Positions 1-64,000 of a DNA stretch of 64,000 bases are shown here, piece by piece (the stretch's first letter is position 1; every line of letters begins with the position of its first letter). Source of the stretch: Pseudodesulfovibrio profundus (GTDB lineage: Bacteria; Desulfobacterota; Desulfovibrionia; Desulfovibrionales; Desulfovibrionaceae). Below the pieces are notes generated by a model that was not told the origin of the DNA, made no database searches, and was given only the letters and a program-made list of their open reading frames with translations. Location of the stretch: NCBI RefSeq assembly GCF_900217235.1, contig NZ_LT907975.1, positions 1,587,001-1,651,000 of the forward strand, in the 5' to 3' direction. A program made the position numbers and the translations under genes.

Positions 1-1585
1 CGGCCTGCATCTTCAGATGCCAGATGGGCTGAATGTCCATGGCAGTCACAAACACGCTACGAAGGCTTTCAGGCAGGTGGTCCATCTTCCTGATGGTGCC
101 GACCTTGGCGATCTCTTCCATCAATTTCGTGGAATAGGCATCAGCCTCCCTGAGGGCCTTCTCGAAGAACGGGTTGCTCTCCAGCAGCTTGTCGTCGTCC
201 ATGACGTTACGAACAAAGCTGAGAGCAAACAGCGGTTCTACGCCCGAGGAGCACCCGGCGATGATGGACAGGGTCCCGGTAGGCGCGATGGTCGTTGTGG
301 TGGCGTTTCTGTAGGGACCGAGGTTGGTCTCGCCGAAAATGGATTCCGCGTATGCCGGGAACGGGCCACGCTCGGCTGCAAGCTGCTTGGAGGCGGCACG
401 CGCTTCATCGCGCATGAATTTCATGACCCGCTCACCCAGATCAATGGCAGTCTGGGAGTTGTAGGGGATATTCAACTGGAACAGCAGGTCGGCCCAGCCC
501 ATAACGCCAAGGCCGATCTTGCGGTTGCGCTCCACTGTTTCCGTGATCTTGTCCAGCGGGTAGATGGATGCATCGATGACGTTATCGAGGAAGCGGACGG
601 ACAGGTGAATGATGCGGCGAAGCTCTTCCCAGTCGATCTCGGAATCATGGCCGTTCTTGCCTTTGGCAAAACAGGCACCGAGGTTGATGGAGCCGAGGTT
701 GCAGGCTTCGTACGGCAGCAGCGGCTGCTCGCCGCACGGGTTGGTCGATTCGATCTCACCCTGCGCCGGAGTCGGGTTGTCGCGATTGATACGGTCCAGA
801 AAGACGATGCCCGGATCGCCGGATTCCCATGCCTTGTTGACCAGAATATTGAAGACTTCACGCGCATTGAGCTGGCCGACGACTTCATGGGTATTGGGAG
901 CAATGAGGTCGTAGTCCTCTTTCTTCTCGACCGCCTGCATGAACTGCTCGGTCAACCCGATGGACAGGTTGAAGTTGTTCAGCTCGCCGTCGCGCTCCTT
1001 GGCCTTGATGAAATCCATGATGTCCGGATGGTCAACACGCAGGATGCCCATGTTGGCACCACGACGCGTTCCCCCCTGCTTGATCTGTTCGGTGGCACAG
1101 TTGAAAATTTTGAGGAACGACAGCGGCCCGGAAGCGACGCCGCCGGTCGAACCGACCACCGACTCCTTGGCACGGAGGCGGGAAAAGGAAAAGCCGGTAC
1201 CGCCACCGGATTTGTGAATCATCGCCGCATGCTTGACTGCATCGAAGATACCCTCGATGGAGTCTTCCACAGGCAGGACAAAACAGGCAGCCAACTGCCC
1301 CAGTCCTGTTCCGGCATTCATCAGTGTCGGCGAGTTGGGCAGGAAGCGGTAGGACGTCATGAGATCATAGAATTCACGAGCAAGCTTGGACGGGGTGTAG
1401 ACGGATTCCCCGTATTTGCGCTCTTCCTCAGCGATGGATGAGGCTACCCGCCAAAACAGTTCTTTAGGAGTTTCATATACTACTCCGGTCGTGTCCTTTC
1501 TTTGATACCGTCGTTGCAAAACTATCTTCGCGTTTTCATTGATATTCGGTTCTGGAAGTGAGTTCGGCATCTTCAGTTTGGACAT
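1..1585 (-). CDS. nrdJ: Adenosylcobalamin-dependent (class II) ribonucleotide reductase, 3' end outside window
   Basis: Converts ribonucleotides to deoxyribonucleotides using adenosylcobalamin, an oxygen-independent route to DNA precursors. Reading the minus strand from ATG at 1585 gives an unbroken frame to the window edge (about 528 codons). Visible family signatures are FLPNSPTLMNAG near residue 80, GGTGFSFSRLR, KQGGTRRGANMG, and NPCGEQPLLPYEA, where the cysteine of NPCGE is the family's thiyl-radical residue; ATTTTIAPTGTLS follows later. Class II enzymes run to roughly 700 or more residues, so the C-terminus lies outside. A GCCGCCC/GGGCGGC hairpin lies at 1636-1652 in the leader. I saw no convincing cobalamin riboswitch in the short upstream gap. 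Confidence 0.95.
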   Translation of the reverse strand, partial: MSKLKMPNSLPEPNINENAKIVLQRRYQRKDTTGVVYETPKELFWRVASSIAEEERKYGESVYTPSKLAREFYDLMTSYRFLPNSPTLMNAGTGLGQLAACFVLPVEDSIEGIFDAVKHAAMIHKSGGGTGFSFSRLRAKESVVGSTGGVASGPLSFLKIFNCATEQIKQGGTRRGANMGILRVDHPDIMDFIKAKERDGELNNFNLSIGLTEQFMQAVEKKEDYDLIAPNTHEVVGQLNAREVFNILVNKAWESGDPGIVFLDRINRDNPTPAQGEIESTNPCGEQPLLPYEACNLGSINLGACFAKGKNGHDSEIDWEELRRIIHLSVRFLDNVIDASIYPLDKITETVERNRKIGLGVMGWADLLFQLNIPYNSQTAIDLGERVMKFMRDEARAASKQLAAERGPFPAYAESIFGETNLGPYRNATTTTIAPTGTLSIIAGCSSGVEPLFALSFVRNVMDDDKLLESNPFFEKALREADAYSTKLMEEIAKVGTIRKMDHLPESLRSVFVTAMDIQPIWHLKMQA

Positions 1586-1687
1586 AGGGCAACCTCTCGT
1601 AATATACTTGAATTTCTAGCTTTATGTTTAAAGAAGCCGCCCACAGGGCGGCACCGTCAGAGATTGAAGAGACTACAGAAACAGCAC

Positions 1688-1738
1688 AAAAAAGGCCAGC
1701 CATAATATCGTTAAACTGAACGATTTACGGATCTGGCC
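1688..1738 (-). terminator. Probable intrinsic terminator after the MerR-methyltransferase gene
   Basis: On the minus strand CTGGCC-type arms (1733-1738 and 1694-1699) bracket an AT-rich loop and are followed by a T-run corresponding to the A-run at 1688-1693. The position, just past the stop at 1777, fits termination of the MerR-methyltransferase transcript before nrdJ. The loop is long, so strength is uncertain. Confidence 0.5.
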
Positions 1739-1776
1739 CCTCTGAAGTAGCTTTAGCTATCAGTAATGCTTACTAT

Positions 1777-3090
1777 TTATTTTTCCTTTTTCAACACATA
1801 AAATGCATAACCATAGGTATTCGGATACGCTTCAAAGAGCCGTTTTTCTTTACGGGCCAAATCGATGATCGGTCTCCCATCAGGATCATCACCATACTCT
1901 TTTTCCACCTTATCCAATCGCTTGGCTACATCAGCATAGAAGTCAACCCAACACGATGTGTCGATGATGAAGTTGCCACAGTGTGTGTAGCCCAATGATT
2001 CTGCAGAATGGACAGTTTCCTTAACAGTACGCATGGCAGGATACCCGTCTGCCCAAAAAACTTTGAGTTCCTCAGGAGCCGAGTCGCGAATGTCTTCTGA
2101 CAACCAAACCGCATCACTGAATGCGAGATAGCCGCCCGGCTTCAGGAATTGCTTCCAGTAGGCCATAGCCTCATCTACGCCCATGATATAAGCCGCCCCT
2201 TCGCACCAGATCAGATCAAACTGTTCCTGCTCGAAGTCAAGACTGGCCATATCCATTCTGCATGGCGTCACCTTGTCAGACAAACCAGCATCCTTTGCCC
2301 GCTGTTCCAGCACATCAAGAAACGGTTGATGTATTTCCGTAGCCATAACCGTCCCGTTGCTTATCCGTGCCAGATTCAGGGTCGCGCCACCGCTGCCACA
2401 TCCTGTCTCCAGTATGGCAGGCCGTTCTTTCAGCCCCTCACACATGGAATACGCTTTTTCCGTCATGGCATAACTGCCTGGACCTTCCCGTTTCAATCCT
2501 TCATATATTTTGAAAAACATCTTCATAAATCGTCCTGAATCCTTATTTATTTGCAGTATATGATGAGGAGCTGCCGTCATGGAGCGGATAGCTCGTATTT
2601 CCATCGATGGGATGGCGAGTTGCCGCAAAAACGCTTCATGCTTTTGTGGTGCCGTCCGTTCAAACTGAATATGCCACTGCCGCATGTCATCTTCATTGAG
2701 TCCCGCAGAACGCAACAATCCAACCCATGTGGCTTTGTCCATGGCAGATACGCCTGCCAGTAGCGCAGGACGACCAAGCAATTTTGCGACCAGTTCCTGT
2801 TGCATTCGAATGGTTTCCTGCTCTGTGTTCAATTCTTCCAGACGTTGTTCAAGAGCACCAACAATTCGATTCTCCGGCCCATCATCGAGCATCTCCTTGA
2901 TCACCGACAGCGCGATGCCTGCCTTTCTGTACTGGCAGATTCGAGCTAATCGACGATCATCTTCCTCTGAATACTGCCGGTAGTCCCCTTTTGCATGCTG
3001 ATGGGGGGCAAACAAGCCAATGCGCTCATAATAGAGCAAGGTCGAACGCGACAAACCGTGTTTTTTTGCCAGTCGTCCTACTGTGAACAT
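1777..3090 (-). CDS. MerR-family regulator fused to a SAM-dependent methyltransferase
   Basis: A two-domain protein of 437 residues. Residues 1-70 form a MerR winged helix-turn-helix (MFTVGRLAKKHGLSRSTLLY, then the YYERIGLF element typical of the family). Residues 76-105 look like the dimerising coiled coil. From about residue 190 there is a Rossmann methyltransferase with SAM motif I LETGCGSGG at 227-235 and an acidic motif DLIWCEGAAYIMG further on. Most MerR proteins are 120-270 residues with a ligand-binding tail, so a methyltransferase in that place is unusual. The gene starts 7 bp after an interrupted SRPBCC gene on the same strand, suggesting one transcription unit. Substrate and operator are unknown. 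It may be an effector-sensing regulator that has kept or lost catalysis. Confidence 0.85.
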   Translation of the reverse strand: MFTVGRLAKKHGLSRSTLLYYERIGLFAPHQHAKGDYRQYSEEDDRRLARICQYRKAGIALSVIKEMLDDGPENRIVGALEQRLEELNTEQETIRMQQELVAKLLGRPALLAGVSAMDKATWVGLLRSAGLNEDDMRQWHIQFERTAPQKHEAFLRQLAIPSMEIRAIRSMTAAPHHILQINKDSGRFMKMFFKIYEGLKREGPGSYAMTEKAYSMCEGLKERPAILETGCGSGGATLNLARISNGTVMATEIHQPFLDVLEQRAKDAGLSDKVTPCRMDMASLDFEQEQFDLIWCEGAAYIMGVDEAMAYWKQFLKPGGYLAFSDAVWLSEDIRDSAPEELKVFWADGYPAMRTVKETVHSAESLGYTHCGNFIIDTSCWVDFYADVAKRLDKVEKEYGDDPDGRPIIDLARKEKRLFEAYPNTYGYAFYVLKKEK

Positions 3091-3097
3091 TCGATTG

Positions 3098-3574
3098 CTA
3101 CTCCTTGATGAGGTTCAGCATGGTACCGGTGTCCAAATAATGATTCATCATCTGCTTCAACCCGGCGATCTGGCTTGCAAAGCTGTCAATCTTGGCCTCT
3201 GCCAATTCAACACCTTCAAGACAAAGCGGGATTATTCGTTGGGACCATTTCAGTTGCGTCGCGCCATCAATGACCTCCAATTCGATGCTTTACCGAATGA
3301 CACGCATAGAATTGGTGCGAATGAATTCAAGCCTTGATGGTGGTTCAAAGACACTGGTCACCCAGGTATCAGTCGGTCCATCAAGTGGGAAGTCGGTCTG
3401 AAACACACAGCCCAGTTCATTTGTCCCGCTTTCTGTATGAACTATGCGACATTCCCAGCCTGGAATCCAATCATACTCACTCACCGGACACAGCAGTCTC
3501 CAGATATCATCAATTGGGTATTCCAGCTTCATGGTTTCCGATACCATTTTACCCTCGTACATTCCATCCAACAT
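3098..3574 (-). pseudogene. SRPBCC/START-like domain protein interrupted by an in-frame TAA
   Basis: The first part (94 codons, ATG at 3574) contains KLEYPIDDIWRLLCPVSEYD and WIPGWECRIVHTES, characteristic of SRPBCC (polyketide cyclase / AHSA1-like) ligand-binding proteins. It ends at a TAA at 3290-3292. Translation in the same frame continues past the stop as SIELEVIDGATQLKWSQRI and a C-terminal helix that completes the fold, ending near 3098. This is a nonsense change, not a frameshift. The total of about 158 codons is the normal family length. It lies directly upstream of the MerR-methyltransferase gene and divergent from aspC. Either the gene is decaying or the base is a sequencing error. 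TAA is not a selenocysteine or pyrrolysine codon. Confidence 0.7.
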
Positions 3575-3744
3575 AGCGCCTCCAAGCTATTGTTTACACA
3601 ACATTGTCAAAGGGTGATGCACTATGAACGTATAGACAGGTCAAATTTTTTATTTCGGTAAATAAAACGGATTTACGTGTAATGGTTTTTCGTCTATGGG
3701 CAGTAGAGCGGTCCATTATAGTAACCATAAAAAGAGAGCACCCG

Positions 3745-4917
3745 ATGAATATTTCCGAGAGGCTGCGCAGAATCAAACCTTCTGCCACCCTTGCTGTGAA
3801 TGCCAAAGCCATGGAACTGCGTGCGCAGGGTAAGGAAATCGTCAGCCTTGCCGTTGGTCAACCGGACTTTGAAACACCACCACACGTATGCGAAGCTGCT
3901 AAAGCGGCTCTTGATGAAGGTTTCACACGATATACGCCTGTACCAGGCATTCCTGAGCTACGTGAGGCCATCGCCGGGTATTATTCCGAATTTTACGGCG
4001 CTAACGCAGAAAGCGCTGACACCATGGCCTCCAATGGCGGCAAACAGGTCTTGTACAACCTGCTCATGGCTTTGGTTAACCCCGGTGACGAGGTGCTGAT
4101 CCCTTCACCCTACTGGGTTAGCTACCCCGCAATGGTACAGCTGGCAGAAGGTGTCTCCGTATTCGTGCCTTCAACCGCCGAAGATGGATATCTGGTTTCC
4201 ATCGAAGGTCTGAAGGCTGCACGTACTGAGAGAACCAAGGTGCTCATTCTCAACTCGCCCTCTAATCCAACCGGCTGTTGCTACACACAAGCACAGTTGG
4301 ATGAAATCGCGTCGTGGGCCAGGAAAAACGATATTTTCATCATTTCCGATGAAGTGTATGATCGACTTGTTTACGAACCGGCCAAGCCCTCCTCGCTGGC
4401 AAAAACCTGGGAATCTTATCCAGACACCATTGCCATTGTTGGTGCCTTATCCAAATCCTTTTGCATGACCGGTTGGCGTGTCGGCTATACGCTTACTCAC
4501 CCGGATCTCATTCAGGCCATGTGCAAGATTCAGGGACAATCGACTTCCAACATCAACTCCATCACCCAAAAGTCTGCAATAGCCGGTCTCACTGGATCTT
4601 GGGATATAGTTGAAAAGATGAAAGAGTCATTTGTACGACGTCGTGATTTGGCATACGACATCATCACCGGCTGGGGTGCCTCCTGTCCGAAACCTGATGG
4701 CGCATTCTACCTCTTTCCTGTCCTGAATCAGTTCTATACGGACGATGCCCCGGACTCCGGCACCATGTGCACCAAAATCCTGGAAGAAGCAGGTGTTGCC
4801 CTTGTTCCTGGCTCTGCTTTCGGTGACGACAACTGTATTCGGTTTTCCTACGCCGTGGACGATGCAACGCTTGAGAAAGCGCTCCACGCTGTTGGTAAGG
4901 TCTTAACCGGCAAATAA
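3745..4917 (+). CDS. aspC: Class I aminotransferase, aspartate aminotransferase type
   Basis: A PLP-dependent aminotransferase, probably interconverting aspartate/2-oxoglutarate and oxaloacetate/glutamate. The start at ATG 3745 follows a GA-rich AAAGAGAG Shine-Dalgarno stretch; an upstream in-frame start would add an unlikely 21-residue tail. Length is 390 residues, normal for the subgroup. Signatures are SLAVGQPDFETPPHV near the N-terminus, NSPSNPTGCC for the substrate-binding region, SDEVYDRLVY, and GALSKSFCMTGWRVGY containing the PLP-binding lysine. The gene stands alone on the plus strand and is followed by a strong terminator. Exact amino-donor preference cannot be read from sequence. 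Confidence 0.9.
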   Translation: MNISERLRRIKPSATLAVNAKAMELRAQGKEIVSLAVGQPDFETPPHVCEAAKAALDEGFTRYTPVPGIPELREAIAGYYSEFYGANAESADTMASNGGKQVLYNLLMALVNPGDEVLIPSPYWVSYPAMVQLAEGVSVFVPSTAEDGYLVSIEGLKAARTERTKVLILNSPSNPTGCCYTQAQLDEIASWARKNDIFIISDEVYDRLVYEPAKPSSLAKTWESYPDTIAIVGALSKSFCMTGWRVGYTLTHPDLIQAMCKIQGQSTSNINSITQKSAIAGLTGSWDIVEKMKESFVRRRDLAYDIITGWGASCPKPDGAFYLFPVLNQFYTDDAPDSGTMCTKILEEAGVALVPGSAFGDDNCIRFSYAVDDATLEKALHAVGKVLTGK

Positions 4918-4933
4918 ACAGACTCTCATCGTC

Positions 4934-4966
4934 AAAGGCTGCCATGGTCATGGCAGCCTTTGTTTA
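4934..4966 (+). terminator. Intrinsic terminator after aspC
   Basis: A 13-bp perfect stem (AAAGGCTGCCATG at 4934-4946 with CATGGCAGCCTTT at 4949-4961) with a two-base loop and a T-rich tail, starting 16 bp past the aspC stop. Confidence 0.85.
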
Positions 4967-5060
4967 TGCTTCAGAAACGTGTTGCAACTATCGATGCACT
5001 TTCATCACGCTTTCCAAGAATATCGTATCTAACGAGTCATTCACATTTTTCGGCCAGTAA

Positions 5061-5100
5061 TAAAAAAAGGGCAGTCTCATACGAGACTGCCCTTTTATTT
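5061..5100 (-). terminator. Intrinsic terminator at the end of the atp operon
   Basis: A 13-bp stem, AAAGGGCAGTCTC (5065-5077) and GAGACTGCCCTTT (5082-5094). On the minus strand it is followed by seven T residues (A-run 5061-5067), and it lies just downstream of the atpC stop. The opposite side is also T-rich, so it may work in both directions. Confidence 0.85.
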
Positions 5101-5114
5101 TATGGGGTGTGGAT

Positions 5115-5537
5115 CTAGCAGGTGCCAGCGTTTTTACCGCAGGATCTTGCGTTGATGCGAGCAATTGCGCGCTTCAATGAAGCCTGGTTACGAGCGGCAT
5201 CCACTTTTTCCTTGGCCTTGGCAGTGCGCTCTTCAGCACGCTGCTTGGCCTTCTGGGCACGATCTACATCGATTTCAGTGGCTTTTTCAGCAACCTCAGC
5301 CAGAATGGTGACCTGGTTGTTGCTTACTTCAGCAAATCCACCGGCGATGAAGACGTAGTGCGCCTTGCCGTCTTGTTTATAATGGAGATTGCCGATTCCC
5401 AGAGCGGAAAGGAAAGGGACGTGGTTCGGCAGTACACCGAATTCACCCATGATACCGGGTGCGCCCACGTACTCCACTTCTTCCGACAATACCTTGCGGT
5501 CGGGAGTGACGATCTCGATTTTCAAATTATTAGCCAT
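5115..5537 (-). CDS. atpC: ATP synthase F1 subunit epsilon
   Basis: Central-stalk subunit that couples rotation to catalysis and restrains ATP hydrolysis. Length 140 residues. The N-terminal beta-sandwich carries the usual [18 protein letters not shown] and [19 protein letters not shown] segments, followed by a charged two-helix C-terminus rich in Lys, Ala and Arg. The last residues (SCGKNAGTC) contain two cysteines, unusual for this subunit. It is the final gene of the seven-gene atp run, 12 bp after atpD, and is followed by a terminator. Confidence 0.95.
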
Positions 5538-5549
5538 TGGTTACCTCGC

Positions 5550-6950
<1,401 letters not shown>

Positions 6951-6963
6951 TCATAGCCCCCTT

Positions 6964-7845
6964 TTATCCTTTCAGCGCTTCAACGCCGCCGACAATGTCC
7001 ATAAGATCGCCAGTAATGGCGGCCTGCCTCGTCTTGTTGAAGAGCAAGGTCAAGCTGTCCGTCAACTCATCACACGCCTTGGTGGCGTTATCCATGGCAG
7101 CCATACGAGCTGCGTGCTCGGATGCCGAAGTATCGAGCAGGCCGCGGTAGACCTGGACCTTGATGAAGCGGGGGAGGAGCTCAGCGAGCAGTCCCTCGAC
7201 AGACGGTTCGTACAAGTAATCACCAGTGCCGCTTTCGCCCTGGCTTTCGCCTTCTTCCTGAGCTGCCATGGGCAGTACAGTCAGAGCTACGGGCGGCTGT
7301 TTGGCCATGGACTGGAACTCACCGTACACAACGTGTACTTCGTCCAGTTCTCCATTCATGTAACCGGAGATCAGCTCGTTGCCTACGCTGGCGGCCAGGG
7401 TGAAGTCGAATTTTCCGCTCATGGAATCTGCATCCGCACGAACGATTTCGAAATCCAACTTCTTGAAGGCGTCGCGGGCCTTCTTGCCGATGCAGTACAT
7501 TTTGACAGTCTTGCCTTCGGCGGCCTTTTCTTGAGCGAGCTTTTTGGCCTTGTTTATTATATTGATATTGAATGCGCCACAGAGTCCGCGGTCGGAAGTG
7601 GTTACCATGATTGCCACGGTTTTCACTTCGTCACGGACTTCCAGCAGCGGGTGTACCGATTCGTCAGCACCGGCAGCCAAGTCACCCAGCATCTCATAAA
7701 ACTTGTCCGCATACGGACGGAAGCGTTCAATACGCTCCTGTGCGTTGCGCAGTTTTGCCGAGGCCACCATATTCATGGCCTTGGTGATCTGCTTGGTTTT
7801 CTTGACGCCAGTAATCTGGTTCTGGACGTCTCTTAACGAAGCCAT
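6964..7845 (-). CDS. atpG: ATP synthase F1 subunit gamma
   Basis: Rotor shaft of F1. 293 residues. The N-terminal helix has the family signature (LRDVQNQITGVKKTKQITKA) and the C-terminal helix includes ATKACDELTDSLTLLFNKTR and AAITGDLMDIVGGVEAL, the pair that forms the coiled-coil shaft. The central Rossmann-like region contains VTTSDRGLCGAFN. It lies 17 bp after atpA. Confidence 0.97.
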   Translation of the reverse strand: MASLRDVQNQITGVKKTKQITKAMNMVASAKLRNAQERIERFRPYADKFYEMLGDLAAGADESVHPLLEVRDEVKTVAIMVTTSDRGLCGAFNINIINKAKKLAQEKAAEGKTVKMYCIGKKARDAFKKLDFEIVRADADSMSGKFDFTLAASVGNELISGYMNGELDEVHVVYGEFQSMAKQPPVALTVLPMAAQEEGESQGESGTGDYLYEPSVEGLLAELLPRFIKVQVYRGLLDTSASEHAARMAAMDNATKACDELTDSLTLLFNKTRQAAITGDLMDIVGGVEALKG

Positions 7846-7862
7846 TCAGTTAACCCCTTAGG

Positions 7863-9923
<2,061 letters not shown>

Positions 9924-9927
<4 letters not shown>

Positions 9928-10502
9928 TTGAGCACCACCTTGGTTAAATAGTCATCCACGAGCTTGTCGTGATCTTCCGCGCTCAGCTTCTCGGCAACGA
10001 TTTTCTCTGCGGCTTCAACGACCATTTCGGCCATTTCGACACGAATGGTTTTGATAGCTGCCTGAGCTTCGTTGGAAGCGGTGCGCTTGGCCTGCTCCTT
10101 CAGAGCCTCGGCGTCGCTGTGAGCCTTGGCAATGATGCCTTCCTTGATCGCTTCGCCCTGCTGTCTGGCTTCGGCAATGATTGCCTCTTTTTCCTGCGCC
10201 ATGTTGGCGATGCCAGCTTCAACTTCCTTGAGCTTCTTCTCGGCCTCGGCCTGACGGGTCTGCAGGTCGTCAAGTTCCTGCTTGATGCCGTCACGGCGAC
10301 CAACGAAGAAGTCTCTGATCTTTGCACCGGCGAACTTGTACAGCAGGCCAGCGAAGATGATGAAGTTGACAATGCGGAGACCATAGTCTTTCACGTTCTC
10401 AGACGTGAAGAGAGCATGACCCTCCGCTGCGGCGGCAAAGGCAACCGACGAGATCGCCAGGGCGGACACCAGGACCGCAAAAAACACATACATCCGTTTC
10501 AA
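9924..10502 (-). CDS. atpF: ATP synthase F0 subunit b
   Basis: Stator stalk subunit. The start is inferred to be TTG at 10502, because a strong AAGGAGG Shine-Dalgarno sits eight bases upstream; the longer frame back to 10574 would run into atpF'. About 192 residues. Two hydrophobic stretches are present: an N-terminal one (YVFFAVLVSALAISSVAFA) resembling a signal segment and a second (LRIVNFIIFAGLLYKFAG) that is the real membrane anchor. A long charged helix follows. Together with the preceding b' gene it gives a heterodimeric stalk. Confidence 0.92.
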
Positions 10503-10524
10503 GATGAAACCCTCCTTCCCTCGT

Positions 10525-10947
10525 CTAAGCCTGGCCCAGGATCTTGCCCGTAGCGGCTTCGGCGAATTTGTCAACGTCCTTGGTCAGCTGATCCATGGCA
10601 CCTTTGACCTCGCTCTTGATTTCAGCGCGAGCGGCCTGAATGGTGCTGGAGGCTTCCTCACCTGCGGCGGACATCAGCTTCTGCTCTTCAGCAGTGCCTT
10701 CGTCTTTCATGGCGGTGCGGATATCGTTGGCTTCCTTGCGAGCGGCTGCAAGCTGGACCTCATAATCGGCCACTTTGCCTTCAGCGCTGCTGTTGAAACC
10801 TTCGATCTTCTCCAGCTGATCAGCCATCAAACCCTTGCGTTTCTTGATGATCTCGCGAATGGGTTTGATCAGCAGCACGTTCAGCACGAAGATCGTGACT
10901 AAAAAGTTCACTGCTTGGATAAAAATTGTTTTGTCAGGTAATACCAT
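10525..10947 (-). CDS. atpF': ATP synthase F0 subunit b' (second b-type subunit)
   Basis: 140-residue b-type stator subunit with an N-terminal membrane helix (IFIQAVNFLVTIFVLNVLLI) and a long amphipathic helix rich in Ala, Glu and Lys. It is the first gene of the atp run and pairs with the downstream atpF. A two-gene b/b' arrangement is normal for desulfovibrios and photosynthetic bacteria, unlike the single b gene of enterics. Subunits a and c are not encoded in this window. Confidence 0.9.
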   Translation of the reverse strand: MVLPDKTIFIQAVNFLVTIFVLNVLLIKPIREIIKKRKGLMADQLEKIEGFNSSAEGKVADYEVQLAAARKEANDIRTAMKDEGTAEEQKLMSAAGEEASSTIQAARAEIKSEVKGAMDQLTKDVDKFAEAATGKILGQA

Positions 10948-11075
10948 ACCGTTGCCCCCAGATAGGTTGTGAATTTTGGCGCAAAGTCACTGCCGATTAC
11001 GCAATTTCAAGCGTTCTGTCAAAGGCTTTTTGCTTTTGACACGCTCAAAAAACAGCGGCTGCGCCCTGTTGAAAG

Positions 11076-11444
11076 TTAGCTGGAATCTGCTTCCGAGGTC
11101 CCTTCGGACTTGGAGCTCAGACTGCCCATATCAAGCTGTCCCTCAAGGACAGCACCCTCTTCCACCACCAGAACTGGCGTCCTGATGTTGCCTTGGAGAT
11201 TGGCCGTTTTGTGCAGAACGACCTTGTTCTTGGCTGCCACCTCGCCCTGAATCTTCCCGGATAGGACGAGCTGGCCTACATTTACCTGGCCTTCCACCGA
11301 AGCCTCCTGCCCGACAACCAATGTGCCATCGGACTCGACTTCGCCCCGGAAGTTGCCATCTATTCGAACAGCACCCTGAAAGTGCAATCTTCCTTCATAG
11401 TTAGTACCAGCACCCAAAAAGGCGTTGATTTCATCTCTCGCCAT
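11076..11444 (-). CDS. Bactofilin-family cytoskeletal protein
   Basis: 122-residue protein made almost entirely of the bactofilin beta-helix repeat (short hydrophobic strands such as GRLHFQGAVRIDGNFRGEV, VEGQVNVGQLVLSGKIQGEV), with a disordered Ser/Glu-rich tail. Bactofilins polymerise without nucleotide and help localise cell-wall enzymes. Its position between rodA and the atp genes, on the same strand, supports a role in cell shape. A 128-bp gap separates it from atpF'. Confidence 0.88.
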   Translation of the reverse strand: MARDEINAFLGAGTNYEGRLHFQGAVRIDGNFRGEVESDGTLVVGQEASVEGQVNVGQLVLSGKIQGEVAAKNKVVLHKTANLQGNIRTPVLVVEEGAVLEGQLDMGSLSSKSEGTSEADSS

Positions 11445-11495
11445 CGAAACGCGCTCCTGAAAAGCTGTTTAATCCGCACTGCGACCGGACTTGGC

Positions 11496-12608
11496 CTACC
11501 TCTGCTTGAAGAGGAATCGGCGCATTGACACATTTAGCACAAGCCCTACGAGACAGAAGTTTACCAGTGTGGCACTGCCTCCATAGCTGATGAAAGGCAG
11601 CGGAATTCCTACTACTGGCATAAGCCCGAGGACCATACCCGTATTTATTAGGATTTGCCAGAAGAAATAAAAGAACACGCCTGTCGCCAGATAGCTCCCG
11701 AAAAGCCCCCGCGCATCACGTGCTATGAGCACCATTTGGTACAGGAAAAAACAGAATAGTGACAAAAGTAACATAGTCCCGAAAAAGCCCCACTCTTCAC
11801 CCAGAACCGCCACGGCAAAGTCGGTGTGACGTTCGGGCAGGAAGCGCAACTGCGACTGGGTTCCCTCAAGGAATCCCTTGCCCCAGAAGCCGCCTGAGCC
11901 AATGGCTATCTCTGACTGGATGATATGGTAGCCAGCACCCAGTGGATCCGTGGTCGGATCAAGGAACGTCATGATTCGCTGCTTCTGATAGTCATGCAGG
12001 AAAAACCATGACAGCGGCAGCAAAAGAGGGATCACGAGGAGTGCGGTTTTAAAGACCCTGGGCGTCACGCCGCGGAAAAGGATCATGCCGCCCAATATCA
12101 TTATGATCGAGAGGCCGGAACCAAGGTCCGGTTGCTTGATGATGAGCCCAGCAAGGATAAGTCCCACCCCGAGCACATAGAACAGGCGCAGGAAATCCAG
12201 TGGCTCACGCTCCTTGGAAAGGATGCGCGCTCCTACGATCAGTATGGCAATCTTGGCTAGTTCACTTGGCTGGAAGTTCATGAACCCCAGGTCAAGCCAC
12301 CGTTTGGCTCCATAGATGGTTTTACCCATGAAGAAAACGGAAACGAGTAAAAGGACCGTGATCCAGAAGACAGGCCAGGCCAAGGTCTTGAGGTGACGGT
12401 AATCAAAGAACATGAACAGAATCATGCCGAACACGCCCATCAAACCCCAAATCAACTGCTTGTTGAAAAAGGGAGCGACACTCATGCCTTCTTCCAGCCG
12501 ATGACCGCTGGCGGAATAGAGGTTGAGTGCACCGAGGGCAAACAGCATGATGGCCGAGATAAGCAGAGGCCAGTTGATGTAAAAAAAGAGCCTTCTATCA
12601 ATTGGCAT
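11496..12608 (-). CDS. rodA: Rod-shape peptidoglycan glycosyltransferase RodA
   Basis: SEDS-family glycosyltransferase polymerising lipid II during elongation, in the inner membrane. 370 residues with about ten hydrophobic helices. Family markers include GAKRWLDLGFMNFQPSELAK, the conserved acidic WGFFGT loop region after RHTDFAVAVLGEEWG, and GMVLGLMPVVGIPLPFISYG near the C-terminus. It overlaps the end of mrdA by 11 bp, so the partner enzymes are made together. Confidence 0.96.
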   Translation of the reverse strand: MPIDRRLFFYINWPLLISAIMLFALGALNLYSASGHRLEEGMSVAPFFNKQLIWGLMGVFGMILFMFFDYRHLKTLAWPVFWITVLLLVSVFFMGKTIYGAKRWLDLGFMNFQPSELAKIAILIVGARILSKEREPLDFLRLFYVLGVGLILAGLIIKQPDLGSGLSIIMILGGMILFRGVTPRVFKTALLVIPLLLPLSWFFLHDYQKQRIMTFLDPTTDPLGAGYHIIQSEIAIGSGGFWGKGFLEGTQSQLRFLPERHTDFAVAVLGEEWGFFGTMLLLSLFCFFLYQMVLIARDARGLFGSYLATGVFFYFFWQILINTGMVLGLMPVVGIPLPFISYGGSATLVNFCLVGLVLNVSMRRFLFKQR

Positions 12609-14466
12609 TCTTTTTCTCCGGCACTTTCAGTTCTCGCGCCTGGCGAGCTTTGGCTTTGCGCGATTCAGGATTTTTACGGACCTTGTCCAGGAACAGGTAA
12701 TCTATGACCGCTTTGACAACCGGCCCAGCACCGGATGAGCCATGGAGACCATGCTCCACAAGCACGGCAATGGAAAATCGACGACCATCTTTTTCAGCAA
12801 TGGCTGACATCCATGCGTGATCACGAAATCTGTAGGGGATGTCATCGTCATCCAGCTCCTTGAGTTCATCGGTCAAACGCACAACCTGAGTCGTTCCCGT
12901 CTTGCCACCAACCACGACACCGGGAGTACGAATACGCCGCGCAGTACCACGGTTGCTGTCCACGGTTTCCACCAATGCGTCATGGAGCAGATCCAGCTGT
13001 TTCTGATCAAGCGGTATGGTTCCCTGAACAACGGTCTTTTCATCTTTCAGCAGCAGCGGTTTCAACAACTTTCCACCGTTGATGACTCCAGCGAAGAATC
13101 GAGCAACCTGCAACGGGGTAACAAGCGTATACCCTTGCCCAATGGACATATTCAGGTTGTCACCTCCTTGCCAACTTTCGTTGAATCGGCGCTGTTTCCA
13201 CTCACGCGTGGGCATGACTCCGGCCTTCTCATGTGGCAAACGGATTCCTGTCAGCTTGCCGAAACCAGATGCTTGTGCAAATTCGGACATGCGGTCAACG
13301 GTCAGCTTTTTTCCCATTCTATAGAAATATACGTCACAGGACTGAACCAATGCCGTTTCGAGATCGACCTTGCCGTGGCCCCATTTTTTCCAGCAACGGA
13401 AAACGCGTCGTCCCAGCTTCATCTGGCCGGTACAATTCACTGTTTCACTGGGATCGAGCATATCGTAGTGCAATCCGGCCCCAGCCACCACGTGCTTAAA
13501 TACGGATCCGGGAGGATAGACGGACTGAATGACACGGTTCTGCATGGGGTGTAGCGGATCATCTCTGAGCTCGGCCCACTGTTCTGGCGTCAGCCCGGAA
13601 GAAAAATCATTGGAATCATATGACGGCGAGGTGGCCAATGCCCAAATCTGCCCTGTATCGGCGTCCATGACGACGACACCGCCTGCCTGCTCTTCAAGCC
13701 AGTCCATGGCCACTTTCTGCAGCCCCAGATCGATGGACAGAGAAACCTCGTGACCGGCCCTAGGGTGTTTGAGAATGCGTTCCTGCAAACGACGGCCAGT
13801 GACATCGACCTCGAACTGGCTTAGGCCCTTGACGCCACGCATGCGGTCTTCAAGGACAAACTCAATTCCCTGTTTGCCCACGGTATCACCGAGAGCGAGT
13901 TCGGGATTCTTTGCCATTTCGCGCTCGTTGGCTTCAGCTACATATCCGAGCACATGCGCCATGAGCTTGCCATAGCGATATTGTCTTCTGGGTCGAACCT
14001 GGACCTCAAGTCCGGGCCAGCGGAGTTTATTGGCATCAATAAGCGCAAGCTGATGAAAGGAAAGATCAGAGACCAGAATCAGCGGCTCGAACGGCTTCAC
14101 CCGTCGGCGTTTTTTATTGTAGGTCTCCTTGAGTTCCTCAAAGGACAAATCGGTCCAGCGAGCCACCTGATGCAGGGTCTGGTCGATATCGGGGCAATCT
14201 TCCCGCACCAGCCCAAGGGCATAGGCAGGTTCATTGACCGCCAACAGGTCGCCGTTTCTATCGCGAATCAAGCCACGCGGTGAAAAAATATGTTCCTGAC
14301 GAAGCTGGTTTTCTTTGGCCTTACGAGCGTATTCCTCGCCCCGGTGGATTTGCAGATACCACAGCCGGACGGAAAACAGACAAAACAGCGCAAGGATCAG
14401 AATCTGGAGCAGAAGAAGGCCGCTCTGGGGCGGCGTCTGGTCAGCATTGCTATAAAGGTTTGACAT
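12598..14466 (-). CDS. mrdA: Penicillin-binding protein 2, elongation transpeptidase
   Basis: Class B PBP cross-linking peptidoglycan in the rod complex with RodA. 622 residues: one N-terminal membrane helix (LLLLQILILALFCLFSVRLW), a PBP dimerisation region, then the transpeptidase domain. The active-site SxxK is in PPGSVFKHVVAG, the second motif is SCDVYFYRMG, and the third is GGKTGTTQ. It overlaps mreD at its start by 17 bp. Confidence 0.96.
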   Translation of the reverse strand: MSNLYSNADQTPPQSGLLLLQILILALFCLFSVRLWYLQIHRGEEYARKAKENQLRQEHIFSPRGLIRDRNGDLLAVNEPAYALGLVREDCPDIDQTLHQVARWTDLSFEELKETYNKKRRRVKPFEPLILVSDLSFHQLALIDANKLRWPGLEVQVRPRRQYRYGKLMAHVLGYVAEANEREMAKNPELALGDTVGKQGIEFVLEDRMRGVKGLSQFEVDVTGRRLQERILKHPRAGHEVSLSIDLGLQKVAMDWLEEQAGGVVVMDADTGQIWALATSPSYDSNDFSSGLTPEQWAELRDDPLHPMQNRVIQSVYPPGSVFKHVVAGAGLHYDMLDPSETVNCTGQMKLGRRVFRCWKKWGHGKVDLETALVQSCDVYFYRMGKKLTVDRMSEFAQASGFGKLTGIRLPHEKAGVMPTREWKQRRFNESWQGGDNLNMSIGQGYTLVTPLQVARFFAGVINGGKLLKPLLLKDEKTVVQGTIPLDQKQLDLLHDALVETVDSNRGTARRIRTPGVVVGGKTGTTQVVRLTDELKELDDDDIPYRFRDHAWMSAIAEKDGRRFSIAVLVEHGLHGSSGAGPVVKAVIDYLFLDKVRKNPESRKAKARQARELKVPEKKNAN

Positions 14467-14941
14467 TGTGCCTCAACCTTTTGGGGTAAAGCGCGTCGAT
14501 AATAACCCACACCCCGGCAAATGTTACTGCCTGAATCATACCTTCCCACAGCAGGGTATCCATGATGACATGGAGCTTGGCCAGCCTGGCAAGGCTGTAC
14601 CCCAAAAAGACGTGCAAGCCACCCTGTGCCACTCCGAGCAGACACATGAACAGGATGGACCGTGCCTCGAAAAGCCAGCGCCCCATGGCGTAAAATACCG
14701 CCAGCATTCCATACGATGCCACACCATAGCCAAATGGAAGACTCCCCATCCCTTCCTGCAGAAGAATCCACACCAGCATGAGCCAGAGCGCGCCGTATCG
14801 ATACTCTTTTTGCAGGGCCAGCACGATACCCGGAGCGAGGAAATCCACACCCGGCACGAAGCGCTGCGCCCATACGCCAAGCAGCGTATACCCGGACCAC
14901 CACCCGATGGAAAGCAGATTACTGTTGGACAACATCGTCAT
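14450..14941 (-). CDS. mreD: Rod shape-determining protein MreD
   Basis: Small inner-membrane protein of the elongasome. Start set at ATG 14941 inside the last codons of mreC (another ATG lies at 14935); the longer frame upstream is only the antisense of mreC coding sequence. About 163 residues, with five or six hydrophobic segments, for example YGALWLMLVWILLQEG and MIQAVTFAGVWVIIDALYP. Sequence is poorly conserved in this family, so the call depends mainly on topology and position between mreC and mrdA. Confidence 0.85.
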   Translation of the reverse strand: MTMLSNSNLLSIGWWSGYTLLGVWAQRFVPGVDFLAPGIVLALQKEYRYGALWLMLVWILLQEGMGSLPFGYGVASYGMLAVFYAMGRWLFEARSILFMCLLGVAQGGLHVFLGYSLARLAKLHVIMDTLLWEGMIQAVTFAGVWVIIDALYPKRLRHNVKPL

Positions 14942-15794
14942 CACCCTCTGTGACTTCGGGAGCCACGGGTTCTTCGATGGGGACGCGCTTGAGCAACAAG
15001 ATTTCTTCCTGCTCAGCCATATCAACCAACGGCTCAGCCAAGATGGAAAGGAAAAGAGAGATATCCGAACGCTGAACCTTGACCACTCGCGCAACCGGCA
15101 GGCCTTTCGGGTAGATGCCGGAAAGACCGGAAGTGACGAGTATCTCGCCGGGTTCTATGTCGGAATTGAGATTGACGAAACGCAGCTCAAGGGGATTGCC
15201 ATACCCACGACCCGAGAGCATGCCGGGAGAACGGTTGTCCTGTCCCAGAACGGCAATACGGCTATTGGGGTCGCTCAGCAGCAAGACCGTCGATGTCATG
15301 GCACCGGTTTCCAGCACGCGCCCGACAACTCCGTCAAGGGCAACCACGGGCATATCCTGCTCCACACCGGATGCAGCACCTGCATCGACTGCGACCGTGG
15401 CGAAGATGCCAGCAGGCCCCATTCGATGGGAAATAACGCGTGCGCCAGAGTATTCCCATTCCTGCGGCGGCTGGAATCCGAGCATTTTTTCGATTCGGGC
15501 GGCAGATTCAGCCCGCGAGTTGAGGAGCATCGATTGCCGTTTCAGCTCGCTGTTCTCACGTAGCAGGGCGTCGTTCTTCTGTTTGAGGTCGACAAAATAG
15601 ATGTATCGCTCCCAGAACCCGACAACCTGATCTTTCACCCAGATGCCGGGGCGCAACACGTAGCCGGAGATATCCAGCCCGGTGTAGCTGGAAAGCGCGT
15701 CGAGGTGGCCGGTTCGCAGATTCCACGTGTACATGGAAAGATAGACGAAAAGTCCAACGACGATGATGACAGCTATTTTCTTCGGCCCGCTCAC
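14919..15794 (-). CDS. mreC: Rod shape-determining protein MreC
   Basis: Periplasmic scaffold of the elongasome, activating PBP2. 291 residues: N-terminal membrane helix (KIAVIIVVGLFVYLSMYTW), a coiled coil with LKQKNDALLRENSELKRQ near residue 75, then the beta-rich domain with VVALDGVVGRVLE and GNPLELRFVN segments and VTSGLSGIYPKGLPVARV. The acidic tail after about residue 275 is probably flexible. It lies 97 bp after mreB. Confidence 0.94.
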   Translation of the reverse strand: MSGPKKIAVIIVVGLFVYLSMYTWNLRTGHLDALSSYTGLDISGYVLRPGIWVKDQVVGFWERYIYFVDLKQKNDALLRENSELKRQSMLLNSRAESAARIEKMLGFQPPQEWEYSGARVISHRMGPAGIFATVAVDAGAASGVEQDMPVVALDGVVGRVLETGAMTSTVLLLSDPNSRIAVLGQDNRSPGMLSGRGYGNPLELRFVNLNSDIEPGEILVTSGLSGIYPKGLPVARVVKVQRSDISLFLSILAEPLVDMAEQEEILLLKRVPIEEPVAPEVTEGDDDVVQQ

Positions 15795-15891
15795 ATTTGC
15801 TTCCTGCCCGCTGAGTTAAAAGACGCACGATTGCGTGGATGCTGCAATCGTGCGCCCCGGAACAACCAGTTTTCCGGCCATGAATGGCCGA

Positions 15892-16962
<1,071 letters not shown>

Positions 16963-17112
16963 TCAGAATCATATGCGAGAAAGGCACTTCCCAACGGCAC
17001 GGAAGTGCGCTAGCGTACATTTTCAGTTGACGATTGGTACCAAACATAACCGGCTCAGGCAATACGCCAAGGCCGGTTTGAGCATATTTTCTCAACTTTT
17101 TCTAAAAACCAC

Positions 17113-18099
17113 ATGGTTCGATACTACTCCTTATCAGCATACACACGACAACGGTACGGCAAACGAGTCCAGAAAATTCCGCTCGACGCCGGTTTTTCCT
17201 GTCCAAACCGTGACGGCACCCTCTCCAGAACCGGCTGTATTTTCTGCAACCCGCGTGGTTCCGGATCCGGGTTTGCCGACAAGGGTATGTCCTTTGCCGA
17301 ACAGTGGAAGTTCTGGCGCGACATTCACACGACCAACCATAATCTTGAACTCTTCACCGCCTACCTGCAATCCTACTCCAACACCCACGGCCCCATTGAC
17401 CAACTGGCCGATGCCGTGGCCCAGCTCAAGGGGCTTCCCGGCCTGACCACCCTCAGCCTGGGTACACGCCCAGACTGCCTTGATGACAAAAAGCTGGACC
17501 TGCTTGCAGAACAGAAGGAGAAGCTGGGCCTTGAGGATGTGACGCTGGAACTGGGACTGCAATCAGCCTGCGACAAAACGCTGGCCCACATCAATCGAGG
17601 CCACACGGCCCGCGCCTTTGCCGACGCAACCAAGGCGGCGGCACAACGCGGCCTGACGGTGGTGGCCCATGTCATCGCTGGTCTGCCATCCGTGTATGGT
17701 CGCGAAGGACGTAATGAGTTACTCGATTCCGTTCGCTTCATCAATCGACTTCCAATAAACGGCATCAAGTTCCACAACCTGTATGTATGCCGCGACACGG
17801 GCATCGCCAAAATGTATGAAAACGGACAGTACACGCCCCTGAGTCAGCTCGAATATCTCAGTTTTCTCTCGGACGCGCTCATGCTGCTCAAGCCGACCAC
17901 CATTGTACACCGGCTCAACGGCAATCCACTGGAAGGCGAGTTGATCGCCCCGGAATGGGCAGCCAACATGCGCGGCCTGCACAACGCGGTACGCAATCAT
18001 CTCGACGGCGGCGACATCTGGCAGGGCAAGCACAACGGTGCTGAAGACGCCATCCCCGATTGGTTCGACGCAGCCTATTCGGGCGAGGTCCCCTTTTAA
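17113..18099 (+). CDS. Radical SAM protein of the TIGR01212/YhcC family
   Basis: 328 residues. The iron-sulfur motif is the family's long-spaced form, CPNRDGTLSRTGCIFC at residues 30-45, binding a 4Fe-4S cluster and SAM. Other conserved parts are LSLGTRPDCL, ELGLQSACDKTL, INRGHT and HVIAGLP, then GIKFHNLYVCRDT. The biochemical role of this family is not settled. It is divergent from mreB and is the last gene before the accessory island. Its 3' end is intact and the left IS1595-family element begins 45 bp downstream. Confidence 0.9.
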   Translation: MVRYYSLSAYTRQRYGKRVQKIPLDAGFSCPNRDGTLSRTGCIFCNPRGSGSGFADKGMSFAEQWKFWRDIHTTNHNLELFTAYLQSYSNTHGPIDQLADAVAQLKGLPGLTTLSLGTRPDCLDDKKLDLLAEQKEKLGLEDVTLELGLQSACDKTLAHINRGHTARAFADATKAAAQRGLTVVAHVIAGLPSVYGREGRNELLDSVRFINRLPINGIKFHNLYVCRDTGIAKMYENGQYTPLSQLEYLSFLSDALMLLKPTTIVHRLNGNPLEGELIAPEWAANMRGLHNAVRNHLDGGDIWQGKHNGAEDAIPDWFDAAYSGEVPF

Positions 18100-18143
18100 G
18101 CATGACTGACAGGCAAGAGACACAAATCGAGACAATTGTGGTC

Positions 18144-18852
18144 GGGGCTGTACCAGATAACTCCTTTGGGTTATCGGTATGGCAATGCGAAAAAGTCGTT
18201 TGAGCAAGGACAAGCAGCTTCGTTTAATCGAACATTTTGTGGCTGGCACGACAGCTCGTTGCGCTGCCGATCTGGTTGGTGTGAACGTCAAAACAGCCGC
18301 CTATTACTTTCACCGGCTCCGGGAAATCATAGCGGTAGAAGAGTCCTGTGAAGGGATGGATTTTGGCGAATTTGAGGTCGATGAGAGCTACTTCGGTGGC
18401 AAGCGAAAGGGCAAAAGAGGACGTGGGGCGGCTGGTAAGGTTCCTGTTTTTGGAATCCTTAAAAGGGGCGGGAAGGTCTATACACAGGTGATTCCTGATG
18501 CGAAAGGTAAAACCTTGCTTCCCATTATTCAGGAAAGAATCCAGCCAGACAGTGTGGTTTACTCGGACTGCTGGTATGGCTACAATGTCCTTGATGTGTC
18601 AGCGTTCAAACACTTCCGAATCAACCACTCGAAGCTGTTTGCAGATAGCCACAACCACATCAATGGAATCGAGAATTTTTGGAACCAGGCCAAACGCCAT
18701 ATGAGGAAATTCAACGGCATTCCAACCAAGCATTTTTCTCTGTTTTTAAAGGAATGCGAGTGGCGTTTTAATAACAGCAATCCGCGAAGCCAGTTTAAAC
18801 AACTGAAACAGTGGGTTAGAAGACATATGGGCTAGTTATCTGGTACAGCCCC
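18144..18852 (+). mobile_element. IS1595-family insertion sequence, left copy
   Basis: A 709-bp element with perfect 19-bp terminal inverted repeats beginning GGGGCTGTACCAGATAACT. It contains one transposase gene. The 8-bp flanks differ (TTGTGGTC on the left, TTTTAATA on the right), so this copy has no target duplication. This is what adjacent deletion or recombination with another copy would leave. It marks the left edge of the carbon-fixation island. Confidence 0.93.
18179..18835 (+). CDS. IS1595-family (ISXO2-like) transposase
   Basis: 218 residues. After an N-terminal helix-turn-helix, the ISXO2-like catalytic domain shows FEVDESYFGGKRKGKRG (first acidic residue), VYSDCWYGYN (second), and NGIENFWNQAKRHM (last). 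The protein is identical to the one from the inverted copy at 38461-39117, which points to a recently active element. Confidence 0.93.
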   Translation: MAMRKSRLSKDKQLRLIEHFVAGTTARCAADLVGVNVKTAAYYFHRLREIIAVEESCEGMDFGEFEVDESYFGGKRKGKRGRGAAGKVPVFGILKRGGKVYTQVIPDAKGKTLLPIIQERIQPDSVVYSDCWYGYNVLDVSAFKHFRINHSKLFADSHNHINGIENFWNQAKRHMRKFNGIPTKHFSLFLKECEWRFNNSNPRSQFKQLKQWVRRHMG

Positions 18853-18928
18853 TTTTAATAATACATCAATCTCAAATTAAATCAATAACTAAACACGTGT
18901 TTGACTGTGGACTGACAATAGCAGACTG

Positions 18929-19678
18929 TTAAGCTCTCCGCTGATAGATGGATTGTGCAGCAGCATGCCACGCCTCAAGATGACACATGGAAATTGGTCT
19001 TAACGTTCCGCCCAGCGTTGGGACACCATTTTCGAAACCATGGACAAGGGCTATTTCCTTCCCAAAGCTCTGATGTCGAGTGTATGCATTGGTCGTTACC
19101 ACGGTGGGAAGGCCTGCCTCAAAGGCAGCGTTCAACCCATTCTCGGAATCTTCGACCGCAAGGCACTCCAAGGGGTTCAACCCAAGCTGCCTCAATGCTT
19201 CAATGTATACATCAGGTGCAGGCTTCTTGTTTTCCACCTGATCACCGGCCATAATGACTTCCCAGTGCTCTCGCTGGAGCACTCCAGAATGGAAAAGAGC
19301 TTCGACATTGACCAGTGAGGTTGTCGTGGCGATGGCAAGCCGGTTTCCCCTTTGCACGGCTTCCTCGATGAGAGCTTCCACGCCCGGCCTCAGGCCGAGA
19401 CCACCGTTGCGCACGCTATGGTTATAGAAATCGGTCTTCACGGCGTGGATGTCTTCCGGCGTTTTTGGCATGCTTTCTTCGTCTATTCTGGACAGCTCCA
19501 TATAATGCCGGATTCGCTCCTTACCGCCTGTGACGTCGAGTAGCTTCAAATACGCCTCATGACTCCAATGCCAGTCAAGACCCGCGTCTTCGAATGACTG
19601 ATTAAAAGCCTTTCGGTGTAACTCCTCACTATCCACAAGAGTGCCGTCTACATCCCAGATAAGAGCCTCAAGTTTCAT
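18929..19678 (-). CDS. cbbY: HAD phosphatase, CbbY-like
   Basis: 249-residue HAD-superfamily phosphatase (beta-phosphoglucomutase-like subclass). Catalytic DVDGTLVDSEE is at residues 9-19, the motif II threonine in IATTTSL, the lysine in ENKKPAPDVY, and the metal-binding AVEDSENGL. In autotrophs CbbY removes phosphate from xylulose-1,5-bisphosphate, a misfire product that inhibits RuBisCO. Position directly after cbbM supports that role; a phosphoglycolate phosphatase (CbbZ) is the alternative. It is the last gene of the cassette, ending 77 bp from the IS1595 border. No clear terminator lies between them. Confidence 0.8.
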   Translation of the reverse strand: MKLEALIWDVDGTLVDSEELHRKAFNQSFEDAGLDWHWSHEAYLKLLDVTGGKERIRHYMELSRIDEESMPKTPEDIHAVKTDFYNHSVRNGGLGLRPGVEALIEEAVQRGNRLAIATTTSLVNVEALFHSGVLQREHWEVIMAGDQVENKKPAPDVYIEALRQLGLNPLECLAVEDSENGLNAAFEAGLPTVVTTNAYTRHQSFGKEIALVHGFENGVPTLGGTLRPISMCHLEAWHAAAQSIYQRRA

Positions 19679-19729
19679 AAAACCTCCCCATAAATAAGGA
19701 AGGGGCCGTAGCCCCTCCCTTGATCATTA

Positions 19730-21118
19730 TTAACCAAGTTGTTCGCGCCAACCGGGGTAGAACCGGTCTGCGTCTTGCGGGAAGGATTCAAATGCCCGAG
19801 CCAGTTCCTTATGCTCCTTGGCATATTCCACGAGATTGACTCCCTGGATCCACGCTTCATGCGACTGTCTCAGCGACAGCGCGCCTGCCGTGGGACCATC
19901 GACGTGCCCGAAAGCACCGCCGCCAGAGGTCTGGCAGATATTGGAATGGCCGAGGTTGTCGAAGAAGCCCGGCAGTCTCAGGGCATTCATGCCACCGGAG
20001 ATCATGGGTGTCGTCGCTTTCATACCGTACCATTTCTGCTTGAAATACGGCCCTTGGGCCTCTTCACGCTCGATCATGTAGGCCATGGCCTTGTCGCTCC
20101 TGTCGCCTTCCATCTTACCGAATCCCATGGTGCCGGTGTGGATACCGGATGCACCCTGGAGGCGAGACATCTTGCTCAGCACAAAGGCGGTATAACCGCG
20201 TTTGGCCTGGGGAGAGGTGACAGCGCCATGCCCTGCCCTGTGGTAGTGCAGGAACTGATTGGGGAAGTTCCTACGGGCGGTGGTGATGGAGGTCGGGCCT
20301 GCCACATATCCATCAACCAGGAAAGCAACCTGGTTTGCATTCTCACCAAACGCTTCGAGGATATACTCACCGCGAGCGATCATCTCCAGCGGATCATCGG
20401 CCGTTATGTTGGCCGAGAAGACTTTGGCTTCACCGGTCTCGTCCTGGGCGCGTTTCATGGCATCGGCAACGGCCGTGATGGTCTCCTTGAGAGGCGCAAA
20501 CACCTGGTTACCCTGGGGTTCGTCGTTCTTGACGAAATCGCCACCAAGCCAGAATTGGTAACAGGCTTCGGCAAAGGGTTTGGGACGCAAGCCCAGCTTG
20601 GGCTTGACGATGGTACCGACGATCATGCCGCCGTTTTCCGTGGGACGATCCAGCATACGCCAGAAGTCCGAGATATTCTTGGACGGACCGTCAAAGAGTT
20701 CCAGATACTGACGAGGCACGTAGAAATCATGCATCTTGGCGTAGGCCACATCACCCATGCCCTGGTTGTTACCGATGCACAGGGTCAGGAACGAGGCGAG
20801 CATGGCCCGACCGTCAATGATGTTGCGGTCAAAGAGTTCCACCGGATAGGCGATCTTCATCAACGAATCACCGTCTCCAACATCCTTGACTTCGTACACC
20901 AGGGCATCGACCCCTTTGGTGAAATCATCGGTGGTGCACACTTCAACGTTGGTGCCGGTGGATGATTCGGCTGCAAAGTGGGCTGCCACCTCGACATCAC
21001 CGTACCCATCGGCTGGTTTGAAAATGTAGGCGCAGAGGACGTGCCTGCCGTCGGCGATCAGCTTTTCTTCATTCAGGTCAAAGTTCACATAGCGATTGGT
21101 TTGGTCATATACAGACAT
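19730..21118 (-). CDS. cbbM: Ribulose-1,5-bisphosphate carboxylase, form II
   Basis: Fixes CO2 onto ribulose-1,5-bisphosphate to give two 3-phosphoglycerates. Start at ATG 21118 ([10 protein letters not shown]); the longer frame runs back into prk. 462 residues, matching form II dimers, and clearly of the Rhodospirillum rubrum type. Catalytic residues align with a +6 offset: K172 in VKPKLG, K197, D199 and E200 in [10 protein letters not shown] (carbamylated lysine and magnesium ligands), H293 in HYHRAGHG, loop-6 lysine K335 in MGFGKMEG, and S374 in ISGGMNAL. Nothing required is missing. The gene follows prk by 35 bp. Form II enzymes suit high CO2 and anoxia, consistent with a strict anaerobe. 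Confidence 0.98.
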
Positions 21119-21153
21119 GGTTGTCTCCTTTTGTCTCAGCACGTGTGTGCATC

Positions 21154-22080
21154 TTATGTGTTCATTTTGGCATTCATCAGGTGAAAACAGGTCAAAAGCT
21201 GAGTGATGCCAAGAGGATAGCTGACTTTTTTCTCCGAACCTTCGGTGTAGCAACCCACTCCATCAGTGGTCAGGTCGTCGACCTTGTCCAGATGGTCCAT
21301 GATGATGTCCATGAGCGTTTCTGCGGTCATCTGTTTGATGTTGCCCGTGATCTTGAGAATATCCACAGGCAGCCCTTCATCGCGACCTAAGGTGAACGTC
21401 AGACACTTCTCCTTGGTGCCCGGACGATGGTCGATGAACTCGGCAAAATCCGGATGATGAATGGTCGGCCTCAGGATGAGGTTGGTATTCAGCTTGGTAC
21501 CGGTTTCCTCTTCGGCTCCATCCGGGCGATAGAAATTGCAGACGATGTCGGCAAATTTTCGTTGCGGGCGGATGAAGTTGGTTGAGACTTCGATCCGCTT
21601 GTCCAGGGAAGCCTGAACCTCTTCACGGGTATAGCCACGTTTGACCGTATCCCGCTTGAACTTCCAGTCCACCCGGAGTTCCTCGTCCGGATCAAGATAG
21701 ATCTTGACGTCAAAGGCATCGCGCATCTTCTTGGTATAGAAGCCGAGCAGCCCTTCAACGATGACGAATTCCTTGGGCTCGACATAGACAGGCGGGTCAA
21801 AGTCGCCTGTGCTATGGTTGTAGACAGGCTTGAGGATCGCTTCGCCACGACGCAGCTGGTAAAAGTTGTGCTGCATGATGTCGATATGGTTGCAATCGGG
21901 ATGGAGGGCGGAGATATTCTTCTCGGCACGCTGCACCCGGTTGTACTTGTGATAGTCGTCGGAGCAGATGTTGGTCACTCGGTCCGGGCCGAGGATCTTT
22001 TCAATCCCAGCCGAGATCGTGGTTTTCCCGGCGGCCGAATCGCCCACTATGCCAAGCAATATTGGTCTTGTGCGTTGCAT
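21154..22080 (-). CDS. prk: Phosphoribulokinase
   Basis: Phosphorylates ribulose-5-phosphate to the RuBisCO substrate, the step that together with RuBisCO defines the Calvin cycle. 308 residues, the length of the bacterial octameric type. Walker A loop GDSAAGKTT at 13-21, SDDYHKYNR, the acidic segment [13 protein letters not shown], and the substrate loop RDTVKRGY are present. It lies 17 bp after glpX and 35 bp before cbbM on the same strand. Uridine kinase is a related family, but length and context favour prk. Confidence 0.96.
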
Positions 22081-22097
22081 GGGGTTCTCCCTTTTCT

Positions 22098-23090
22098 TTA
22101 ATCGTAATCGATGGAACTGATGCGCATGAGCTTGTCGAACCGATGAGCCGACTCGACATAGCGTACAGTACCGGTAAGGCCCCGCATGACGAGCGAGGTC
22201 GTTTTTGCCCCTTTGCCGGTGAAGTCGACGCCTTTGAGAAAGACGCCGTCGGTAATACCGGTGGCGGCGAAGAAAATATCGTCGCTGCTCACGAGATCCT
22301 CCATCTTCAATACCTGCTTGATGTCGCGACCGGCTTCCTTGACCCGTGCTTTCTCTTCCTCTGATTGGGGATCGAGCATGCCCTGCATCTCGCCTCCGAG
22401 GACACGAATTGCCGTGGCGGCCAGCACGCCTTCGGGGGTGCCGCCTGTGCCCATCATGATGTCGATACCCGTATCGGGAATGACAGCCATGAGTGCACCG
22501 GCCACGTCGCCATCCGTGTGCAATTGGATGCGCGCTCCGGTGGCACGAATGTCAGCAATGAGTTCTTCGTGCCGCTCCTTGTCCAGGACGAACACAACGA
22601 GATCTCTCACGTCCTTGTTCTTGGCCTGGGCTACCTTGCGTAGAGTTCGAGCCACTGGGTCCTTGATGTCGACCATCCCGACGGCTTCGGGCGGAACAAC
22701 AAGCTTGTTCATGTAATAGGCAGGGCCCGGATCATACATGCTTCCTTCAGGAGTCATTGCCACAACGGAAATTGCGTTGGGTCGTCCATTGGCAAGAAGA
22801 CGGGTTCCTTCCACCGGGTCCACGGCGATATCCATCCTGGGGCCGACGCCGGTGCCGACCGATTCTCCGTTAAAGAGCATCGGTGCTTCATCCTTTTCGC
22901 CTTCACCGATGACGACCCGGCCGTTGATGGCCATGGCGTTAAAACTGATACGCATGGCATCCACGGCAGCGCCGTCTCCGTCCTCTTTTTTACCAAGGCC
23001 AAGCCATCGGGCCGAGGCAAGGGCTGCGGCTTCGGTGACTCTGGCAAGGTCCAGGGCGAGGTTTCTGTCAGGCTGTCTTCTTGTCATCAT
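22098..23090 (-). CDS. glpX: Class II fructose-1,6-bisphosphatase (GlpX type)
   Basis: Dephosphorylates fructose-1,6-bisphosphate and, in many autotrophs, sedoheptulose-1,7-bisphosphate; no separate SBPase gene is present, so this one probably does both. 330 residues. Signatures are VIGEGEKDEAPML (metal site), DPVEGTRLLA, and IMMGTGGTPEGVLAA. It is the first gene of the glpX-prk-cbbM-cbbY unit, preceded by a structured leader and a sigma-54-like promoter. Confidence 0.96.
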   Translation of the reverse strand: MMTRRQPDRNLALDLARVTEAAALASARWLGLGKKEDGDGAAVDAMRISFNAMAINGRVVIGEGEKDEAPMLFNGESVGTGVGPRMDIAVDPVEGTRLLANGRPNAISVVAMTPEGSMYDPGPAYYMNKLVVPPEAVGMVDIKDPVARTLRKVAQAKNKDVRDLVVFVLDKERHEELIADIRATGARIQLHTDGDVAGALMAVIPDTGIDIMMGTGGTPEGVLAATAIRVLGGEMQGMLDPQSEEEKARVKEAGRDIKQVLKMEDLVSSDDIFFAATGITDGVFLKGVDFTGKGAKTTSLVMRGLTGTVRYVESAHRFDKLMRISSIDYD

Positions 23091-23167
23091 TTCATCTCCA
23101 CAAAAGTGTTTTCGCTATATGATTGAAAGAGAGGCAAGGGGCGGTGTGTTGCGGTCACCTTGTTTAT

Positions 23168-23260
23168 TCTGAGCATTCATCCTGGGGGGGATGACAGATT
23201 ACATCCCCTTGCCTCTCCCTCGGAGAGAGGTAGACGGCTTGCGGTAAGGCCGTCTCCTAG
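23168..23260 (-). promoter_or_regulatory. Structured leader with three consecutive hairpins before glpX
   Basis: On the minus strand the stretch between the predicted start site and glpX contains AGACGGC/GCCGTCT, then CCTCTCTCCGAGGGAGAGG, then GGGGATG/CATCCCC, one after the other. The block could be a mobile repetitive palindrome or a post-transcriptional regulator. No known riboswitch class was recognised. Confidence 0.45.
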
Positions 23261-23270
23261 AATGAATGAT

Positions 23271-23286
23271 TACAACTGCCGTGCCA
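23271..23286 (-). promoter_or_regulatory. Sigma-54-type promoter for glpX-prk-cbbM-cbbY
   Basis: Minus-strand TGGCACGGCAGTTGTA matches the sigma-54 consensus TGGCACG-N4-TTGCW at all fixed positions except the final C (T here); GG and the -12 G are correctly spaced by ten bases. It lies downstream of the terminator ending the PHP gene and about 180 bp before glpX. Inverted repeats TGTTC-T-GAACA (23291-23301) and TGTATACA (23323-23330) lie just upstream as possible activator sites. A sigma-54 activator gene is encoded 1 kb upstream. Confidence 0.6.
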
Positions 23287-23348
23287 CAATTGTTCTGAAC
23301 AGATGAATTGAGATTTAGTCTTTGTATACAGAAGGTTATTGAGTCGAC

Positions 23349-23401
23349 GAAAAAGAAAAGGCTCATCCGGATGTGCCGCAAGGGGCACACTCGGATGAGC
23401 C
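23349..23401 (-). terminator. Intrinsic terminator after the PHP gene
   Basis: Ten-base arms GGCTCATCCG (23360-23369) and CGGATGAGCC (23392-23401) enclose a further TGTGCC/GGCACA stem. On the minus strand they are followed by a T-rich run (23349-23359). It separates the activator/PHP transcript from the glpX promoter. Confidence 0.85.
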
Positions 23402-23433
23402 GTGTTTCTTAACTGTGCCGCCTGTGACACAGG

Positions 23434-24324
23434 TCAGTGCAGCACCCGCTCAAGGAACTGAGCCTCATGCGAAGTGATACCGTATTCACCGGGCAGCATG
23501 AGTCTCGTGTCTTCAAAAGGACCTATTGGATATCTACAATCAGACCCACCGGAGAAGAAGACGTCGGTGTTCTTCGTCAGAGACAAGGTCCGGGCCTGAA
23601 GGATCTCATTGCTCTCTTCCCCTGGATATCCGTTTTCACGGTAAGGGTAGACCGCCTCAATGCCATCGAGACCGGCCTCGGCAAGGGTTGCCATGAGCGG
23701 TCGCTGCTTTTCGGATGGCGACATGAACGGATGCGCCCAGATGGATACTCCTCCGACCCGGTGTATCAATTCGATGATGTCAACCGGATCGGGCAGGTGC
23801 AAGGCGGGCAGATCGGAATCAAGTCGTTCCTCAGCAATAAAACGCCCTGCGTCAATCATTGATGGAAACATACGCCTGGCCTGAACCATATACTGCACAA
23901 TGAATGTGGGGTGTGGGTCTCTCCCTGCAAATGCAGCGACGTTTTTACGGTTTATGGTCCCATCCCACGATTGCAACCGTTCGATGAGAACATGTGCACG
24001 TTGCAAGGTTTGCTCTCGTACCAAGGCAAAGCGAGATTCAAGTTTGGTTTGGTCCTTTGTGGTCAAGTCCAAACCGAAGCCAATGATGCTGGCGTCCCGG
24101 CATGAGAATTCGATGCCCAGCGCCAGCTTCAAACGCAGCTTGGCGGCATGAGTAAAGAGGGTTTCATCAGGAAATGCATCCTTTTCACATATGCCGATTC
24201 CCTGCAGCCCGTTTTGTCTTGCAAGAGTCAGCAGCAGTCTGCCGGGTATCTTGCTCTCCCATGAGCGGCCAGAGTGTGTGTGCATGTCAAAATGCACGGA
24301 TTGTTTCGTTGTTCGAGGGAACAT
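23434..24324 (-). CDS. PHP-domain phosphoesterase
   Basis: 296 residues with the PHP metal-binding layout: FDMHTHSGRS (HxH) at 12-21, GICEKDAF, ALGIEFSCRD, IWAHPFMS and a terminal GGSDCRYP. PHP proteins of this size include 3',5'-nucleoside bisphosphate phosphatases and RNase AM-like enzymes; the substrate here is unknown. The gene starts 9 bp after the sigma-54 activator, so the two are co-transcribed. A role in removing a signalling or inhibitory phosphate compound is possible but unproven. Confidence 0.8.
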   Translation of the reverse strand: MFPRTTKQSVHFDMHTHSGRSWESKIPGRLLLTLARQNGLQGIGICEKDAFPDETLFTHAAKLRLKLALGIEFSCRDASIIGFGLDLTTKDQTKLESRFALVREQTLQRAHVLIERLQSWDGTINRKNVAAFAGRDPHPTFIVQYMVQARRMFPSMIDAGRFIAEERLDSDLPALHLPDPVDIIELIHRVGGVSIWAHPFMSPSEKQRPLMATLAEAGLDGIEAVYPYRENGYPGEESNEILQARTLSLTKNTDVFFSGGSDCRYPIGPFEDTRLMLPGEYGITSHEAQFLERVLH

Positions 24325-24333
24325 GACATTATC

Positions 24334-25704
24334 CTACATCCCGTATTTTTTCATTTTTCTGTAAAAGGTCCGACGAGGGATCCCAGACATTCTGGAGGCT
24401 TCGCTGACGTTACCATCCGTCTCCTGGAGGTAGCGCTGCATCTCCTTCTTCTCGAAGTTCTCCATGACTTGGTCTTTCTTGGATTGGAAAACACTGCTGT
24501 TTTCCTGATCCTCTGCTGCGGGCTTTCCTACCGGACACCCGAAAGTACCGGAATCATCAATACGCAAGGCTACATCCTCAGGGCCGATAACATCGCCCTT
24601 GCACAGAATGGCAGCCCGTTCGATGACATTTTCCAGTTCCCGGACATTGCCGGGCCAGTCGTAGCGGCTCATGCACTCCAGTGCCTCGTCCGCAATGCCA
24701 GTCAGCCTTTTGTTCAACTTGGCCTCGGCCTTGGTTATGAAGTGATAAACCAGGTACGGGATGTCCATCATCCGATCCCTGAGAGGCGGAATTTCGATAG
24801 TGAAAGTATTAAACCGATAGTACAAATCTCGTCGAAACGTCTCGTTATCCATGGCAAATTCAAGATCACGATTGGTGGCTGCGATGACCCGCACATTGAC
24901 ATTCGTGGTTTCAGTACTGCCGACGCGACGAATCTCTCCCGTCTGAAGAAAGCGGAGCAGCTTGGCCTGCAACTCGGGCAACATGTCCCCGATTTCGTCC
25001 AGGAACAAAGTACCGCCATCGGCTTCTTCAAAGAGTCCCTTGCGGTCTTCCTCGGCACCGGTGAATGCACCCTTCTTATAACCAAAGAGTTCACTTTCCA
25101 TGAGCGACGACGTCAGGGCTGTACAATTGATTGAGATATAGGGACGACTGTTCAGGTGGCTCTGCTGGTGAATGGCCCGTGCAATGAGATCCTTGCCGAC
25201 CCCGGTTTCGCCCAACAACAACACTGTAGTCGGCGTGGGTGCAACACGTTCGACGAGATCCATGACCTCACACATCTGGATCGATTTTCCGATGATCCGG
25301 GTTTTTCCCCCGCGCTGCTCCATCTCTCGCTGCACTGCATGGAAGCGCCCCTCGTAGCGCGCTTTCTTGCGTAAAGAGACCGTCAGGAGACGGACCAAGC
25401 GTGCGGCCGCATTTTCAAGCACAACGGCGTGCTCAGGCTTGTTCTTGTTGATGTGTGTTGAAACATCATCGTTTTTCGAAGCATTGACGATGATGTCCAA
25501 ATTGGCTGCATCCACATAGGACGGCAGTTCATTGACCAACGGCACACCGATGTCCTTGGCGAGTTCGATGCTCGACGGGTCAGCCTGCATGTCCAAAAGG
25601 CAGGCTATCTTGACACCGTGCACATCCGCGATCGCCTTGACGAACGGGGCACATGTCTTCCCCGAACCTGCAACCAGGATCTGTATCTTGGTGTCTTTCC
25701 ACAT
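24334..25704 (-). CDS. Sigma-54-dependent transcriptional activator with Rossmann-like sensor domain
   Basis: 456 residues. Residues 1-100 are not a response-regulator, PAS or GAF domain; they look like the N-terminal half of an NAD(P)-dependent oxidoreductase ([15 protein letters not shown], then KIACLLDMQ and LDIIVNAS strands, and [14 protein letters not shown]). The AAA+ domain follows, with Walker A GETGVGKD 165-172, the sigma-54 contact loop GAFTGA 212-217, Walker [12 protein letters not shown] 230-240, and an arginine finger region. A Fis-type helix-turn-helix lies at 430-450. It starts after a clear GGAGGGAAT Shine-Dalgarno, inside the CBB cassette between gap and the PHP gene. It probably activates the flanking carbon-fixation promoters, perhaps in response to a dinucleotide or sugar phosphate. 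No CbbR (LysR) gene is present. Confidence 0.88.
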
Positions 25705-25783
25705 ATTCCCTCCATCGGCTGGGAGGCCTTTATAGGGGCCACGCTTATGCCGAATAATCGGGAATGCGAGTGACCCCTGTTTC

Positions 25784-26782
25784 TTACATCAGTGCAGCAA
25801 CCTTGCGAATAAGGCGAAGAAGCTGGTGGGTGAAGCTTGATTCATTGTCGTACCAGATAATGGTCTTGACCATCCGGTCTGCCATAACAGTGGTACATAG
25901 ACCATCCACCACGCCGCCATACGCCGAGCCAAGATAATCAGTCGATACGAGAGGCTCTTCCGAGTAGCCCATAACGTCCTTCAGGCTTCCTTCGGAGGCG
26001 GATTTGAGGGCGTTGTTGACGTCTTCTGTCGTGACGTCACAACTCACGTCTGCCACAAAATCCACGAGTGAAACATTGGGGGTAGGCACACGTACTGCCA
26101 TACCATCGAGCCTGCCTTCAAGGGCAGGGATGACCTGGCTCACGGCCCGGGCAGCGCCCGTGGTGGTGGGCAACATATTGACTGCACCGGCCCTGGCGCG
26201 TCTGAGGTCCTTGTGCGTGCCATCCAGCACTCGCTGACTCATTGTGTATGAGTGAATGGTGGTCATGAGTCCCTTCTCGATGCCAAAGGCCTCATGCAGC
26301 ACCTTGGCAACAGGAGCCAGACAGTTGGTAGTGCAGGACGCATTGGAAATAATCACATCGTTTTCGCTCAGAAGGTGATCGTTGACGCCCATGACTATGG
26401 TGGCATCACAATCTGGGCCTGGAGCACTGATAACCACTTTCTCGCAGCCGCAATCGATCATCTGTTCACAACTCATACGATCACGAAAGGCACCGGTGCT
26501 TTCAACGACGATATCGACGTCCCAGGCTCCCCAGCACCATTCGCCGGGCGCACAGCGAGTCACCACGACTTCATGATCGCCGACCATGAACCCATTGTTG
26601 GTGGCTTTTACTTCCTCATCAAAGGTTCCGTGAACCGAATCATATTTGAGCAGGTGGGCCAATTGGACATTGTCGGCGCGGGCATTGACCACAGCGAGTT
26701 CGTACCCTTCTTCCCTGGCAAGCAGCCTGGCAAGATAACGTCCGATTCGCCCGAAACCGTTGATACCTATTTTCACACTCAT
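25784..26782 (-). CDS. gap: Glyceraldehyde-3-phosphate dehydrogenase
   Basis: Reduces 1,3-bisphosphoglycerate in the cycle, reversible with glycolysis. 332 residues. GINGFGRIGR at the dinucleotide fold, the catalytic SNASCTTNCLAP (Cys near 152), HSYTMSQRVLDG with the catalytic His, and TGAARAVSQVIPALEGRLDG are present. At the end of the second strand the sequence is VNARADN, without the ND pair common in NAD-specific enzymes, so cofactor preference is uncertain. It stands between rpe and the activator, with about 320 bp of non-coding DNA upstream. Confidence 0.96.
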   Translation of the reverse strand: MSVKIGINGFGRIGRYLARLLAREEGYELAVVNARADNVQLAHLLKYDSVHGTFDEEVKATNNGFMVGDHEVVVTRCAPGEWCWGAWDVDIVVESTGAFRDRMSCEQMIDCGCEKVVISAPGPDCDATIVMGVNDHLLSENDVIISNASCTTNCLAPVAKVLHEAFGIEKGLMTTIHSYTMSQRVLDGTHKDLRRARAGAVNMLPTTTGAARAVSQVIPALEGRLDGMAVRVPTPNVSLVDFVADVSCDVTTEDVNNALKSASEGSLKDVMGYSEEPLVSTDYLGSAYGGVVDGLCTTVMADRMVKTIIWYDNESSFTHQLLRLIRKVAALM

Positions 26783-26982
26783 GATTGTCTCCTCAAGCGA
26801 CCGTGGCCGCCCTCGCTGTGCCCTTGTTGGCTTTACTTAGCCAATTCCCGGACTTTTACTGATGAATTCTCTTTCAATGGCCGATTCAACGTGGTGAACG
26901 GGGAGCGCGGTCATTCGTCGTTGGACAAAAGAACTCCCGCTGCCGTATACAGAAGCAACTTGAATGTTCATTGACTTGGCTC

Positions 26983-27079
26983 GTAGCCGTTGCTCCGCTC
27001 CGCCCTCGGCCCTTCGGGCCGCCCCTACGGGGACGGGCTACGCTCCACAACGGCTACGGCGAACCGCCTCTAAGGAGGC
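26983..27079. repeat. Multi-branched palindromic element between rpe and gap
   Basis: A ten-base outer stem, GTAGCCGTTG (26983-26992) with CAACGGCTAC (27048-27057), encloses GGCCC-TTCG-GGCC-type and CCCC-TAC-GGGG hairpins, giving a clover-leaf shape. A GCCTCTAAGGAGGC hairpin follows at 27066-27079. The remaining gap (26783-26982) shows no gene. It may be a repetitive extragenic palindrome or an mRNA-stability element between rpe and gap. Confidence 0.55.
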
Positions 27080-27098
27080 ACAAACTCGGACGCCGGGC

Positions 27099-27127
27099 TC
27101 CACCTTAAAATGACCGATCAGTGGTCC
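27099..27127 (+). mobile_element. Remnant of an IS3-family terminal end at the 3' end of rpe
   Basis: About 29 bp beginning TCCACCTTAAAAT and ending AGTGGTCC align with the right end of the complete IS3-family element at 37864-37893 (25 of 29 positions by eye). No transposase is attached. It supplies the stop codon and final residues of rpe, so an IS once inserted there and was lost imprecisely. Confidence 0.6.
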
Positions 27128-27851
27128 AAAGGATGGGGGGAGGCGCAATGGCCCCCCAACCGCACGCCTTTTGGTCAGCCCCTGCGCAGGCTGCCTCCAT
27201 AAAGGTTTCTAGCCGTTTGTCATACGGGGGTTCTCCGAAAAACGCCGAGCCGGATACGAAAACATCAGCCCCGGCATGATGAAGCTCAGCGATGTTGGCA
27301 GGGGTCACGCCACCATCCACCTGGATGAGGGTGTCCGCTTCATGCATCTTGATCATCCGGGCAAGGGTTCTGATCTTGTCGATGGAAAATGGAATAAACG
27401 ATTGTCCGCCAAAGCCGGGATTCACACTCATGACAAGGACCATGTACAACTGTGGCAACAAGTACTGAACTGCGCTCAAAGACGTGTGCGGGTTGATGGC
27501 TACTGCAGGTCGTACACCGTGATTTGCGATCTCGGCCACGGTACGCTCCAGGTGCGTCTCCGATTCGGCGTGAACACAAATGAGGTCGGCGCCAGCATCA
27601 GCGAATTCCTTGATGTAGCGACCGGGGTTATCAATCATGAGGTGTACGTCAAAGAACAGTTTGCTCTGCTTGCGACACGCTTTGATGACAGGCGACCCGA
27701 AGGTGATATTGGGGACGAATTGACCGTCCATGACGTCCCAATGGACCCATTCCACACCTGCATCTTCCAACATAGCCAGTTCTTCACCGAGTCGACTGAA
27801 ATCAGACGACAGAAGAGAAGGCGACAATATGACAGTATTTTCAACACTCAT
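27105..27851 (-). CDS. rpe: Ribulose-phosphate 3-epimerase with altered C-terminus
   Basis: Interconverts xylulose-5-phosphate and ribulose-5-phosphate, feeding prk. Start at ATG 27851 (MSVENTVILSPSLLSSDFS); the longer frame overlaps fba. 248 residues. Signatures HWDVMDGQFVPNITFG, FDVHLMIDNP, VMSVNPGFGGQSFI and IQVDGGVTPANI hold the metal ligands. The canonical fold ends near residue 220 (RLETFMEAA); the remaining Cys/Trp/Pro-rich tail is untypical and its last codons read into an IS3 end remnant. Catalytic residues are complete, so activity is likely. Confidence 0.93.
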   Translation of the reverse strand: MSVENTVILSPSLLSSDFSRLGEELAMLEDAGVEWVHWDVMDGQFVPNITFGSPVIKACRKQSKLFFDVHLMIDNPGRYIKEFADAGADLICVHAESETHLERTVAEIANHGVRPAVAINPHTSLSAVQYLLPQLYMVLVMSVNPGFGGQSFIPFSIDKIRTLARMIKMHEADTLIQVDGGVTPANIAELHHAGADVFVSGSAFFGEPPYDKRLETFMEAACAGADQKACGWGAIAPPPILWTTDRSF

Positions 27852-27861
27852 GATTCCCCCT

Positions 27862-28929
27862 TTACGTCCTCGCTGTCGGGGCATACTTCCCGGCAGCGTA
27901 CCCTTCGGCCATGGTCTCGTGATTGCGGGGTGTGATGGGCTCTGCCCAGCCGGCGGAACCAAAAGCCAGGAACCGAGACCTACAGACTTCCTTCATGGCC
28001 TTGGTCGCCTCGGAGAGGAACTTGCGCGGATCGAAATTGCCCGGATTTTCGGCAATGTATTTACGAACCGCACCAGTGGCTGCCAATCGCAGGTCGGTAT
28101 CAATATTGACTTTGCGCACGCCATGCTTGATGCCTTCCTGAATTTCGGTCACGGGAACGCCGTAGGTCTCGGGAATTTCTCCGCCATAATCATTGATGGT
28201 CTTGAGCCACTCTTGCGGCACCGAGGAAGAGCCGTGCATGACGAGATGCGTATCCGGTATGCGGGCATGGATCTCCTTGATCCGATCGATGGCCAGCACT
28301 TCACCGGACGGAGGGCGGGAAAACTTGTACGCACCATGGCTGGTGCCAATGGCGATGGCCAGGGCATCCACCTTGGTTTTCGCAACGAAATCGGCTGCCT
28401 GATCCGGATCGGTGAGCATCTGTTCGCGGGTCAATTTACCCTCTGCTCCGACACCGTCCTCTTTGCCTGCCGTTGCCGTCTCCAGAGATCCCAGCACGCC
28501 GAGTTCTCCTTCCACTGACACACCGCAAGCATGAGCCATGTCCGTAACTTTTTTAGTCACATCCACATTGTATTCATAGCTGGATGGGGTACTGGAATCT
28601 TCCATGAGAGAACCATCCATCATGACTGAGCTGAAACCATTCTGGATGGCCTGAACACAGACTCCAGGCGAGGCACCGTGATCAAGATGCAGGCAGACCG
28701 GTATATGGGGCCATTCCTCCAAAGCAGCCAGGATAAGATGGCGCAGAAAGACGGAACCGGCATATTTGCGCGCACCAGCCGAACTCTGAAGTATGACCGG
28801 GCTGTTGGTTTCGTCAGCAGCTTCCATGATAGCCCTGATCTGTTCCATATTGTTGACGTTGAAAGCAGGAACGCCATAGCCGTTGGCTGCTGCATGATCC
28901 AGCAACTGTCGTAATGAAATAAGCGCCAT
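27862..28929 (-). CDS. fba: Class II fructose-1,6-bisphosphate aldolase
   Basis: Zinc-dependent aldolase condensing triose phosphates (and, in the CBB cycle, erythrose-4-phosphate with DHAP). Start at ATG 28929 ([10 protein letters not shown]); upstream codons would overlap pyk. 355 residues, close to the CbbA subtype. Metal and catalytic motifs are [41 protein letters not shown] and VMHGSSSVP. Only 10 bp separate it from the start of rpe and 2 bp from pyk. Confidence 0.96.
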
Positions 28930-28931
28930 GA

Positions 28932-30398
28932 TTACTCCTCCGGATGTATCTCGGTTGGTTGTTCTATTCTGCAAATTCGCATCGAGTTGGTGCCGCCCTT
29001 TTCTCCGGCGGTATCCCCGCTGGTGGTGATGACCAGATCGCCTACCTGTGCAGCTCCGAGCCTGACGAGTTCTGCTGCTGCAGCCGAATGCTGCTGGGAA
29101 GCACAGACAGTCTCGGGATTGAAATCCACAGGGTAGACGCCACGATAGAGCGAGACTCGACGGCGGGTTTTTTCAATCTTGGACAGGGCGAAAATCGGGA
29201 TGCCAGAACTGATTCGGGACATCCATAACGCGGTTCCACCCGAATCAGTGAAAGCGCCAATAGCGGCGGTATCCAGGTGATTGGCCGCATACATGGCGGA
29301 CATGGCAATGGACTCGTCAATATGCGTAAAACGGGAATCCAGACGATGTCGGGAGCGGATTGCCACTTCCTGCCGCTCCGCCTCAAGACATATTTTTCCC
29401 ATGGCGGACACGGCCTCAGCCGGATACTTGCCCACAGCAGACTCTGCGGAGAGCATGACTGCATCCGTGCCGTCCAAAACCGCATTGGCCACGTCAAAGA
29501 CTTCGGCCCGTGTCGGAACCGGACTCAGGATCATTGAGTCCATCATCTGAGTGGCTGTGACAACGATCCGGTTGAGAGATCGGGCCCGCTTGATGAGCGA
29601 CTTCTGTACACCGGGAAGCTTGGCATCACCGATCTCCACACCGAGATCGCCACGCGCGATCATGATGCCGTCGGAAAGCTGAACGATTGTCTCCACATGC
29701 TCCAGGGCCTCGGCGCGCTCGATCTTGGAAAGAATGAATCCGTGCCAGCCAAGCGCGGCCATGAGTTCACGGCACTCATCAACATCTGCGGCATTGCGGA
29801 CGAATGAAAGAGCCAGAAAATCAGCATCCATTTCTGCCACGGCTCGCATGTCCATGCGATCCTTTTCAGTCAGAGCGCCGGCTGAAAGGCCGCCCGAAAG
29901 CAGGTTCACACCCTTGCCGCTGGAAAGGACGCCTCCAGTAACAACAGTGCAGTGAACCGCACCATCGACCACGTGGTCGACTTCGAGGATGCATTTACCG
30001 TCATCGAGAAGCAGGATACTTTCAGGGTCCACGTCATCAGACAAAGCTGAATAGGTAATACCAACCCTCTCGACGCTGCCCTCGTGCAGAGCGGTGTCCG
30101 GGTCAATGATAAAACTATCCCCTTCTTCCAAGGTAATTGATTCTTCCCTGAAACCACCGATGCGGATTTTTGGTCCCTGGAGATCGGCAAGGATCCCCAC
30201 AGTCCTGCCCTGCTCGTTGGCAATTCTCCTGACCAGTGCTGCCAATTTGACGTGATCGGCACTGTTCCCGTGCGAAAAATTAAGGCGCACGACATCGACA
30301 CCCTGACGGATGAGGTCGCGCAATGCGTCCTCATTGTCGGTTGCAGGCCCGAGCGTAGCCACAATCTTGGTTCTGCGAAGTCTCTGTTCCATACTCAC
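28932..30398 (-). CDS. pyk: Pyruvate kinase
   Basis: Makes pyruvate and ATP from phosphoenolpyruvate. 488 residues if the GTG at 30398 is used, or 486 from ATG 30392; both lie at the pgk stop. Signatures are [32 protein letters not shown], the catalytic lysine in [22 protein letters not shown] and [11 protein letters not shown]. Its inclusion in a Calvin-type cluster is unusual and suggests that fixed carbon is drawn off as pyruvate. Confidence 0.95.
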
Positions 30399-31570
30399 AT
30401 ACTTCGTTCTTCGAGAATGCCCACTGCGGGCAAAGTCTTGCCTTCAAGAAACTCCAGAAAAGCCCCGCCACCGGTCGAGATATAGGAGATGTCATCGCCC
30501 ACACCATACTTGTCGATAGCAGCTAGGGTATCTCCCCCTCCGGCAATGGAGTAGGCCGGGCTTTCCGCGATGGACATGGAAAGATCCATGGTCCCCTGGC
30601 CGAACTGGTCGAACTCGAAAACACCGACCGGACCGTTCCAGACGATGGTTCCGGCATCCTCCAACAATCGGGAATACAGCGAGGATGTCTTGGGACCGAT
30701 ATCCAAAATCATCTCATTGGCAGCGACTTTATTGACCTGCCGAGCAATGGGCGCGGCATCTTCGGAGAACTCCCGTCCACACACCACATCAAGCGGGATG
30801 GGGATTTCAACATCGGCATCGATGGCAACCTGCATCAGGTCGCGGGTAGCCTCAACCAAGTCCGGCTCAAAGAGCGAAGAGCAGATGTCGAAACCCGCGG
30901 CAGCAATGAAATTATTGGCAATACCACCGCCCACGATAAGCTTGTCCACTTTAGAGAGGAGCGACTCAAGTACCGTGAGCTTGGTTGAAACCTTGGCCCC
31001 ACCCACCACAGCCACCACAGGCGATTGGGGAGCCATGAATCCTCGCTCCAGTCCGGCCAGTTCCCTCATCAAGAGCGGCCCGGCACAGGCGACAGGCGCG
31101 AACCGGGCTACGGCGTGCGTCGACGCCTGAGCCCTGTGAGCCGTAGCAAAAGCATCCATGACAAAGGTGTCGCAGAGCACGGCCATGGCCTTACCAAGCT
31201 CAAGGTCATTGTCACTTTCTCCCTTGAGAAATCGAACATTTTCCAAGAGGACAACCTCACCGGGCTGTAAGGAAACGCCATTGATCCAGTCTTTCTCGAA
31301 ACGGACAACCAGTCCGAGCAATTCCGACAATCGATGAGCCACTGGCTCCAGAGTCATATCCGGGTCAAAGGTCCCTTCCTTTGGCCGTCCCAAGTGGGAC
31401 ATGATCATGACCTGGGCCCCGCGATTCAAGGCCGTTCGGATGGTCGGCAAGGCCGCCATAAGTCGTTTATCGCTCGTGATCTCGCCATCTGAAATCGGAA
31501 CGTTGAAATCCTCCCTTATGAGGACCCGCTTTCCGGCCAAATCGAGCTTTGACATCTCCAACATAACCAT
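30395..31570 (-). CDS. pgk: Phosphoglycerate kinase
   Basis: Phosphorylates 3-phosphoglycerate, the first reductive-phase step after RuBisCO. 391 residues. Substrate site [13 protein letters not shown] near residue 20, [20 protein letters not shown], and the nucleotide loop [13 protein letters not shown] are present. It overlaps the start of pyk and lies 12 bp after tkt. Confidence 0.96.
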
Positions 31571-31582
31571 CCTCCCCCTTGA

Positions 31583-33598
31583 TTAAGCGGCCATCTTCTT
31601 CCCGTTCATGACTCGTTTGACCAGCTTGACCAATGCATCGGGCGTGAACCCGAAATATTCGAACAATTCATTGCCCGGAGCAGATTCGCCGAAACGGTCC
31701 ATGCCCAGCACAGCACCTTCAAGTCCTACATACTTGCCCCATCCGCTCGTCACACCAGCCTCGACTGCCACACGAGTCGTGACATGAGGCGGTAAAACTT
31801 GATTGCGATAGTCTTCGCTCTGCCGTTCAAAGACCTCGACACACGGCATGGACACAACCCGGACATGGCTGCCTGTGGATTCCATAGTCATGGCGGCTTC
31901 CATGGCCAGGCCGACTTCGGACCCGGTGGCAATGATGATGGCGTCGGGAGTCGTGTCGCTGTCACGCAGGACGTATCCGCCACAAGACACCTGTTCGAGG
32001 GTTTCCGCAGACCGGGACTGATGCGGCAGAGCCTGGCGGGACATGATGAGAGATGATGGGCCGTCGTCGCGCTTGACCGACCGTTCCCAGGCAACTGCGG
32101 CTTCCACTGCGTCGCAGGGACGCCAAACATCCATGTTGGGAATCAGGCGCAGCGATTCGACATGCTCCACTGGCTGGTGGGTCGGTCCGTCTTCGCCAAC
32201 ACCGATGGAATCGTGAGTCAGGACGTAGAGAGTACGCAGCCCCATCAGGGCAGACATGCGCATGGCGTTGCGGGCATAGTCCGAAAAGACGAGAAATGTC
32301 CCACCATAAGGGATGAAGCCGCCATGCAGGACCATGCCGTTCATCATCACGGACATGGCAAATTCTCGCACGCCGTAATTCATGTAATTGCCATTCCAGT
32401 CAGTCGGGACAGCGATCTTGGAACCGGACCATCTGGTCAAGTTCGAACCAGCCAGATCGGCCGATCCACCAAAGAATTCCGGCAGCACCGGGGCCAACCC
32501 TTCAATGGCATTTTGCGAGGCCTTGCGAGTGGCCAGGCTTTCTGCCTTGGCATCAACACTGTCAACATAATTGGATGCGTGAGAGTCGAAGTCGTCAGGC
32601 AACTCGCCATTCATACGACGAGTGAACTCGGCAGCCAGTTGCGGATAAACCTTTTCGTATTCCTTAAAGCGGGCATTCCAGGAATCCTCTGCCCTGAAGC
32701 CAGATCCTTTGGCACTCCAGGAGGCATACACCAACTCCGGGATTTCAAAGGGTGGATGAGGCCAGCTCATGGCATCTCTGGCGCAGCTTATTTCGTCATC
32801 GCCGAGAGGAGCACCGTGGCATTTTTCCGTACCACAGACATTGGGAGCACCCTGCCCGATGACCGTCTTGCAGCAGATGAGAGTCGGCCTGTCCGGCTCA
32901 CTCCGTGCCTTTTCAATGGCGTCCTTGATGGACTCAGGATCATGACCATCCACACCGGGAACGACGTGCCAGCCATAGGACTGGAATCGACGCGGCGTGT
33001 CATCCGTGAACCAACCATCGACGCAGCCGTCGATGGAGATGCCGTTGTCGTCGTAAAAAGCGATGAGCTTGCCGAGTTGCAGGGTGCCAGCCAGGGAACA
33101 CGCCTCGTGGGAGACGCCTTCCATCATGCATCCATCCCCCATGAAGACATAGGTGTGGTGGTCCATGATGGTATGACCGTCTTGGTTGTATTGGGCGCCG
33201 AGAACCTTTTCGGCCACGGCCATGCCCACAGCGCAGGCGATGCCTTGCCCAAGAGGCCCGGAGGTGGATTCGACGCCCGGCGTCATTCCAAGCTCCGGAT
33301 GCCCCGGGGTTTTAGAATTGAGTTGCCTGAACTGCTTGATGTCATCGATGGTGACGTCATAGCCGCTCAAGTGCAGCAATGAGTAGAGGAGCATCGAGCC
33401 ATGCCCGTTGGAAAAAACGAATCGATCCCTGTTTGCCCAGCTGGGATTGGCCGGATTGTGGACCAGATAATCGTTCCACAGAACCTCGGCGATATCGGCC
33501 ATGCCGAGTGGAGCACCCGGATGTCCGGAATTGGCTTTTTGGATGGCGTCCATGCTCAGAGCACGGATGGCATTGGCAAGTTCACTGCGTTGAGGCAT
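31583..33598 (-). CDS. tkt: Transketolase
   Basis: Thiamine-diphosphate enzyme rearranging sugar phosphates in the regeneration phase. 671 residues, standard length. N-terminal [18 protein letters not shown], thiamine-binding [13 protein letters not shown] with the following DDNGISIDG, and the pyrimidine-domain [17 protein letters not shown] are all intact. The gene is preceded by a 43-codon ORF and a sigma-54-like motif, and followed closely by pgk. Confidence 0.97.
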
Positions 33599-33628
33599 TG
33601 CTTTTCCCCTTCTTGTTGACGTGATTGA

Positions 33629-33760
33629 TTAGAGGATCCGGGAATAGACACGCTCGTACACACCGCAGAGCTTCATGGCGGTTCGGTTATGCAGGCCGCA
33701 GCTTTTCAGGCGGCAGAAGACGTGCAGCGGATTCAGGTAGTGTCGTAATGTCTCTTTCAT
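33629..33760 (-). CDS. Small hypothetical protein upstream of tkt
   Basis: A 43-codon frame with a strong Shine-Dalgarno (GGGAGGACACC before ATG at 33760). The product is basic, begins MKETLRHYLNPLHVFCRLK, and ends VCGVYERVYSRIL-like with Leu, Arg and Cys rich content; no membrane segment or known domain. It ends 31 bp before tkt on the same strand, so it is probably co-transcribed. Function unknown. The excellent ribosome site and clean spacing are the main support. Confidence 0.55.
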   Translation of the reverse strand: MKETLRHYLNPLHVFCRLKSCGLHNRTAMKLCGVYERVYSRIL

Positions 33761-33797
33761 GGTGTCCTCCCGGCGAAACGGTTGATGCCAGGATTAG

Positions 33798-33813
33798 ATC
33801 AAAAGACGTGCCG
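33798..33813 (-). promoter_or_regulatory. Possible sigma-54-type promoter for the tkt side of the cassette
   Basis: Minus-strand CGGCACGTCTTTTGAT fits TGGCACG-N4-TTGCW with two mismatches, including the -12 C. Spacing of GG to the -12 G is right. A predicted start about 25 bp before the small ORF is plausible. CTGTGCCA (33900-33907) and TGGCACAG (33955-33962) form an inverted repeat upstream that could bind an activator. Confidence 0.35.
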
Positions 33814-33974
33814 ACGACTTCGCCTGAAAGATGGAAGAAGACAACCACATTTATTACAGATGGTTACTGCGAAACGAGAGAAAAGAGTTCTTCTCATGAC
33901 TGTGCCATTCCTGACCCAGCAATTCAGAGCATGTGCCGTGAGCTGGGCCGCAAGTGGCACAGCGTGAGGGAATG

Positions 33975-35192
33975 TTATTTGGCGAAGAAATTGATGTAGG
34001 CCAGGAAATCGTCCAGGTCTTCCGAGGGAAGCGCCGAGCCGAGCAGAACACCGGAAATCCAACCGGCATTGTGGGGACGTCGGGAAGCACTTCGAATGAG
34101 GCTCCCTATGGCTTTGGGGGTTCTCAACCCCATGAGGCGGCCGCCCATTTCAAGGGAAGGACCGATCTCCTGCCACAGGTTGTATGGATACTCGCGCAAG
34201 GCGGCTTCGTCCCAGACATCACCAGCGCACGCCTTGGCAAGCACCTGTCCGGCTATCCGGGCAGAGATAATGGCATTGGTTGTGCCGTCTGAACTGCAGG
34301 GATTGACCAGACCTGCTGCGTCACCGACGAGAAGGAAGCCGTCGCCATGAATTTCACGCATGGGATTACCCACCGGCAACACGCCCGTTTCGATCTCACC
34401 CATCTGCTCGGCAAAAGCGAAACGTTCCTTGAGTTCAGGAGATTCAAGTGCCCGTAAAAGGGCCTGCTTGGGCTTAATATTCCCTTGCTTGACCACGTCC
34501 ATGGGAAGGGCCAGGCCGACATTGGTCTGGCTCGTTTCAGTGGGATGGAACCAGACATAACCGGGCAGAACCTCTTCAGGGAAATGAATCTCGATGTTCC
34601 CCCGGATGCCTAGCACCTGACGATAATACCCACGGACAGCCAGAGCACGATACTCACTGTAGCGGGGCATCTTCATCTGCTTAGCTACGACTGAATCGCT
34701 GCCGTCAGCACCGACTATGACCTTTGCAGTCCAGGATACTTCGCGCCCGCCGCCACGTTCGCCCTTCACTCCACAGGCCTGTCCATTTTTAGTCTGGATC
34801 TCAGTCACCTGGCACCAATCGACAATCTCCACTTCCTCTTCAGCCGCAGCTTCCATCAAAAGAGCATCAAGAAGAATTCTGCGACAGATAATTCCGGCCT
34901 CGGGAGTATCTTTGTCGATCTTGAGTATCGGCACGGTCACAGAACTACCGTCGGCAGAGTGGTAGGCGATCTTTTGAACCGGGGTATGGGGGATTTCCAA
35001 TAGGCGTGGCAGAAGTCCCAAGACGTTGAACTCGGCAATCGCCAACGAAGAGAGCGCGTCTCCGCAGGGTTTTTCCCTTGGGAACTTTTTCTGGTCGAGC
35101 AAGAGGACATGCAAGCCCTGCCTGGCAGCATGGATTGCTGTACACGCCCCTGCGGGCCCTGCTCCAACTACTATGACATCATAATCTGGCAA
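33975..35192 (-). CDS. FAD-dependent oxidoreductase, geranylgeranyl-reductase family
   Basis: 405 residues. N-terminal dinucleotide-binding GAGPAGACTAIHAARQG, the family motif FPREKPCGDALS near residue 40, VIVGADGSDSVVAKQ, and FLLVGDAAGLVNPCSSDGT show a flavoprotein of the geranylgeranyl reductase/halogenase group. These reduce isoprenoid chains of lipids or quinones or act on other substrates; the target here is unknown. It is the most upstream gene of the minus-strand cassette. About 215 bp separate its stop from the small ORF. Confidence 0.82.
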   Translation of the reverse strand: MPDYDVIVVGAGPAGACTAIHAARQGLHVLLLDQKKFPREKPCGDALSSLAIAEFNVLGLLPRLLEIPHTPVQKIAYHSADGSSVTVPILKIDKDTPEAGIICRRILLDALLMEAAAEEEVEIVDWCQVTEIQTKNGQACGVKGERGGGREVSWTAKVIVGADGSDSVVAKQMKMPRYSEYRALAVRGYYRQVLGIRGNIEIHFPEEVLPGYVWFHPTETSQTNVGLALPMDVVKQGNIKPKQALLRALESPELKERFAFAEQMGEIETGVLPVGNPMREIHGDGFLLVGDAAGLVNPCSSDGTTNAIISARIAGQVLAKACAGDVWDEAALREYPYNLWQEIGPSLEMGGRLMGLRTPKAIGSLIRSASRRPHNAGWISGVLLGSALPSEDLDDFLAYINFFAK

Positions 35193-35309
35193 AAACCCAT
35201 CCCATAGTTATTCTGCTACCCTTTAAATATTTCACAACTCGCGGATCAAGGGAAGAGAAGAATGGCCACCAAGCTGGCAGCCCACTACCGAAACACCTAA
35301 AAAATCCAT

Positions 35310-35381
35310 GGGGCTGTACCAGATAACTCCTCTGGGTTATCAGTATGGCAATGCGAAAAAGTCGTCTGAACAAGGAAAAGC
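35310..35381 (+). mobile_element. Truncated and diverged IS1595-family left end
   Basis: Starts with the same GGGGCTGTACCAGATAACT terminal repeat as the two complete copies and follows them for about 72 bp with several substitutions, including the first codons of the transposase (MAMRKSRL). It then stops where the IS3-family element begins. The rest of the element is not found on the far side, so it was deleted. Divergence shows it is older than the intact copies. Confidence 0.8.
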
Positions 35382-35446
35382 GAAGTGGCCTCGGAAAACT
35401 GGACCACTCGATAAGGTGGACATAAACTGCCCGAAGGAGGCAATTC

Positions 35447-35731
35447 ATGTCCAAGACGAGAAAACGTTTCAGCGCGGAATTCAAAGCCCGAGTCGCCCTG
35501 GATGCCCTGTCCGGGGAACACACCCTGTCGGAACTCGCCAGCAAGTACGGCGTACACCCCAATCAGGTTTCCCAGTGGAAGAAGCAGGCCAAGGAAGGGA
35601 TCGTGGCGTCCTTTTCAGGCAAGGCCGTCGGCCGTCAGGATAACGGGGCCCAGATCAAGGAGCTTCACGCCAAGATTGGCCAGCTCACGGTGGAGAAGGA
35701 TTTTTTGCAACAAGCCTTCGCCAAAATTTGA
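35447..35731 (+). CDS. IS3-family transposase OrfA (outer element)
   Basis: 94-residue HTH protein (KRFSAEFKARVALDALSGEH, then LASKYGVHPNQVSQWKKQA and a C-terminal leucine zipper with QIKELHAKIGQLTVEKDFL). It normally works as part of an OrfAB fusion. A good GAAGGAGG Shine-Dalgarno precedes it. Its TGA stop overlaps the TTG that opens orfB. Confidence 0.9.
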   Translation: MSKTRKRFSAEFKARVALDALSGEHTLSELASKYGVHPNQVSQWKKQAKEGIVASFSGKAVGRQDNGAQIKELHAKIGQLTVEKDFLQQAFAKI

Positions 35732-36516
35732 GCTGTGAGCGAAGGCGAGAGGTGGTCGACAAGACTCACCCCGAGCTCAGTATCCGGCGGCAATGCCGAA
35801 TTCTCAAGCTGTACCGATCGACGTACTACTACGAACCGATCGGCGAATCTCCGGCCAACCTGGCCCTTATGCGCCGAATCGATGAGTTGTTTATGGAGCT
35901 GCCGTTTTTCGGTTCCAGACAGATGCGTAATACCCTACGAGACGAAGGGCAAAGGGTCGGTCGTGAACGGGTACGACGTCTGATGCGTAAAATGGGCCTG
36001 ATGGCGATTTACCAAAAGCCAAAGACAAGCCATCCGCATCCGCAACATAAGACGTATCCGTATTTGCTGCGGCACAAGGCGATTACGAAGCCCAATCAGG
36101 TTTGGTGTGCCGACATCACGTATATCCCCATGACACGCGGCTTCTTATACCTTGTGGCGGTCATGGACTGGCACAGTCGGGCCGTCCTGTCGTGGAGGCT
36201 CTCAAACACGATGGATGCTGATTTCTGCGTGTCTGCCTTGGAAGAAGCCCTGAATCGTTATGGGGTGCCGGAAATCTTCAACACCGACCAGGGATCACAG
36301 TTCACCAGCTACGAGTTCACACGGACGCTCAGAGAGGCTGGAATTCGTATCTCCATGGACGGTCGAGGCCGATGGATGGATAATGTGATGATCGAGCGTC
36401 TGTGGCGTTCGTTGAAATATGAATGTGCTTACCTGCGTGAGATGGTGTAAAGTCCCCGTAAAGTAGGTCCATTGCCAAGTAGAGACTTCTGGCCCAAAAT
36501 GGGACAGGAGTTTTGC

Positions 36517-36783
36517 ATGCGTAAATCGAAGTTCAGCGAGTACCAGATCGTCAAGATCCTGAAGGCAGTGGAAGGCGGACGAACTGTCGTCGATGTCTGC
36601 CGCGAGCACGGCGTGAGCAGCGCCACGTACTACAAGTGGAAGTCAAAGTATGGCGGCATGGAGGCATCCGATATCCAACGGATGAAGGATCTCGAAACGG
36701 AGAACCGTAAGCTCAAGCAGATGTTCGCCGACCTCAGCCTGGAAAACATGGCGCTCAAGGATGTGATCGAAAAAAAACTCTGA
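36517..36783 (+). CDS. IS3-family transposase OrfA (inner element)
   Basis: 88-residue helix-turn-helix protein (MRKSKFSEYQIVKILKAVEG, VCREHGVSSATYYKWKSKYG) ending in a leucine-zipper segment and DVIEKKL. The start follows GGAG. A run of eight A residues just before its stop is a likely -1 frameshift site fusing it to OrfB. Confidence 0.92.
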   Translation: MRKSKFSEYQIVKILKAVEGGRTVVDVCREHGVSSATYYKWKSKYGGMEASDIQRMKDLETENRKLKQMFADLSLENMALKDVIEKKL

Positions 36784-36809
36784 GGCCAGTTCAACGCAAG
36801 GAATTTGTC

Positions 36810-37658
36810 ATGCACATGGTCAACGCGTTTGAGTTGAGCTTGCGCAAGGCATGCGCGGCCATGGGCATCAGTAGGAGCTACTACGCCTACAAGCCGCATC
36901 CGCGGGACGACAGCGATGTCATCGCAGCCTTGACTGAACTGGCCGAGAAAAAGCCTACATGGGGCTTCAGTAAGCTTTTCAACGTCCTTCGACAGCAGGA
37001 CAAGCCCTGGAACCACAAGAAGGTCTGGAGGGTTTACTGCCTCTTGAAAATGAACCTGAAGCGCAAGGCCAAGAAGCGGCTTCCGCAAGCCTCTCGGACG
37101 GCAGTGGCCCAACCGCTTGCGCCAAACTATTGCTGGTCGATAGATTTCATGCGGGACACGCTTTACAGCGGTCGCGTCTTCAGGACTTTCAACGCTGTAG
37201 ATGATTACAACCGTGAGGCCTTGGCCGTGGAGATCGATACCAATATGCCAGCAGGACGAGTGGTAAGGGTGCTGGATCGGGTAGCCGAAGAGCGTGGCGG
37301 CTATCCCGAGAGGTTGCGAATGGACAATGGTCCAGAGTTCTCGGGGACTGTCATGGCGGCCTGGGCCGAATCGCATGGCGTGAATCTGGAGTTCATTCAG
37401 CCTGGCAAACCCACCCAGAACTCATACATCGAGCGGTTCAACCGAACCTACAGAGAAGAAGTGCTTGATTTGTACGTGTTCAACAGCCTGAGCGAAGTTC
37501 GGGCCATTACGGAGGACTTTATCCGTGAGTACAACGAGGAACGTCCTCATGAATCCCTGGGGAATATGTCGCCGATAAATTTTGCTGCCCAAAGGGCAGG
37601 GGGTACCCCCTACCCTCTGGGCAACCCCCCGAAAACTGCCGGGAGTCTCTACCGTTAA
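36810..37658 (+). CDS. IS3-family transposase OrfB (inner element)
   Basis: 282 residues, with the DDE motif in CWSIDFMRDTL, RMDNGPEFSG and SYIERFNRTYREEVL. It is in the -1 frame relative to orfA. The shifted reading gives KKTLRPVQRKEFVM across the junction, so the active product is probably an OrfAB fusion. Confidence 0.92.
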   Translation: MHMVNAFELSLRKACAAMGISRSYYAYKPHPRDDSDVIAALTELAEKKPTWGFSKLFNVLRQQDKPWNHKKVWRVYCLLKMNLKRKAKKRLPQASRTAVAQPLAPNYCWSIDFMRDTLYSGRVFRTFNAVDDYNREALAVEIDTNMPAGRVVRVLDRVAEERGGYPERLRMDNGPEFSGTVMAAWAESHGVNLEFIQPGKPTQNSYIERFNRTYREEVLDLYVFNSLSEVRAITEDFIREYNEERPHESLGNMSPINFAAQRAGGTPYPLGNPPKTAGSLYR

Positions 37659-37912
37659 CTGGCCCTATGAAAGGGGACTTTACAATGGGAACCGGAAGCG
37701 AACTGCGGCAAGCCTTGGCTTGGTGGTTCGATTTCTACAACAATCGACGTCCGCATTTTGCTTTTGACGGCAAGAAGCCGATGGAGATATATCAGAACCG
37801 TTCCAGGCCAGAGGGGGTACCCCCTCTGGCCTGGAACGAAAGAGCGGCGTAGCTCGTAAACGTGTCCACCTTAAAATCGTCGCTCAGTGGTCCGAAGAAC
37901 CGAGGCCACTTC

Positions 37913-38443
37913 TTTGGACTAATAGTCAACTTAAATTCCTTCGGGGAATGATTTTTTCTCTACCACCTGGTTAGTATGTGAATAAACCCTATGTCATGAT
38001 TATCCCTTGAACCAGATTCGAGCATCCTGTCGCCGTCATCTAATCCGCGTCCAGCGTAAATCAAGACTCAATGACAAGGCCGAATGCTTGCCATTCGCCC
38101 GTAGGGATCGCCTTGCCATTGAGTCTGTTTGCGCTACGCTGATAACAAAAGGCGGGAAAGATCATTTAATTGGCGGTGAGCCCTTGATCTTCAGAAAAGA
38201 TGATCATATTCACTAAGTAAGGACTCATGTCTAACCTTTAAACTCGGAAAGGAGGATTCTCACCGCAAGTGCTCATAAGTTCTGGACGACAGTCAGAACT
38301 GATGAGCACGAAATCCGGCGCTAATGCGCCGAAACATCTAACACTTCAGTGCCTTTTCATTCCAAACGGCAGACTTTCACATCCAAACGCAAGCTGAAAC
38401 GCAGCACCCGCCATCGGACAAACGGTAGATACCTATAAATCTA
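37913..38443. other. Non-coding interval rich in long imperfect palindromes
   Basis: No convincing gene. At 38064-38126 AGACTCAATG and CATTGAGTCT form a ten-base outer stem around CAAGGC/GCCTTG and GAATG/CATTC, with a further AGCGTA/TACGCT pair at 38053-38058 and 38135-38140. At 38269-38309 GTGCTCAT-A-AGTTCTG pairs with CAGAACT-G-ATGAGCAC (15 bp, one mismatch), followed by GGCGC-TAAT-GCGCC (38317-38330). It could hold a small RNA, recombination sites or the ends of a decayed element. No reverse transcriptase or integron core gene accompanies it. Confidence 0.5.
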
Positions 38444-39152
38444 GGGGCTGTACCAGATAACTAGCCCATATGTCTTCTAACCCACTGTTTCAGTTGTTTA
38501 AACTGGCTTCGCGGATTGCTGTTATTAAAACGCCACTCGCATTCCTTTAAAAACAGAGAAAAATGCTTGGTTGGAATGCCGTTGAATTTCCTCATATGGC
38601 GTTTGGCCTGGTTCCAAAAATTCTCGATTCCATTGATGTGGTTGTGGCTATCTGCAAACAGCTTCGAGTGGTTGATTCGGAAGTGTTTGAACGCTGACAC
38701 ATCAAGGACATTGTAGCCATACCAGCAGTCCGAGTAAACCACACTGTCTGGCTGGATTCTTTCCTGAATAATGGGAAGCAAGGTTTTACCTTTCGCATCA
38801 GGAATCACCTGTGTATAGACCTTCCCGCCCCTTTTAAGGATTCCAAAAACAGGAACCTTACCAGCCGCCCCACGTCCTCTTTTGCCCTTTCGCTTGCCAC
38901 CGAAGTAGCTCTCATCGACCTCAAATTCGCCAAAATCCATCCCTTCACAGGACTCTTCTACCGCTATGATTTCCCGGAGCCGGTGAAAGTAATAGGCGGC
39001 TGTTTTGACGTTCACACCAACCAGATCGGCAGCGCAACGAGCTGTCGTGCCAGCCACAAAATGTTCGATTAAACGAAGCTGCTTGTCCTTGCTCAAACGA
39101 CTTTTTCGCATTGCCATACCGATAACCCAAAGGAGTTATCTGGTACAGCCCC
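38444..39152 (-). mobile_element. IS1595-family insertion sequence, right copy
   Basis: 709 bp, same perfect terminal repeats as the left copy but in the opposite orientation. Flanked on both sides by TAAATCTA (38436-38443 and 39153-39160), a perfect 8-bp target duplication, so this copy arrived by simple transposition into the non-coding interval. Confidence 0.95.
38461..39117 (-). CDS. IS1595-family (ISXO2-like) transposase
   Basis: 218 residues, identical in protein sequence to the left copy. The same DESYFGG, YSDCWYGYN and ENFWNQAKRH catalytic segments are visible, and the frame is intact. The two copies lie inverted about 20 kb apart around the carbon-fixation genes. Confidence 0.93.
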   Translation of the reverse strand: MAMRKSRLSKDKQLRLIEHFVAGTTARCAADLVGVNVKTAAYYFHRLREIIAVEESCEGMDFGEFEVDESYFGGKRKGKRGRGAAGKVPVFGILKRGGKVYTQVIPDAKGKTLLPIIQERIQPDSVVYSDCWYGYNVLDVSAFKHFRINHSKLFADSHNHINGIENFWNQAKRHMRKFNGIPTKHFSLFLKECEWRFNNSNPRSQFKQLKQWVRRHMG

Positions 39153-39302
39153 TAAATCTATCTTTGCCCAAATTCCCCCATGGTCACCAATCTATGCGCA
39201 GGACGAACGAGCCTGTGCGGTGACACCCCTTATTAAATGGATTCTTGAATTTCTCATTCAGTGGGAAACGGACATTGATTTGTTCCGCTATCGGTTGTTG
39301 TG

Positions 39303-39362
39303 TGGCGCATCTTCGCGCCATAGGCAGGTTGTTTCCCCGATAACGGGAAAGGTCCAACCTGC
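39303..39362 (+). promoter_or_regulatory. Structured leader before the integrase-domain gene
   Basis: TGGCGC-ATCTTC-GCGCCA (39303-39320) is followed by GCAGGTTG (39324-39331)/CAACCTGC (39355-39362) enclosing TTTCCC/GGGAAA. Both hairpins lie within 105 bp of the start codon. They may act as a transcript regulator or a recombinase binding site. Confidence 0.4.
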
Positions 39363-39407
39363 TTTGTCCCGGGGCATTGTCCCGAACTATTATTGAAGGA
39401 GAAATCC

Positions 39408-40367
39408 ATGGCAAAATCCATCAGTCTAGCACTGGGCGCGAACAGGGCAACCCTGTCCGGTCCGCGCTCAAAACAATATCGCATCAGACAAAATGCAAAA
39501 GTCTTTGCGAAAAGGTTAAAAGAAGCAGGATATGGGGTCCGTAAATGGTCTAAGATATCCAACAAACATTTTTCGGCAGTGGCTGACAAAATGAAAGAAA
39601 ATGGCACGGGTGACGGGCGTATAGCAGAAGTATTCTCTGCAGCCCGTCACCTGTGCGAAACATATGGCAATACAGGTATTAGCCCGACTAATGATGTCTT
39701 CGACGTCAGGCGCGGAAGCATTGCCAACGCTAATAGTAAAGCGGTTGCCCCCGTCTTTGTGCAGGGGGCAATCGACAAGCTGGCAAACGAGGTCAAGTAT
39801 GAATACGGGCCACGAGCCGCTGCACAGATAAGATTACAGTATGAACTCGGATTACGCCGAGAAGAAGCAGCCAAAGTTGATCTGATCAGCGATTGGGACC
39901 GAGAAAGCCGTAGTCTTCATGTCCAGTATGGGACGAAAGGCGGCAGACCAAGAACACTTTACAACCTGTCATGGCAGCAGCAAGAAGCATTGGAAAAAGC
40001 ACTGCCATATGTCAGTCAATCTGACAGGCCCGGAATACACAATCTCATGCCAAGCGGCATGGGCGACAAGTGGCAAGAAAAGCTATCCCACGCTGCCCGA
40101 TTATGTGGCTTTACAAAGAAAGAAAGCGGTTGGACGCTCCACAGTAATCGGCACGAAAGGTTCCATCGTATGTACGTCGATCACACTGGATTTCAGCCGC
40201 CCAATCAACACGAGTCTGTGGAAGGCTTTCAACAGGCCGCTCAAAATGCGGCAGGGGGTGAATGGTCTCGGCTGGATGCTGAGGCCCGCGATGATATTGA
40301 AGTCACTGCCGGTCATTCTTCCGGTCGCCGGGATGTGTCTGACGCTTATCTTGGTTGTAGTCATTAA
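39408..40367 (+). CDS. Integrase-domain protein (tyrosine recombinase-like)
   Basis: 319 residues from ATG 39408, after GAAGGAG. An N-terminal SAM-like helical part (about 1-110) is followed by a recombinase core: YELGLRREEAAKV holds the first catalytic Arg, LHSNRHERF the His-x-x-Arg, and AGHSSGRRDVSDAYLG the second His and the Tyr. This matches the Integrase_1 type found in proteobacterial prophages and integrative elements, distinct from the integrase at 40875. It ends in a strong terminator. Confidence 0.75.
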   Translation: MAKSISLALGANRATLSGPRSKQYRIRQNAKVFAKRLKEAGYGVRKWSKISNKHFSAVADKMKENGTGDGRIAEVFSAARHLCETYGNTGISPTNDVFDVRRGSIANANSKAVAPVFVQGAIDKLANEVKYEYGPRAAAQIRLQYELGLRREEAAKVDLISDWDRESRSLHVQYGTKGGRPRTLYNLSWQQQEALEKALPYVSQSDRPGIHNLMPSGMGDKWQEKLSHAARLCGFTKKESGWTLHSNRHERFHRMYVDHTGFQPPNQHESVEGFQQAAQNAAGGEWSRLDAEARDDIEVTAGHSSGRRDVSDAYLGCSH

Positions 40368-40370
40368 TCA

Positions 40371-40398
40371 AAGCCCCGCTTTTTTGTGCGGGGTTTTC
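40371..40398 (+). terminator. Intrinsic terminator after the integrase-domain gene
   Basis: CCCCGC (40374-40379) and GCGGGG (40388-40393) with an eight-base T-rich loop and a following TTTTC. It starts a few bases past the stop. The next 300 bp hold no gene; CCTGTTTG (40456-40463)/CAAACAGG (40479-40486) is the only notable inverted repeat. Confidence 0.85.
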
Positions 40399-40717
40399 TG
40401 TTGGGATAGGTTGAAGAGGGAGGTCGACGAGTCAATCTGCTCTTCAACCGTCGTACCTGTTTGTAGTCCGTAGGCCGACAAACAGGCATGACTTTGCTTC
40501 CGAGGAGTGGGTGCCTCTGATTCTTTTTTGGTATTGATTTTTTCCAAAAACCCACCTTTTCGTAGTTTTTTTTGCTTTTTATCGCCCAAATACAAAATAC
40601 CCGTTGTCCCAACCTTGCAATTTAACCTCTCGCTGTGCTTAAACTGAAGGGTTGGCAGATGAGTTGGGTTAATTTCAAATTTTCCCGACACTAAGAAAAC
40701 AATGGTTGGGAAGATCG

Positions 40718-41053
40718 ATGACCTTTGACACTGAATCACATCCGCGCGTATTATCCGCAAAGGATGTCGCCGAATACTTGGGCAAAAGCGTAGACTGGGT
40801 CTACGACCATGCCGAAGCAATCGGTGGTGTCAAACGCGGTGGGTCGTGGTTCTTCCCGAACGAGGAAGATATCTATGACCGTTTATTCAAAAGCCGGAAA
40901 AGGGTACCGGTACGACTTCATGGTAAAAGGCAAGCGCCACACCAAGGCGTGGTTCAAGACAAAACGGGCCGCAAAAGCGGCAGAAGCCGAAAAAAGGAAG
41001 GAAGTAAAAGCACAACTGGCGATGGAAGCCCAGGGCGACATGGCCTTGCTTGA
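40718..41053 (+). CDS. Small MerR/excisionase-type helix-turn-helix protein
   Basis: 111 codons from ATG 40718 (a TTG at 40706 is possible). Residues 8-60 show the HTH_17 pattern: VLSAKDVAEYLGKSVDWVY, then GGVKRGGSWFFPNEEDI, like excisionases that bend DNA at attachment sites. The rest of the frame is basic and low in structure and overlaps the integrase gene in another frame, so translation may end functionally in the first half. Position just before an integrase supports an excisionase or regulator role. Confidence 0.6.
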   Translation: MTFDTESHPRVLSAKDVAEYLGKSVDWVYDHAEAIGGVKRGGSWFFPNEEDIYDRLFKSRKRVPVRLHGKRQAPHQGVVQDKTGRKSGRSRKKEGSKSTTGDGSPGRHGLA

Positions 41054-41954
41054 TCTGCTGAACCTGCGTTTGGACTATATGTTGGACCGAGCATACTCCG
41101 AGTCGCATTACATAAAGACAAAGTACGCAGCTCAACGCTTGCTGGATTATCTGGGCAACGTGCCTTGCAGCACCATCACCCGCCTGAAGGCCGATGAGTT
41201 CCTGATGGCTTTGGTAAAGAAAAGCACCCCTGTTGCAGGCAATAACGATTTGAAGGTCCTTCGGGCAGCGTTTTCCTGGGCCATGAAACGTGGGCAGCAT
41301 TTCATTCAAAACAATCCCTTTGCGGGACTGGAAACGTTTCCCAACGATAAGCCCAAGGAAAAGAAGCGGACTCCGACGAGTGATGAACTTGATCGCATTA
41401 TTGAAGCGGCCAAACCGAAGCACCGTGCCTACTTGTGGGTATTGCGCGAAACCTTGGCCCGAAGCATCGAAGTACACCGACTCAAGTGGAAGCGGGTCAA
41501 CTTCGAAGAACGGTATGTTGAGCTGAAGACGTTCAAGAACAAAAACAGGGAGCCGGTCCTGCGTGAAATCCCGATGACGGACAAGCTGTATGAAGTCTTG
41601 TTGGACCTGTATAATGAACGTGATCCAGATAAGGAATGGGTGTTTTGGCGCCGAGCCTACAATGCGAAGACCAAAAGGATGGAAGAAGGGCCGTACAAGT
41701 GTGGCAGATATACCATGCTCCAAAACACCTGCAAACGGGCAGGTGTGGATTACTACAGCTTCCACCGCTTCCGAGCATCGGGCGCATCCGTCATGGACAA
41801 CCATGGCGCCCTGCTTCCAGGCATCCAGCGCGTCCTTGGACACGCCGACCGCCGAAGCACGGAAATCTACCTGGAAAAACTCCGTGACGTTGAACGCGAT
41901 GCCATGGACATCTACGAAAGGGAAAGCCGCAAGGATGACAATAAGGTCGCGTAA
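40875..41954 (+). CDS. Phage-type tyrosine recombinase (integrase)
   Basis: 359 residues from ATG 40875, inside the HTH gene. The N-terminal arm-binding part has YRYDFMVKGKRHTKAWFKTK; the SAM-like domain lies about 60-145; the catalytic core shows Arg in ETLARSIEVHRLKW, SFHRFRASGA (His-x-x-Arg), VLGHADRRSTEIYL (His and nucleophilic Tyr). The frame is complete, so it may be active. Integrases usually lie at an island edge. Here the housekeeping-like genes resume about 190 bp downstream, but no tRNA is visible as a target. Confidence 0.9.
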   Translation: MTVYSKAGKGYRYDFMVKGKRHTKAWFKTKRAAKAAEAEKRKEVKAQLAMEAQGDMALLDLLNLRLDYMLDRAYSESHYIKTKYAAQRLLDYLGNVPCSTITRLKADEFLMALVKKSTPVAGNNDLKVLRAAFSWAMKRGQHFIQNNPFAGLETFPNDKPKEKKRTPTSDELDRIIEAAKPKHRAYLWVLRETLARSIEVHRLKWKRVNFEERYVELKTFKNKNREPVLREIPMTDKLYEVLLDLYNERDPDKEWVFWRRAYNAKTKRMEEGPYKCGRYTMLQNTCKRAGVDYYSFHRFRASGASVMDNHGALLPGIQRVLGHADRRSTEIYLEKLRDVERDAMDIYERESRKDDNKVA

Positions 41955-41988
41955 CAAATCCACACACGCGGTTCACACACAAACACAA

Positions 41989-42024
41989 AACGGGTTGCAG
42001 ACATTTGTCGGCAACCCGTTGAAA
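41989..42024 (+). terminator. Intrinsic terminator after the integrase
   Basis: AACGGGTTGC (41989-41998) pairs with GCAACCCGTT (42011-42020), followed by GAAAAC. The ten-base stem is strong, the tail poor in T, so it could alternatively be part of an attachment site. Confidence 0.55.
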
Positions 42025-42146
42025 ACTAAAGGTAAGAACCGATAGTCACACACAGAGGTTGTGGCTATTCCAAAGGGGCTCGCCCTTTGGCCGCCGGAGG
42101 CGAAGTCTTGCGACATATCGCCGCAACGCGGCATTCATATTCTGCT

Positions 42147-43094
42147 TCAGCCTTTCATCCCAAGCATCTGCTCCCAGACCGGGAGCAATGTATCGATGGA
42201 ATTGCCCAGAAGACGCATGTACCGAACCTCAAGCTGGGCCATTTCTTCGTCCTGCTTGCGCAACCACTCGGACATCCAGGCGAATCGCATCCCCAGAATC
42301 ATCTCGGGCAACAGCGCCAAATCAGCGGGATCAAGCTGCCCTTGATCCCGCAAGGTCTTGAGCAATGCCGGAGCCAAACCGCGCACCAAGGCGTGGGGGT
42401 CTTCGATACCGACACACCCCAGACAGTTGGCTACATCAAATAATACAGGCCGAAGCCCCATGAATTCCCAGTCGATGACCGCGCCAACCTGCGTATCATT
42501 CCAGATGACATTGAGCGGATGAAAGTCTCCCTGACACAGAGCCACGGGCAAATCGTGCCAGACGTCGAAAAGCGGGGCCAGCACACCAAGAACAGGGAGC
42601 AACGCCTCGTGCAGGTCGACCCGGCGTGGCGCCATGACTGCCATCAGTTCATTGACGTACGCTTCAAGATCGAACCGGGGTACGTTGAGAAACTCGTCCG
42701 AAGCTGCCGATGAAACAAATCGCATGCCCGCTATGAACTGCCCGAGACTCACGCCCCGCGCCGCGTCATCCACAAACTCGGGCTGCGGTAAAGGATCACC
42801 GAAAATGAACGGGGAAAGCTGCCAATACGCGCCGCCCTGCTCCACGCAATACCGCCCATCAGCGGCGACATACGCAGGTACAGGCACCCCGGCGTCCGAG
42901 AGTGTGGTCAGGGCACGCCCGATACGTTCACGGCTGTCGAATTGCCCGGGTTTGAGCTGCTCCAGCATCCAGGTTCGACCGGTTGAATCATCGACCGCCA
43001 CACGGGATGCACACCGCTCAGGACTGCCCGGCAGGAGAATGTCGTCACGTATGCGCCCTAAGGTCAGCCCCCATGGGGAAAGATCAGTTTTCAT
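42147..43094 (-). CDS. Aminoglycoside/choline kinase-like phosphotransferase
   Basis: 315 residues with the APH fold: CQGDFHPLNVIW (catalytic loop, Asp as base) and AVIDWEFMGLRPVLFD (metal-binding Asp). Upstream there is a glycine-poor N-lobe with RTWMLEQLKPGQ. APH-family members phosphorylate small alcohols such as choline, homoserine or thiamine as well as antibiotics; substrate is unknown and resistance should not be assumed. First gene on the chromosome side of the island. Confidence 0.82.
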   Translation of the reverse strand: MKTDLSPWGLTLGRIRDDILLPGSPERCASRVAVDDSTGRTWMLEQLKPGQFDSRERIGRALTTLSDAGVPVPAYVAADGRYCVEQGGAYWQLSPFIFGDPLPQPEFVDDAARGVSLGQFIAGMRFVSSAASDEFLNVPRFDLEAYVNELMAVMAPRRVDLHEALLPVLGVLAPLFDVWHDLPVALCQGDFHPLNVIWNDTQVGAVIDWEFMGLRPVLFDVANCLGCVGIEDPHALVRGLAPALLKTLRDQGQLDPADLALLPEMILGMRFAWMSEWLRKQDEEMAQLEVRYMRLLGNSIDTLLPVWEQMLGMKG

Positions 43095-43109
43095 AGATTT
43101 TTGAAAGGT

Positions 43110-43149
43110 AAAAAAGCATGGCCGCCATCGGTGAGAACCGGTGACGGCC
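43110..43149 (-). terminator. Intrinsic terminator after the lipoprotein gene
   Basis: On the minus strand GGCCGTCACCGGT pairs imperfectly with ACCGATGGCGGCC and is followed by a T-run (A-run 43110-43115). It lies between the lipoprotein stop and the phosphotransferase start. Confidence 0.7.
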
Positions 43150-43180
43150 AGGCCGTTGTTTAATGGTAGTGGCTTGTGGC

Positions 43181-43753
43181 CTAGCGCAGCCCCAAAGCCT
43201 CTTCAAGAGCTGTCAGATTGTCTCGGATGATTTGCTGTTCAGCAGGGGAGACCTGTCGATCCACCTGCTGCTTGACGGCTTCCAACTGTCCCTGAGGCTG
43301 CTGGGCCATCATCTCTTCGACCATTTTCTGTTCTTCTTCGGTCAGCCCCTGAATCTGCTCATCCATTTGGCGCTTCATGAGCACCATCTGTTCGTAATTC
43401 ATAACGGTCATGGCCTGTCCGTACACATACAGAAACCGCTGCTGATCCCAGCCAAGGGATGTGGTGACCTCTGCAATCTTGGCGGAAAGGACTTCGGGGT
43501 CTTTGGGACCTTCGGCGTTGATGGTCGGATTGGTCAAGCGGGTGATTTCGGGAATATCCTTGATGAACTTCTGAAATTCGGCTTCGGTGAGCGGAGCCAT
43601 GGATTGCGTTTCGACCTGCGCCTCCGGGATCGAAGCCGGGGCTGAATCCCGTGTTGTTTCAGGCGGTTCCGGGGCCACGGTTTCATTATCGCTGCAACCG
43701 GCAAAGAGTACGAGAGAGAAAATCAGCATGAGGGTAAGGCTGAGGTGTTTCAC
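43181..43753 (-). CDS. Hypothetical lipoprotein
   Basis: Start chosen at GTG 43753 because AAGGAGATAATT precedes it. About 190 residues. An N-terminal signal sequence (LTLMLIFSLVLFAGC) ends in a lipobox with cysteine near residue 20, followed by an acidic Pro/Glu-rich linker. The rest is helical with many Gln and Glu residues (QMVLMKRQMDEQIQGLTEEE, MVEEMMAQQPQGQLEAVKQQ). No known domain recognised. Probably anchored to a membrane and facing the periplasm. Confidence 0.75.
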   Translation of the reverse strand: MKHLSLTLMLIFSLVLFAGCSDNETVAPEPPETTRDSAPASIPEAQVETQSMAPLTEAEFQKFIKDIPEITRLTNPTINAEGPKDPEVLSAKIAEVTTSLGWDQQRFLYVYGQAMTVMNYEQMVLMKRQMDEQIQGLTEEEQKMVEEMMAQQPQGQLEAVKQQVDRQVSPAEQQIIRDNLTALEEALGLR

Positions 43754-43775
43754 AATTATCTCCTTGGAATATCTT

Positions 43776-44525
43776 CTATATTTTCCGTATATCGGCAACC
43801 TTGCCATTATACTTGCCCGGATCGTCTTTCAAGAAATCAACAAGGCCGCGGGCCGACTCTTCCGGTGTCAACAAGATGCCCTCTTCCTTCCATGGGCGGA
43901 AGACCGCCTTGAGCTGTTCGGCACTATGCCCTTCGCTGTTGCGTGCGTCCACCTGCATCCGTGTTTCCACGACGCCAGGACGCCAGATTATGGAAGTGAC
44001 CGGCGGTGCTTCCGCCGCCAATTGACGAGCCATGTGTTCTTCTGCGGCCTTGGCGGCGCAATAGGCCCCAATTCCCGGCTGTGCGCGTTCTGCTGCGCCG
44101 GACCCGAAGAAGACGGCCAGACCGCCTCCCCGCCAGAGCAGATGGGGTACCGCATGCCGAATCAATTGATGGGCAGCGGTGACCGACGAATCCATGACTT
44201 CACGGAAACGGGTCTTGTTCAGCTCCCAGATGGCCGGACCGGGTGCCAGCACTCCGGCCGCGTGGATGAATCCGTAGAAATCACCAAATTCAATTCCCAC
44301 CTGTACCAATTCCAGTGCCACGTTGGACGAGGACACGTCACCACTGATGGCAACGGCCTTCACGCCCTGTTCTCGGCACAATTTACTGGTTTCCCTGAGC
44401 TTATCTTCACTGCGCGCACCAAGAACAAGGTTCACGCCTTCCTTGGCCAGCTCCAGAGCCAGGGCTTTTCCTATGCCCCTTGAGGCTCCTGTGAGCACGA
44501 GGGTTTTATTCCTGAGCAAAGTCAT
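43776..44525 (-). CDS. Short-chain dehydrogenase/reductase
   Basis: 249 residues. Cofactor loop TGASRGIGKAL at 13-23, an arginine after the second strand (LGARSEDKL) favouring NADP, HAAGVL in place of the NNAG motif, and the catalytic YCAAK at about 154-158. The substrate is unknown. It is divergent from the aminotransferase gene at 44575 with about 50 bp between starts. Confidence 0.88.
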   Translation of the reverse strand: MTLLRNKTLVLTGASRGIGKALALELAKEGVNLVLGARSEDKLRETSKLCREQGVKAVAISGDVSSSNVALELVQVGIEFGDFYGFIHAAGVLAPGPAIWELNKTRFREVMDSSVTAAHQLIRHAVPHLLWRGGGLAVFFGSGAAERAQPGIGAYCAAKAAEEHMARQLAAEAPPVTSIIWRPGVVETRMQVDARNSEGHSAEQLKAVFRPWKEEGILLTPEESARGLVDFLKDDPGKYNGKVADIRKI

Positions 44526-44574
44526 ATATGTTGATCCTTCCGTTTACCCTATTGCATACCCGAGAATACGCAAC

Positions 44575-45735
44575 ATGTCATTGAAAGTAAGCAAACGACG
44601 TCCATTGGTCGCCCAATCAGAAATTCGCAACATGTCCATCGAATGCGCCAAGGCCAAAGGCATCAATCTGGCGCAGGGGGTCTGTGACCTGCCTGTGCCG
44701 GATGCAGTCAGGCAGGGCGCGCAGGAAGCCATGGACCGCGGCATCAATACCTACACCCGCTTTGACGGGCGCTGGGAACTGCGCAAGGCCGTGGCCGAGA
44801 AGCAGGGCCGCTTCACCGGGCTGGACATCGACCCCGAAGGACAGGTCGTGGTATCGGCCGGTGCGACTGGCGCCTTCTACTCCGCATGTCTCGCCCTGCT
44901 GGATGAAGGGGATGAGGTCGTCGTGTTTGAGCCATATTACGGCTATCATATCGTGACCATGGCATCGCTGGGCATCAAGCCGAGGTATGTCACCCTTGAG
45001 CCGCCTCACTGGTCTTTTACCACAAAAGCCCTTGAAGACGCTGTTACCAGTCGAACACGGGCCATCATCCTGAACACGCCGTCCAATCCGGCGGGCAAGG
45101 TCTTCAACCGTGAAGAGATGTCGGTCATTGCCGATTTCGCCGAAGCACATGATCTCTTTGTTTTTACGGATGAAATTTACGAACACTTTGTTTTTGACGG
45201 GCTCAAGCACATTTCCCCGGCCACCCTGCCGGGAATGGGACGCCGGACCATCACCATCTCCGGGCTTTCCAAGGTATTTTCCATCACGGGCTGGCGACTG
45301 GGCTACGCCATCTGCGACCCGGAATGGGCGTTGCCCATCGGCCATTTCAGTGACCTGGTCTATGTCTGCGCTCCGGCCCCGCTCCAGATCGGCGCGGCCA
45401 ACGGACTGGCTACCCTCGGCCCTGACTACTATCAGGCCATATCCGACGACCACCAACAAAAGCGTGATCTCTTTTGCAATACGCTCAAGGAGATCGATCT
45501 GACGCCGCATGTTCCAGAAGGAGCCTACTATACGCTGGCCGATATATCGTCGCTTCCCGGTGAAACAGCCAAGGAGCGGGCGCTGTACCTGCTGCAACAG
45601 ACCGGCGTGCCCTGCGTCCCCGGTTCCGCCTTTTTCCACGGCCCGGAAGGTGAAACACTGGCGCGTTTCTGCTTTGCCAAGGAAATGCCGGTACTGGAAG
45701 ATGCCATGAACCGTTTACGGAGGCTGTCCTCATGA
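44575..45735 (+). CDS. PLP-dependent class I/II aminotransferase
   Basis: 386 residues from ATG 44575 (MSLKVSKRRPLVAQSE); upstream codons are antisense to the SDR gene. INLAQGVCDLPVPDAV near residue 35, NTPSNPAGKVF, FTDEIYEHFVF, and SGLSKVFSITGWRLGY with the PLP lysine are visible. It resembles the glutamine/aromatic/kynurenine-type branch more than AspC at 3745. The last four bases overlap the next gene (ATGA), so the two are co-translated. Confidence 0.9.
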   Translation: MSLKVSKRRPLVAQSEIRNMSIECAKAKGINLAQGVCDLPVPDAVRQGAQEAMDRGINTYTRFDGRWELRKAVAEKQGRFTGLDIDPEGQVVVSAGATGAFYSACLALLDEGDEVVVFEPYYGYHIVTMASLGIKPRYVTLEPPHWSFTTKALEDAVTSRTRAIILNTPSNPAGKVFNREEMSVIADFAEAHDLFVFTDEIYEHFVFDGLKHISPATLPGMGRRTITISGLSKVFSITGWRLGYAICDPEWALPIGHFSDLVYVCAPAPLQIGAANGLATLGPDYYQAISDDHQQKRDLFCNTLKEIDLTPHVPEGAYYTLADISSLPGETAKERALYLLQQTGVPCVPGSAFFHGPEGETLARFCFAKEMPVLEDAMNRLRRLSS

Positions 45736-46067
45736 ATGATTCGCAAAAAAAGCAGTTCAAGGCATTTGCGCAGGAGGAAATGAAGGAAATCAAGGAAGAG
45801 ATTCCTCACCTTGAGAAACTGCTGGAACCGGTTGCCCCCGACAATGCCATCGGCCGCATCTCCCGCATGGACAACATCGTCAACCAGTCCGTGGCCGAGG
45901 CACAGCTTTCCAAGGCCCGGGTCCGTCTGATGAGCCTGGAAAAAGCGCTCAAACGCGTGGATGAAGACGAAGATTTCGGGCGGTGCATCGAATGCGACGA
46001 CCTTATCCCCATGGCCCGCCTCAAAGCCATGCCGGAAACCGAATTATGCGTTGAATGTGCGGAGTAA
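45732..46067 (+). CDS. DksA/TraR-family zinc-finger protein
   Basis: 111 residues. A long N-terminal helical hairpin rich in Lys and Glu is followed by the C4 zinc finger CIECDDLIPMARLKA and LCVECAE. DksA-type proteins enter the RNA polymerase secondary channel and modulate transcription; this short form may be a DksA paralogue. It is co-transcribed with the aminotransferase and ends before a strong terminator. Confidence 0.85.
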   Translation: MNDSQKKQFKAFAQEEMKEIKEEIPHLEKLLEPVAPDNAIGRISRMDNIVNQSVAEAQLSKARVRLMSLEKALKRVDEDEDFGRCIECDDLIPMARLKAMPETELCVECAE

Positions 46068-46082
46068 CCCACAGACTGTCAG

Positions 46083-46115
46083 CGGACACGATGCCTGCAT
46101 CGTGTCCGTTTTTTA
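46083..46115 (+). terminator. Intrinsic terminator after the DksA-like gene
   Basis: CGGACACGATGC pairs with GCATCGTGTCCG (46083-46108), followed by six T residues. It overlaps the convergent methyltransferase stop, so it may serve both sides. Confidence 0.9.
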
Positions 46116-46733
46116 TTCGACCGTTACAGCGTAGACGCCAGCCCATCCGCCCATGAACACCCGTTTCCTGACAAACGGTTCTCCCGAGCGATGGAGGAAA
46201 GACGTGGTTCCGCCCCGATCCATGTATTGTCGGAAACAGGCATGATGGTCGGCACCGGCCAACCGTTCGACCATGGCTACTACCAGGCCCGTCATAGGTG
46301 AACGGCCAACGGATGGTAGGCGGTAGTCACCGATGAGAACGACCCCGCCGGGACGGACGATACGCAAGGTTTCCGCAAAAATACGCTCTGCCTGATCAAG
46401 CGGTTTTTCATGAAGGGCAAAGCTGATGAATCCGGCATCGAAACCATCCGAGGCGAATGGCAAACGTGTGGCGTCCCCTTGCTGAAAACGAACACCGGAG
46501 CGCTTTTTTCTGGCCACAGCCAACATGTCGGGAGAAAGATCCAGGCCGATCACGGGGAGTCCCGCTTCAAAACACATTCCGGCAAGCATGCCCGTACCGC
46601 AACAGACATCCACCGCAGATCGACAGCCCCTCTTGAGGGCAACCTGTACCATGGACTCATGCACAGGACGAAGAGATGGTCCGACAAGGGTATCGTACCA
46701 CTTCGCCATACGGCTGTATTCATTCATGATCAA
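46113..46733 (-). CDS. Class I SAM-dependent methyltransferase
   Basis: 206 residues (ATG 46733, or 46727). SAM motif I is VDVCCGTGMLAGM near residue 42, followed by VIGLDLSPDMLAVARKK, GDATRLPFASDGFDAGF and RIVRPGGVVLIGDYR, the layout of the UbiE/Methyltransf_11 group. Its substrate is unknown. It overlaps the upstream solute-binding gene by four bases, so the two form an operon. Confidence 0.85.
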   Translation of the reverse strand: MIMNEYSRMAKWYDTLVGPSLRPVHESMVQVALKRGCRSAVDVCCGTGMLAGMCFEAGLPVIGLDLSPDMLAVARKKRSGVRFQQGDATRLPFASDGFDAGFISFALHEKPLDQAERIFAETLRIVRPGGVVLIGDYRLPSVGRSPMTGLVVAMVERLAGADHHACFRQYMDRGGTTSFLHRSGEPFVRKRVFMGGWAGVYAVTVE

Positions 46734-47488
46734 TCTAGTGTGACTGAGGCGCCATGGAGGGCTCGAATATTGACGCCATGCCTCTGATAAATGTGATCCA
46801 GAGCACCAGAATCCACCAACTCCTGCATGCGACGGTCATAGACTTCCTTGAGTCGTCGACCACTCTCCGAAGGGCTGAATATGGGGCAGACCTCAAGTGT
46901 GGTGATGGGGGAAATGCGTAGGTCACTGAGCTGGATACCGGACCGGGGCAACGCTTCCAGCAGTTGGTCCTTGTCACCTATGATGTATTCCACATGCCCC
47001 CTGTCCAACATCTGGAAGGCAAAACCGAGATCGTACACTTCCTGTGGGGACATCTTCACCGTGATGTATTCCTGCCAGTCAAACCCGTTGAGATAGGCCA
47101 CGCGTTTGTCGCGAAGAGAATCAACCCCGGTAAAATCCGTGGAACGAAAATGGACTGCTACCAAATCGTACAGCGCCAGGGACACAGCCCCTTGAACAAC
47201 GTCATTGAATTGATCCCTGACGCTCAGAGTGCATTGAATCCTGGAGTCAGTCACAGATTGCAGCGCACGCGGATACGGCAGGGATTTGTGTTTGAAACCA
47301 ATCCCCTCATCCTCGTACACACTCTGCAGAATCTCCGTATACAGTCCGGCCTGTCCCGGCTGCACGGCCCGGCCGACATAGGGCATGCCGAACACACACA
47401 CCTCTCGCGGAACCCAGGGGTCATCTTCCTGCGCAAACGCGGTGACGGCCATCAACAGGGTAAAAATTATGATCAAATATTGCTTCAC
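46730..47488 (-). CDS. Periplasmic solute-binding protein, family 3-like
   Basis: About 252 residues if the GTG at 47488 is the start, giving a signal peptide (QYLIIIFTLLMAVTAFA) with cleavage before QEDDPW. An ATG at 47527 is the alternative. The body resembles SBP_bac_3/extracellular amino-acid-binding domains (AGLYTEILQSVYEDEGIGF, SLRDKRVAYLNGFDW, LLEALPRSGIQLSD). No permease or ATPase lies nearby, so it may be an orphan sensor-type binding protein. Divergent from cooA. Confidence 0.75.
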   Translation of the reverse strand: MKQYLIIIFTLLMAVTAFAQEDDPWVPREVCVFGMPYVGRAVQPGQAGLYTEILQSVYEDEGIGFKHKSLPYPRALQSVTDSRIQCTLSVRDQFNDVVQGAVSLALYDLVAVHFRSTDFTGVDSLRDKRVAYLNGFDWQEYITVKMSPQEVYDLGFAFQMLDRGHVEYIIGDKDQLLEALPRSGIQLSDLRISPITTLEVCPIFSPSESGRRLKEVYDRRMQELVDSGALDHIYQRHGVNIRALHGASVTLD

Positions 47489-47627
47489 CGTTGCAATATC
47501 GTGCAAGTGTACACAAAAAGCAAGCATTGGTGTCTGAATCTTGAAAATTGCATTTGTTGGACGAACTCCCCACCCCGTGATAGGCAGCAATATAAACGGG
47601 TGTCTGCGGACACCGGGGGAGAACATA

Positions 47628-48278
47628 ATGAAATTTTCCGGCATCAACCTGTTGGATGAACTGGCAAAAGAGGAACTGGCGGACCTCCGTGCCGTATTCC
47701 ATGAAAAGACCTATCCCAAGGGTACGATCATCTATGCCCCTGATGAGCAGGAGAACCTTGTTTTCGTGATCGGCAGCGGACGGGTGCGTATTTATCTCGG
47801 CTATGAAGACAAGGAATTTTCTCTGGCCATCCTCAACCCCGGCGACCTCTACGCCACCCATGCGGATTGTTTCATCGAAGCCTTTGACGACTGCACCCTG
47901 CTGGTCGCGGACGTCCATTCGGTCAAAACCGTCATGGATCGTGTCCCCATGTTCACACGGACCATGGTTCGCGTTCTGGGCAACATCCTCCACAACTCCT
48001 TTTCCATCATCGGCGGCCTTGCCTTCAAGGATATCCATGAACGACTGATCGACTATATCCTCAGCGAAGCCCGTTCTGCTCCGCCGTCAGAGAATGGCGG
48101 TGTCCACATCTCTCTGGGACTGACCATGGAACAACTCGCCCAGCTCATGGGCGCCAGTCGCCAGACCATCTCCACGCTGCTCAATGAAATAGTCCGGCAG
48201 GGTCTCATGGAAAAAGAGGGACGTGGCAGGTATTACATTCCGGATTTATCAGCACTGGAAGCCGCAGCCGGACAATAA
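47628..48278 (+). CDS. cooA: CooA-type CO-sensing Crp/Fnr regulator
   Basis: 216 residues from ATG 47628, preceded by GGGGGAG. The effector domain aligns with Rhodospirillum rubrum CooA through FVIGSGRVRIYLGYEDKEFS, and LNPGDLYATHADCFIEA places His78 where the heme ligand His77 sits; the redox-switch Cys75 is Ala, as in several other CooA proteins, and Pro2 is not obvious. The DNA-binding helix is LAQLMGASRQTISTLLNEI. Function expected: heme binding of CO activates transcription of the CO dehydrogenase gene immediately downstream. A GGTGTC-TGCG-GACACC palindrome lies in its own leader (47599-47614). Confidence 0.85.
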   Translation: MKFSGINLLDELAKEELADLRAVFHEKTYPKGTIIYAPDEQENLVFVIGSGRVRIYLGYEDKEFSLAILNPGDLYATHADCFIEAFDDCTLLVADVHSVKTVMDRVPMFTRTMVRVLGNILHNSFSIIGGLAFKDIHERLIDYILSEARSAPPSENGGVHISLGLTMEQLAQLMGASRQTISTLLNEIVRQGLMEKEGRGRYYIPDLSALEAAAGQ

Positions 48279-48390
48279 ACGCGGCAGGTTTCAAGCCACC
48301 CACAGCACCCTCCATCGCCCAAGCCTGCATCGGCAGCTTACCATCGTCATTCGCACACGCTCGACGCAAGGTGCAATACGTGCCATAACG

Positions 48391-48406
48391 TACGCACTAT
48401 TGCGTA
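48391..48406. promoter_or_regulatory. Palindromic operator candidate between cooA and cooS
   Basis: TACGCA-CTAT-TGCGTA is a perfect inverted repeat with a four-base spacer, 57 bp upstream of the CooA site. Its sequence differs from CooA and HcpR motifs, so a second regulator may act here. Confidence 0.4.
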
Positions 48407-48462
48407 TGCGTAATACCCCAGCTTGGCGGTCTGGTTATTATCATGATCTTTTTCTTTCCATT

Positions 48463-48478
48463 TGTCGGCTATCCGACA
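48463..48478 (+). promoter_or_regulatory. CooA-binding site in the cooS promoter
   Basis: TGTCG-GCTATC-CGACA matches the R. rubrum CooA operator TGTCG-N6-CGACA at all ten fixed bases. A -10-like TATGGT at 48500-48505 would put the start near 48513, with the site centred about 42 bp upstream, the class II position used by CooA. Confidence 0.85.
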
Positions 48479-48590
48479 GATAAGGTAAGAGACTCCGTGT
48501 ATGGTCCGTCAGAAACTGGAGTCAAGACGCTGATCGTTTCGGATCGTTGCGGTAAGAAGATCCTGTTAAACCAGGCATTTGGAGGTACGT

Positions 48591-50468
48591 ATGGCCAAGG
48601 AACCAAAACCCATTGATGATCTGACCATCTGGGATGACGCAAAAGCGATGATAAAGAAGGCACGGGAAGAAGGTATCGAAACCGTGCACGAACGTCTGCA
48701 GATGCAGACTCCCCACTGTAAATTCTGTGAACTCGGCACCACCTGTCGCAACTGTACCATGGGCCCGTGCCGCATCTCCAAGAAGATGCCGCGTGGCGTT
48801 TGCGGTGCGGATGCCGATGTGGTGGTTGCACGCAATTTCGGGCGTTTCATCGCCGGTGGTGCAGCCGGACACTCGGACCATGGCCGCGACCTGATCGAAG
48901 TGCTCGAAGCCATCGTCGAAGGCGAGGCCAAGGACTACAAGATCACCGATGAAGCCAAGCTGATACGCATTGCCGCTGAAGTCGGCATTGAAACCGAAGG
49001 ACGCGACATCATGGCCGTGGCCGAAGACGCCATGGAATGTTTCTTCGGCGATTTCGGTTCCCGCAAATCCGAAGTCGCCTTCCTGTCCCGCGCACCCAAG
49101 GTTCGCCGCGACAAATGGGACAGCCTGAACATGACCCCCCGTGGCATTGACCGTGAAATCGCGGAGATGATGCACCGCACCCATATGGGCTGTGACAACG
49201 ACGCTCCCAACACGATGATCCACGCGGCCCGTACCGCACTGGCCGACGGTTGGGGCGGCTCCATGATCGGCACCGAACTGTCGGATGTCATCTTCGGGAC
49301 ACCCACGCCGAAAATGTCGACAGCCAACCTCGGTATCATCAAGGAAGACCAGGTCAACCTGCTCGTCCACGGCCACAATCCGGTCGTTTCCGAAATGATC
49401 CTGGCCGCAGCCCGCGATCCCGAGCTGGTGGCCCGGGCCAAGGAACTGGGCGCTGAAGGCATCAATGTCGGTGGTCTGTGCTGCACCGGAAACGAGTTGC
49501 TCATGCGCCAGGGAATCCCCATGGCCGGTAACCACCTGATGACCGAACTGGCGATCCTCACCGGTGCCGTCGAAGCCATCGTGGTCGATTACCAGTGCAT
49601 CATGCCCAGCCTGGTGACAATAGCCGGCTGTTACCACACCAAATTCATCGACACAGCCAACAAGGCACGCTTCACCGGCGGCATCCACATCGACTTCCAG
49701 CCCAAGACAGCAATGGAACAGGCCAAGGAAATCGTTTCCATGGCAGTGGAAGGCTTTGCCGAACGTGATGCCGGGCGCGTGGACATTCCGTGCGAGCCCG
49801 TTTCCATCATGACCGGCTTCTCCAACGAAGCAGTCATCGAAGCCCTTGGCGGCTCACTTGACCCGCTGGTTCAGGCCATCGCCAATGGCGACATCCGCGG
49901 TGCCGTGGGCATTGTCGGCTGCAACAACCCGAAGTTCAAACAGGACTCCATGAACGTCGGGCTGGCCAAAGAGCTGATCAAACGCGACATCCTTGTCCTG
50001 GCAACCGGCTGTGTCACCACGGCAGCAGGCAAGGCCGGACTGCTCGTTCCCGAGGCCATCGAGATGGCCGGTCCCGGGCTCAAGAAGGTCTGCGGTTCCC
50101 TCGGTATTCCACCGGTCCTGCATTACGGGTCCTGTGTTGACAACTCACGTATTCTCCAACTGTGCGGCGCTCTGGCCGACACGCTCGGAGTGGATATCTC
50201 GGACCTTCCGGTGGGCGCATCCTCCCCGGAATGGTATTCCGAAAAGGCCGCAGCCATCGGTTTGTACGCCGTGGCTTCCGGCATCTACACGCATCTCGGG
50301 CATCCGCCGAACATACTCGGTTCGGAAACCGTCACCAACCTCGCAGTCGAAGGGCTTGAAGACCTCGTCGGCGCCACCTTCTTCATCGAACCCGATCCGG
50401 TGAAAACCGCGGAAATGTTCGATGAACGCATCAAAGCCAAACGCAAAGGGTTGGGATTGAGTGAATAG
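48591..50468 (+). CDS. cooS: Carbon monoxide dehydrogenase catalytic subunit (Ni-Fe-S)
   Basis: Oxidises CO with water to CO2, two protons and two electrons. 625 residues from ATG 48591, with GGAGGT just upstream. The N-terminal cysteines are C43, C46, C52, C55, C60 and C71; the CKFC pair in place of a Cys-x7-Cys spacing is the D-cluster arrangement reported as 2Fe-2S in D. vulgaris CODH. C-cluster ligands appear in LLVHGHNPVV, GGLCCTGNELL, VDYQCIMPS, GCNNPKF, ATGCVTTAAGK and LHYGSCVDNS. It is monofunctional (no acetyl-CoA synthase nearby) and no CooF or Ech-type hydrogenase gene adjoins it. Confidence 0.97.
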   Translation: MAKEPKPIDDLTIWDDAKAMIKKAREEGIETVHERLQMQTPHCKFCELGTTCRNCTMGPCRISKKMPRGVCGADADVVVARNFGRFIAGGAAGHSDHGRDLIEVLEAIVEGEAKDYKITDEAKLIRIAAEVGIETEGRDIMAVAEDAMECFFGDFGSRKSEVAFLSRAPKVRRDKWDSLNMTPRGIDREIAEMMHRTHMGCDNDAPNTMIHAARTALADGWGGSMIGTELSDVIFGTPTPKMSTANLGIIKEDQVNLLVHGHNPVVSEMILAAARDPELVARAKELGAEGINVGGLCCTGNELLMRQGIPMAGNHLMTELAILTGAVEAIVVDYQCIMPSLVTIAGCYHTKFIDTANKARFTGGIHIDFQPKTAMEQAKEIVSMAVEGFAERDAGRVDIPCEPVSIMTGFSNEAVIEALGGSLDPLVQAIANGDIRGAVGIVGCNNPKFKQDSMNVGLAKELIKRDILVLATGCVTTAAGKAGLLVPEAIEMAGPGLKKVCGSLGIPPVLHYGSCVDNSRILQLCGALADTLGVDISDLPVGASSPEWYSEKAAAIGLYAVASGIYTHLGHPPNILGSETVTNLAVEGLEDLVGATFFIEPDPVKTAEMFDERIKAKRKGLGLSE

Positions 50469-50626
50469 GTAGCGATGCCCGGATTCGCTCCGTTTCGGTG
50501 CCACCTCCCCGAAACGGCGGCTGGGGGGACCTCCTGCGGGAGGTCCCCTACCAGTTGGCGGTATCCACAATCACCAGAGAACAAAACTCACGGACAATCA
50601 CTGCATACTGTGCTGGAGAAATGACC

Positions 50627-51409
50627 ATGAAAATAGCTTTTGCAGGCAAAGGCGGGGTCGGCAAGACGTCCCTGGCCGCATGGACTGCTGATTATCTCGC
50701 CCGACAGGGTAAAAATGTGTGGCTCATCGATGCTGACACCGCACTTTCTCTGGGGCAGGCTTCAGGTGTTGCGCCTGAGACCCTGCCGGAACCGCTCATA
50801 TGCAGGGAAGACCTTGTCCGTGATCGCATCCACGCCGGTGGATTTCTGAACCTCAATCCCGATGTGGACGACCTGCCCGACACTCTTGCCATGGATATCC
50901 CCCTCAGTGGAGAACCCGCAGACGGGGTACAACCCGGGCGAAAGCGGTTGATTGTCATGGGTGCCGTGACCAATGCGGGAGGCGGCTGTGCATGCGACGC
51001 CAATGCATTGCTCAAGGCCATGCTGGCGCATATCGTGATGGACCGGGACGAATGGGTGCTGGTTGATCTGGAAGCCGGGGTTGAACACTTGGGACGCGGC
51101 ACAGTCTCCCATGTGGACGGACTCGTCGTGGTCAGCGAACCGTCCATGCGCAGCCTGCACACAGGGGCTGAGGTGGGGCGCATGGCCTCGGACCTCGGCC
51201 TGACCAATCAGGCACTGGTCATCAACCGCTACAACGGCGGAACCCCACCCGAGCTGGACGGACTGCCGGAGTGGTCACTGACCATACCGCCCATCGAGGG
51301 ATTGCTGTCCCGGCAGATGACCGACTCCTCCGTGCTGAATCTGCCCGAACAGAACGAGCTGGACGCCACCATCGAGCGCCTTCTGACTCGATTGTCTGGC
51401 AGGCAATAG
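50627..51409 (+). CDS. cooC: CODH nickel-insertion ATPase CooC
   Basis: MinD/Fe-protein-like P-loop ATPase that delivers nickel to the C-cluster of CooS. 260 residues from ATG 50627 (GGAG upstream). Deviant Walker A GKGGVGKTS at 8-16, WLIDADTALS, the metal-binding Cys-x-Cys in GGGCACDANALL, and VDLEAGVEHLGRGT are visible. It follows cooS by about 160 bp; that gap holds GGGGACCTCC/GGAGGTCCCC (50525-50548), a hairpin without a T-run, which may adjust relative expression. Confidence 0.93.
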   Translation: MKIAFAGKGGVGKTSLAAWTADYLARQGKNVWLIDADTALSLGQASGVAPETLPEPLICREDLVRDRIHAGGFLNLNPDVDDLPDTLAMDIPLSGEPADGVQPGRKRLIVMGAVTNAGGGCACDANALLKAMLAHIVMDRDEWVLVDLEAGVEHLGRGTVSHVDGLVVVSEPSMRSLHTGAEVGRMASDLGLTNQALVINRYNGGTPPELDGLPEWSLTIPPIEGLLSRQMTDSSVLNLPEQNELDATIERLLTRLSGRQ

Positions 51410-51528
51410 TGCCAAACGCCATAAAGGGCGCCGCAAAAATCATTCAATGTTGTGAAGGGATGGGTGGTGGAAGCTGACGCGACTGGGGTCGAGGCCCGTT
51501 CATCATCGAGTCAAGTACTGCTCGTGGT

Positions 51529-54045
51529 TCAGCTCTTATCCGGCTCGTACATCTCTACCCTGTTCCGGCCGTTTTCCTTTGCCTGATACAGAGCGATATC
51601 TGCATGCTTCATCAGCATGTTGACCTCACTGCATGAAGCATCAAGAGTGGCAACGCCAAGGCTTATGGTGAATGAGATCACCGTACCGTCGCCAAGAACG
51701 ACTTCCTTGTTCTCCATGGCAACCCGCAGCTTTTCCGCCAGGAGTTCCGCTCCGCTCATGTCTGTCTCAGGAAGCCCCACAGCGAACTCTTCGCCTCCGA
51801 TCCGACCAAGGATATCAACATCACGCACCATGGTCCTGGCTGTTGAGGCTATGCTTTTGAGCACCATATCGCCTACATCGTGGCCGTATGTGTCATTGAT
51901 GTTTTTGAATTTATCCACATCAAACATGATGAAGGAAAACGGATTGCCATACCGACTGCTGCGCTGAAATTCCCGTTCGACCATTTCCATGAATCGGCGG
52001 CGGTTCAGGAGCTTGGTCATGTCGTCGGTGGTAGCCAGCAATCGGAGCTGTTCCTCCTGTTTGCGGGCCATGGTCACACCCCAATTGACACCAATCAGGT
52101 ATTCCGGGCGATTATTGCTATCGGCCTGCACCAGCGCTGCCGCCTTAATGTGTCGGACTTCCTTGTTGGGCCAGACTACACGGAACTCCCAATCCCAGAG
52201 AGCCTGCGTCAGTATCGCATGCTGCAACGACCCCTCGGCCTGCTCCAGGTCTTCGGAATGCACCCGACTGCGCCATGCCTCGTACAACCCGCTGAATTCT
52301 CCGGGCTGCACTCCGTACAGGCGAAACATCTGCGAATCCCAATGGAGTGCATTGGTCTGTACATTCAACTCCCAGACTCCAATGCCACCTGCTTTTGAAG
52401 CCAGCGTCAGGCGATCCGCGTACTTCTTCAGCTCCGACTCTATCTTTTTCCGATCGGAAATATCGCGCAGGCTGCCCACTGCCATGTACGAATTACCAAG
52501 CTTGAAAGCACTGACAGAGCGTTCAACCGGAAATTCTTCACCATTTCTACGAACAGCGGTCATCTCCTGCACCGTCCCGATAATGGGCCCTGTGCCATCT
52601 CCCCCGAATCGCTCAAGCCCCTCAAAAGCCTGTTTCTGGTACCGCTTCGGACTGATCAGCTTGTGCATCTTCTGACCAATGGCTTCGTCCCTGCTCCAGC
52701 CGAACATCTGCTCGGCCGCGGGGCTCCAAAAACTGATAACATCACTTGAGTCGACCACGATAAGGGCATCGTAAGACGCTTCGGCCATGGCTCGCATTCG
52801 CTCTTCACTTGCCTGCAGCGCTTCCTCGGCCCGCTTCCGCTCCGTGATATCCTGAACCGTTCCCATGGAGATATGCGGAAGAGATCCGCCAGGTTTGCAG
52901 GTTGTTTCGCCCCTGTCCTGAATATGCCGTATCTCGCCATCCGGCCGCATGATCCTATGATCCATTGAATAGCCGCAGCAGCCCTCCACAGATGGTTGAA
53001 AGGCCTCAAGAAACTTCGCCCTGTCTTCGGGAAGAACCATACTCAGAAAGCCTTCAAAAGAGGGAGTGAAGGTCTCCTTGGAAACACCGAAAATCCGATA
53101 CGTTTCTTCCGACCACCAGACGGCTCCTGTGGTGTGATCAAAACGCCAACTACCGAGGTGTGCGATGGCCTGAGCCTGATTAAGGCTGTCTTGTGTTTGA
53201 CGGATAATCGCGTTGTGCCTGCTGTTACGGTATGCCCCCAAAGACATGCCGAGGGCCAGTATCACTATGGCAGCATGCACGTACAACGAATATTCCGAGG
53301 AGGATGACCATCCCCCTTTAGGGGTAGCTACTATGATCCATGACCCGGCAGGGATATTAACGATCATCCGCACAGAGGTATCGCCGTCAAACAATACCGG
53401 GTCACCGTAAAAGATATCTCCTTCCCATCCTTTACCGTCCTTGCCCCGAATCCCGATATTCAAATCTGTGGAATCAAGCCCGACAGCCTGAAGGAGTTTA
53501 TCCATATCGATAACGGATGAAACTATACCCCAGAAATCCTTTTCGCCATTACGATCCACAAACACCGGCGCCCGTCCAATGAGCCCCAGCCCTCCCTGGA
53601 CCAGATTGACTGGACCGGCAACAACCATTTCGCCAGACTCCTTGGCTGCAAACGCCTGTTCCCACTGGCCTTTCAGTTTGCGATAATTCAATCCCAATAT
53701 CTGCCTGTTGCCTTCCAGAGGATATACGAATTTCATGACGAAATCCGGAGCAGCGGTCATGTTCCTCAGGATGGAGCTTTCACTCAGCGCCTCTTTCGAG
53801 TACCGACTGAAAAGCTCCTGCCCAATATCGGGAACCATGCTGACGAAATTCGCCGTTCCTTCAATGATCAGCAGGTTGGATGTAACTTCCTTTTCTATCT
53901 TCGCCCGAAGGGTCGACAGCTCCTGGGTTACATCAACTATCTGTGTTTTTTTATGATTTTGAACAAGCTGATACTGTATCACACTGTCCAGCAGCGTAAA
54001 TGAGATGATGATGAATAGTATCTTGAGTAGAATTTGTTTGTTCAT
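51529..54045 (-). CDS. Membrane-bound diguanylate cyclase with CHASE-like and PAS domains
   Basis: 838 residues. Two membrane helices (about 7-27 and 255-275) bracket a periplasmic sensor with CHASE-like features. Three PAS/PAC units follow at about 285-410, 415-540 and 548-670 (each ending in an ITERKRAEEAL- or ISDRKKIESEL-type PAC helix). The GGDEF domain begins TTDDMTKLLNRRRF, has the active-site GGEEF near residue 750, and keeps the inhibitory RxxD (RDVD) five residues ahead. So it should make cyclic di-GMP and be product-inhibited. The signal sensed is unknown. Confidence 0.93.
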   Translation of the reverse strand: MNKQILLKILFIIISFTLLDSVIQYQLVQNHKKTQIVDVTQELSTLRAKIEKEVTSNLLIIEGTANFVSMVPDIGQELFSRYSKEALSESSILRNMTAAPDFVMKFVYPLEGNRQILGLNYRKLKGQWEQAFAAKESGEMVVAGPVNLVQGGLGLIGRAPVFVDRNGEKDFWGIVSSVIDMDKLLQAVGLDSTDLNIGIRGKDGKGWEGDIFYGDPVLFDGDTSVRMIVNIPAGSWIIVATPKGGWSSSSEYSLYVHAAIVILALGMSLGAYRNSRHNAIIRQTQDSLNQAQAIAHLGSWRFDHTTGAVWWSEETYRIFGVSKETFTPSFEGFLSMVLPEDRAKFLEAFQPSVEGCCGYSMDHRIMRPDGEIRHIQDRGETTCKPGGSLPHISMGTVQDITERKRAEEALQASEERMRAMAEASYDALIVVDSSDVISFWSPAAEQMFGWSRDEAIGQKMHKLISPKRYQKQAFEGLERFGGDGTGPIIGTVQEMTAVRRNGEEFPVERSVSAFKLGNSYMAVGSLRDISDRKKIESELKKYADRLTLASKAGGIGVWELNVQTNALHWDSQMFRLYGVQPGEFSGLYEAWRSRVHSEDLEQAEGSLQHAILTQALWDWEFRVVWPNKEVRHIKAAALVQADSNNRPEYLIGVNWGVTMARKQEEQLRLLATTDDMTKLLNRRRFMEMVEREFQRSSRYGNPFSFIMFDVDKFKNINDTYGHDVGDMVLKSIASTARTMVRDVDILGRIGGEEFAVGLPETDMSGAELLAEKLRVAMENKEVVLGDGTVISFTISLGVATLDASCSEVNMLMKHADIALYQAKENGRNRVEMYEPDKS

Positions 54046-54359
54046 AATTACAAAGCAATGTTGATTTCTTTATTTCAACACCTTGTCAAACCACCGACCT
54101 TACGAGCTATACTGCACCAGATTATCAAAATTTATCTATTAGAAATGTGACAAACAGGGTTCATGACACCATTGCATCTGCATCTAAAAAGGGAAAATTG
54201 TCTTCATTGAAGAAGCGAATCTGGACCGTATGGCCAGCTTGAGCCGCATCGTGCCGTTTACTGAAAGGATGGGTTTCCATTACGGCAGGTAGAGAGGCAG
54301 GGCAGAGCCAATTGCCAAAGAACAGCCATCCACAGCCAACCCTGCGAGCCCTGGCGATA
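54046..54359. other. Gene-free interval upstream of the diguanylate cyclase
   Basis: No supported gene. It contains a minus-strand TTGACA (complement near 54086-54091) that may be the -35 of the cyclase promoter. The short frame across 54161-54424 has no Shine-Dalgarno and overlaps the next gene, so I do not accept it. Confidence 0.4.
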
Positions 54360-54908
54360 TTAGCGGGTCTCTGCCAGATACCCGAGTTCCCGGGACAAAT
54401 CGTTGGTATCAACTGACTGATCATGCAACAGGTGGCCGAGTCGCATCATCTGCCCGACCGGGAATTCCTTGGCCCAACGATCATAGTAGCCGGAAAACCC
54501 ATACATCCAGAGCATCTCGGATGCCTGCGTGAATAATTGGCGCGACAGGTCTTCCCAGGCCACCACAGACTGGATTTTCCAAACAGGGTGCTCGACCCCG
54601 CCGACTTCTCGTTTACCCTTGAATTCAACGGCTATATCCAGCATCCCGTCAGGCTTTGGGGTCACGGTCCAGTAGTAGAGCCACCCCTCGCCACCCCACT
54701 CAAACTCGATATGCCGGTAGTCCTCCTGCATGTCCGTGGGTGCGTCCAGAGTGTGCACATCGCACAGGCACAGGAATAAATCCTTAAGCGGTTCGGAAAA
54801 GGTGCTGTTCACGCTGAGATCGTAATGAGAGCCATTGTGGACAATGCGGCATTCCAACCATCCCGCCTTGACCTCGGTCAGAAAGATATCGAATTGATCT
54901 ACGGACAT
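54360..54908 (-). CDS. Hypothetical protein
   Basis: 182 residues, acidic, with many aromatic residues (FEWGGEGWLYYWTV, EMLWMYGFSGYYDRW). No signal peptide or membrane helix and no family I recognise. Length, ATG at 54908 and good coding character support a real gene. Its neighbours are two signalling proteins transcribed in the same direction, but spacing does not prove an operon. Confidence 0.65.
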   Translation of the reverse strand: MSVDQFDIFLTEVKAGWLECRIVHNGSHYDLSVNSTFSEPLKDLFLCLCDVHTLDAPTDMQEDYRHIEFEWGGEGWLYYWTVTPKPDGMLDIAVEFKGKREVGGVEHPVWKIQSVVAWEDLSRQLFTQASEMLWMYGFSGYYDRWAKEFPVGQMMRLGHLLHDQSVDTNDLSRELGYLAETR

Positions 54909-55011
54909 AGGTACCCCTTTTTTACCGTTGACGGAGTGTACACGAAGACGCCAACGGAAGCAAAAGAAGTTAGCATTATCAATACGGGTTTGCGCAATAC
55001 CCGACAGAGGA

Positions 55012-57036
55012 TCAGCAGGGGGGTAACGAGGCCTTCACTTCGATCTTGAACTGGGACCCTTTGCCGAGCCGTGATTCAACGGTCAGACTGCCGCCCATGG
55101 CCCGGACAAATTCCGATACTATGGCCAATCCGATCCCTGTCCCACCATGACGTCTGTTACGTGAGCCATCGCCCTGACGGAAGGGCTCGAAGATATGTTC
55201 CATCTGCTCCTGACTCATGCCGATGCCCGTATCGCTCACAGTGATATGGATACTGCCCTGGCTGTCGCCTTCCTGTTCCCACACCGCCTCGACCAATACT
55301 CGGCCCTCGTCTGTGAACTTAACGCCGTTACTGATGACATGGAAAAGAATCTGACGAAGCCGCCGGACGTCGGCGCACAGAAGAGGGGGAACGTCTTCGG
55401 CAATGGCATACTGCAGGTCCACTCCCTTTGCCGCACCTTCCAGCGCATACGGCGTGATCAACAGCTTGATCACTTCCCGCAGATTGAACTCCTGCACATC
55501 CAGGGCAATGGCCCGCGCCTCGACCACGGTAAAATCGAGGATATCATTGAGCAGGGCCAGAAGTGAATTGGCTGCTCCGGTGGCGTGTTCCACCATCTCC
55601 ACCAGTTCATCACTCAGGTCCTCTTCGCTGAAAAGCTGCAGCATGCCAAGCAGGACATTGAGCGGAGTGCGAATCTCATGGCTTATGTTGGCGATAAAAT
55701 CGGATTTGGCCCGGCTGGCGTCCTCTGCGGCTTCTTTGGCCTCTATCAGGACGGTAACATCCATGATTGCCTGCACCTCGAAGCGCCCACCGGGATGGTG
55801 TGTCGTTCTGATGACCTGACGCACTCCGGACTTGGTCTGCACTTCGCACCGCTCACCATGATTCTTTTCCGGCAGTTCGCCCTCATCCACAATCACCTTC
55901 AGGTACTTTTCGATAGGGCTGTTCAATGCCTGTCGCCCAAACATCGCAGCAGCCACAGGATTGAGCGATCGGATAATGCCACCGTTTTCCGTTGGCTCCA
56001 CCTTGAGTAGCGGGATGGGTGAATTGTCGATCAGCATCTTGAGTTCAAGCTCGGTTCGCTTGCGCCGTGTGACGTCCTCAAGGATCAGGATGCCGCCGGA
56101 AAATGTGCCTTCCTTTACCAGAGGAGACAAACGGACATTATACCAGCCGCCCTTTTTATCGCCGTAAGCAGGAACATGCACATCCTCCATATGGACCGGC
56201 TTGCCGTCCATGACCGTGCGCAGCTTTTTTGAAGTGCCGGAATAAATGACAGGAGGCAGGTCGAAAACCTTCTTGCCAAGGAAATATTCATGGGTGGTCC
56301 CGCGATCCACCATCCGCATATGCCAGTCGTTGACAAAAGTAATGGTACCTTCGTGATCAAAGGTGAGGATGGAAACAGGGGCGGCCAGAGCCAGGGCCAT
56401 ATACCGCTCGTTGGATTCCCGTATCAACTTCTGGGTCATTTCGTGACGGGAGTTATCCATCACGATGATAAGTGAATTGACATGGTTCCCCCCCGAATCA
56501 TGCAACGGATAGCATGAATGCATGGCCGGGAATTCTTCCCCGCTTTTTCGGATCATACGCGTACGGATACTGGAATGATCTTCCAGGGCGCACACATTGG
56601 CAACCTCTACCGGGTACAGACGGTCTATGGAATGGCCCAGTATCTCGGAACGCTCGTACCCGAAGATTTCTTCGGCTCCACGGCTGAATTCGAGGATGGG
56701 ATTGCCTTCCTCATTGCCCACGATAACCAGAGCCAGCCCCTTTGCCGCGTGCAGGATGGCATCAAGCCGGTTGCCGGTTTCGTTCAGTGTCCGGCTGGTT
56801 TGGGACATGTCTTCCAGAAGGTTGGCAAGGGTGGATTGCAGGCTCCGCTCCCGCTTTTCCAATTGATCATGATACTGAACAAGATCATTCATAACAGCCG
56901 AAACAGCAGCATGCTCATCGCCAAAAATGGCGGCAAGGGAATCCAGACGCTTGCGGAGATCAACCCGGAGCGCATGCAGAGATCGAGTCTCACTGTCAGC
57001 CGAAACTTGTTCACTCATAGCAACCTCGTTTTCCAT
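55012..57036 (-). CDS. PAS-domain sensor histidine kinase (cytoplasmic)
   Basis: 674 residues with no membrane helix. N-terminal helical part, then PAS units at roughly 85-200, 205-330 and 335-430 (EEIFGYERSEILGHSID, VNDWHMRMVDRGTT and others). The HisKA box ISHEIRTPLNVLLGM carries the phosphorylated His near 452; the ATPase domain shows RQILFHVISNGVKFT (N box near 565), DTGIGMSQEQMEHIFEPF and GGTGIGLAIVSEFVRAMGG (G boxes near 634). No receiver domain or partner regulator is adjacent. The stimulus is unknown. Confidence 0.92.
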   Translation of the reverse strand: MENEVAMSEQVSADSETRSLHALRVDLRKRLDSLAAIFGDEHAAVSAVMNDLVQYHDQLEKRERSLQSTLANLLEDMSQTSRTLNETGNRLDAILHAAKGLALVIVGNEEGNPILEFSRGAEEIFGYERSEILGHSIDRLYPVEVANVCALEDHSSIRTRMIRKSGEEFPAMHSCYPLHDSGGNHVNSLIIVMDNSRHEMTQKLIRESNERYMALALAAPVSILTFDHEGTITFVNDWHMRMVDRGTTHEYFLGKKVFDLPPVIYSGTSKKLRTVMDGKPVHMEDVHVPAYGDKKGGWYNVRLSPLVKEGTFSGGILILEDVTRRKRTELELKMLIDNSPIPLLKVEPTENGGIIRSLNPVAAAMFGRQALNSPIEKYLKVIVDEGELPEKNHGERCEVQTKSGVRQVIRTTHHPGGRFEVQAIMDVTVLIEAKEAAEDASRAKSDFIANISHEIRTPLNVLLGMLQLFSEEDLSDELVEMVEHATGAANSLLALLNDILDFTVVEARAIALDVQEFNLREVIKLLITPYALEGAAKGVDLQYAIAEDVPPLLCADVRRLRQILFHVISNGVKFTDEGRVLVEAVWEQEGDSQGSIHITVSDTGIGMSQEQMEHIFEPFRQGDGSRNRRHGGTGIGLAIVSEFVRAMGGSLTVESRLGKGSQFKIEVKASLPPC

Positions 57037-57097
57037 AGGATATTGAAACTAGCCCAAGTGCATAGAGTAAACCAAGTATTTTTCGAAATAGTAATGG

Positions 57098-57475
57098 CTA
57101 TACTGCTTCTGCCGATGTCTGCTGCTCGGTATGCCACTTCTCAAACTGCTTACCCCATTCACAGAGTGAGCCCATGATCGGCATGACGCTCTTGCCCAAA
57201 TCAGTCAATGAATACTCGACCTTGGGAGGAACCTGGGGGTATACTTCCCGATGTACCAGCCCGTCGGTTTCCAGCTCTCGCAGCTGCTGTGTCAGCATTT
57301 TTTGCGTAATGTTCGGGATGGCCCGTTTGATCTCGCTGAACCGCAGCACCCCTTCCTGGCCCAGCTTGTACAAAATGATCGGCTTCCACTTGCCGCCGAT
57401 GACCTGCAACGTCAGCTCCATGCTGCAATAATATTTCTTGTCGCCACAAATTTTCAACTGACACTCATTGCCCAT
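57098..57475 (-). CDS. HxlR-family transcriptional regulator
   Basis: 125 residues from ATG 57475, preceded by GAGGTGGAGA; the longer frame to 57505 lacks a ribosome site. Family core is [16 protein letters not shown], then [20 protein letters not shown] and [19 protein letters not shown]. Cysteines at about positions 5, 10 and 17 near the recognition start could serve redox or metal sensing. It is divergent from a nitroreductase-flavoprotein pair, the usual arrangement for thiol- or quinone-responsive HxlR proteins. Confidence 0.88.
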
Positions 57476-57554
57476 TCTCCACCTCTTTATGGTATGCTGG
57501 CACAACCTGAATCCATGTTATGGTGCCGGACAGGCTGCCTATGGTTTCTTTTTG

Positions 57555-57596
57555 GTAACTATAGCACTTTAACGTGCGTACTTGACCTTTTGTTAC
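57555..57596. promoter_or_regulatory. Operator candidate in the HxlR-nitroreductase intergenic region
   Basis: GTAAC (57555-57559) and GTTAC (57592-57596) form distant half-sites around GCAC-TTTAAC-GTGC (57564-57577), in the divergent promoter. HxlR-type repressors often bind such sites. The match is structural, not to a defined consensus. Confidence 0.4.
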
Positions 57597-57655
57597 TGTT
57601 AGCAGAAAACATTCTCACGGTAAACAACTGCAAACCGACACCAAGGAGGCTGAAA

Positions 57656-58165
57656 TTGGAACTAATGCAAGCCATACATACTCGACGGAGCATTCGGAAA
57701 TATACGGATGAACCGGTTCCAGACGAGATGATAAAAGAGATTCTCGATGCGGCAATGATGGCGCCCAGCGCCGGAAACGCGCAGCCCTGGCAGTTTGTGG
57801 TCGTGACCGAACGGGAACGGCTGGATGCCATGGCTGACCTTCATCCGTATCTCAAGATGGTCACGAAGGCACAGGTCGGCATCATTGTTTGCGGCGACCT
57901 GAGCAAAGAAAAATTTGCGGGCTACTGGGTGCAGGACTGCTCTGCCGCCATGCAGAACCTGCTGCTCGCAGCCCACGGCAAGGGACTTGGAGCCGTCTGG
58001 ACCGGGATTACACCCATGGAAGATCGCATGAGCGCGTTCAAAACCATGTTCAACATGCCGGAACACATCATCCCGCTGGGATTTGTGCCCATGGGGTGGC
58101 CCGCGCAGGAAGTCAAATCCACAAGCCGCTTTGATGAAAGCAGAATCCACTACAACACCTTTTAG
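57656..58165 (+). CDS. Nitroreductase-family flavoprotein
   Basis: 169 residues. The TTG at 57656 is taken as start because AAGGAGG lies seven bases upstream, giving MELMQAIHTRRSIRKYTDEP, the classic N-terminus of the family. FMN-binding features are RRSIRKY, MMAPSAGNAQPWQ and the C-terminal GLGAVWTGI. The second half is compact, as in small sulfate-reducer enzymes that reduce quinones, nitro groups or thiol disulfides. It precedes the flavoprotein gene by 9 bp. Confidence 0.9.
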   Translation: MELMQAIHTRRSIRKYTDEPVPDEMIKEILDAAMMAPSAGNAQPWQFVVVTERERLDAMADLHPYLKMVTKAQVGIIVCGDLSKEKFAGYWVQDCSAAMQNLLLAAHGKGLGAVWTGITPMEDRMSAFKTMFNMPEHIIPLGFVPMGWPAQEVKSTSRFDESRIHYNTF

Positions 58166-58174
58166 GGGGACAAC

Positions 58175-58750
58175 ATGAAAGTACTGGCAATCAATGGTTC
58201 CGCTCGCAAAGGCGGAAATACCGCCGACATGGTCAATCGTGTTTTCACTGAACTCAAGGCCGAAGGCATTGAAACGGAAATGCTCGAACTGGCCGGGAAA
58301 ACCATGCGTGGCTGCATCGCCTGCTACAAGTGTTTCGACAATAAGAACCGCAAATGCGCCGTGGCCAATGACTACATGAACGACTGTATCGAGGCCATGG
58401 ATGAAGCGGACGGAATCATCCTCGCTTCACCTACCTATTTCGCCAACGTCACCCCGGAGATGAAAGCGCTCATCGACAGGGCCGGTATGGTCGGTCGCGC
58501 CAACGATGACATGTTCGCCCGCAAGGTCGGCGCTGCTGTCGTGGCAAATCGTCGTGGCGGCGCCATGCAGGTCTTCAATGCGCTGAACACCTTCTTCTTC
58601 ATCGAGCAGATGATCGTTCCCGGCTCACGCTACTGGAACACCGGACGCGGACTGGACAAGGGCGATGTGCTCAACGATGTCGAAGGCATGGAGACCATGG
58701 AATATCTGGGCAAGAACATGGCCTGGCTGATGAAGAAACTGGCAGACTAA
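58175..58750 (+). CDS. Iron-sulfur flavoprotein / NADPH-dependent FMN reductase family
   Basis: 191 residues of flavodoxin fold. FMN loop INGSARKGGNTADMV at 6-20; CIACYKCFDNKNRKC near 47-61 is the cysteine cluster of iron-sulfur flavoproteins; SPTYFANVTPEMKALIDR follows. Such proteins pass electrons from ferredoxin to acceptors in anaerobes, often for oxygen or peroxide stress. Same operon as the nitroreductase and under the divergent HxlR regulator. Confidence 0.9.
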   Translation: MKVLAINGSARKGGNTADMVNRVFTELKAEGIETEMLELAGKTMRGCIACYKCFDNKNRKCAVANDYMNDCIEAMDEADGIILASPTYFANVTPEMKALIDRAGMVGRANDDMFARKVGAAVVANRRGGAMQVFNALNTFFFIEQMIVPGSRYWNTGRGLDKGDVLNDVEGMETMEYLGKNMAWLMKKLAD

Positions 58751-58794
58751 AGATTTGTTGCCACAACCAACCCAATAGAATGGATTGGTCGGGA

Positions 58795-58824
58795 AAGAGG
58801 CTCTCCTCCGGGGGAGTCTCTTTT
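58795..58824 (+). terminator. Intrinsic terminator after the flavoprotein gene
   Basis: AAGAG-GCTCTCC/GGGGAGT-CTCTT stem with TTTTATTTT following. A second hairpin, GGCCGC/GCGGCC at about 58868-58890, lies closer to the convergent SDR gene and may terminate that one. Confidence 0.8.
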
Positions 58825-58902
58825 ATTTTGACGTCGCGGGGAGGATTCGTCTCAATATATAAATGAATAGGCCGCCCCGTTTGGAGCGGCCTTTGTTGTG
58901 TA

Positions 58903-59658
58903 CTACTTGGCGCGATTGATGGCGAATGGCGAGAACGCCTGATCAACCGGCATCACTTCAAGTGAGTTGATATTGACGTGCGGCGGCAGCGACGTCACCC
59001 AATAGATGATCTCGGCGATATCTTCAGGACGGATGGGTTCGGTCCCGGCATACACATCGTCCGCCTTGGATTTGTCACCCCGGAAACGAACGACCGAGAA
59101 CTCACTCTCACACAGACCCGGCTCGATGTTGGTCACGCGGAGCTTGGTGCCGAGGAGATCGGCCAGCAGGTTGAGGGAGAACTGCTTCACAAAGGCCTTG
59201 GTCGCGCCATAGGTGTTGCCGCCGGGATACGGATAGGTCCCGGCAACGGACCCCAGATTGACCACATGCCCCCTGTCACGCTCGACCATACCGGCAAGAA
59301 CCGCCTTGGTCATGTAGAGCAGTCCCTTGATGTTGGTGTCGATCATGCACTCCCACTCATCAAGGTCGCACTTGTAGGCAGGCTCAACACCCAGCGCCAG
59401 ACCGGCGTTGTTCACCAGCACGTCGATCTCGCGAAACTCTTCGGGCAGCGAATCAATGGCATTGTCCACGGCCTGCTTGTCGCGAACATCGAAGCAGATG
59501 GTGTGCACGGATGCCGGAGCAAGGGTGGTCTTCAGCTCATCAAGACGCTCCTGCCGCCGACCGGTGACGATTATTTTCCATCCTTCGGCAGCATACCGCT
59601 CGGCCATGGCTTTACCAAAACCGGCAGTCGCTCCGGTGATGAGTACGGTTTTCGACAT
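58903..59658 (-). CDS. Short-chain dehydrogenase, YdfG-like (3-hydroxy acid type)
   Basis: 251 residues. TGATAGFGKAMAERYAAEG (cofactor site), VTGRRQERL with an arginine pair favouring NADP, NNAGLALGVEPA, and the catalytic YGATKAF. C-terminal VNINSLEVMPVDQAFSPF is typical of the YdfG group acting on 3-hydroxy acids and serine/threonine. Monocistronic, convergent with the redox pair. Confidence 0.9.
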   Translation of the reverse strand: MSKTVLITGATAGFGKAMAERYAAEGWKIIVTGRRQERLDELKTTLAPASVHTICFDVRDKQAVDNAIDSLPEEFREIDVLVNNAGLALGVEPAYKCDLDEWECMIDTNIKGLLYMTKAVLAGMVERDRGHVVNLGSVAGTYPYPGGNTYGATKAFVKQFSLNLLADLLGTKLRVTNIEPGLCESEFSVVRFRGDKSKADDVYAGTEPIRPEDIAEIIYWVTSLPPHVNINSLEVMPVDQAFSPFAINRAK

Positions 59659-60084
59659 AATATTCTCCTACGTTTACTAGATTGGAGGTAGATTAACATA
59701 ATTAGCAAACACGCTCTGTGACAATCGACAAAACAGGCAGCCCGACCAATCCGGTCAGGAAAAACCGCCATTATGAGGATTTCGACGAAGAAAATACCGT
59801 GTTTACATATCCTACACCCATGTGAATACGGTTTGACGCCGATTGTTGCAAGCTATCGATGGATATGAATTGTGATAAAAAAATTTTGTTCGGCCAAATC
59901 AGTTTTTTTGACAATTATCGTCAGCAGATCAACATTCTTTGTGCAAAATAGACATTAATTTGTAAATGATGTAATAAATAGCGTCCTTCTCTAAAAAACT
60001 CCCACATTTCAACCTGTTGAGATTGAGTTATTGTGTTTTACGGGAGAGAAGGCTCACAACGAAATATAATAATATAGAGCAGTT
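59659..60084. other. AT-rich intergenic region upstream of the ABC transporter gene
   Basis: No gene supported. AT-rich, with a TTGACA (59908-59913) that may be the -35 of the livG promoter; its -10 (AACATT after 17 bp) is weak. Confidence 0.4.
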
Positions 60085-60840
60085 ATGGCTAACCTTGTAC
60101 TAGAAGACATTTGTGTCCGCTTCGGCGGACTGCAGGCGTTAACCGATGTATCGTTCTCCCTGTCCGAGGGGGAGGTTGTCGGTCTGATCGGCCCCAACGG
60201 AGCAGGCAAAACTACAATTTTCAACGTTATCACCGGTGTCTATACCGCATCGTCCGGCACTGCCACCTATGACGGAAAACGCATAACCGGCCTGCGCCCT
60301 TATCAAGTACTGTCCATGGGTATCGCCCGGACATTCCAGAACATTCGCCTGTTCCAGAACATGACCGCGCTGGAGAACTGCATGGTGGCCCAGCACAGCC
60401 GATCCAAGACAGGCGTTATTGGCGCCATCCTTCGCAGCCCGTCCCAAAAACGTGAAGAGGAACGTATCCGCGAGAAATCACGAAACGCCCTCGAATTCAT
60501 GGGCCTTGGCGACTATCGCAATGAAGTGGCGGCCAATCTGCCCTACGGCCATCAGCGCCGACTGGAAATCGCCCGCGCACTTGCCAGCGAGCCCAAGACC
60601 ATCCTTCTCGACGAACCGGCCGCGGGGCTGAACCCCTCCGAATCCATGCAGCTCATGGAATCCATCGGCCATATCACCGACCTGGGAATCAATGTTCTCA
60701 TGGTCGAACACGACATGAAAGTCGTCATGGGTATCTGCAACCGCATCGTCGTTCTTGACCACGGTGTAATGATCGCCAAGGGATTGCCTGAAGAAATTCA
60801 GAACAACCCCGACGTGATTGAGGCATATTTGGGCCAGTAG
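60085..60840 (+). CDS. livG: Branched-chain amino-acid ABC transporter ATPase LivG
   Basis: 251-residue importer ATPase. Walker A GPNGAGKTT at 36-44, the LivG-type ARTFQNIRLFQNMTALENC, signature region NLPYGHQRRLEIARALA, Walker B ILLDEPAAGLNPSE, and the H-loop VEHDMKVV. LivG normally works with LivF, permeases LivH and LivM and a binding protein; only a damaged binding-protein gene follows here, so the other components must lie elsewhere or are lost. Confidence 0.93.
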   Translation: MANLVLEDICVRFGGLQALTDVSFSLSEGEVVGLIGPNGAGKTTIFNVITGVYTASSGTATYDGKRITGLRPYQVLSMGIARTFQNIRLFQNMTALENCMVAQHSRSKTGVIGAILRSPSQKREEERIREKSRNALEFMGLGDYRNEVAANLPYGHQRRLEIARALASEPKTILLDEPAAGLNPSESMQLMESIGHITDLGINVLMVEHDMKVVMGICNRIVVLDHGVMIAKGLPEEIQNNPDVIEAYLGQ

Positions 60841-60879
60841 AAGAGAGAACTGGCTGAACCGAAACGAAAGGGAGAGAGT

Positions 60880-61779
60880 ATGAAACGCATTCTTTTCATG
60901 GCCTGCATCATGGTGCTGGCCGCAACAACCGCATTTGCCGGTACCCTGAAACTGGGTTCCATGGGTCCCCTGACCGGTCCGTACGCTGCTGACGGCAACG
61001 ACATTGCCAACGGCGTCCGTGTTGCCATCGAGGTCATGAAAGCCGAAGGCGGCGTTCCGGGCTTTGACGACATCACTCTGACTCCCGGCGACACCGTTTG
61101 TGACCCGCGTCAGGCTGTTGCATCCGCCAACAAGCTGATCAACGAAGAGGTTCTGGCCGTTATCGGTGCCTACTGCTCCTCCTCCACCATCCCTTCCTCG
61201 GAAACGCTGGCGGAAGAAGATATTTTCATGCTGACCCCGGCATCCACCCACCCGGATGTCACCAGCCGAGGCCTGAAAAACATGTTCCGCACTTGCGGAC
61301 GTGACGACCATCAGGCTCCGGCCGCTGTCCGCTTCATGACCGAAGTCCAGGGCTACAAGTCCATCTACATCGTTGATGACAAGACCACCTACTCCCAGGG
61401 CATCGCTGACGGCGTGGCCGCTGCTGCCAAGGAAGCAGGCATGAATGTTCTCGGTCACGACCACATCAACCAGGGCGACAAGGACTTCTCCGCCATCCTG
61501 ACCAAGGTCAAGACCGCCAACCCCGACATCTTCTACATCTCCCTGCAGAACTCCTCCACCGGCGCTCTGATGGTCATTCAGGCCAAGCGCCTCGGCATCG
61601 ATGCAGCCCTCATGGGACAGGACGCCGTTTACCATCCGCAGATCATCGACATCGCCAAGGGTGCTGTTGAAGGCATGTTCTGCACCTTTGGTGACATCGA
61701 CAAGTCTGCCCCTGCCTTCATCTCCTTCATGGAGACCTCTGCACGGCAAATCCCACACTTTTACTCTTTAACTATTTGA
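60880..61779 (+). pseudogene. livK: Branched-chain amino-acid binding protein (LivK/LivJ), 3' end lost to IS5-family element
   Basis: Signal peptide (LFMACIMVLAATTAFA) then a type I periplasmic binding domain: GSMGPLTGPYAADGNDIANG, PRQAVASANKLINEEVLAVI, YSQGIADGVAAAAKEAG. The native sequence runs to about ISFMET near 61735, then the IS begins and the frame ends after a few foreign codons (ARQIPHFYSLTI). About 300 residues remain of the usual 370, lacking the end of the C-terminal lobe. The missing part is not found on the other side of the IS. Confidence 0.85.
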
Positions 61780-62999
61780 TTTATTATGCTATTATTTCTC
61801 CATCCAAAGGAGGAAGGCATGGCTATTCGGCAGAAAGGACCTCGGTTGGGTGATTACTTCCTGGGGCACCGCAGAACCAAGACCACATTTCTGGATGAGA
61901 TCAACGAACTCATCGACTGGCAGCCCATCAACGCCTTTCTGTGCAAGAAGATCAGGCGCAAGGCCAACGCCGTGGGCAATCCCGCCTATCCGCCTCTGGC
62001 GATGTTCAAGATTCTGCTCTTGCAGCGTTGGTACAACCTGAGTGATCCGGGCGTGGAGCAGGCGCTGCTCGACCGGCTCTCCTTTGTCAGATTTACCGGT
62101 TTTTCCATCGAGGACGACGTGCCGGACGAGACCACCATATGCCGTTTCCGTAACGGTTTGATCCGCCTGAAGGTGCTGGACTCCTTGCTCGACATGCTTA
62201 ACCGCCAGCTTGAAGGACAAGGGCTTCTTGTCCGTGAGGGAGCCGTGGTGGACGCCTCGGTAGTCGAGTCGCAGCGGCGGCCGCGCAAGGTTATCGACGT
62301 GATGCCTGAGGACCGTTCCGAGGACGCCGAAGAACAGGATGGGCCGGTGGACTGCCGGGTCAGCTATTCGGATGACGAGGAGGCGGCCTGGCTCCGCAAG
62401 AGAAATCGGGCCTATTACGGCTACAAGCTCCATGCCGCGACGGACAGTCGAGACGGGTTTCTGCTCTGTGGTCACATCACTCCCGCGAACCATTCGGACA
62501 CGGGCGAATTCGAGCGGCTCGTGAATGGCGTCGGCCTTGATCCCGGCGCACGGGTTTATGCGGACAAGGGCTATTGCAGCGGGAAGAACCGGGACATTCT
62601 GTTTGATCGCGATTTGGAGGACGGAACCATGGACAAGACGCCTCGTGGCGGCAGGCTGACAGACTTCGAAAAGACCCGCAACCGTGACATCAGCAGCATT
62701 CGGCAAATAGTCGAGCGGGCCTTCGGCACACTCAAACGTGGCTACGCATTCTTTCGGTCCCGATACGTGGGTCGTGAGAAGGTGGAGGGAGAGTTCCACA
62801 TCCTCGCCATGGCGTTCAATTTGAAAAAAGCTGTTCGACTGGCGCGAGCCTGAAGGGAGAGGTGCGTCCAAAATCCGGCATTTCGGCCAGAAATGGCAGG
62901 AAAAGGCCGGGAATGAGCCCAAGCTGGGGTGCGGTCAGAACATCAAATTGGGTGCGGAGCGCAAGGCACGGACGCGAAAAGGGGATGCGCAGAGGTCTC
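61732..62999 (+). mobile_element. IS5-family insertion sequence
   Basis: About 1.27 kb. Inverted ends GAGACCTCTGC at 61732-61742 and 62989-62999. One transposase gene. Flanking triplets differ (ATG and AAA), so no target duplication remains; an adjacent deletion that removed the rest of livK would explain this. Confidence 0.85.
61819..62853 (+). CDS. IS5-family transposase
   Basis: 344 residues from ATG 61819 after AAAGGAGGAAGG. N-terminal DUF772-like region (IDWQPINAFLCKKIRRKANA, YPPLAMFKILLLQRWYNLSD, VPDETTICRFRNGL), then the DDE catalytic core with VVDASVVESQ, VYADKGYCSGKN and IVERAFGTLKRGYAFFRSRY. The frame is intact. Confidence 0.93.
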   Translation: MAIRQKGPRLGDYFLGHRRTKTTFLDEINELIDWQPINAFLCKKIRRKANAVGNPAYPPLAMFKILLLQRWYNLSDPGVEQALLDRLSFVRFTGFSIEDDVPDETTICRFRNGLIRLKVLDSLLDMLNRQLEGQGLLVREGAVVDASVVESQRRPRKVIDVMPEDRSEDAEEQDGPVDCRVSYSDDEEAAWLRKRNRAYYGYKLHAATDSRDGFLLCGHITPANHSDTGEFERLVNGVGLDPGARVYADKGYCSGKNRDILFDRDLEDGTMDKTPRGGRLTDFEKTRNRDISSIRQIVERAFGTLKRGYAFFRSRYVGREKVEGEFHILAMAFNLKKAVRLARA

Positions 63000-63258
63000 A
63001 AATCGTAAGGAAGCGTGGACATCACATTACCTCTATACAAAAGGTGTTGCCGAGCCTACCCGTTGGTCGAACTCATTTATTGCTCACCATAAATATCATA
63101 AAGAGTAAGATCTTTTGGAAAAATGAGACGCGCCAAGCAAATTTGACTACAGCCAAATCTGCTTTTCTGTGAAAAAACAATCCTGGCCGGATAAAAACGA
63201 CCTCCTCAAACGTTGTCAGAGTGAAGACACACCAATACACCGACCAAAGGAGATTGAC

Positions 63259-63837
63259 ATGTTGCAGATCACACAAATCACAGAAACTAGTTCCAACGGA
63301 ATGCTCCAACGCGCTTTGGCAATATTGTTGTCGGGCATAATGATGCTTGCAATGGTATCCATGCCATACGGATTTAGCCCTGATACCCAAACGTTCTCCG
63401 CATCCGTAGCCTTTGCTGGCAATGGCGGTGGCGGTGGCGGCGGCGGAGGCGGTGGCGGCGGCAATGGCGGTGGCGGTGGCGGCGGCAATGGAGGCGGTGG
63501 CGGCGGCAATGGCGGCGGCGGAGGCGGTGGCGGCGGCAATGGCGGCGGCGGTGGCAATGGTGGCGGTCCTGACGGCAGTAATGGCCCCGACGCAAGCCAC
63601 GGTGGTGGAGGATCTCAGAATGGAGGTTCCACAAAGGCAAGTCAGGGTGGAAGCACTACTGGCGGTGTCAAGGCGGGCAGCGTCCAAGATCTGACCTCTA
63701 TCGATCCTGAAGAAGAAGCTAGTTTGGTTGGTCACTGGGGCGACACTGTGCAGACACGGGACCAACAGCAGGCCAGAACCCAGAGCCAGGAAATGGAGCA
63801 GCAGGGTGACATCGAGAATCAGGAAGAGACACAATAG
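63259..63837 (+). CDS. Glycine-rich low-complexity secreted or membrane-anchored protein
   Basis: Start at ATG 63259 after AAAGGAG. About 192 residues. A hydrophobic N-terminal segment (LAILLSGIMMLAMVSMPYGF) and a likely cleavage near SASVAFAG precede roughly 50 residues of Gly with scattered Asn (63418-63567), then a Ser/Gly/Gln-rich acidic tail. No catalytic domain. The codons of the repeat vary (GGC, GGT, GGA), so it is not a simple DNA slippage tract. It is followed 24 bp later by a sigma-factor gene; function unknown. Confidence 0.7.
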   Translation: MLQITQITETSSNGMLQRALAILLSGIMMLAMVSMPYGFSPDTQTFSASVAFAGNGGGGGGGGGGGGGNGGGGGGGNGGGGGGNGGGGGGGGGNGGGGGNGGGPDGSNGPDASHGGGGSQNGGSTKASQGGSTTGGVKAGSVQDLTSIDPEEEASLVGHWGDTVQTRDQQQARTQSQEMEQQGDIENQEETQ

Positions 63838-63861
63838 CTAAAAGACAAATAGCAGTGCACT

Positions 63862-64000
63862 ATGAAGATACTGAGCTTCAAACGACTTAACTTGGATAAA
63901 ATGGAGAAGGAGGTGCTACGGCAAGAGCTGGTAGCCCTCCTTCCCCGACTTCGTCGTTTTGCTAGGGGGCTGACTAAAGATCCAGTCATTGCGGACGACC
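63862..64000 (+). CDS. ECF-type RNA polymerase sigma factor, 5' part only
   Basis: From ATG 63862 the frame stays open to the window end (46 codons). The visible residues LVALLPRLRRFARGLTKDP followed by IADD match the start of sigma-70 region 2 in ECF sigma factors. A second possible start is ATG 63901. Closely follows the glycine-rich gene, so the sigma factor may control or accompany that protein. Confidence 0.75.
   Translation, partial: MKILSFKRLNLDKMEKEVLRQELVALLPRLRRFARGLTKDPVIADD

Follow-up and report, generated by a model that had tools for sequence, protein, structure and literature searches.

A Calvin cycle island in Pseudodesulfovibrio profundus, probably spread by horizontal transfer and controlled by its own sigma-54 activator

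The Calvin cycle is costly in ATP for a sulfate reducer, and for the sulfate reducers of the family Desulfovibrionaceae the usual view is that any CO2 fixation proceeds along less expensive routes. In the related sulfate reducer Desulfovibrio desulfuricans, the available part of the report describes CO2 fixation by the reductive glycine pathway, an unrelated route, in a genome devoid of RuBisCO (PMC7547702). The Calvin pathway is already known in the genus Pseudodesulfovibrio: according to the accessible portion of a 2018 study (PMC6137086), RuBisCO and phosphoribulokinase (PRK) occur in the metaproteome of a metagenome-assembled genome (MAG) from Olkiluoto and were assigned to the reductive pentose phosphate pathway, in a deep groundwater setting with abundant hydrogenase genes. 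Here we describe a locus of P. profundus that we read, with a probability of roughly 0.68, as a horizontally spread, chimeric Calvin island whose two promoters would be governed by the island's own sigma-54 activator through paired repeats.

In the window (the whole stretch of 64,000 nucleotides that was analysed), the genes cbbM, prk, glpX, gap, rpe, fba, pgk, pyk and tkt and a CbbY-like HAD gene lie between positions 18929 and 33598, all of them intact and on the minus strand (Table 1). The preliminary description had likewise reported a near-complete Calvin gene set in one direction, and both statements hold; tpi, which is missing from the cassette, is located elsewhere in the same genome. 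Genes for the sigma-54 activator, a PHP-domain protein and an FAD-dependent oxidoreductase, together with a 43-codon ORF, can be added to the earlier list. Scores above the NCBIfam cut-offs were obtained for cbbM and prk and, with equivalog models, for glpX, gap, rpe, fba and tkt; pgk and pyk scored above the Pfam cut-offs. The HAD phosphatase gene that had been called cbbY is present, but the specific call is weaker: the protein passes only general HAD models, so that ‘HAD phosphatase, CbbY-like’ is the safer name.

By model and alignment, the cbbM product is a form II RuBisCO: it passes the form II model NF010002, while its score against the form III model TIGR03326 (272 bits) remains under the cut-off of 497, and a 457-residue alignment with 7t1j, inspected by eye, shows that the expected motifs are retained, KPKLGL among them. 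PRK retains the Walker A motif GDSAAGKTT as well as DDYH. The earlier claim that the catalytic residues of both enzymes are present thus stands, where the assignment of the catalytic positions in the RuBisCO alignment is our assumption and the two PRK motifs are taken by us to be functional. PRK fails the class I (proteobacterial) model NF011997 (41 bits, cut-off 362), and none of the scanned proteins could be recognised as a cbbQ/cbbO activase. The cassette gap is 66% identical to the second gap of the genome, which carries the same VNARA motif; a cassette-specific NADPH preference was thus dropped. Likewise, the 43-codon ORF, which has no Pfam match, was dropped as a Calvin-specific regulator, since its family occurs in 137 of 285 genomes with several copies beside unrelated genes (some copies outside cassettes adjoin genes that, named by eye, are presumably cobU-like). 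A homolog of the FAD oxidoreductase was not found in the locus of relative G260.

Table 1. Positions of the cassette genes, predicted control sites and neighbouring elements in the window
Feature	Position	Strand	Evidence
IS1595-type element at the CbbY-like end; unmatched flanks, inversion junction	18144..18852	+	
HAD phosphatase, CbbY-like	18929..19678	-	PF13419; general HAD models only
cbbM, form II RuBisCO; start placed at inner ATG	19730..21118	-	NF010002 854.2 bits, cut-off 489
prk, phosphoribulokinase, NF005655 type	21154..22080	-	NF005655 371 bits, cut-off 236
glpX, class II fructose bisphosphatase, possibly acting on sedoheptulose bisphosphate as well	22098..23090	-	TIGR00330 381 bits, cut-off 259
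Predicted -24/-12 (sigma-54-like) site upstream of glpX, TGGCACGGCAGTTGTA	23271..23286	-	Pattern, conservation
glpX upstream site 2, TGTGCCCCTTGCGGCACA; 42 bp from site 1	23372..23389	-	Repeat pattern search
glpX upstream site 1, TGTGTCACAGGCGGCACA	23414..23431	-	Repeat pattern search
PHP-domain protein, accessory	23434..24324	-	PF02811 23.1 bits, slightly below cut-off 26.4
Sigma-54 enhancer-binding activator; predicted N-terminal Rossmann-fold domain, Fis-type HTH	24334..25704	-	PF00158, PF25601, PF02954; alignment; fold of residues 1-118
gap, type I GAPDH	25784..26782	-	TIGR01534 393 bits, cut-off 367
rpe, ribulose-phosphate 3-epimerase; start placed at inner ATG	27105..27851	-	TIGR01163 277 bits, cut-off 213
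fba, class II aldolase; start placed at inner ATG	27862..28929	-	TIGR01521 602 bits, cut-off 496
pyk, pyruvate kinase	28932..30398	-	PF00224/PF02887, above Pfam cut-off
pgk, phosphoglycerate kinase	30395..31570	-	PF00162, above Pfam cut-off
tkt, transketolase	31583..33598	-	TIGR00232 967.6 bits, cut-off 682
43-codon ORF between tkt promoter region and tkt	33629..33760	-	Conserved in cassettes
Weaker candidate -24/-12 site upstream of tkt, CGGCACGTCTTTTGAT	33798..33813	-	Pattern
tkt upstream site 2, TGGGTCAGGAATGGCACA; a weaker match at a distance of 43 bp from site 1	33901..33918	-	Missed by stricter pattern
tkt upstream site 1, TGTGCCACTTGCGGCCCA	33944..33961	-	Repeat pattern search
FAD-dependent oxidoreductase	33975..35192	-	PF01494; homologs adjoin tkt in several relatives
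IS3-type element	36472..37658	+	
IS1595-type element, identical to the first; separate insertion, own 8-bp TSD TAAATCTA	38444..39152	-	

In the proposed cycle, form II RuBisCO and PRK would fix CO2 onto ribulose bisphosphate, the products of pgk and gap would reduce the carboxylation product, and the acceptor would be regenerated by those of fba, glpX, tkt and rpe together with chromosomal tpi and, probably, rpi. One might instead assign the RuBisCO to nucleoside or pentose salvage, as for the archaeal form III enzymes, rather than to a cycle. The PHP-domain phosphoesterase-like gene of the cassette would suit such a role, as would a locus in relative G235 where an activator-prk pair adjoins genes for a PfkB kinase and a TRAP transporter and where no cbbM match was reported. 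However, the enzyme is of form II and not III, each of the eight full-length loci of the family, like the window, has prk next to cbbM (the G052 copy, with no prk on its contig, is broken), and the PHP-domain gene is an accessory that not every cassette has: none was detected in the examined cassettes of g37, g35 and g46. We thus consider salvage very unlikely.

With H2 and sulfate, a functional Calvin cycle might carry autotrophic or mixotrophic flux. It could also be that the cycle is real but acts chiefly as a sink for electrons, or spares carbon during mixotrophy with organic substrates, rather than supporting net autotrophic growth. Form II RuBisCO of purple bacteria often has such roles, the high ATP cost points the same way, the predicted Rossmann-fold sensor described below would suit redox control, and in the G198 cassette genes for a pyridine-nucleotide oxidoreductase and for a 4Fe-4S protein lie between those for tkt and fba. 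On the other hand, g1, g35, g46 and G216 of g37 all retain tkt, fba and rpe as a regeneration set, and, as far as the accessible text of PMC6137086 goes, RuBisCO and PRK are expressed by a relative living in deep groundwater with abundant hydrogenase genes. A chiefly electron-sink role is hence a serious possibility to which we give somewhat less than even odds. The ATP cost was also counted against the explanation that we consider best.

The gene for the regulator lies within the cassette. Its AAA+ domain (PF00158, 233.9 bits), its Fis-type HTH (PF02954, 54.9 bits) and, in the alignment of copies, a GAFTGA loop in the copy of the window (GSFTGA in two g37 copies) place the protein in the family of sigma-54 enhancer-binding proteins. 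Residues 1–118 are predicted to adopt a Rossmann fold of the GFO/IDH/MocA-like NAD(P)-binding type, and a sequence search against solved structures returned weak matches only (best E 0.0012, ribosomal protein S2). The glycine motif reads GxG(K/R)TC in six aligned copies and GPTPRL in two, and since it is degenerate in g35, cofactor binding is unsure. No LysR/CbbR-type protein was recognised by Pfam among 13 scanned proteins (12 of the cassette and the FAD neighbour).

TGTGCC-N6-GGCACA repeats occur upstream of both glpX and tkt. In seven of ten cassettes glpX is preceded by a tandem pair with sites 41–44 bp apart, and three of the nine cassettes covered by a repeat search have one site instead of two. 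Eight of ten cassettes have a conserved -24/-12 site upstream of glpX, the pattern being missing in both g35 cassettes, and before tkt weak candidates only were found. The repeat was found neither at the activator-prk locus of G235 nor on the tkt contig of G221. Tandem pairs alone stand out: single repeats occur at 27 places of the genome with at most one mismatch and are not enriched, the reversed control pattern having given more rows (48/51 vs 21/22), and a genome-wide regulon based on single sites was dropped for this reason. Binding of the activator to the repeats, the signal sensed and the limits of the operons are what we infer from this arrangement. The activator would bind the paired sites about 100 bases upstream of the promoter and switch on both promoters, that before glpX driving glpX-prk-cbbM-cbbY and that before tkt driving tkt-pgk-pyk-fba-rpe, in answer to a signal, perhaps the NAD(P)H state, received through the Rossmann-fold domain. 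That the island is a transferable unit of cycle and sigma-54 switch, in which the Rossmann domain reads NAD(P)H and the switch replaces CbbR control, is a more tentative proposal, to which we assign only a little short of an even chance.

Horizontal acquisition of the cassette is well supported by sequence comparison, because cbbM is sporadic, nests among sequences mostly from Pseudomonadota, conflicts with the species marker, and sits in a Tn7-like setting in relative G004. The preliminary description had regarded the cassette as acquired and proposed a search of Desulfovibrionaceae genomes for cbbM; this search located the gene in 10 of 288 genomes and 4 of 44 genera, and both the sporadic occurrence and the trees (cbbM; cbbM-prk-glpX against mreB) agree with that proposal. 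In the cbbM tree, the window sequence is embedded in form II sequences, most of which come from Pseudomonadota. Old vertical inheritance within the family, with repeated loss and no horizontal movement, would be compatible with the similar gene content of cassettes across genera and with the single group that the sulfate-reducer sequences form in this tree (support 94/88). However, (i) the group includes Desulforamulus putei, a member of the Bacillota, (ii) the grouping of g1 with g37, supported by mreB (99/94), is rejected for cbbM-prk-glpX (p-AU 1e-5, in a topology test chosen after the cbbM tree was seen), (iii) G260 and the window are 52% identical in mreC yet 90% in cbbM, and (iv) Tn7-like genes surround the G004 cassette. 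Purely vertical descent is thus quite unlikely.

As for the vehicle, judged by gene content and end repeats the G004 cassette sits in a Tn7-like element: as in Tn7 transposons, tnsABCDE-type genes (tnsA, tnsC, a split tniQ/tnsD and tnsE by Pfam; tnsB called by position and a sub-threshold match of 20.3 vs 21.7 bits) and TnsB-type end repeats surround the cassette, in G004 only. The element differs from Tn7 in having no matching 5-bp duplication (TCTGG vs ACCCG, at ends placed by eye), and it is absent from the window. Copies of the IS3-type element of the window, with 97–98% identical proteins, also flank the G004 cassette. In the window, two 100% identical, inverted IS1595-type copies enclose the cassette and might be taken for a composite transposon that brought it in. 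Against this, the right copy is bordered by a separate 8-bp target duplication, the left copy has recombined and is an inversion junction, because its flanks are swapped with those of the copy at C1:2402796, and 30 full copies are spread over the genome. With no single duplication outside both copies, a composite transposon is ruled out by the target duplications, and we give it virtually no credence. In the genome searches made, an empty insertion site of the cassette was not found, the left junction being an inversion.

A Calvin island that recurs, can be transferred and brings along a predicted sigma-54 regulator would offer a genetic handle on CO2 fixation in sulfate reducers, and the cassette appears to exemplify a pathway that combines foreign with native components and has moved from genus to genus. 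Sigma-54 control, if true, would mean that the regulators known for RuBisCO genes are not confined to the LysR family; our literature search, in the parts of the sources available to it, yielded no report of such control, and none of RuBisCO in Desulfovibrio profundus or of a Calvin pathway in Humidesulfovibrio.

When compared with the form II Calvin operons of Pseudomonadota (Rhodobacter, Rhodovulum and gamma- and betaproteobacterial cbbM loci), cbbM is 71–81% identical (among the best 80 of 296 matches), and the nearest gamma- and betaproteobacterial gene copies near cbbM reach 71–75% for fba, 62–65% for tkt, 56–62% for pgk and 51–59% for pyk. Unlike those operons, the cassette has another type of prk, native-like gap, glpX and rpe, no recognised cbbQ/O, and a sigma-54 activator where they have a LysR regulator. 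The Olkiluoto MAG shares genus and pathway with our locus, whereas the available part of that report (PMC6137086) neither maps the genes nor deals with a regulator or with transfer. With LysR/CbbR-controlled cbb genes, as described in the accessible portion of PMC5506194, the cassette shares a dedicated regulator adjoining the RuBisCO genes, but differs in regulator family, promoter type and predicted binding sites. What looks new is the control, that is, a cassette-borne sigma-54 activator combined with paired repeats.

The Calvin-cycle cassette recognized in the preliminary description is borne out: its genes are real and intact, and lie on one strand (minus) in the transcription order tkt, pgk, pyk, fba, rpe, gap, sigma-54 activator, PHP-domain, glpX, prk, cbbM and HAD/CbbY-like. 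The RuBisCO is of form II (NF010002, 854 bits, cut-off 489; the form III model remains below its own cut-off), and the nearest solved chains are RuBisCOs, among them R. palustris/R. rubrum types, which we take to be form II, and 5c2c, which is labelled Form II. The motifs holding what are presumably the catalytic residues, already reported as present, are kept in an alignment with a solved chain read by eye. Prk exceeds the cut-off of NF005655 and falls below that of the proteobacterial class I model; its nearest solved chains were deposited as 'cyanobacteria specific phosphoribulokinase', and its top two plasmid matches, annotated phosphoribulokinase, come from Mycobacterium and Allomeiothermus records (~42%). 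The genome (4.2 Mb, three contigs) carries elsewhere the tpi gene missing from the cassette, as anticipated, a second gap, and NiFe hydrogenase large subunits (two full-length and one short match). From the genes alone, autotrophy of the bearer is possible. Two side observations concern gene content. A 43-codon ORF precedes tkt in all six cassettes with this upstream region in hand; the small-protein family to which it belongs has members in 137 of the 285 family genomes, and several of the other copies adjoin unrelated genes. In G198, a genome of genus g35, genes for a pyridine-nucleotide oxidoreductase and a 4Fe-4S protein lie between tkt and fba, the slot of pgk and pyk in the window.

Matches to cbbM were found in 10 of 288 Desulfovibrionaceae genomes (nine above the cut-off and one fragment lying at the edge of a contig) and in 22 of 395 genomes sampled across the phylum at E 0.001, where only the window's own copy passed the form II cut-off; the gene is thus rare and scattered. 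The 60 relatives searched first had yielded five matches, one being a fragment in G052, from another family of the order; there cbbM matches in its C-terminal part only, cbbY is present as two overlapping pieces, fba lies nearby, and the locus looks like a decayed cassette. The RuBisCO tree comprises 88 rows, that is, the window, eight full-length family copies, the G052 fragment, two form III-like outgroup rows and 76 other database loci (from the best 80 of 296 matches, after removal of four that repeated family copies). It unites the sulfate reducers, including Desulforamulus putei (Bacillota), into a single group (94/88, or 89/89 for the group including the G052 fragment) nested in form II rows, mostly of Pseudomonadota; immediately around this group, branch support is moderate (82/85, 84/71), and the outgroup lies at a great distance. 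The species marker mreB joins the window's genus g1 with genera g37 and g40 (99/94) and leaves g46 outside; in G260, a genome of g46, cbbM instead groups with g1 (100/99). Within the family, the cassette and the species marker thus disagree. Identities to the window for mreB, mreC and cbbM are 86%, 52% and 90% in G260 versus 89%, 54% and 82% in G223 of g37. Constraining g1 and g37 together on cbbM+prk+glpX was rejected (p-AU 1e-5) in a test chosen after the cbbM tree had been seen, the group of G260 with g1 there (83/95) not being starred; G260 may have been the giver or the receiver. The acquisition proposed earlier is therefore upheld by the scattered occurrence of cbbM, its nesting among mostly Pseudomonadota form II sequences and its conflict with the species marker. 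In D. putei (L016), cbbM is 83% identical, and the adjoining prk, tkt, rpe and glpX are much more distant.

Pairwise identities further suggest that the cassette is a chimera. Its tkt is 62-65% identical to the nearest gamma- and betaproteobacterial copies and 43-45% to the second tkt of G022 and G004, two relatives, whereas gap exhibits the reverse pattern (66% to the genome's own second gap, 43-48% to four Pseudomonadota copies). The same holds for glpX, at 64% identity to a second glpX of G022 and G004 against 45% to Pseudomonadota copies near cbbM (two loci), and for rpe, at 65% to a second rpe of G260 against 42-48% to Pseudomonadota copies near cbbM. The origin of pgk, pyk and fba is less sure, since the comparison was made without second copies of these three.

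The cassette of the window lies between two identical copies of an IS1595-type element, of which the genome has 30 full copies. Flanks were read for 26 of these, and an 8-bp duplication was seen in 23, including the window's right copy; L281 is a third copy without matching duplication. The left copy and that at L283 have exchanged 8-bp flanks (TTGTGGTC, TTTTAATA), and adjoining the latter are homologs of the two genes that G022 has beside its radical-SAM gene (84% over 236 residues; 40% over 103). Taken together, these features indicate that the left edge of the window copy is the junction of a ~0.8 Mb inversion. The left edge was rejected as the cassette insertion site on account of this reciprocal swap. 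Two integrase-type genes (PF12835, PF00589) lie just beyond the right copy; a phage-type integrase is near the cassette of G198, and a transposase near that of G196. In G004, the cassette resides inside a Tn7-like element with the order SIS-domain gene, tnsA, tnsB (assigned by position and a match just under the cut-off), tnsC, tniQ/tnsD split by an IS3 element, tnsE, a few other genes, cassette. Two exact copies of a 17-base repeat lie at the tnsA end, and two inverted copies, also exact, lie on the far side of the cassette; a matching 5-bp duplication at the element ends was not found, and tnsC, tniQ/tnsD and tnsE as queries retrieved no relative from the other loci searched. Just past an IS3 element there is a second Tn7-like end (TGTGGGAG with three similar 20-base repeats after it), which may mean that one such element lies inside or next to another.

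Beyond the cassette and its acquisition, an added and more surprising result is that a dedicated sigma-54 circuit, with predicted sites, appears to travel with the cassette. Of 285 family genomes, 12 match the N-terminal domain of the activator with 129 bits or more (all 10 cbbM carriers, plus G228 and G235) and another six with about 30 bits or less, which makes the gene nearly cassette-specific. In G228 (67% complete), cassette genes are spread over two contigs and cbbM gave no match; G235, for which the search of 288 family genomes reported no cbbM match, has activator and prk on one contig, adjoining genes for a PfkB kinase and a TRAP transporter; in G221, one contig bears tkt, the FAD gene and a portion of pgk, and neither cbbM nor the activator was matched. 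Scanning 10 stretches from nine genomes (179,712 bases) for TGTGCC and GGCACA (at most one mismatch, spacers 0-12) gave 30 matches. Of these, 23 have spacer 6: 21 precede glpX, tkt or fad by no more than 420 bases, and two lie farther upstream of tkt. Upstream of glpX, two sites stand 42-44 bases apart in six of nine cases and one site in three; G228 adds a pair 41 bases apart, and the G235 and G221 contigs gave no site. The -24/-12 pattern TGGCAYG-N4-TTGTA occurs eight times in 239,652 bases (12 loci), each once and before glpX, that is, in eight of the 10 cassettes with this region in hand, the two without being those of g35; candidates before tkt are weaker. Other stretches, 524,243 bases in all, lack the pattern and contain the repeat twice, one being G260's own tkt-upstream site, already counted in the nine-genome scan. 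Across the window's genome, single sites show no enrichment (27 places at one mismatch or fewer, fewer rows than the reversed control), and the only two pairs less than 50 bases apart are those before glpX and tkt.

Coordinates of the cassette, its surroundings and related loci
Feature	Location	Remark
Calvin cassette	window 18929-33598	minus strand
Sigma-54 activator gene	window 24334-25704	minus strand
43-codon ORF	window 33629-33760	
Left IS1595-type copy	window 18144	
Integrase-type genes	window 39393-41954	
IS1595-type copy with exchanged flanks	C1:2402796 (L283)	
Tn7-like element, G004	C1 about 2.729-2.776 Mb (L300, L162, L095, L163)	adjoins SIS-domain gene
Second Tn7-like end	L163 about 1576	
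Gene pair between tkt and fba, G198	L099:5331-6880	
Activator and prk, G235	L275:4628-6943	
Apparently decayed cassette, G052	L102:303-1520	
tkt-upstream repeat site, G260	L165:670	

In the literature, covered in part with most subscription papers outside it, no report of sigma-54 control of RuBisCO genes was found; in one study, vent RuBisCO clusters are described with LysR regulators and CbbQ/CbbO activases (PMC5506194). A JCM survey lists Dissulfurimicrobium under Thermodesulfobacteriota, the sole word-initial 'Desulfo' there being a reference (PMC12999727). The Calvin pathway itself is already known in Pseudodesulfovibrio: a MAG of this genus from deep groundwater is reported to have the reductive pentose phosphate pathway, both RuBisCO and PRK being detected in its proteome (PMC6137086), so that the pathway is not new in the genus and independent evidence for expression exists in a relative. 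In contrast, D. desulfuricans employs the reductive glycine pathway instead, without RuBisCO (PMC7547702).
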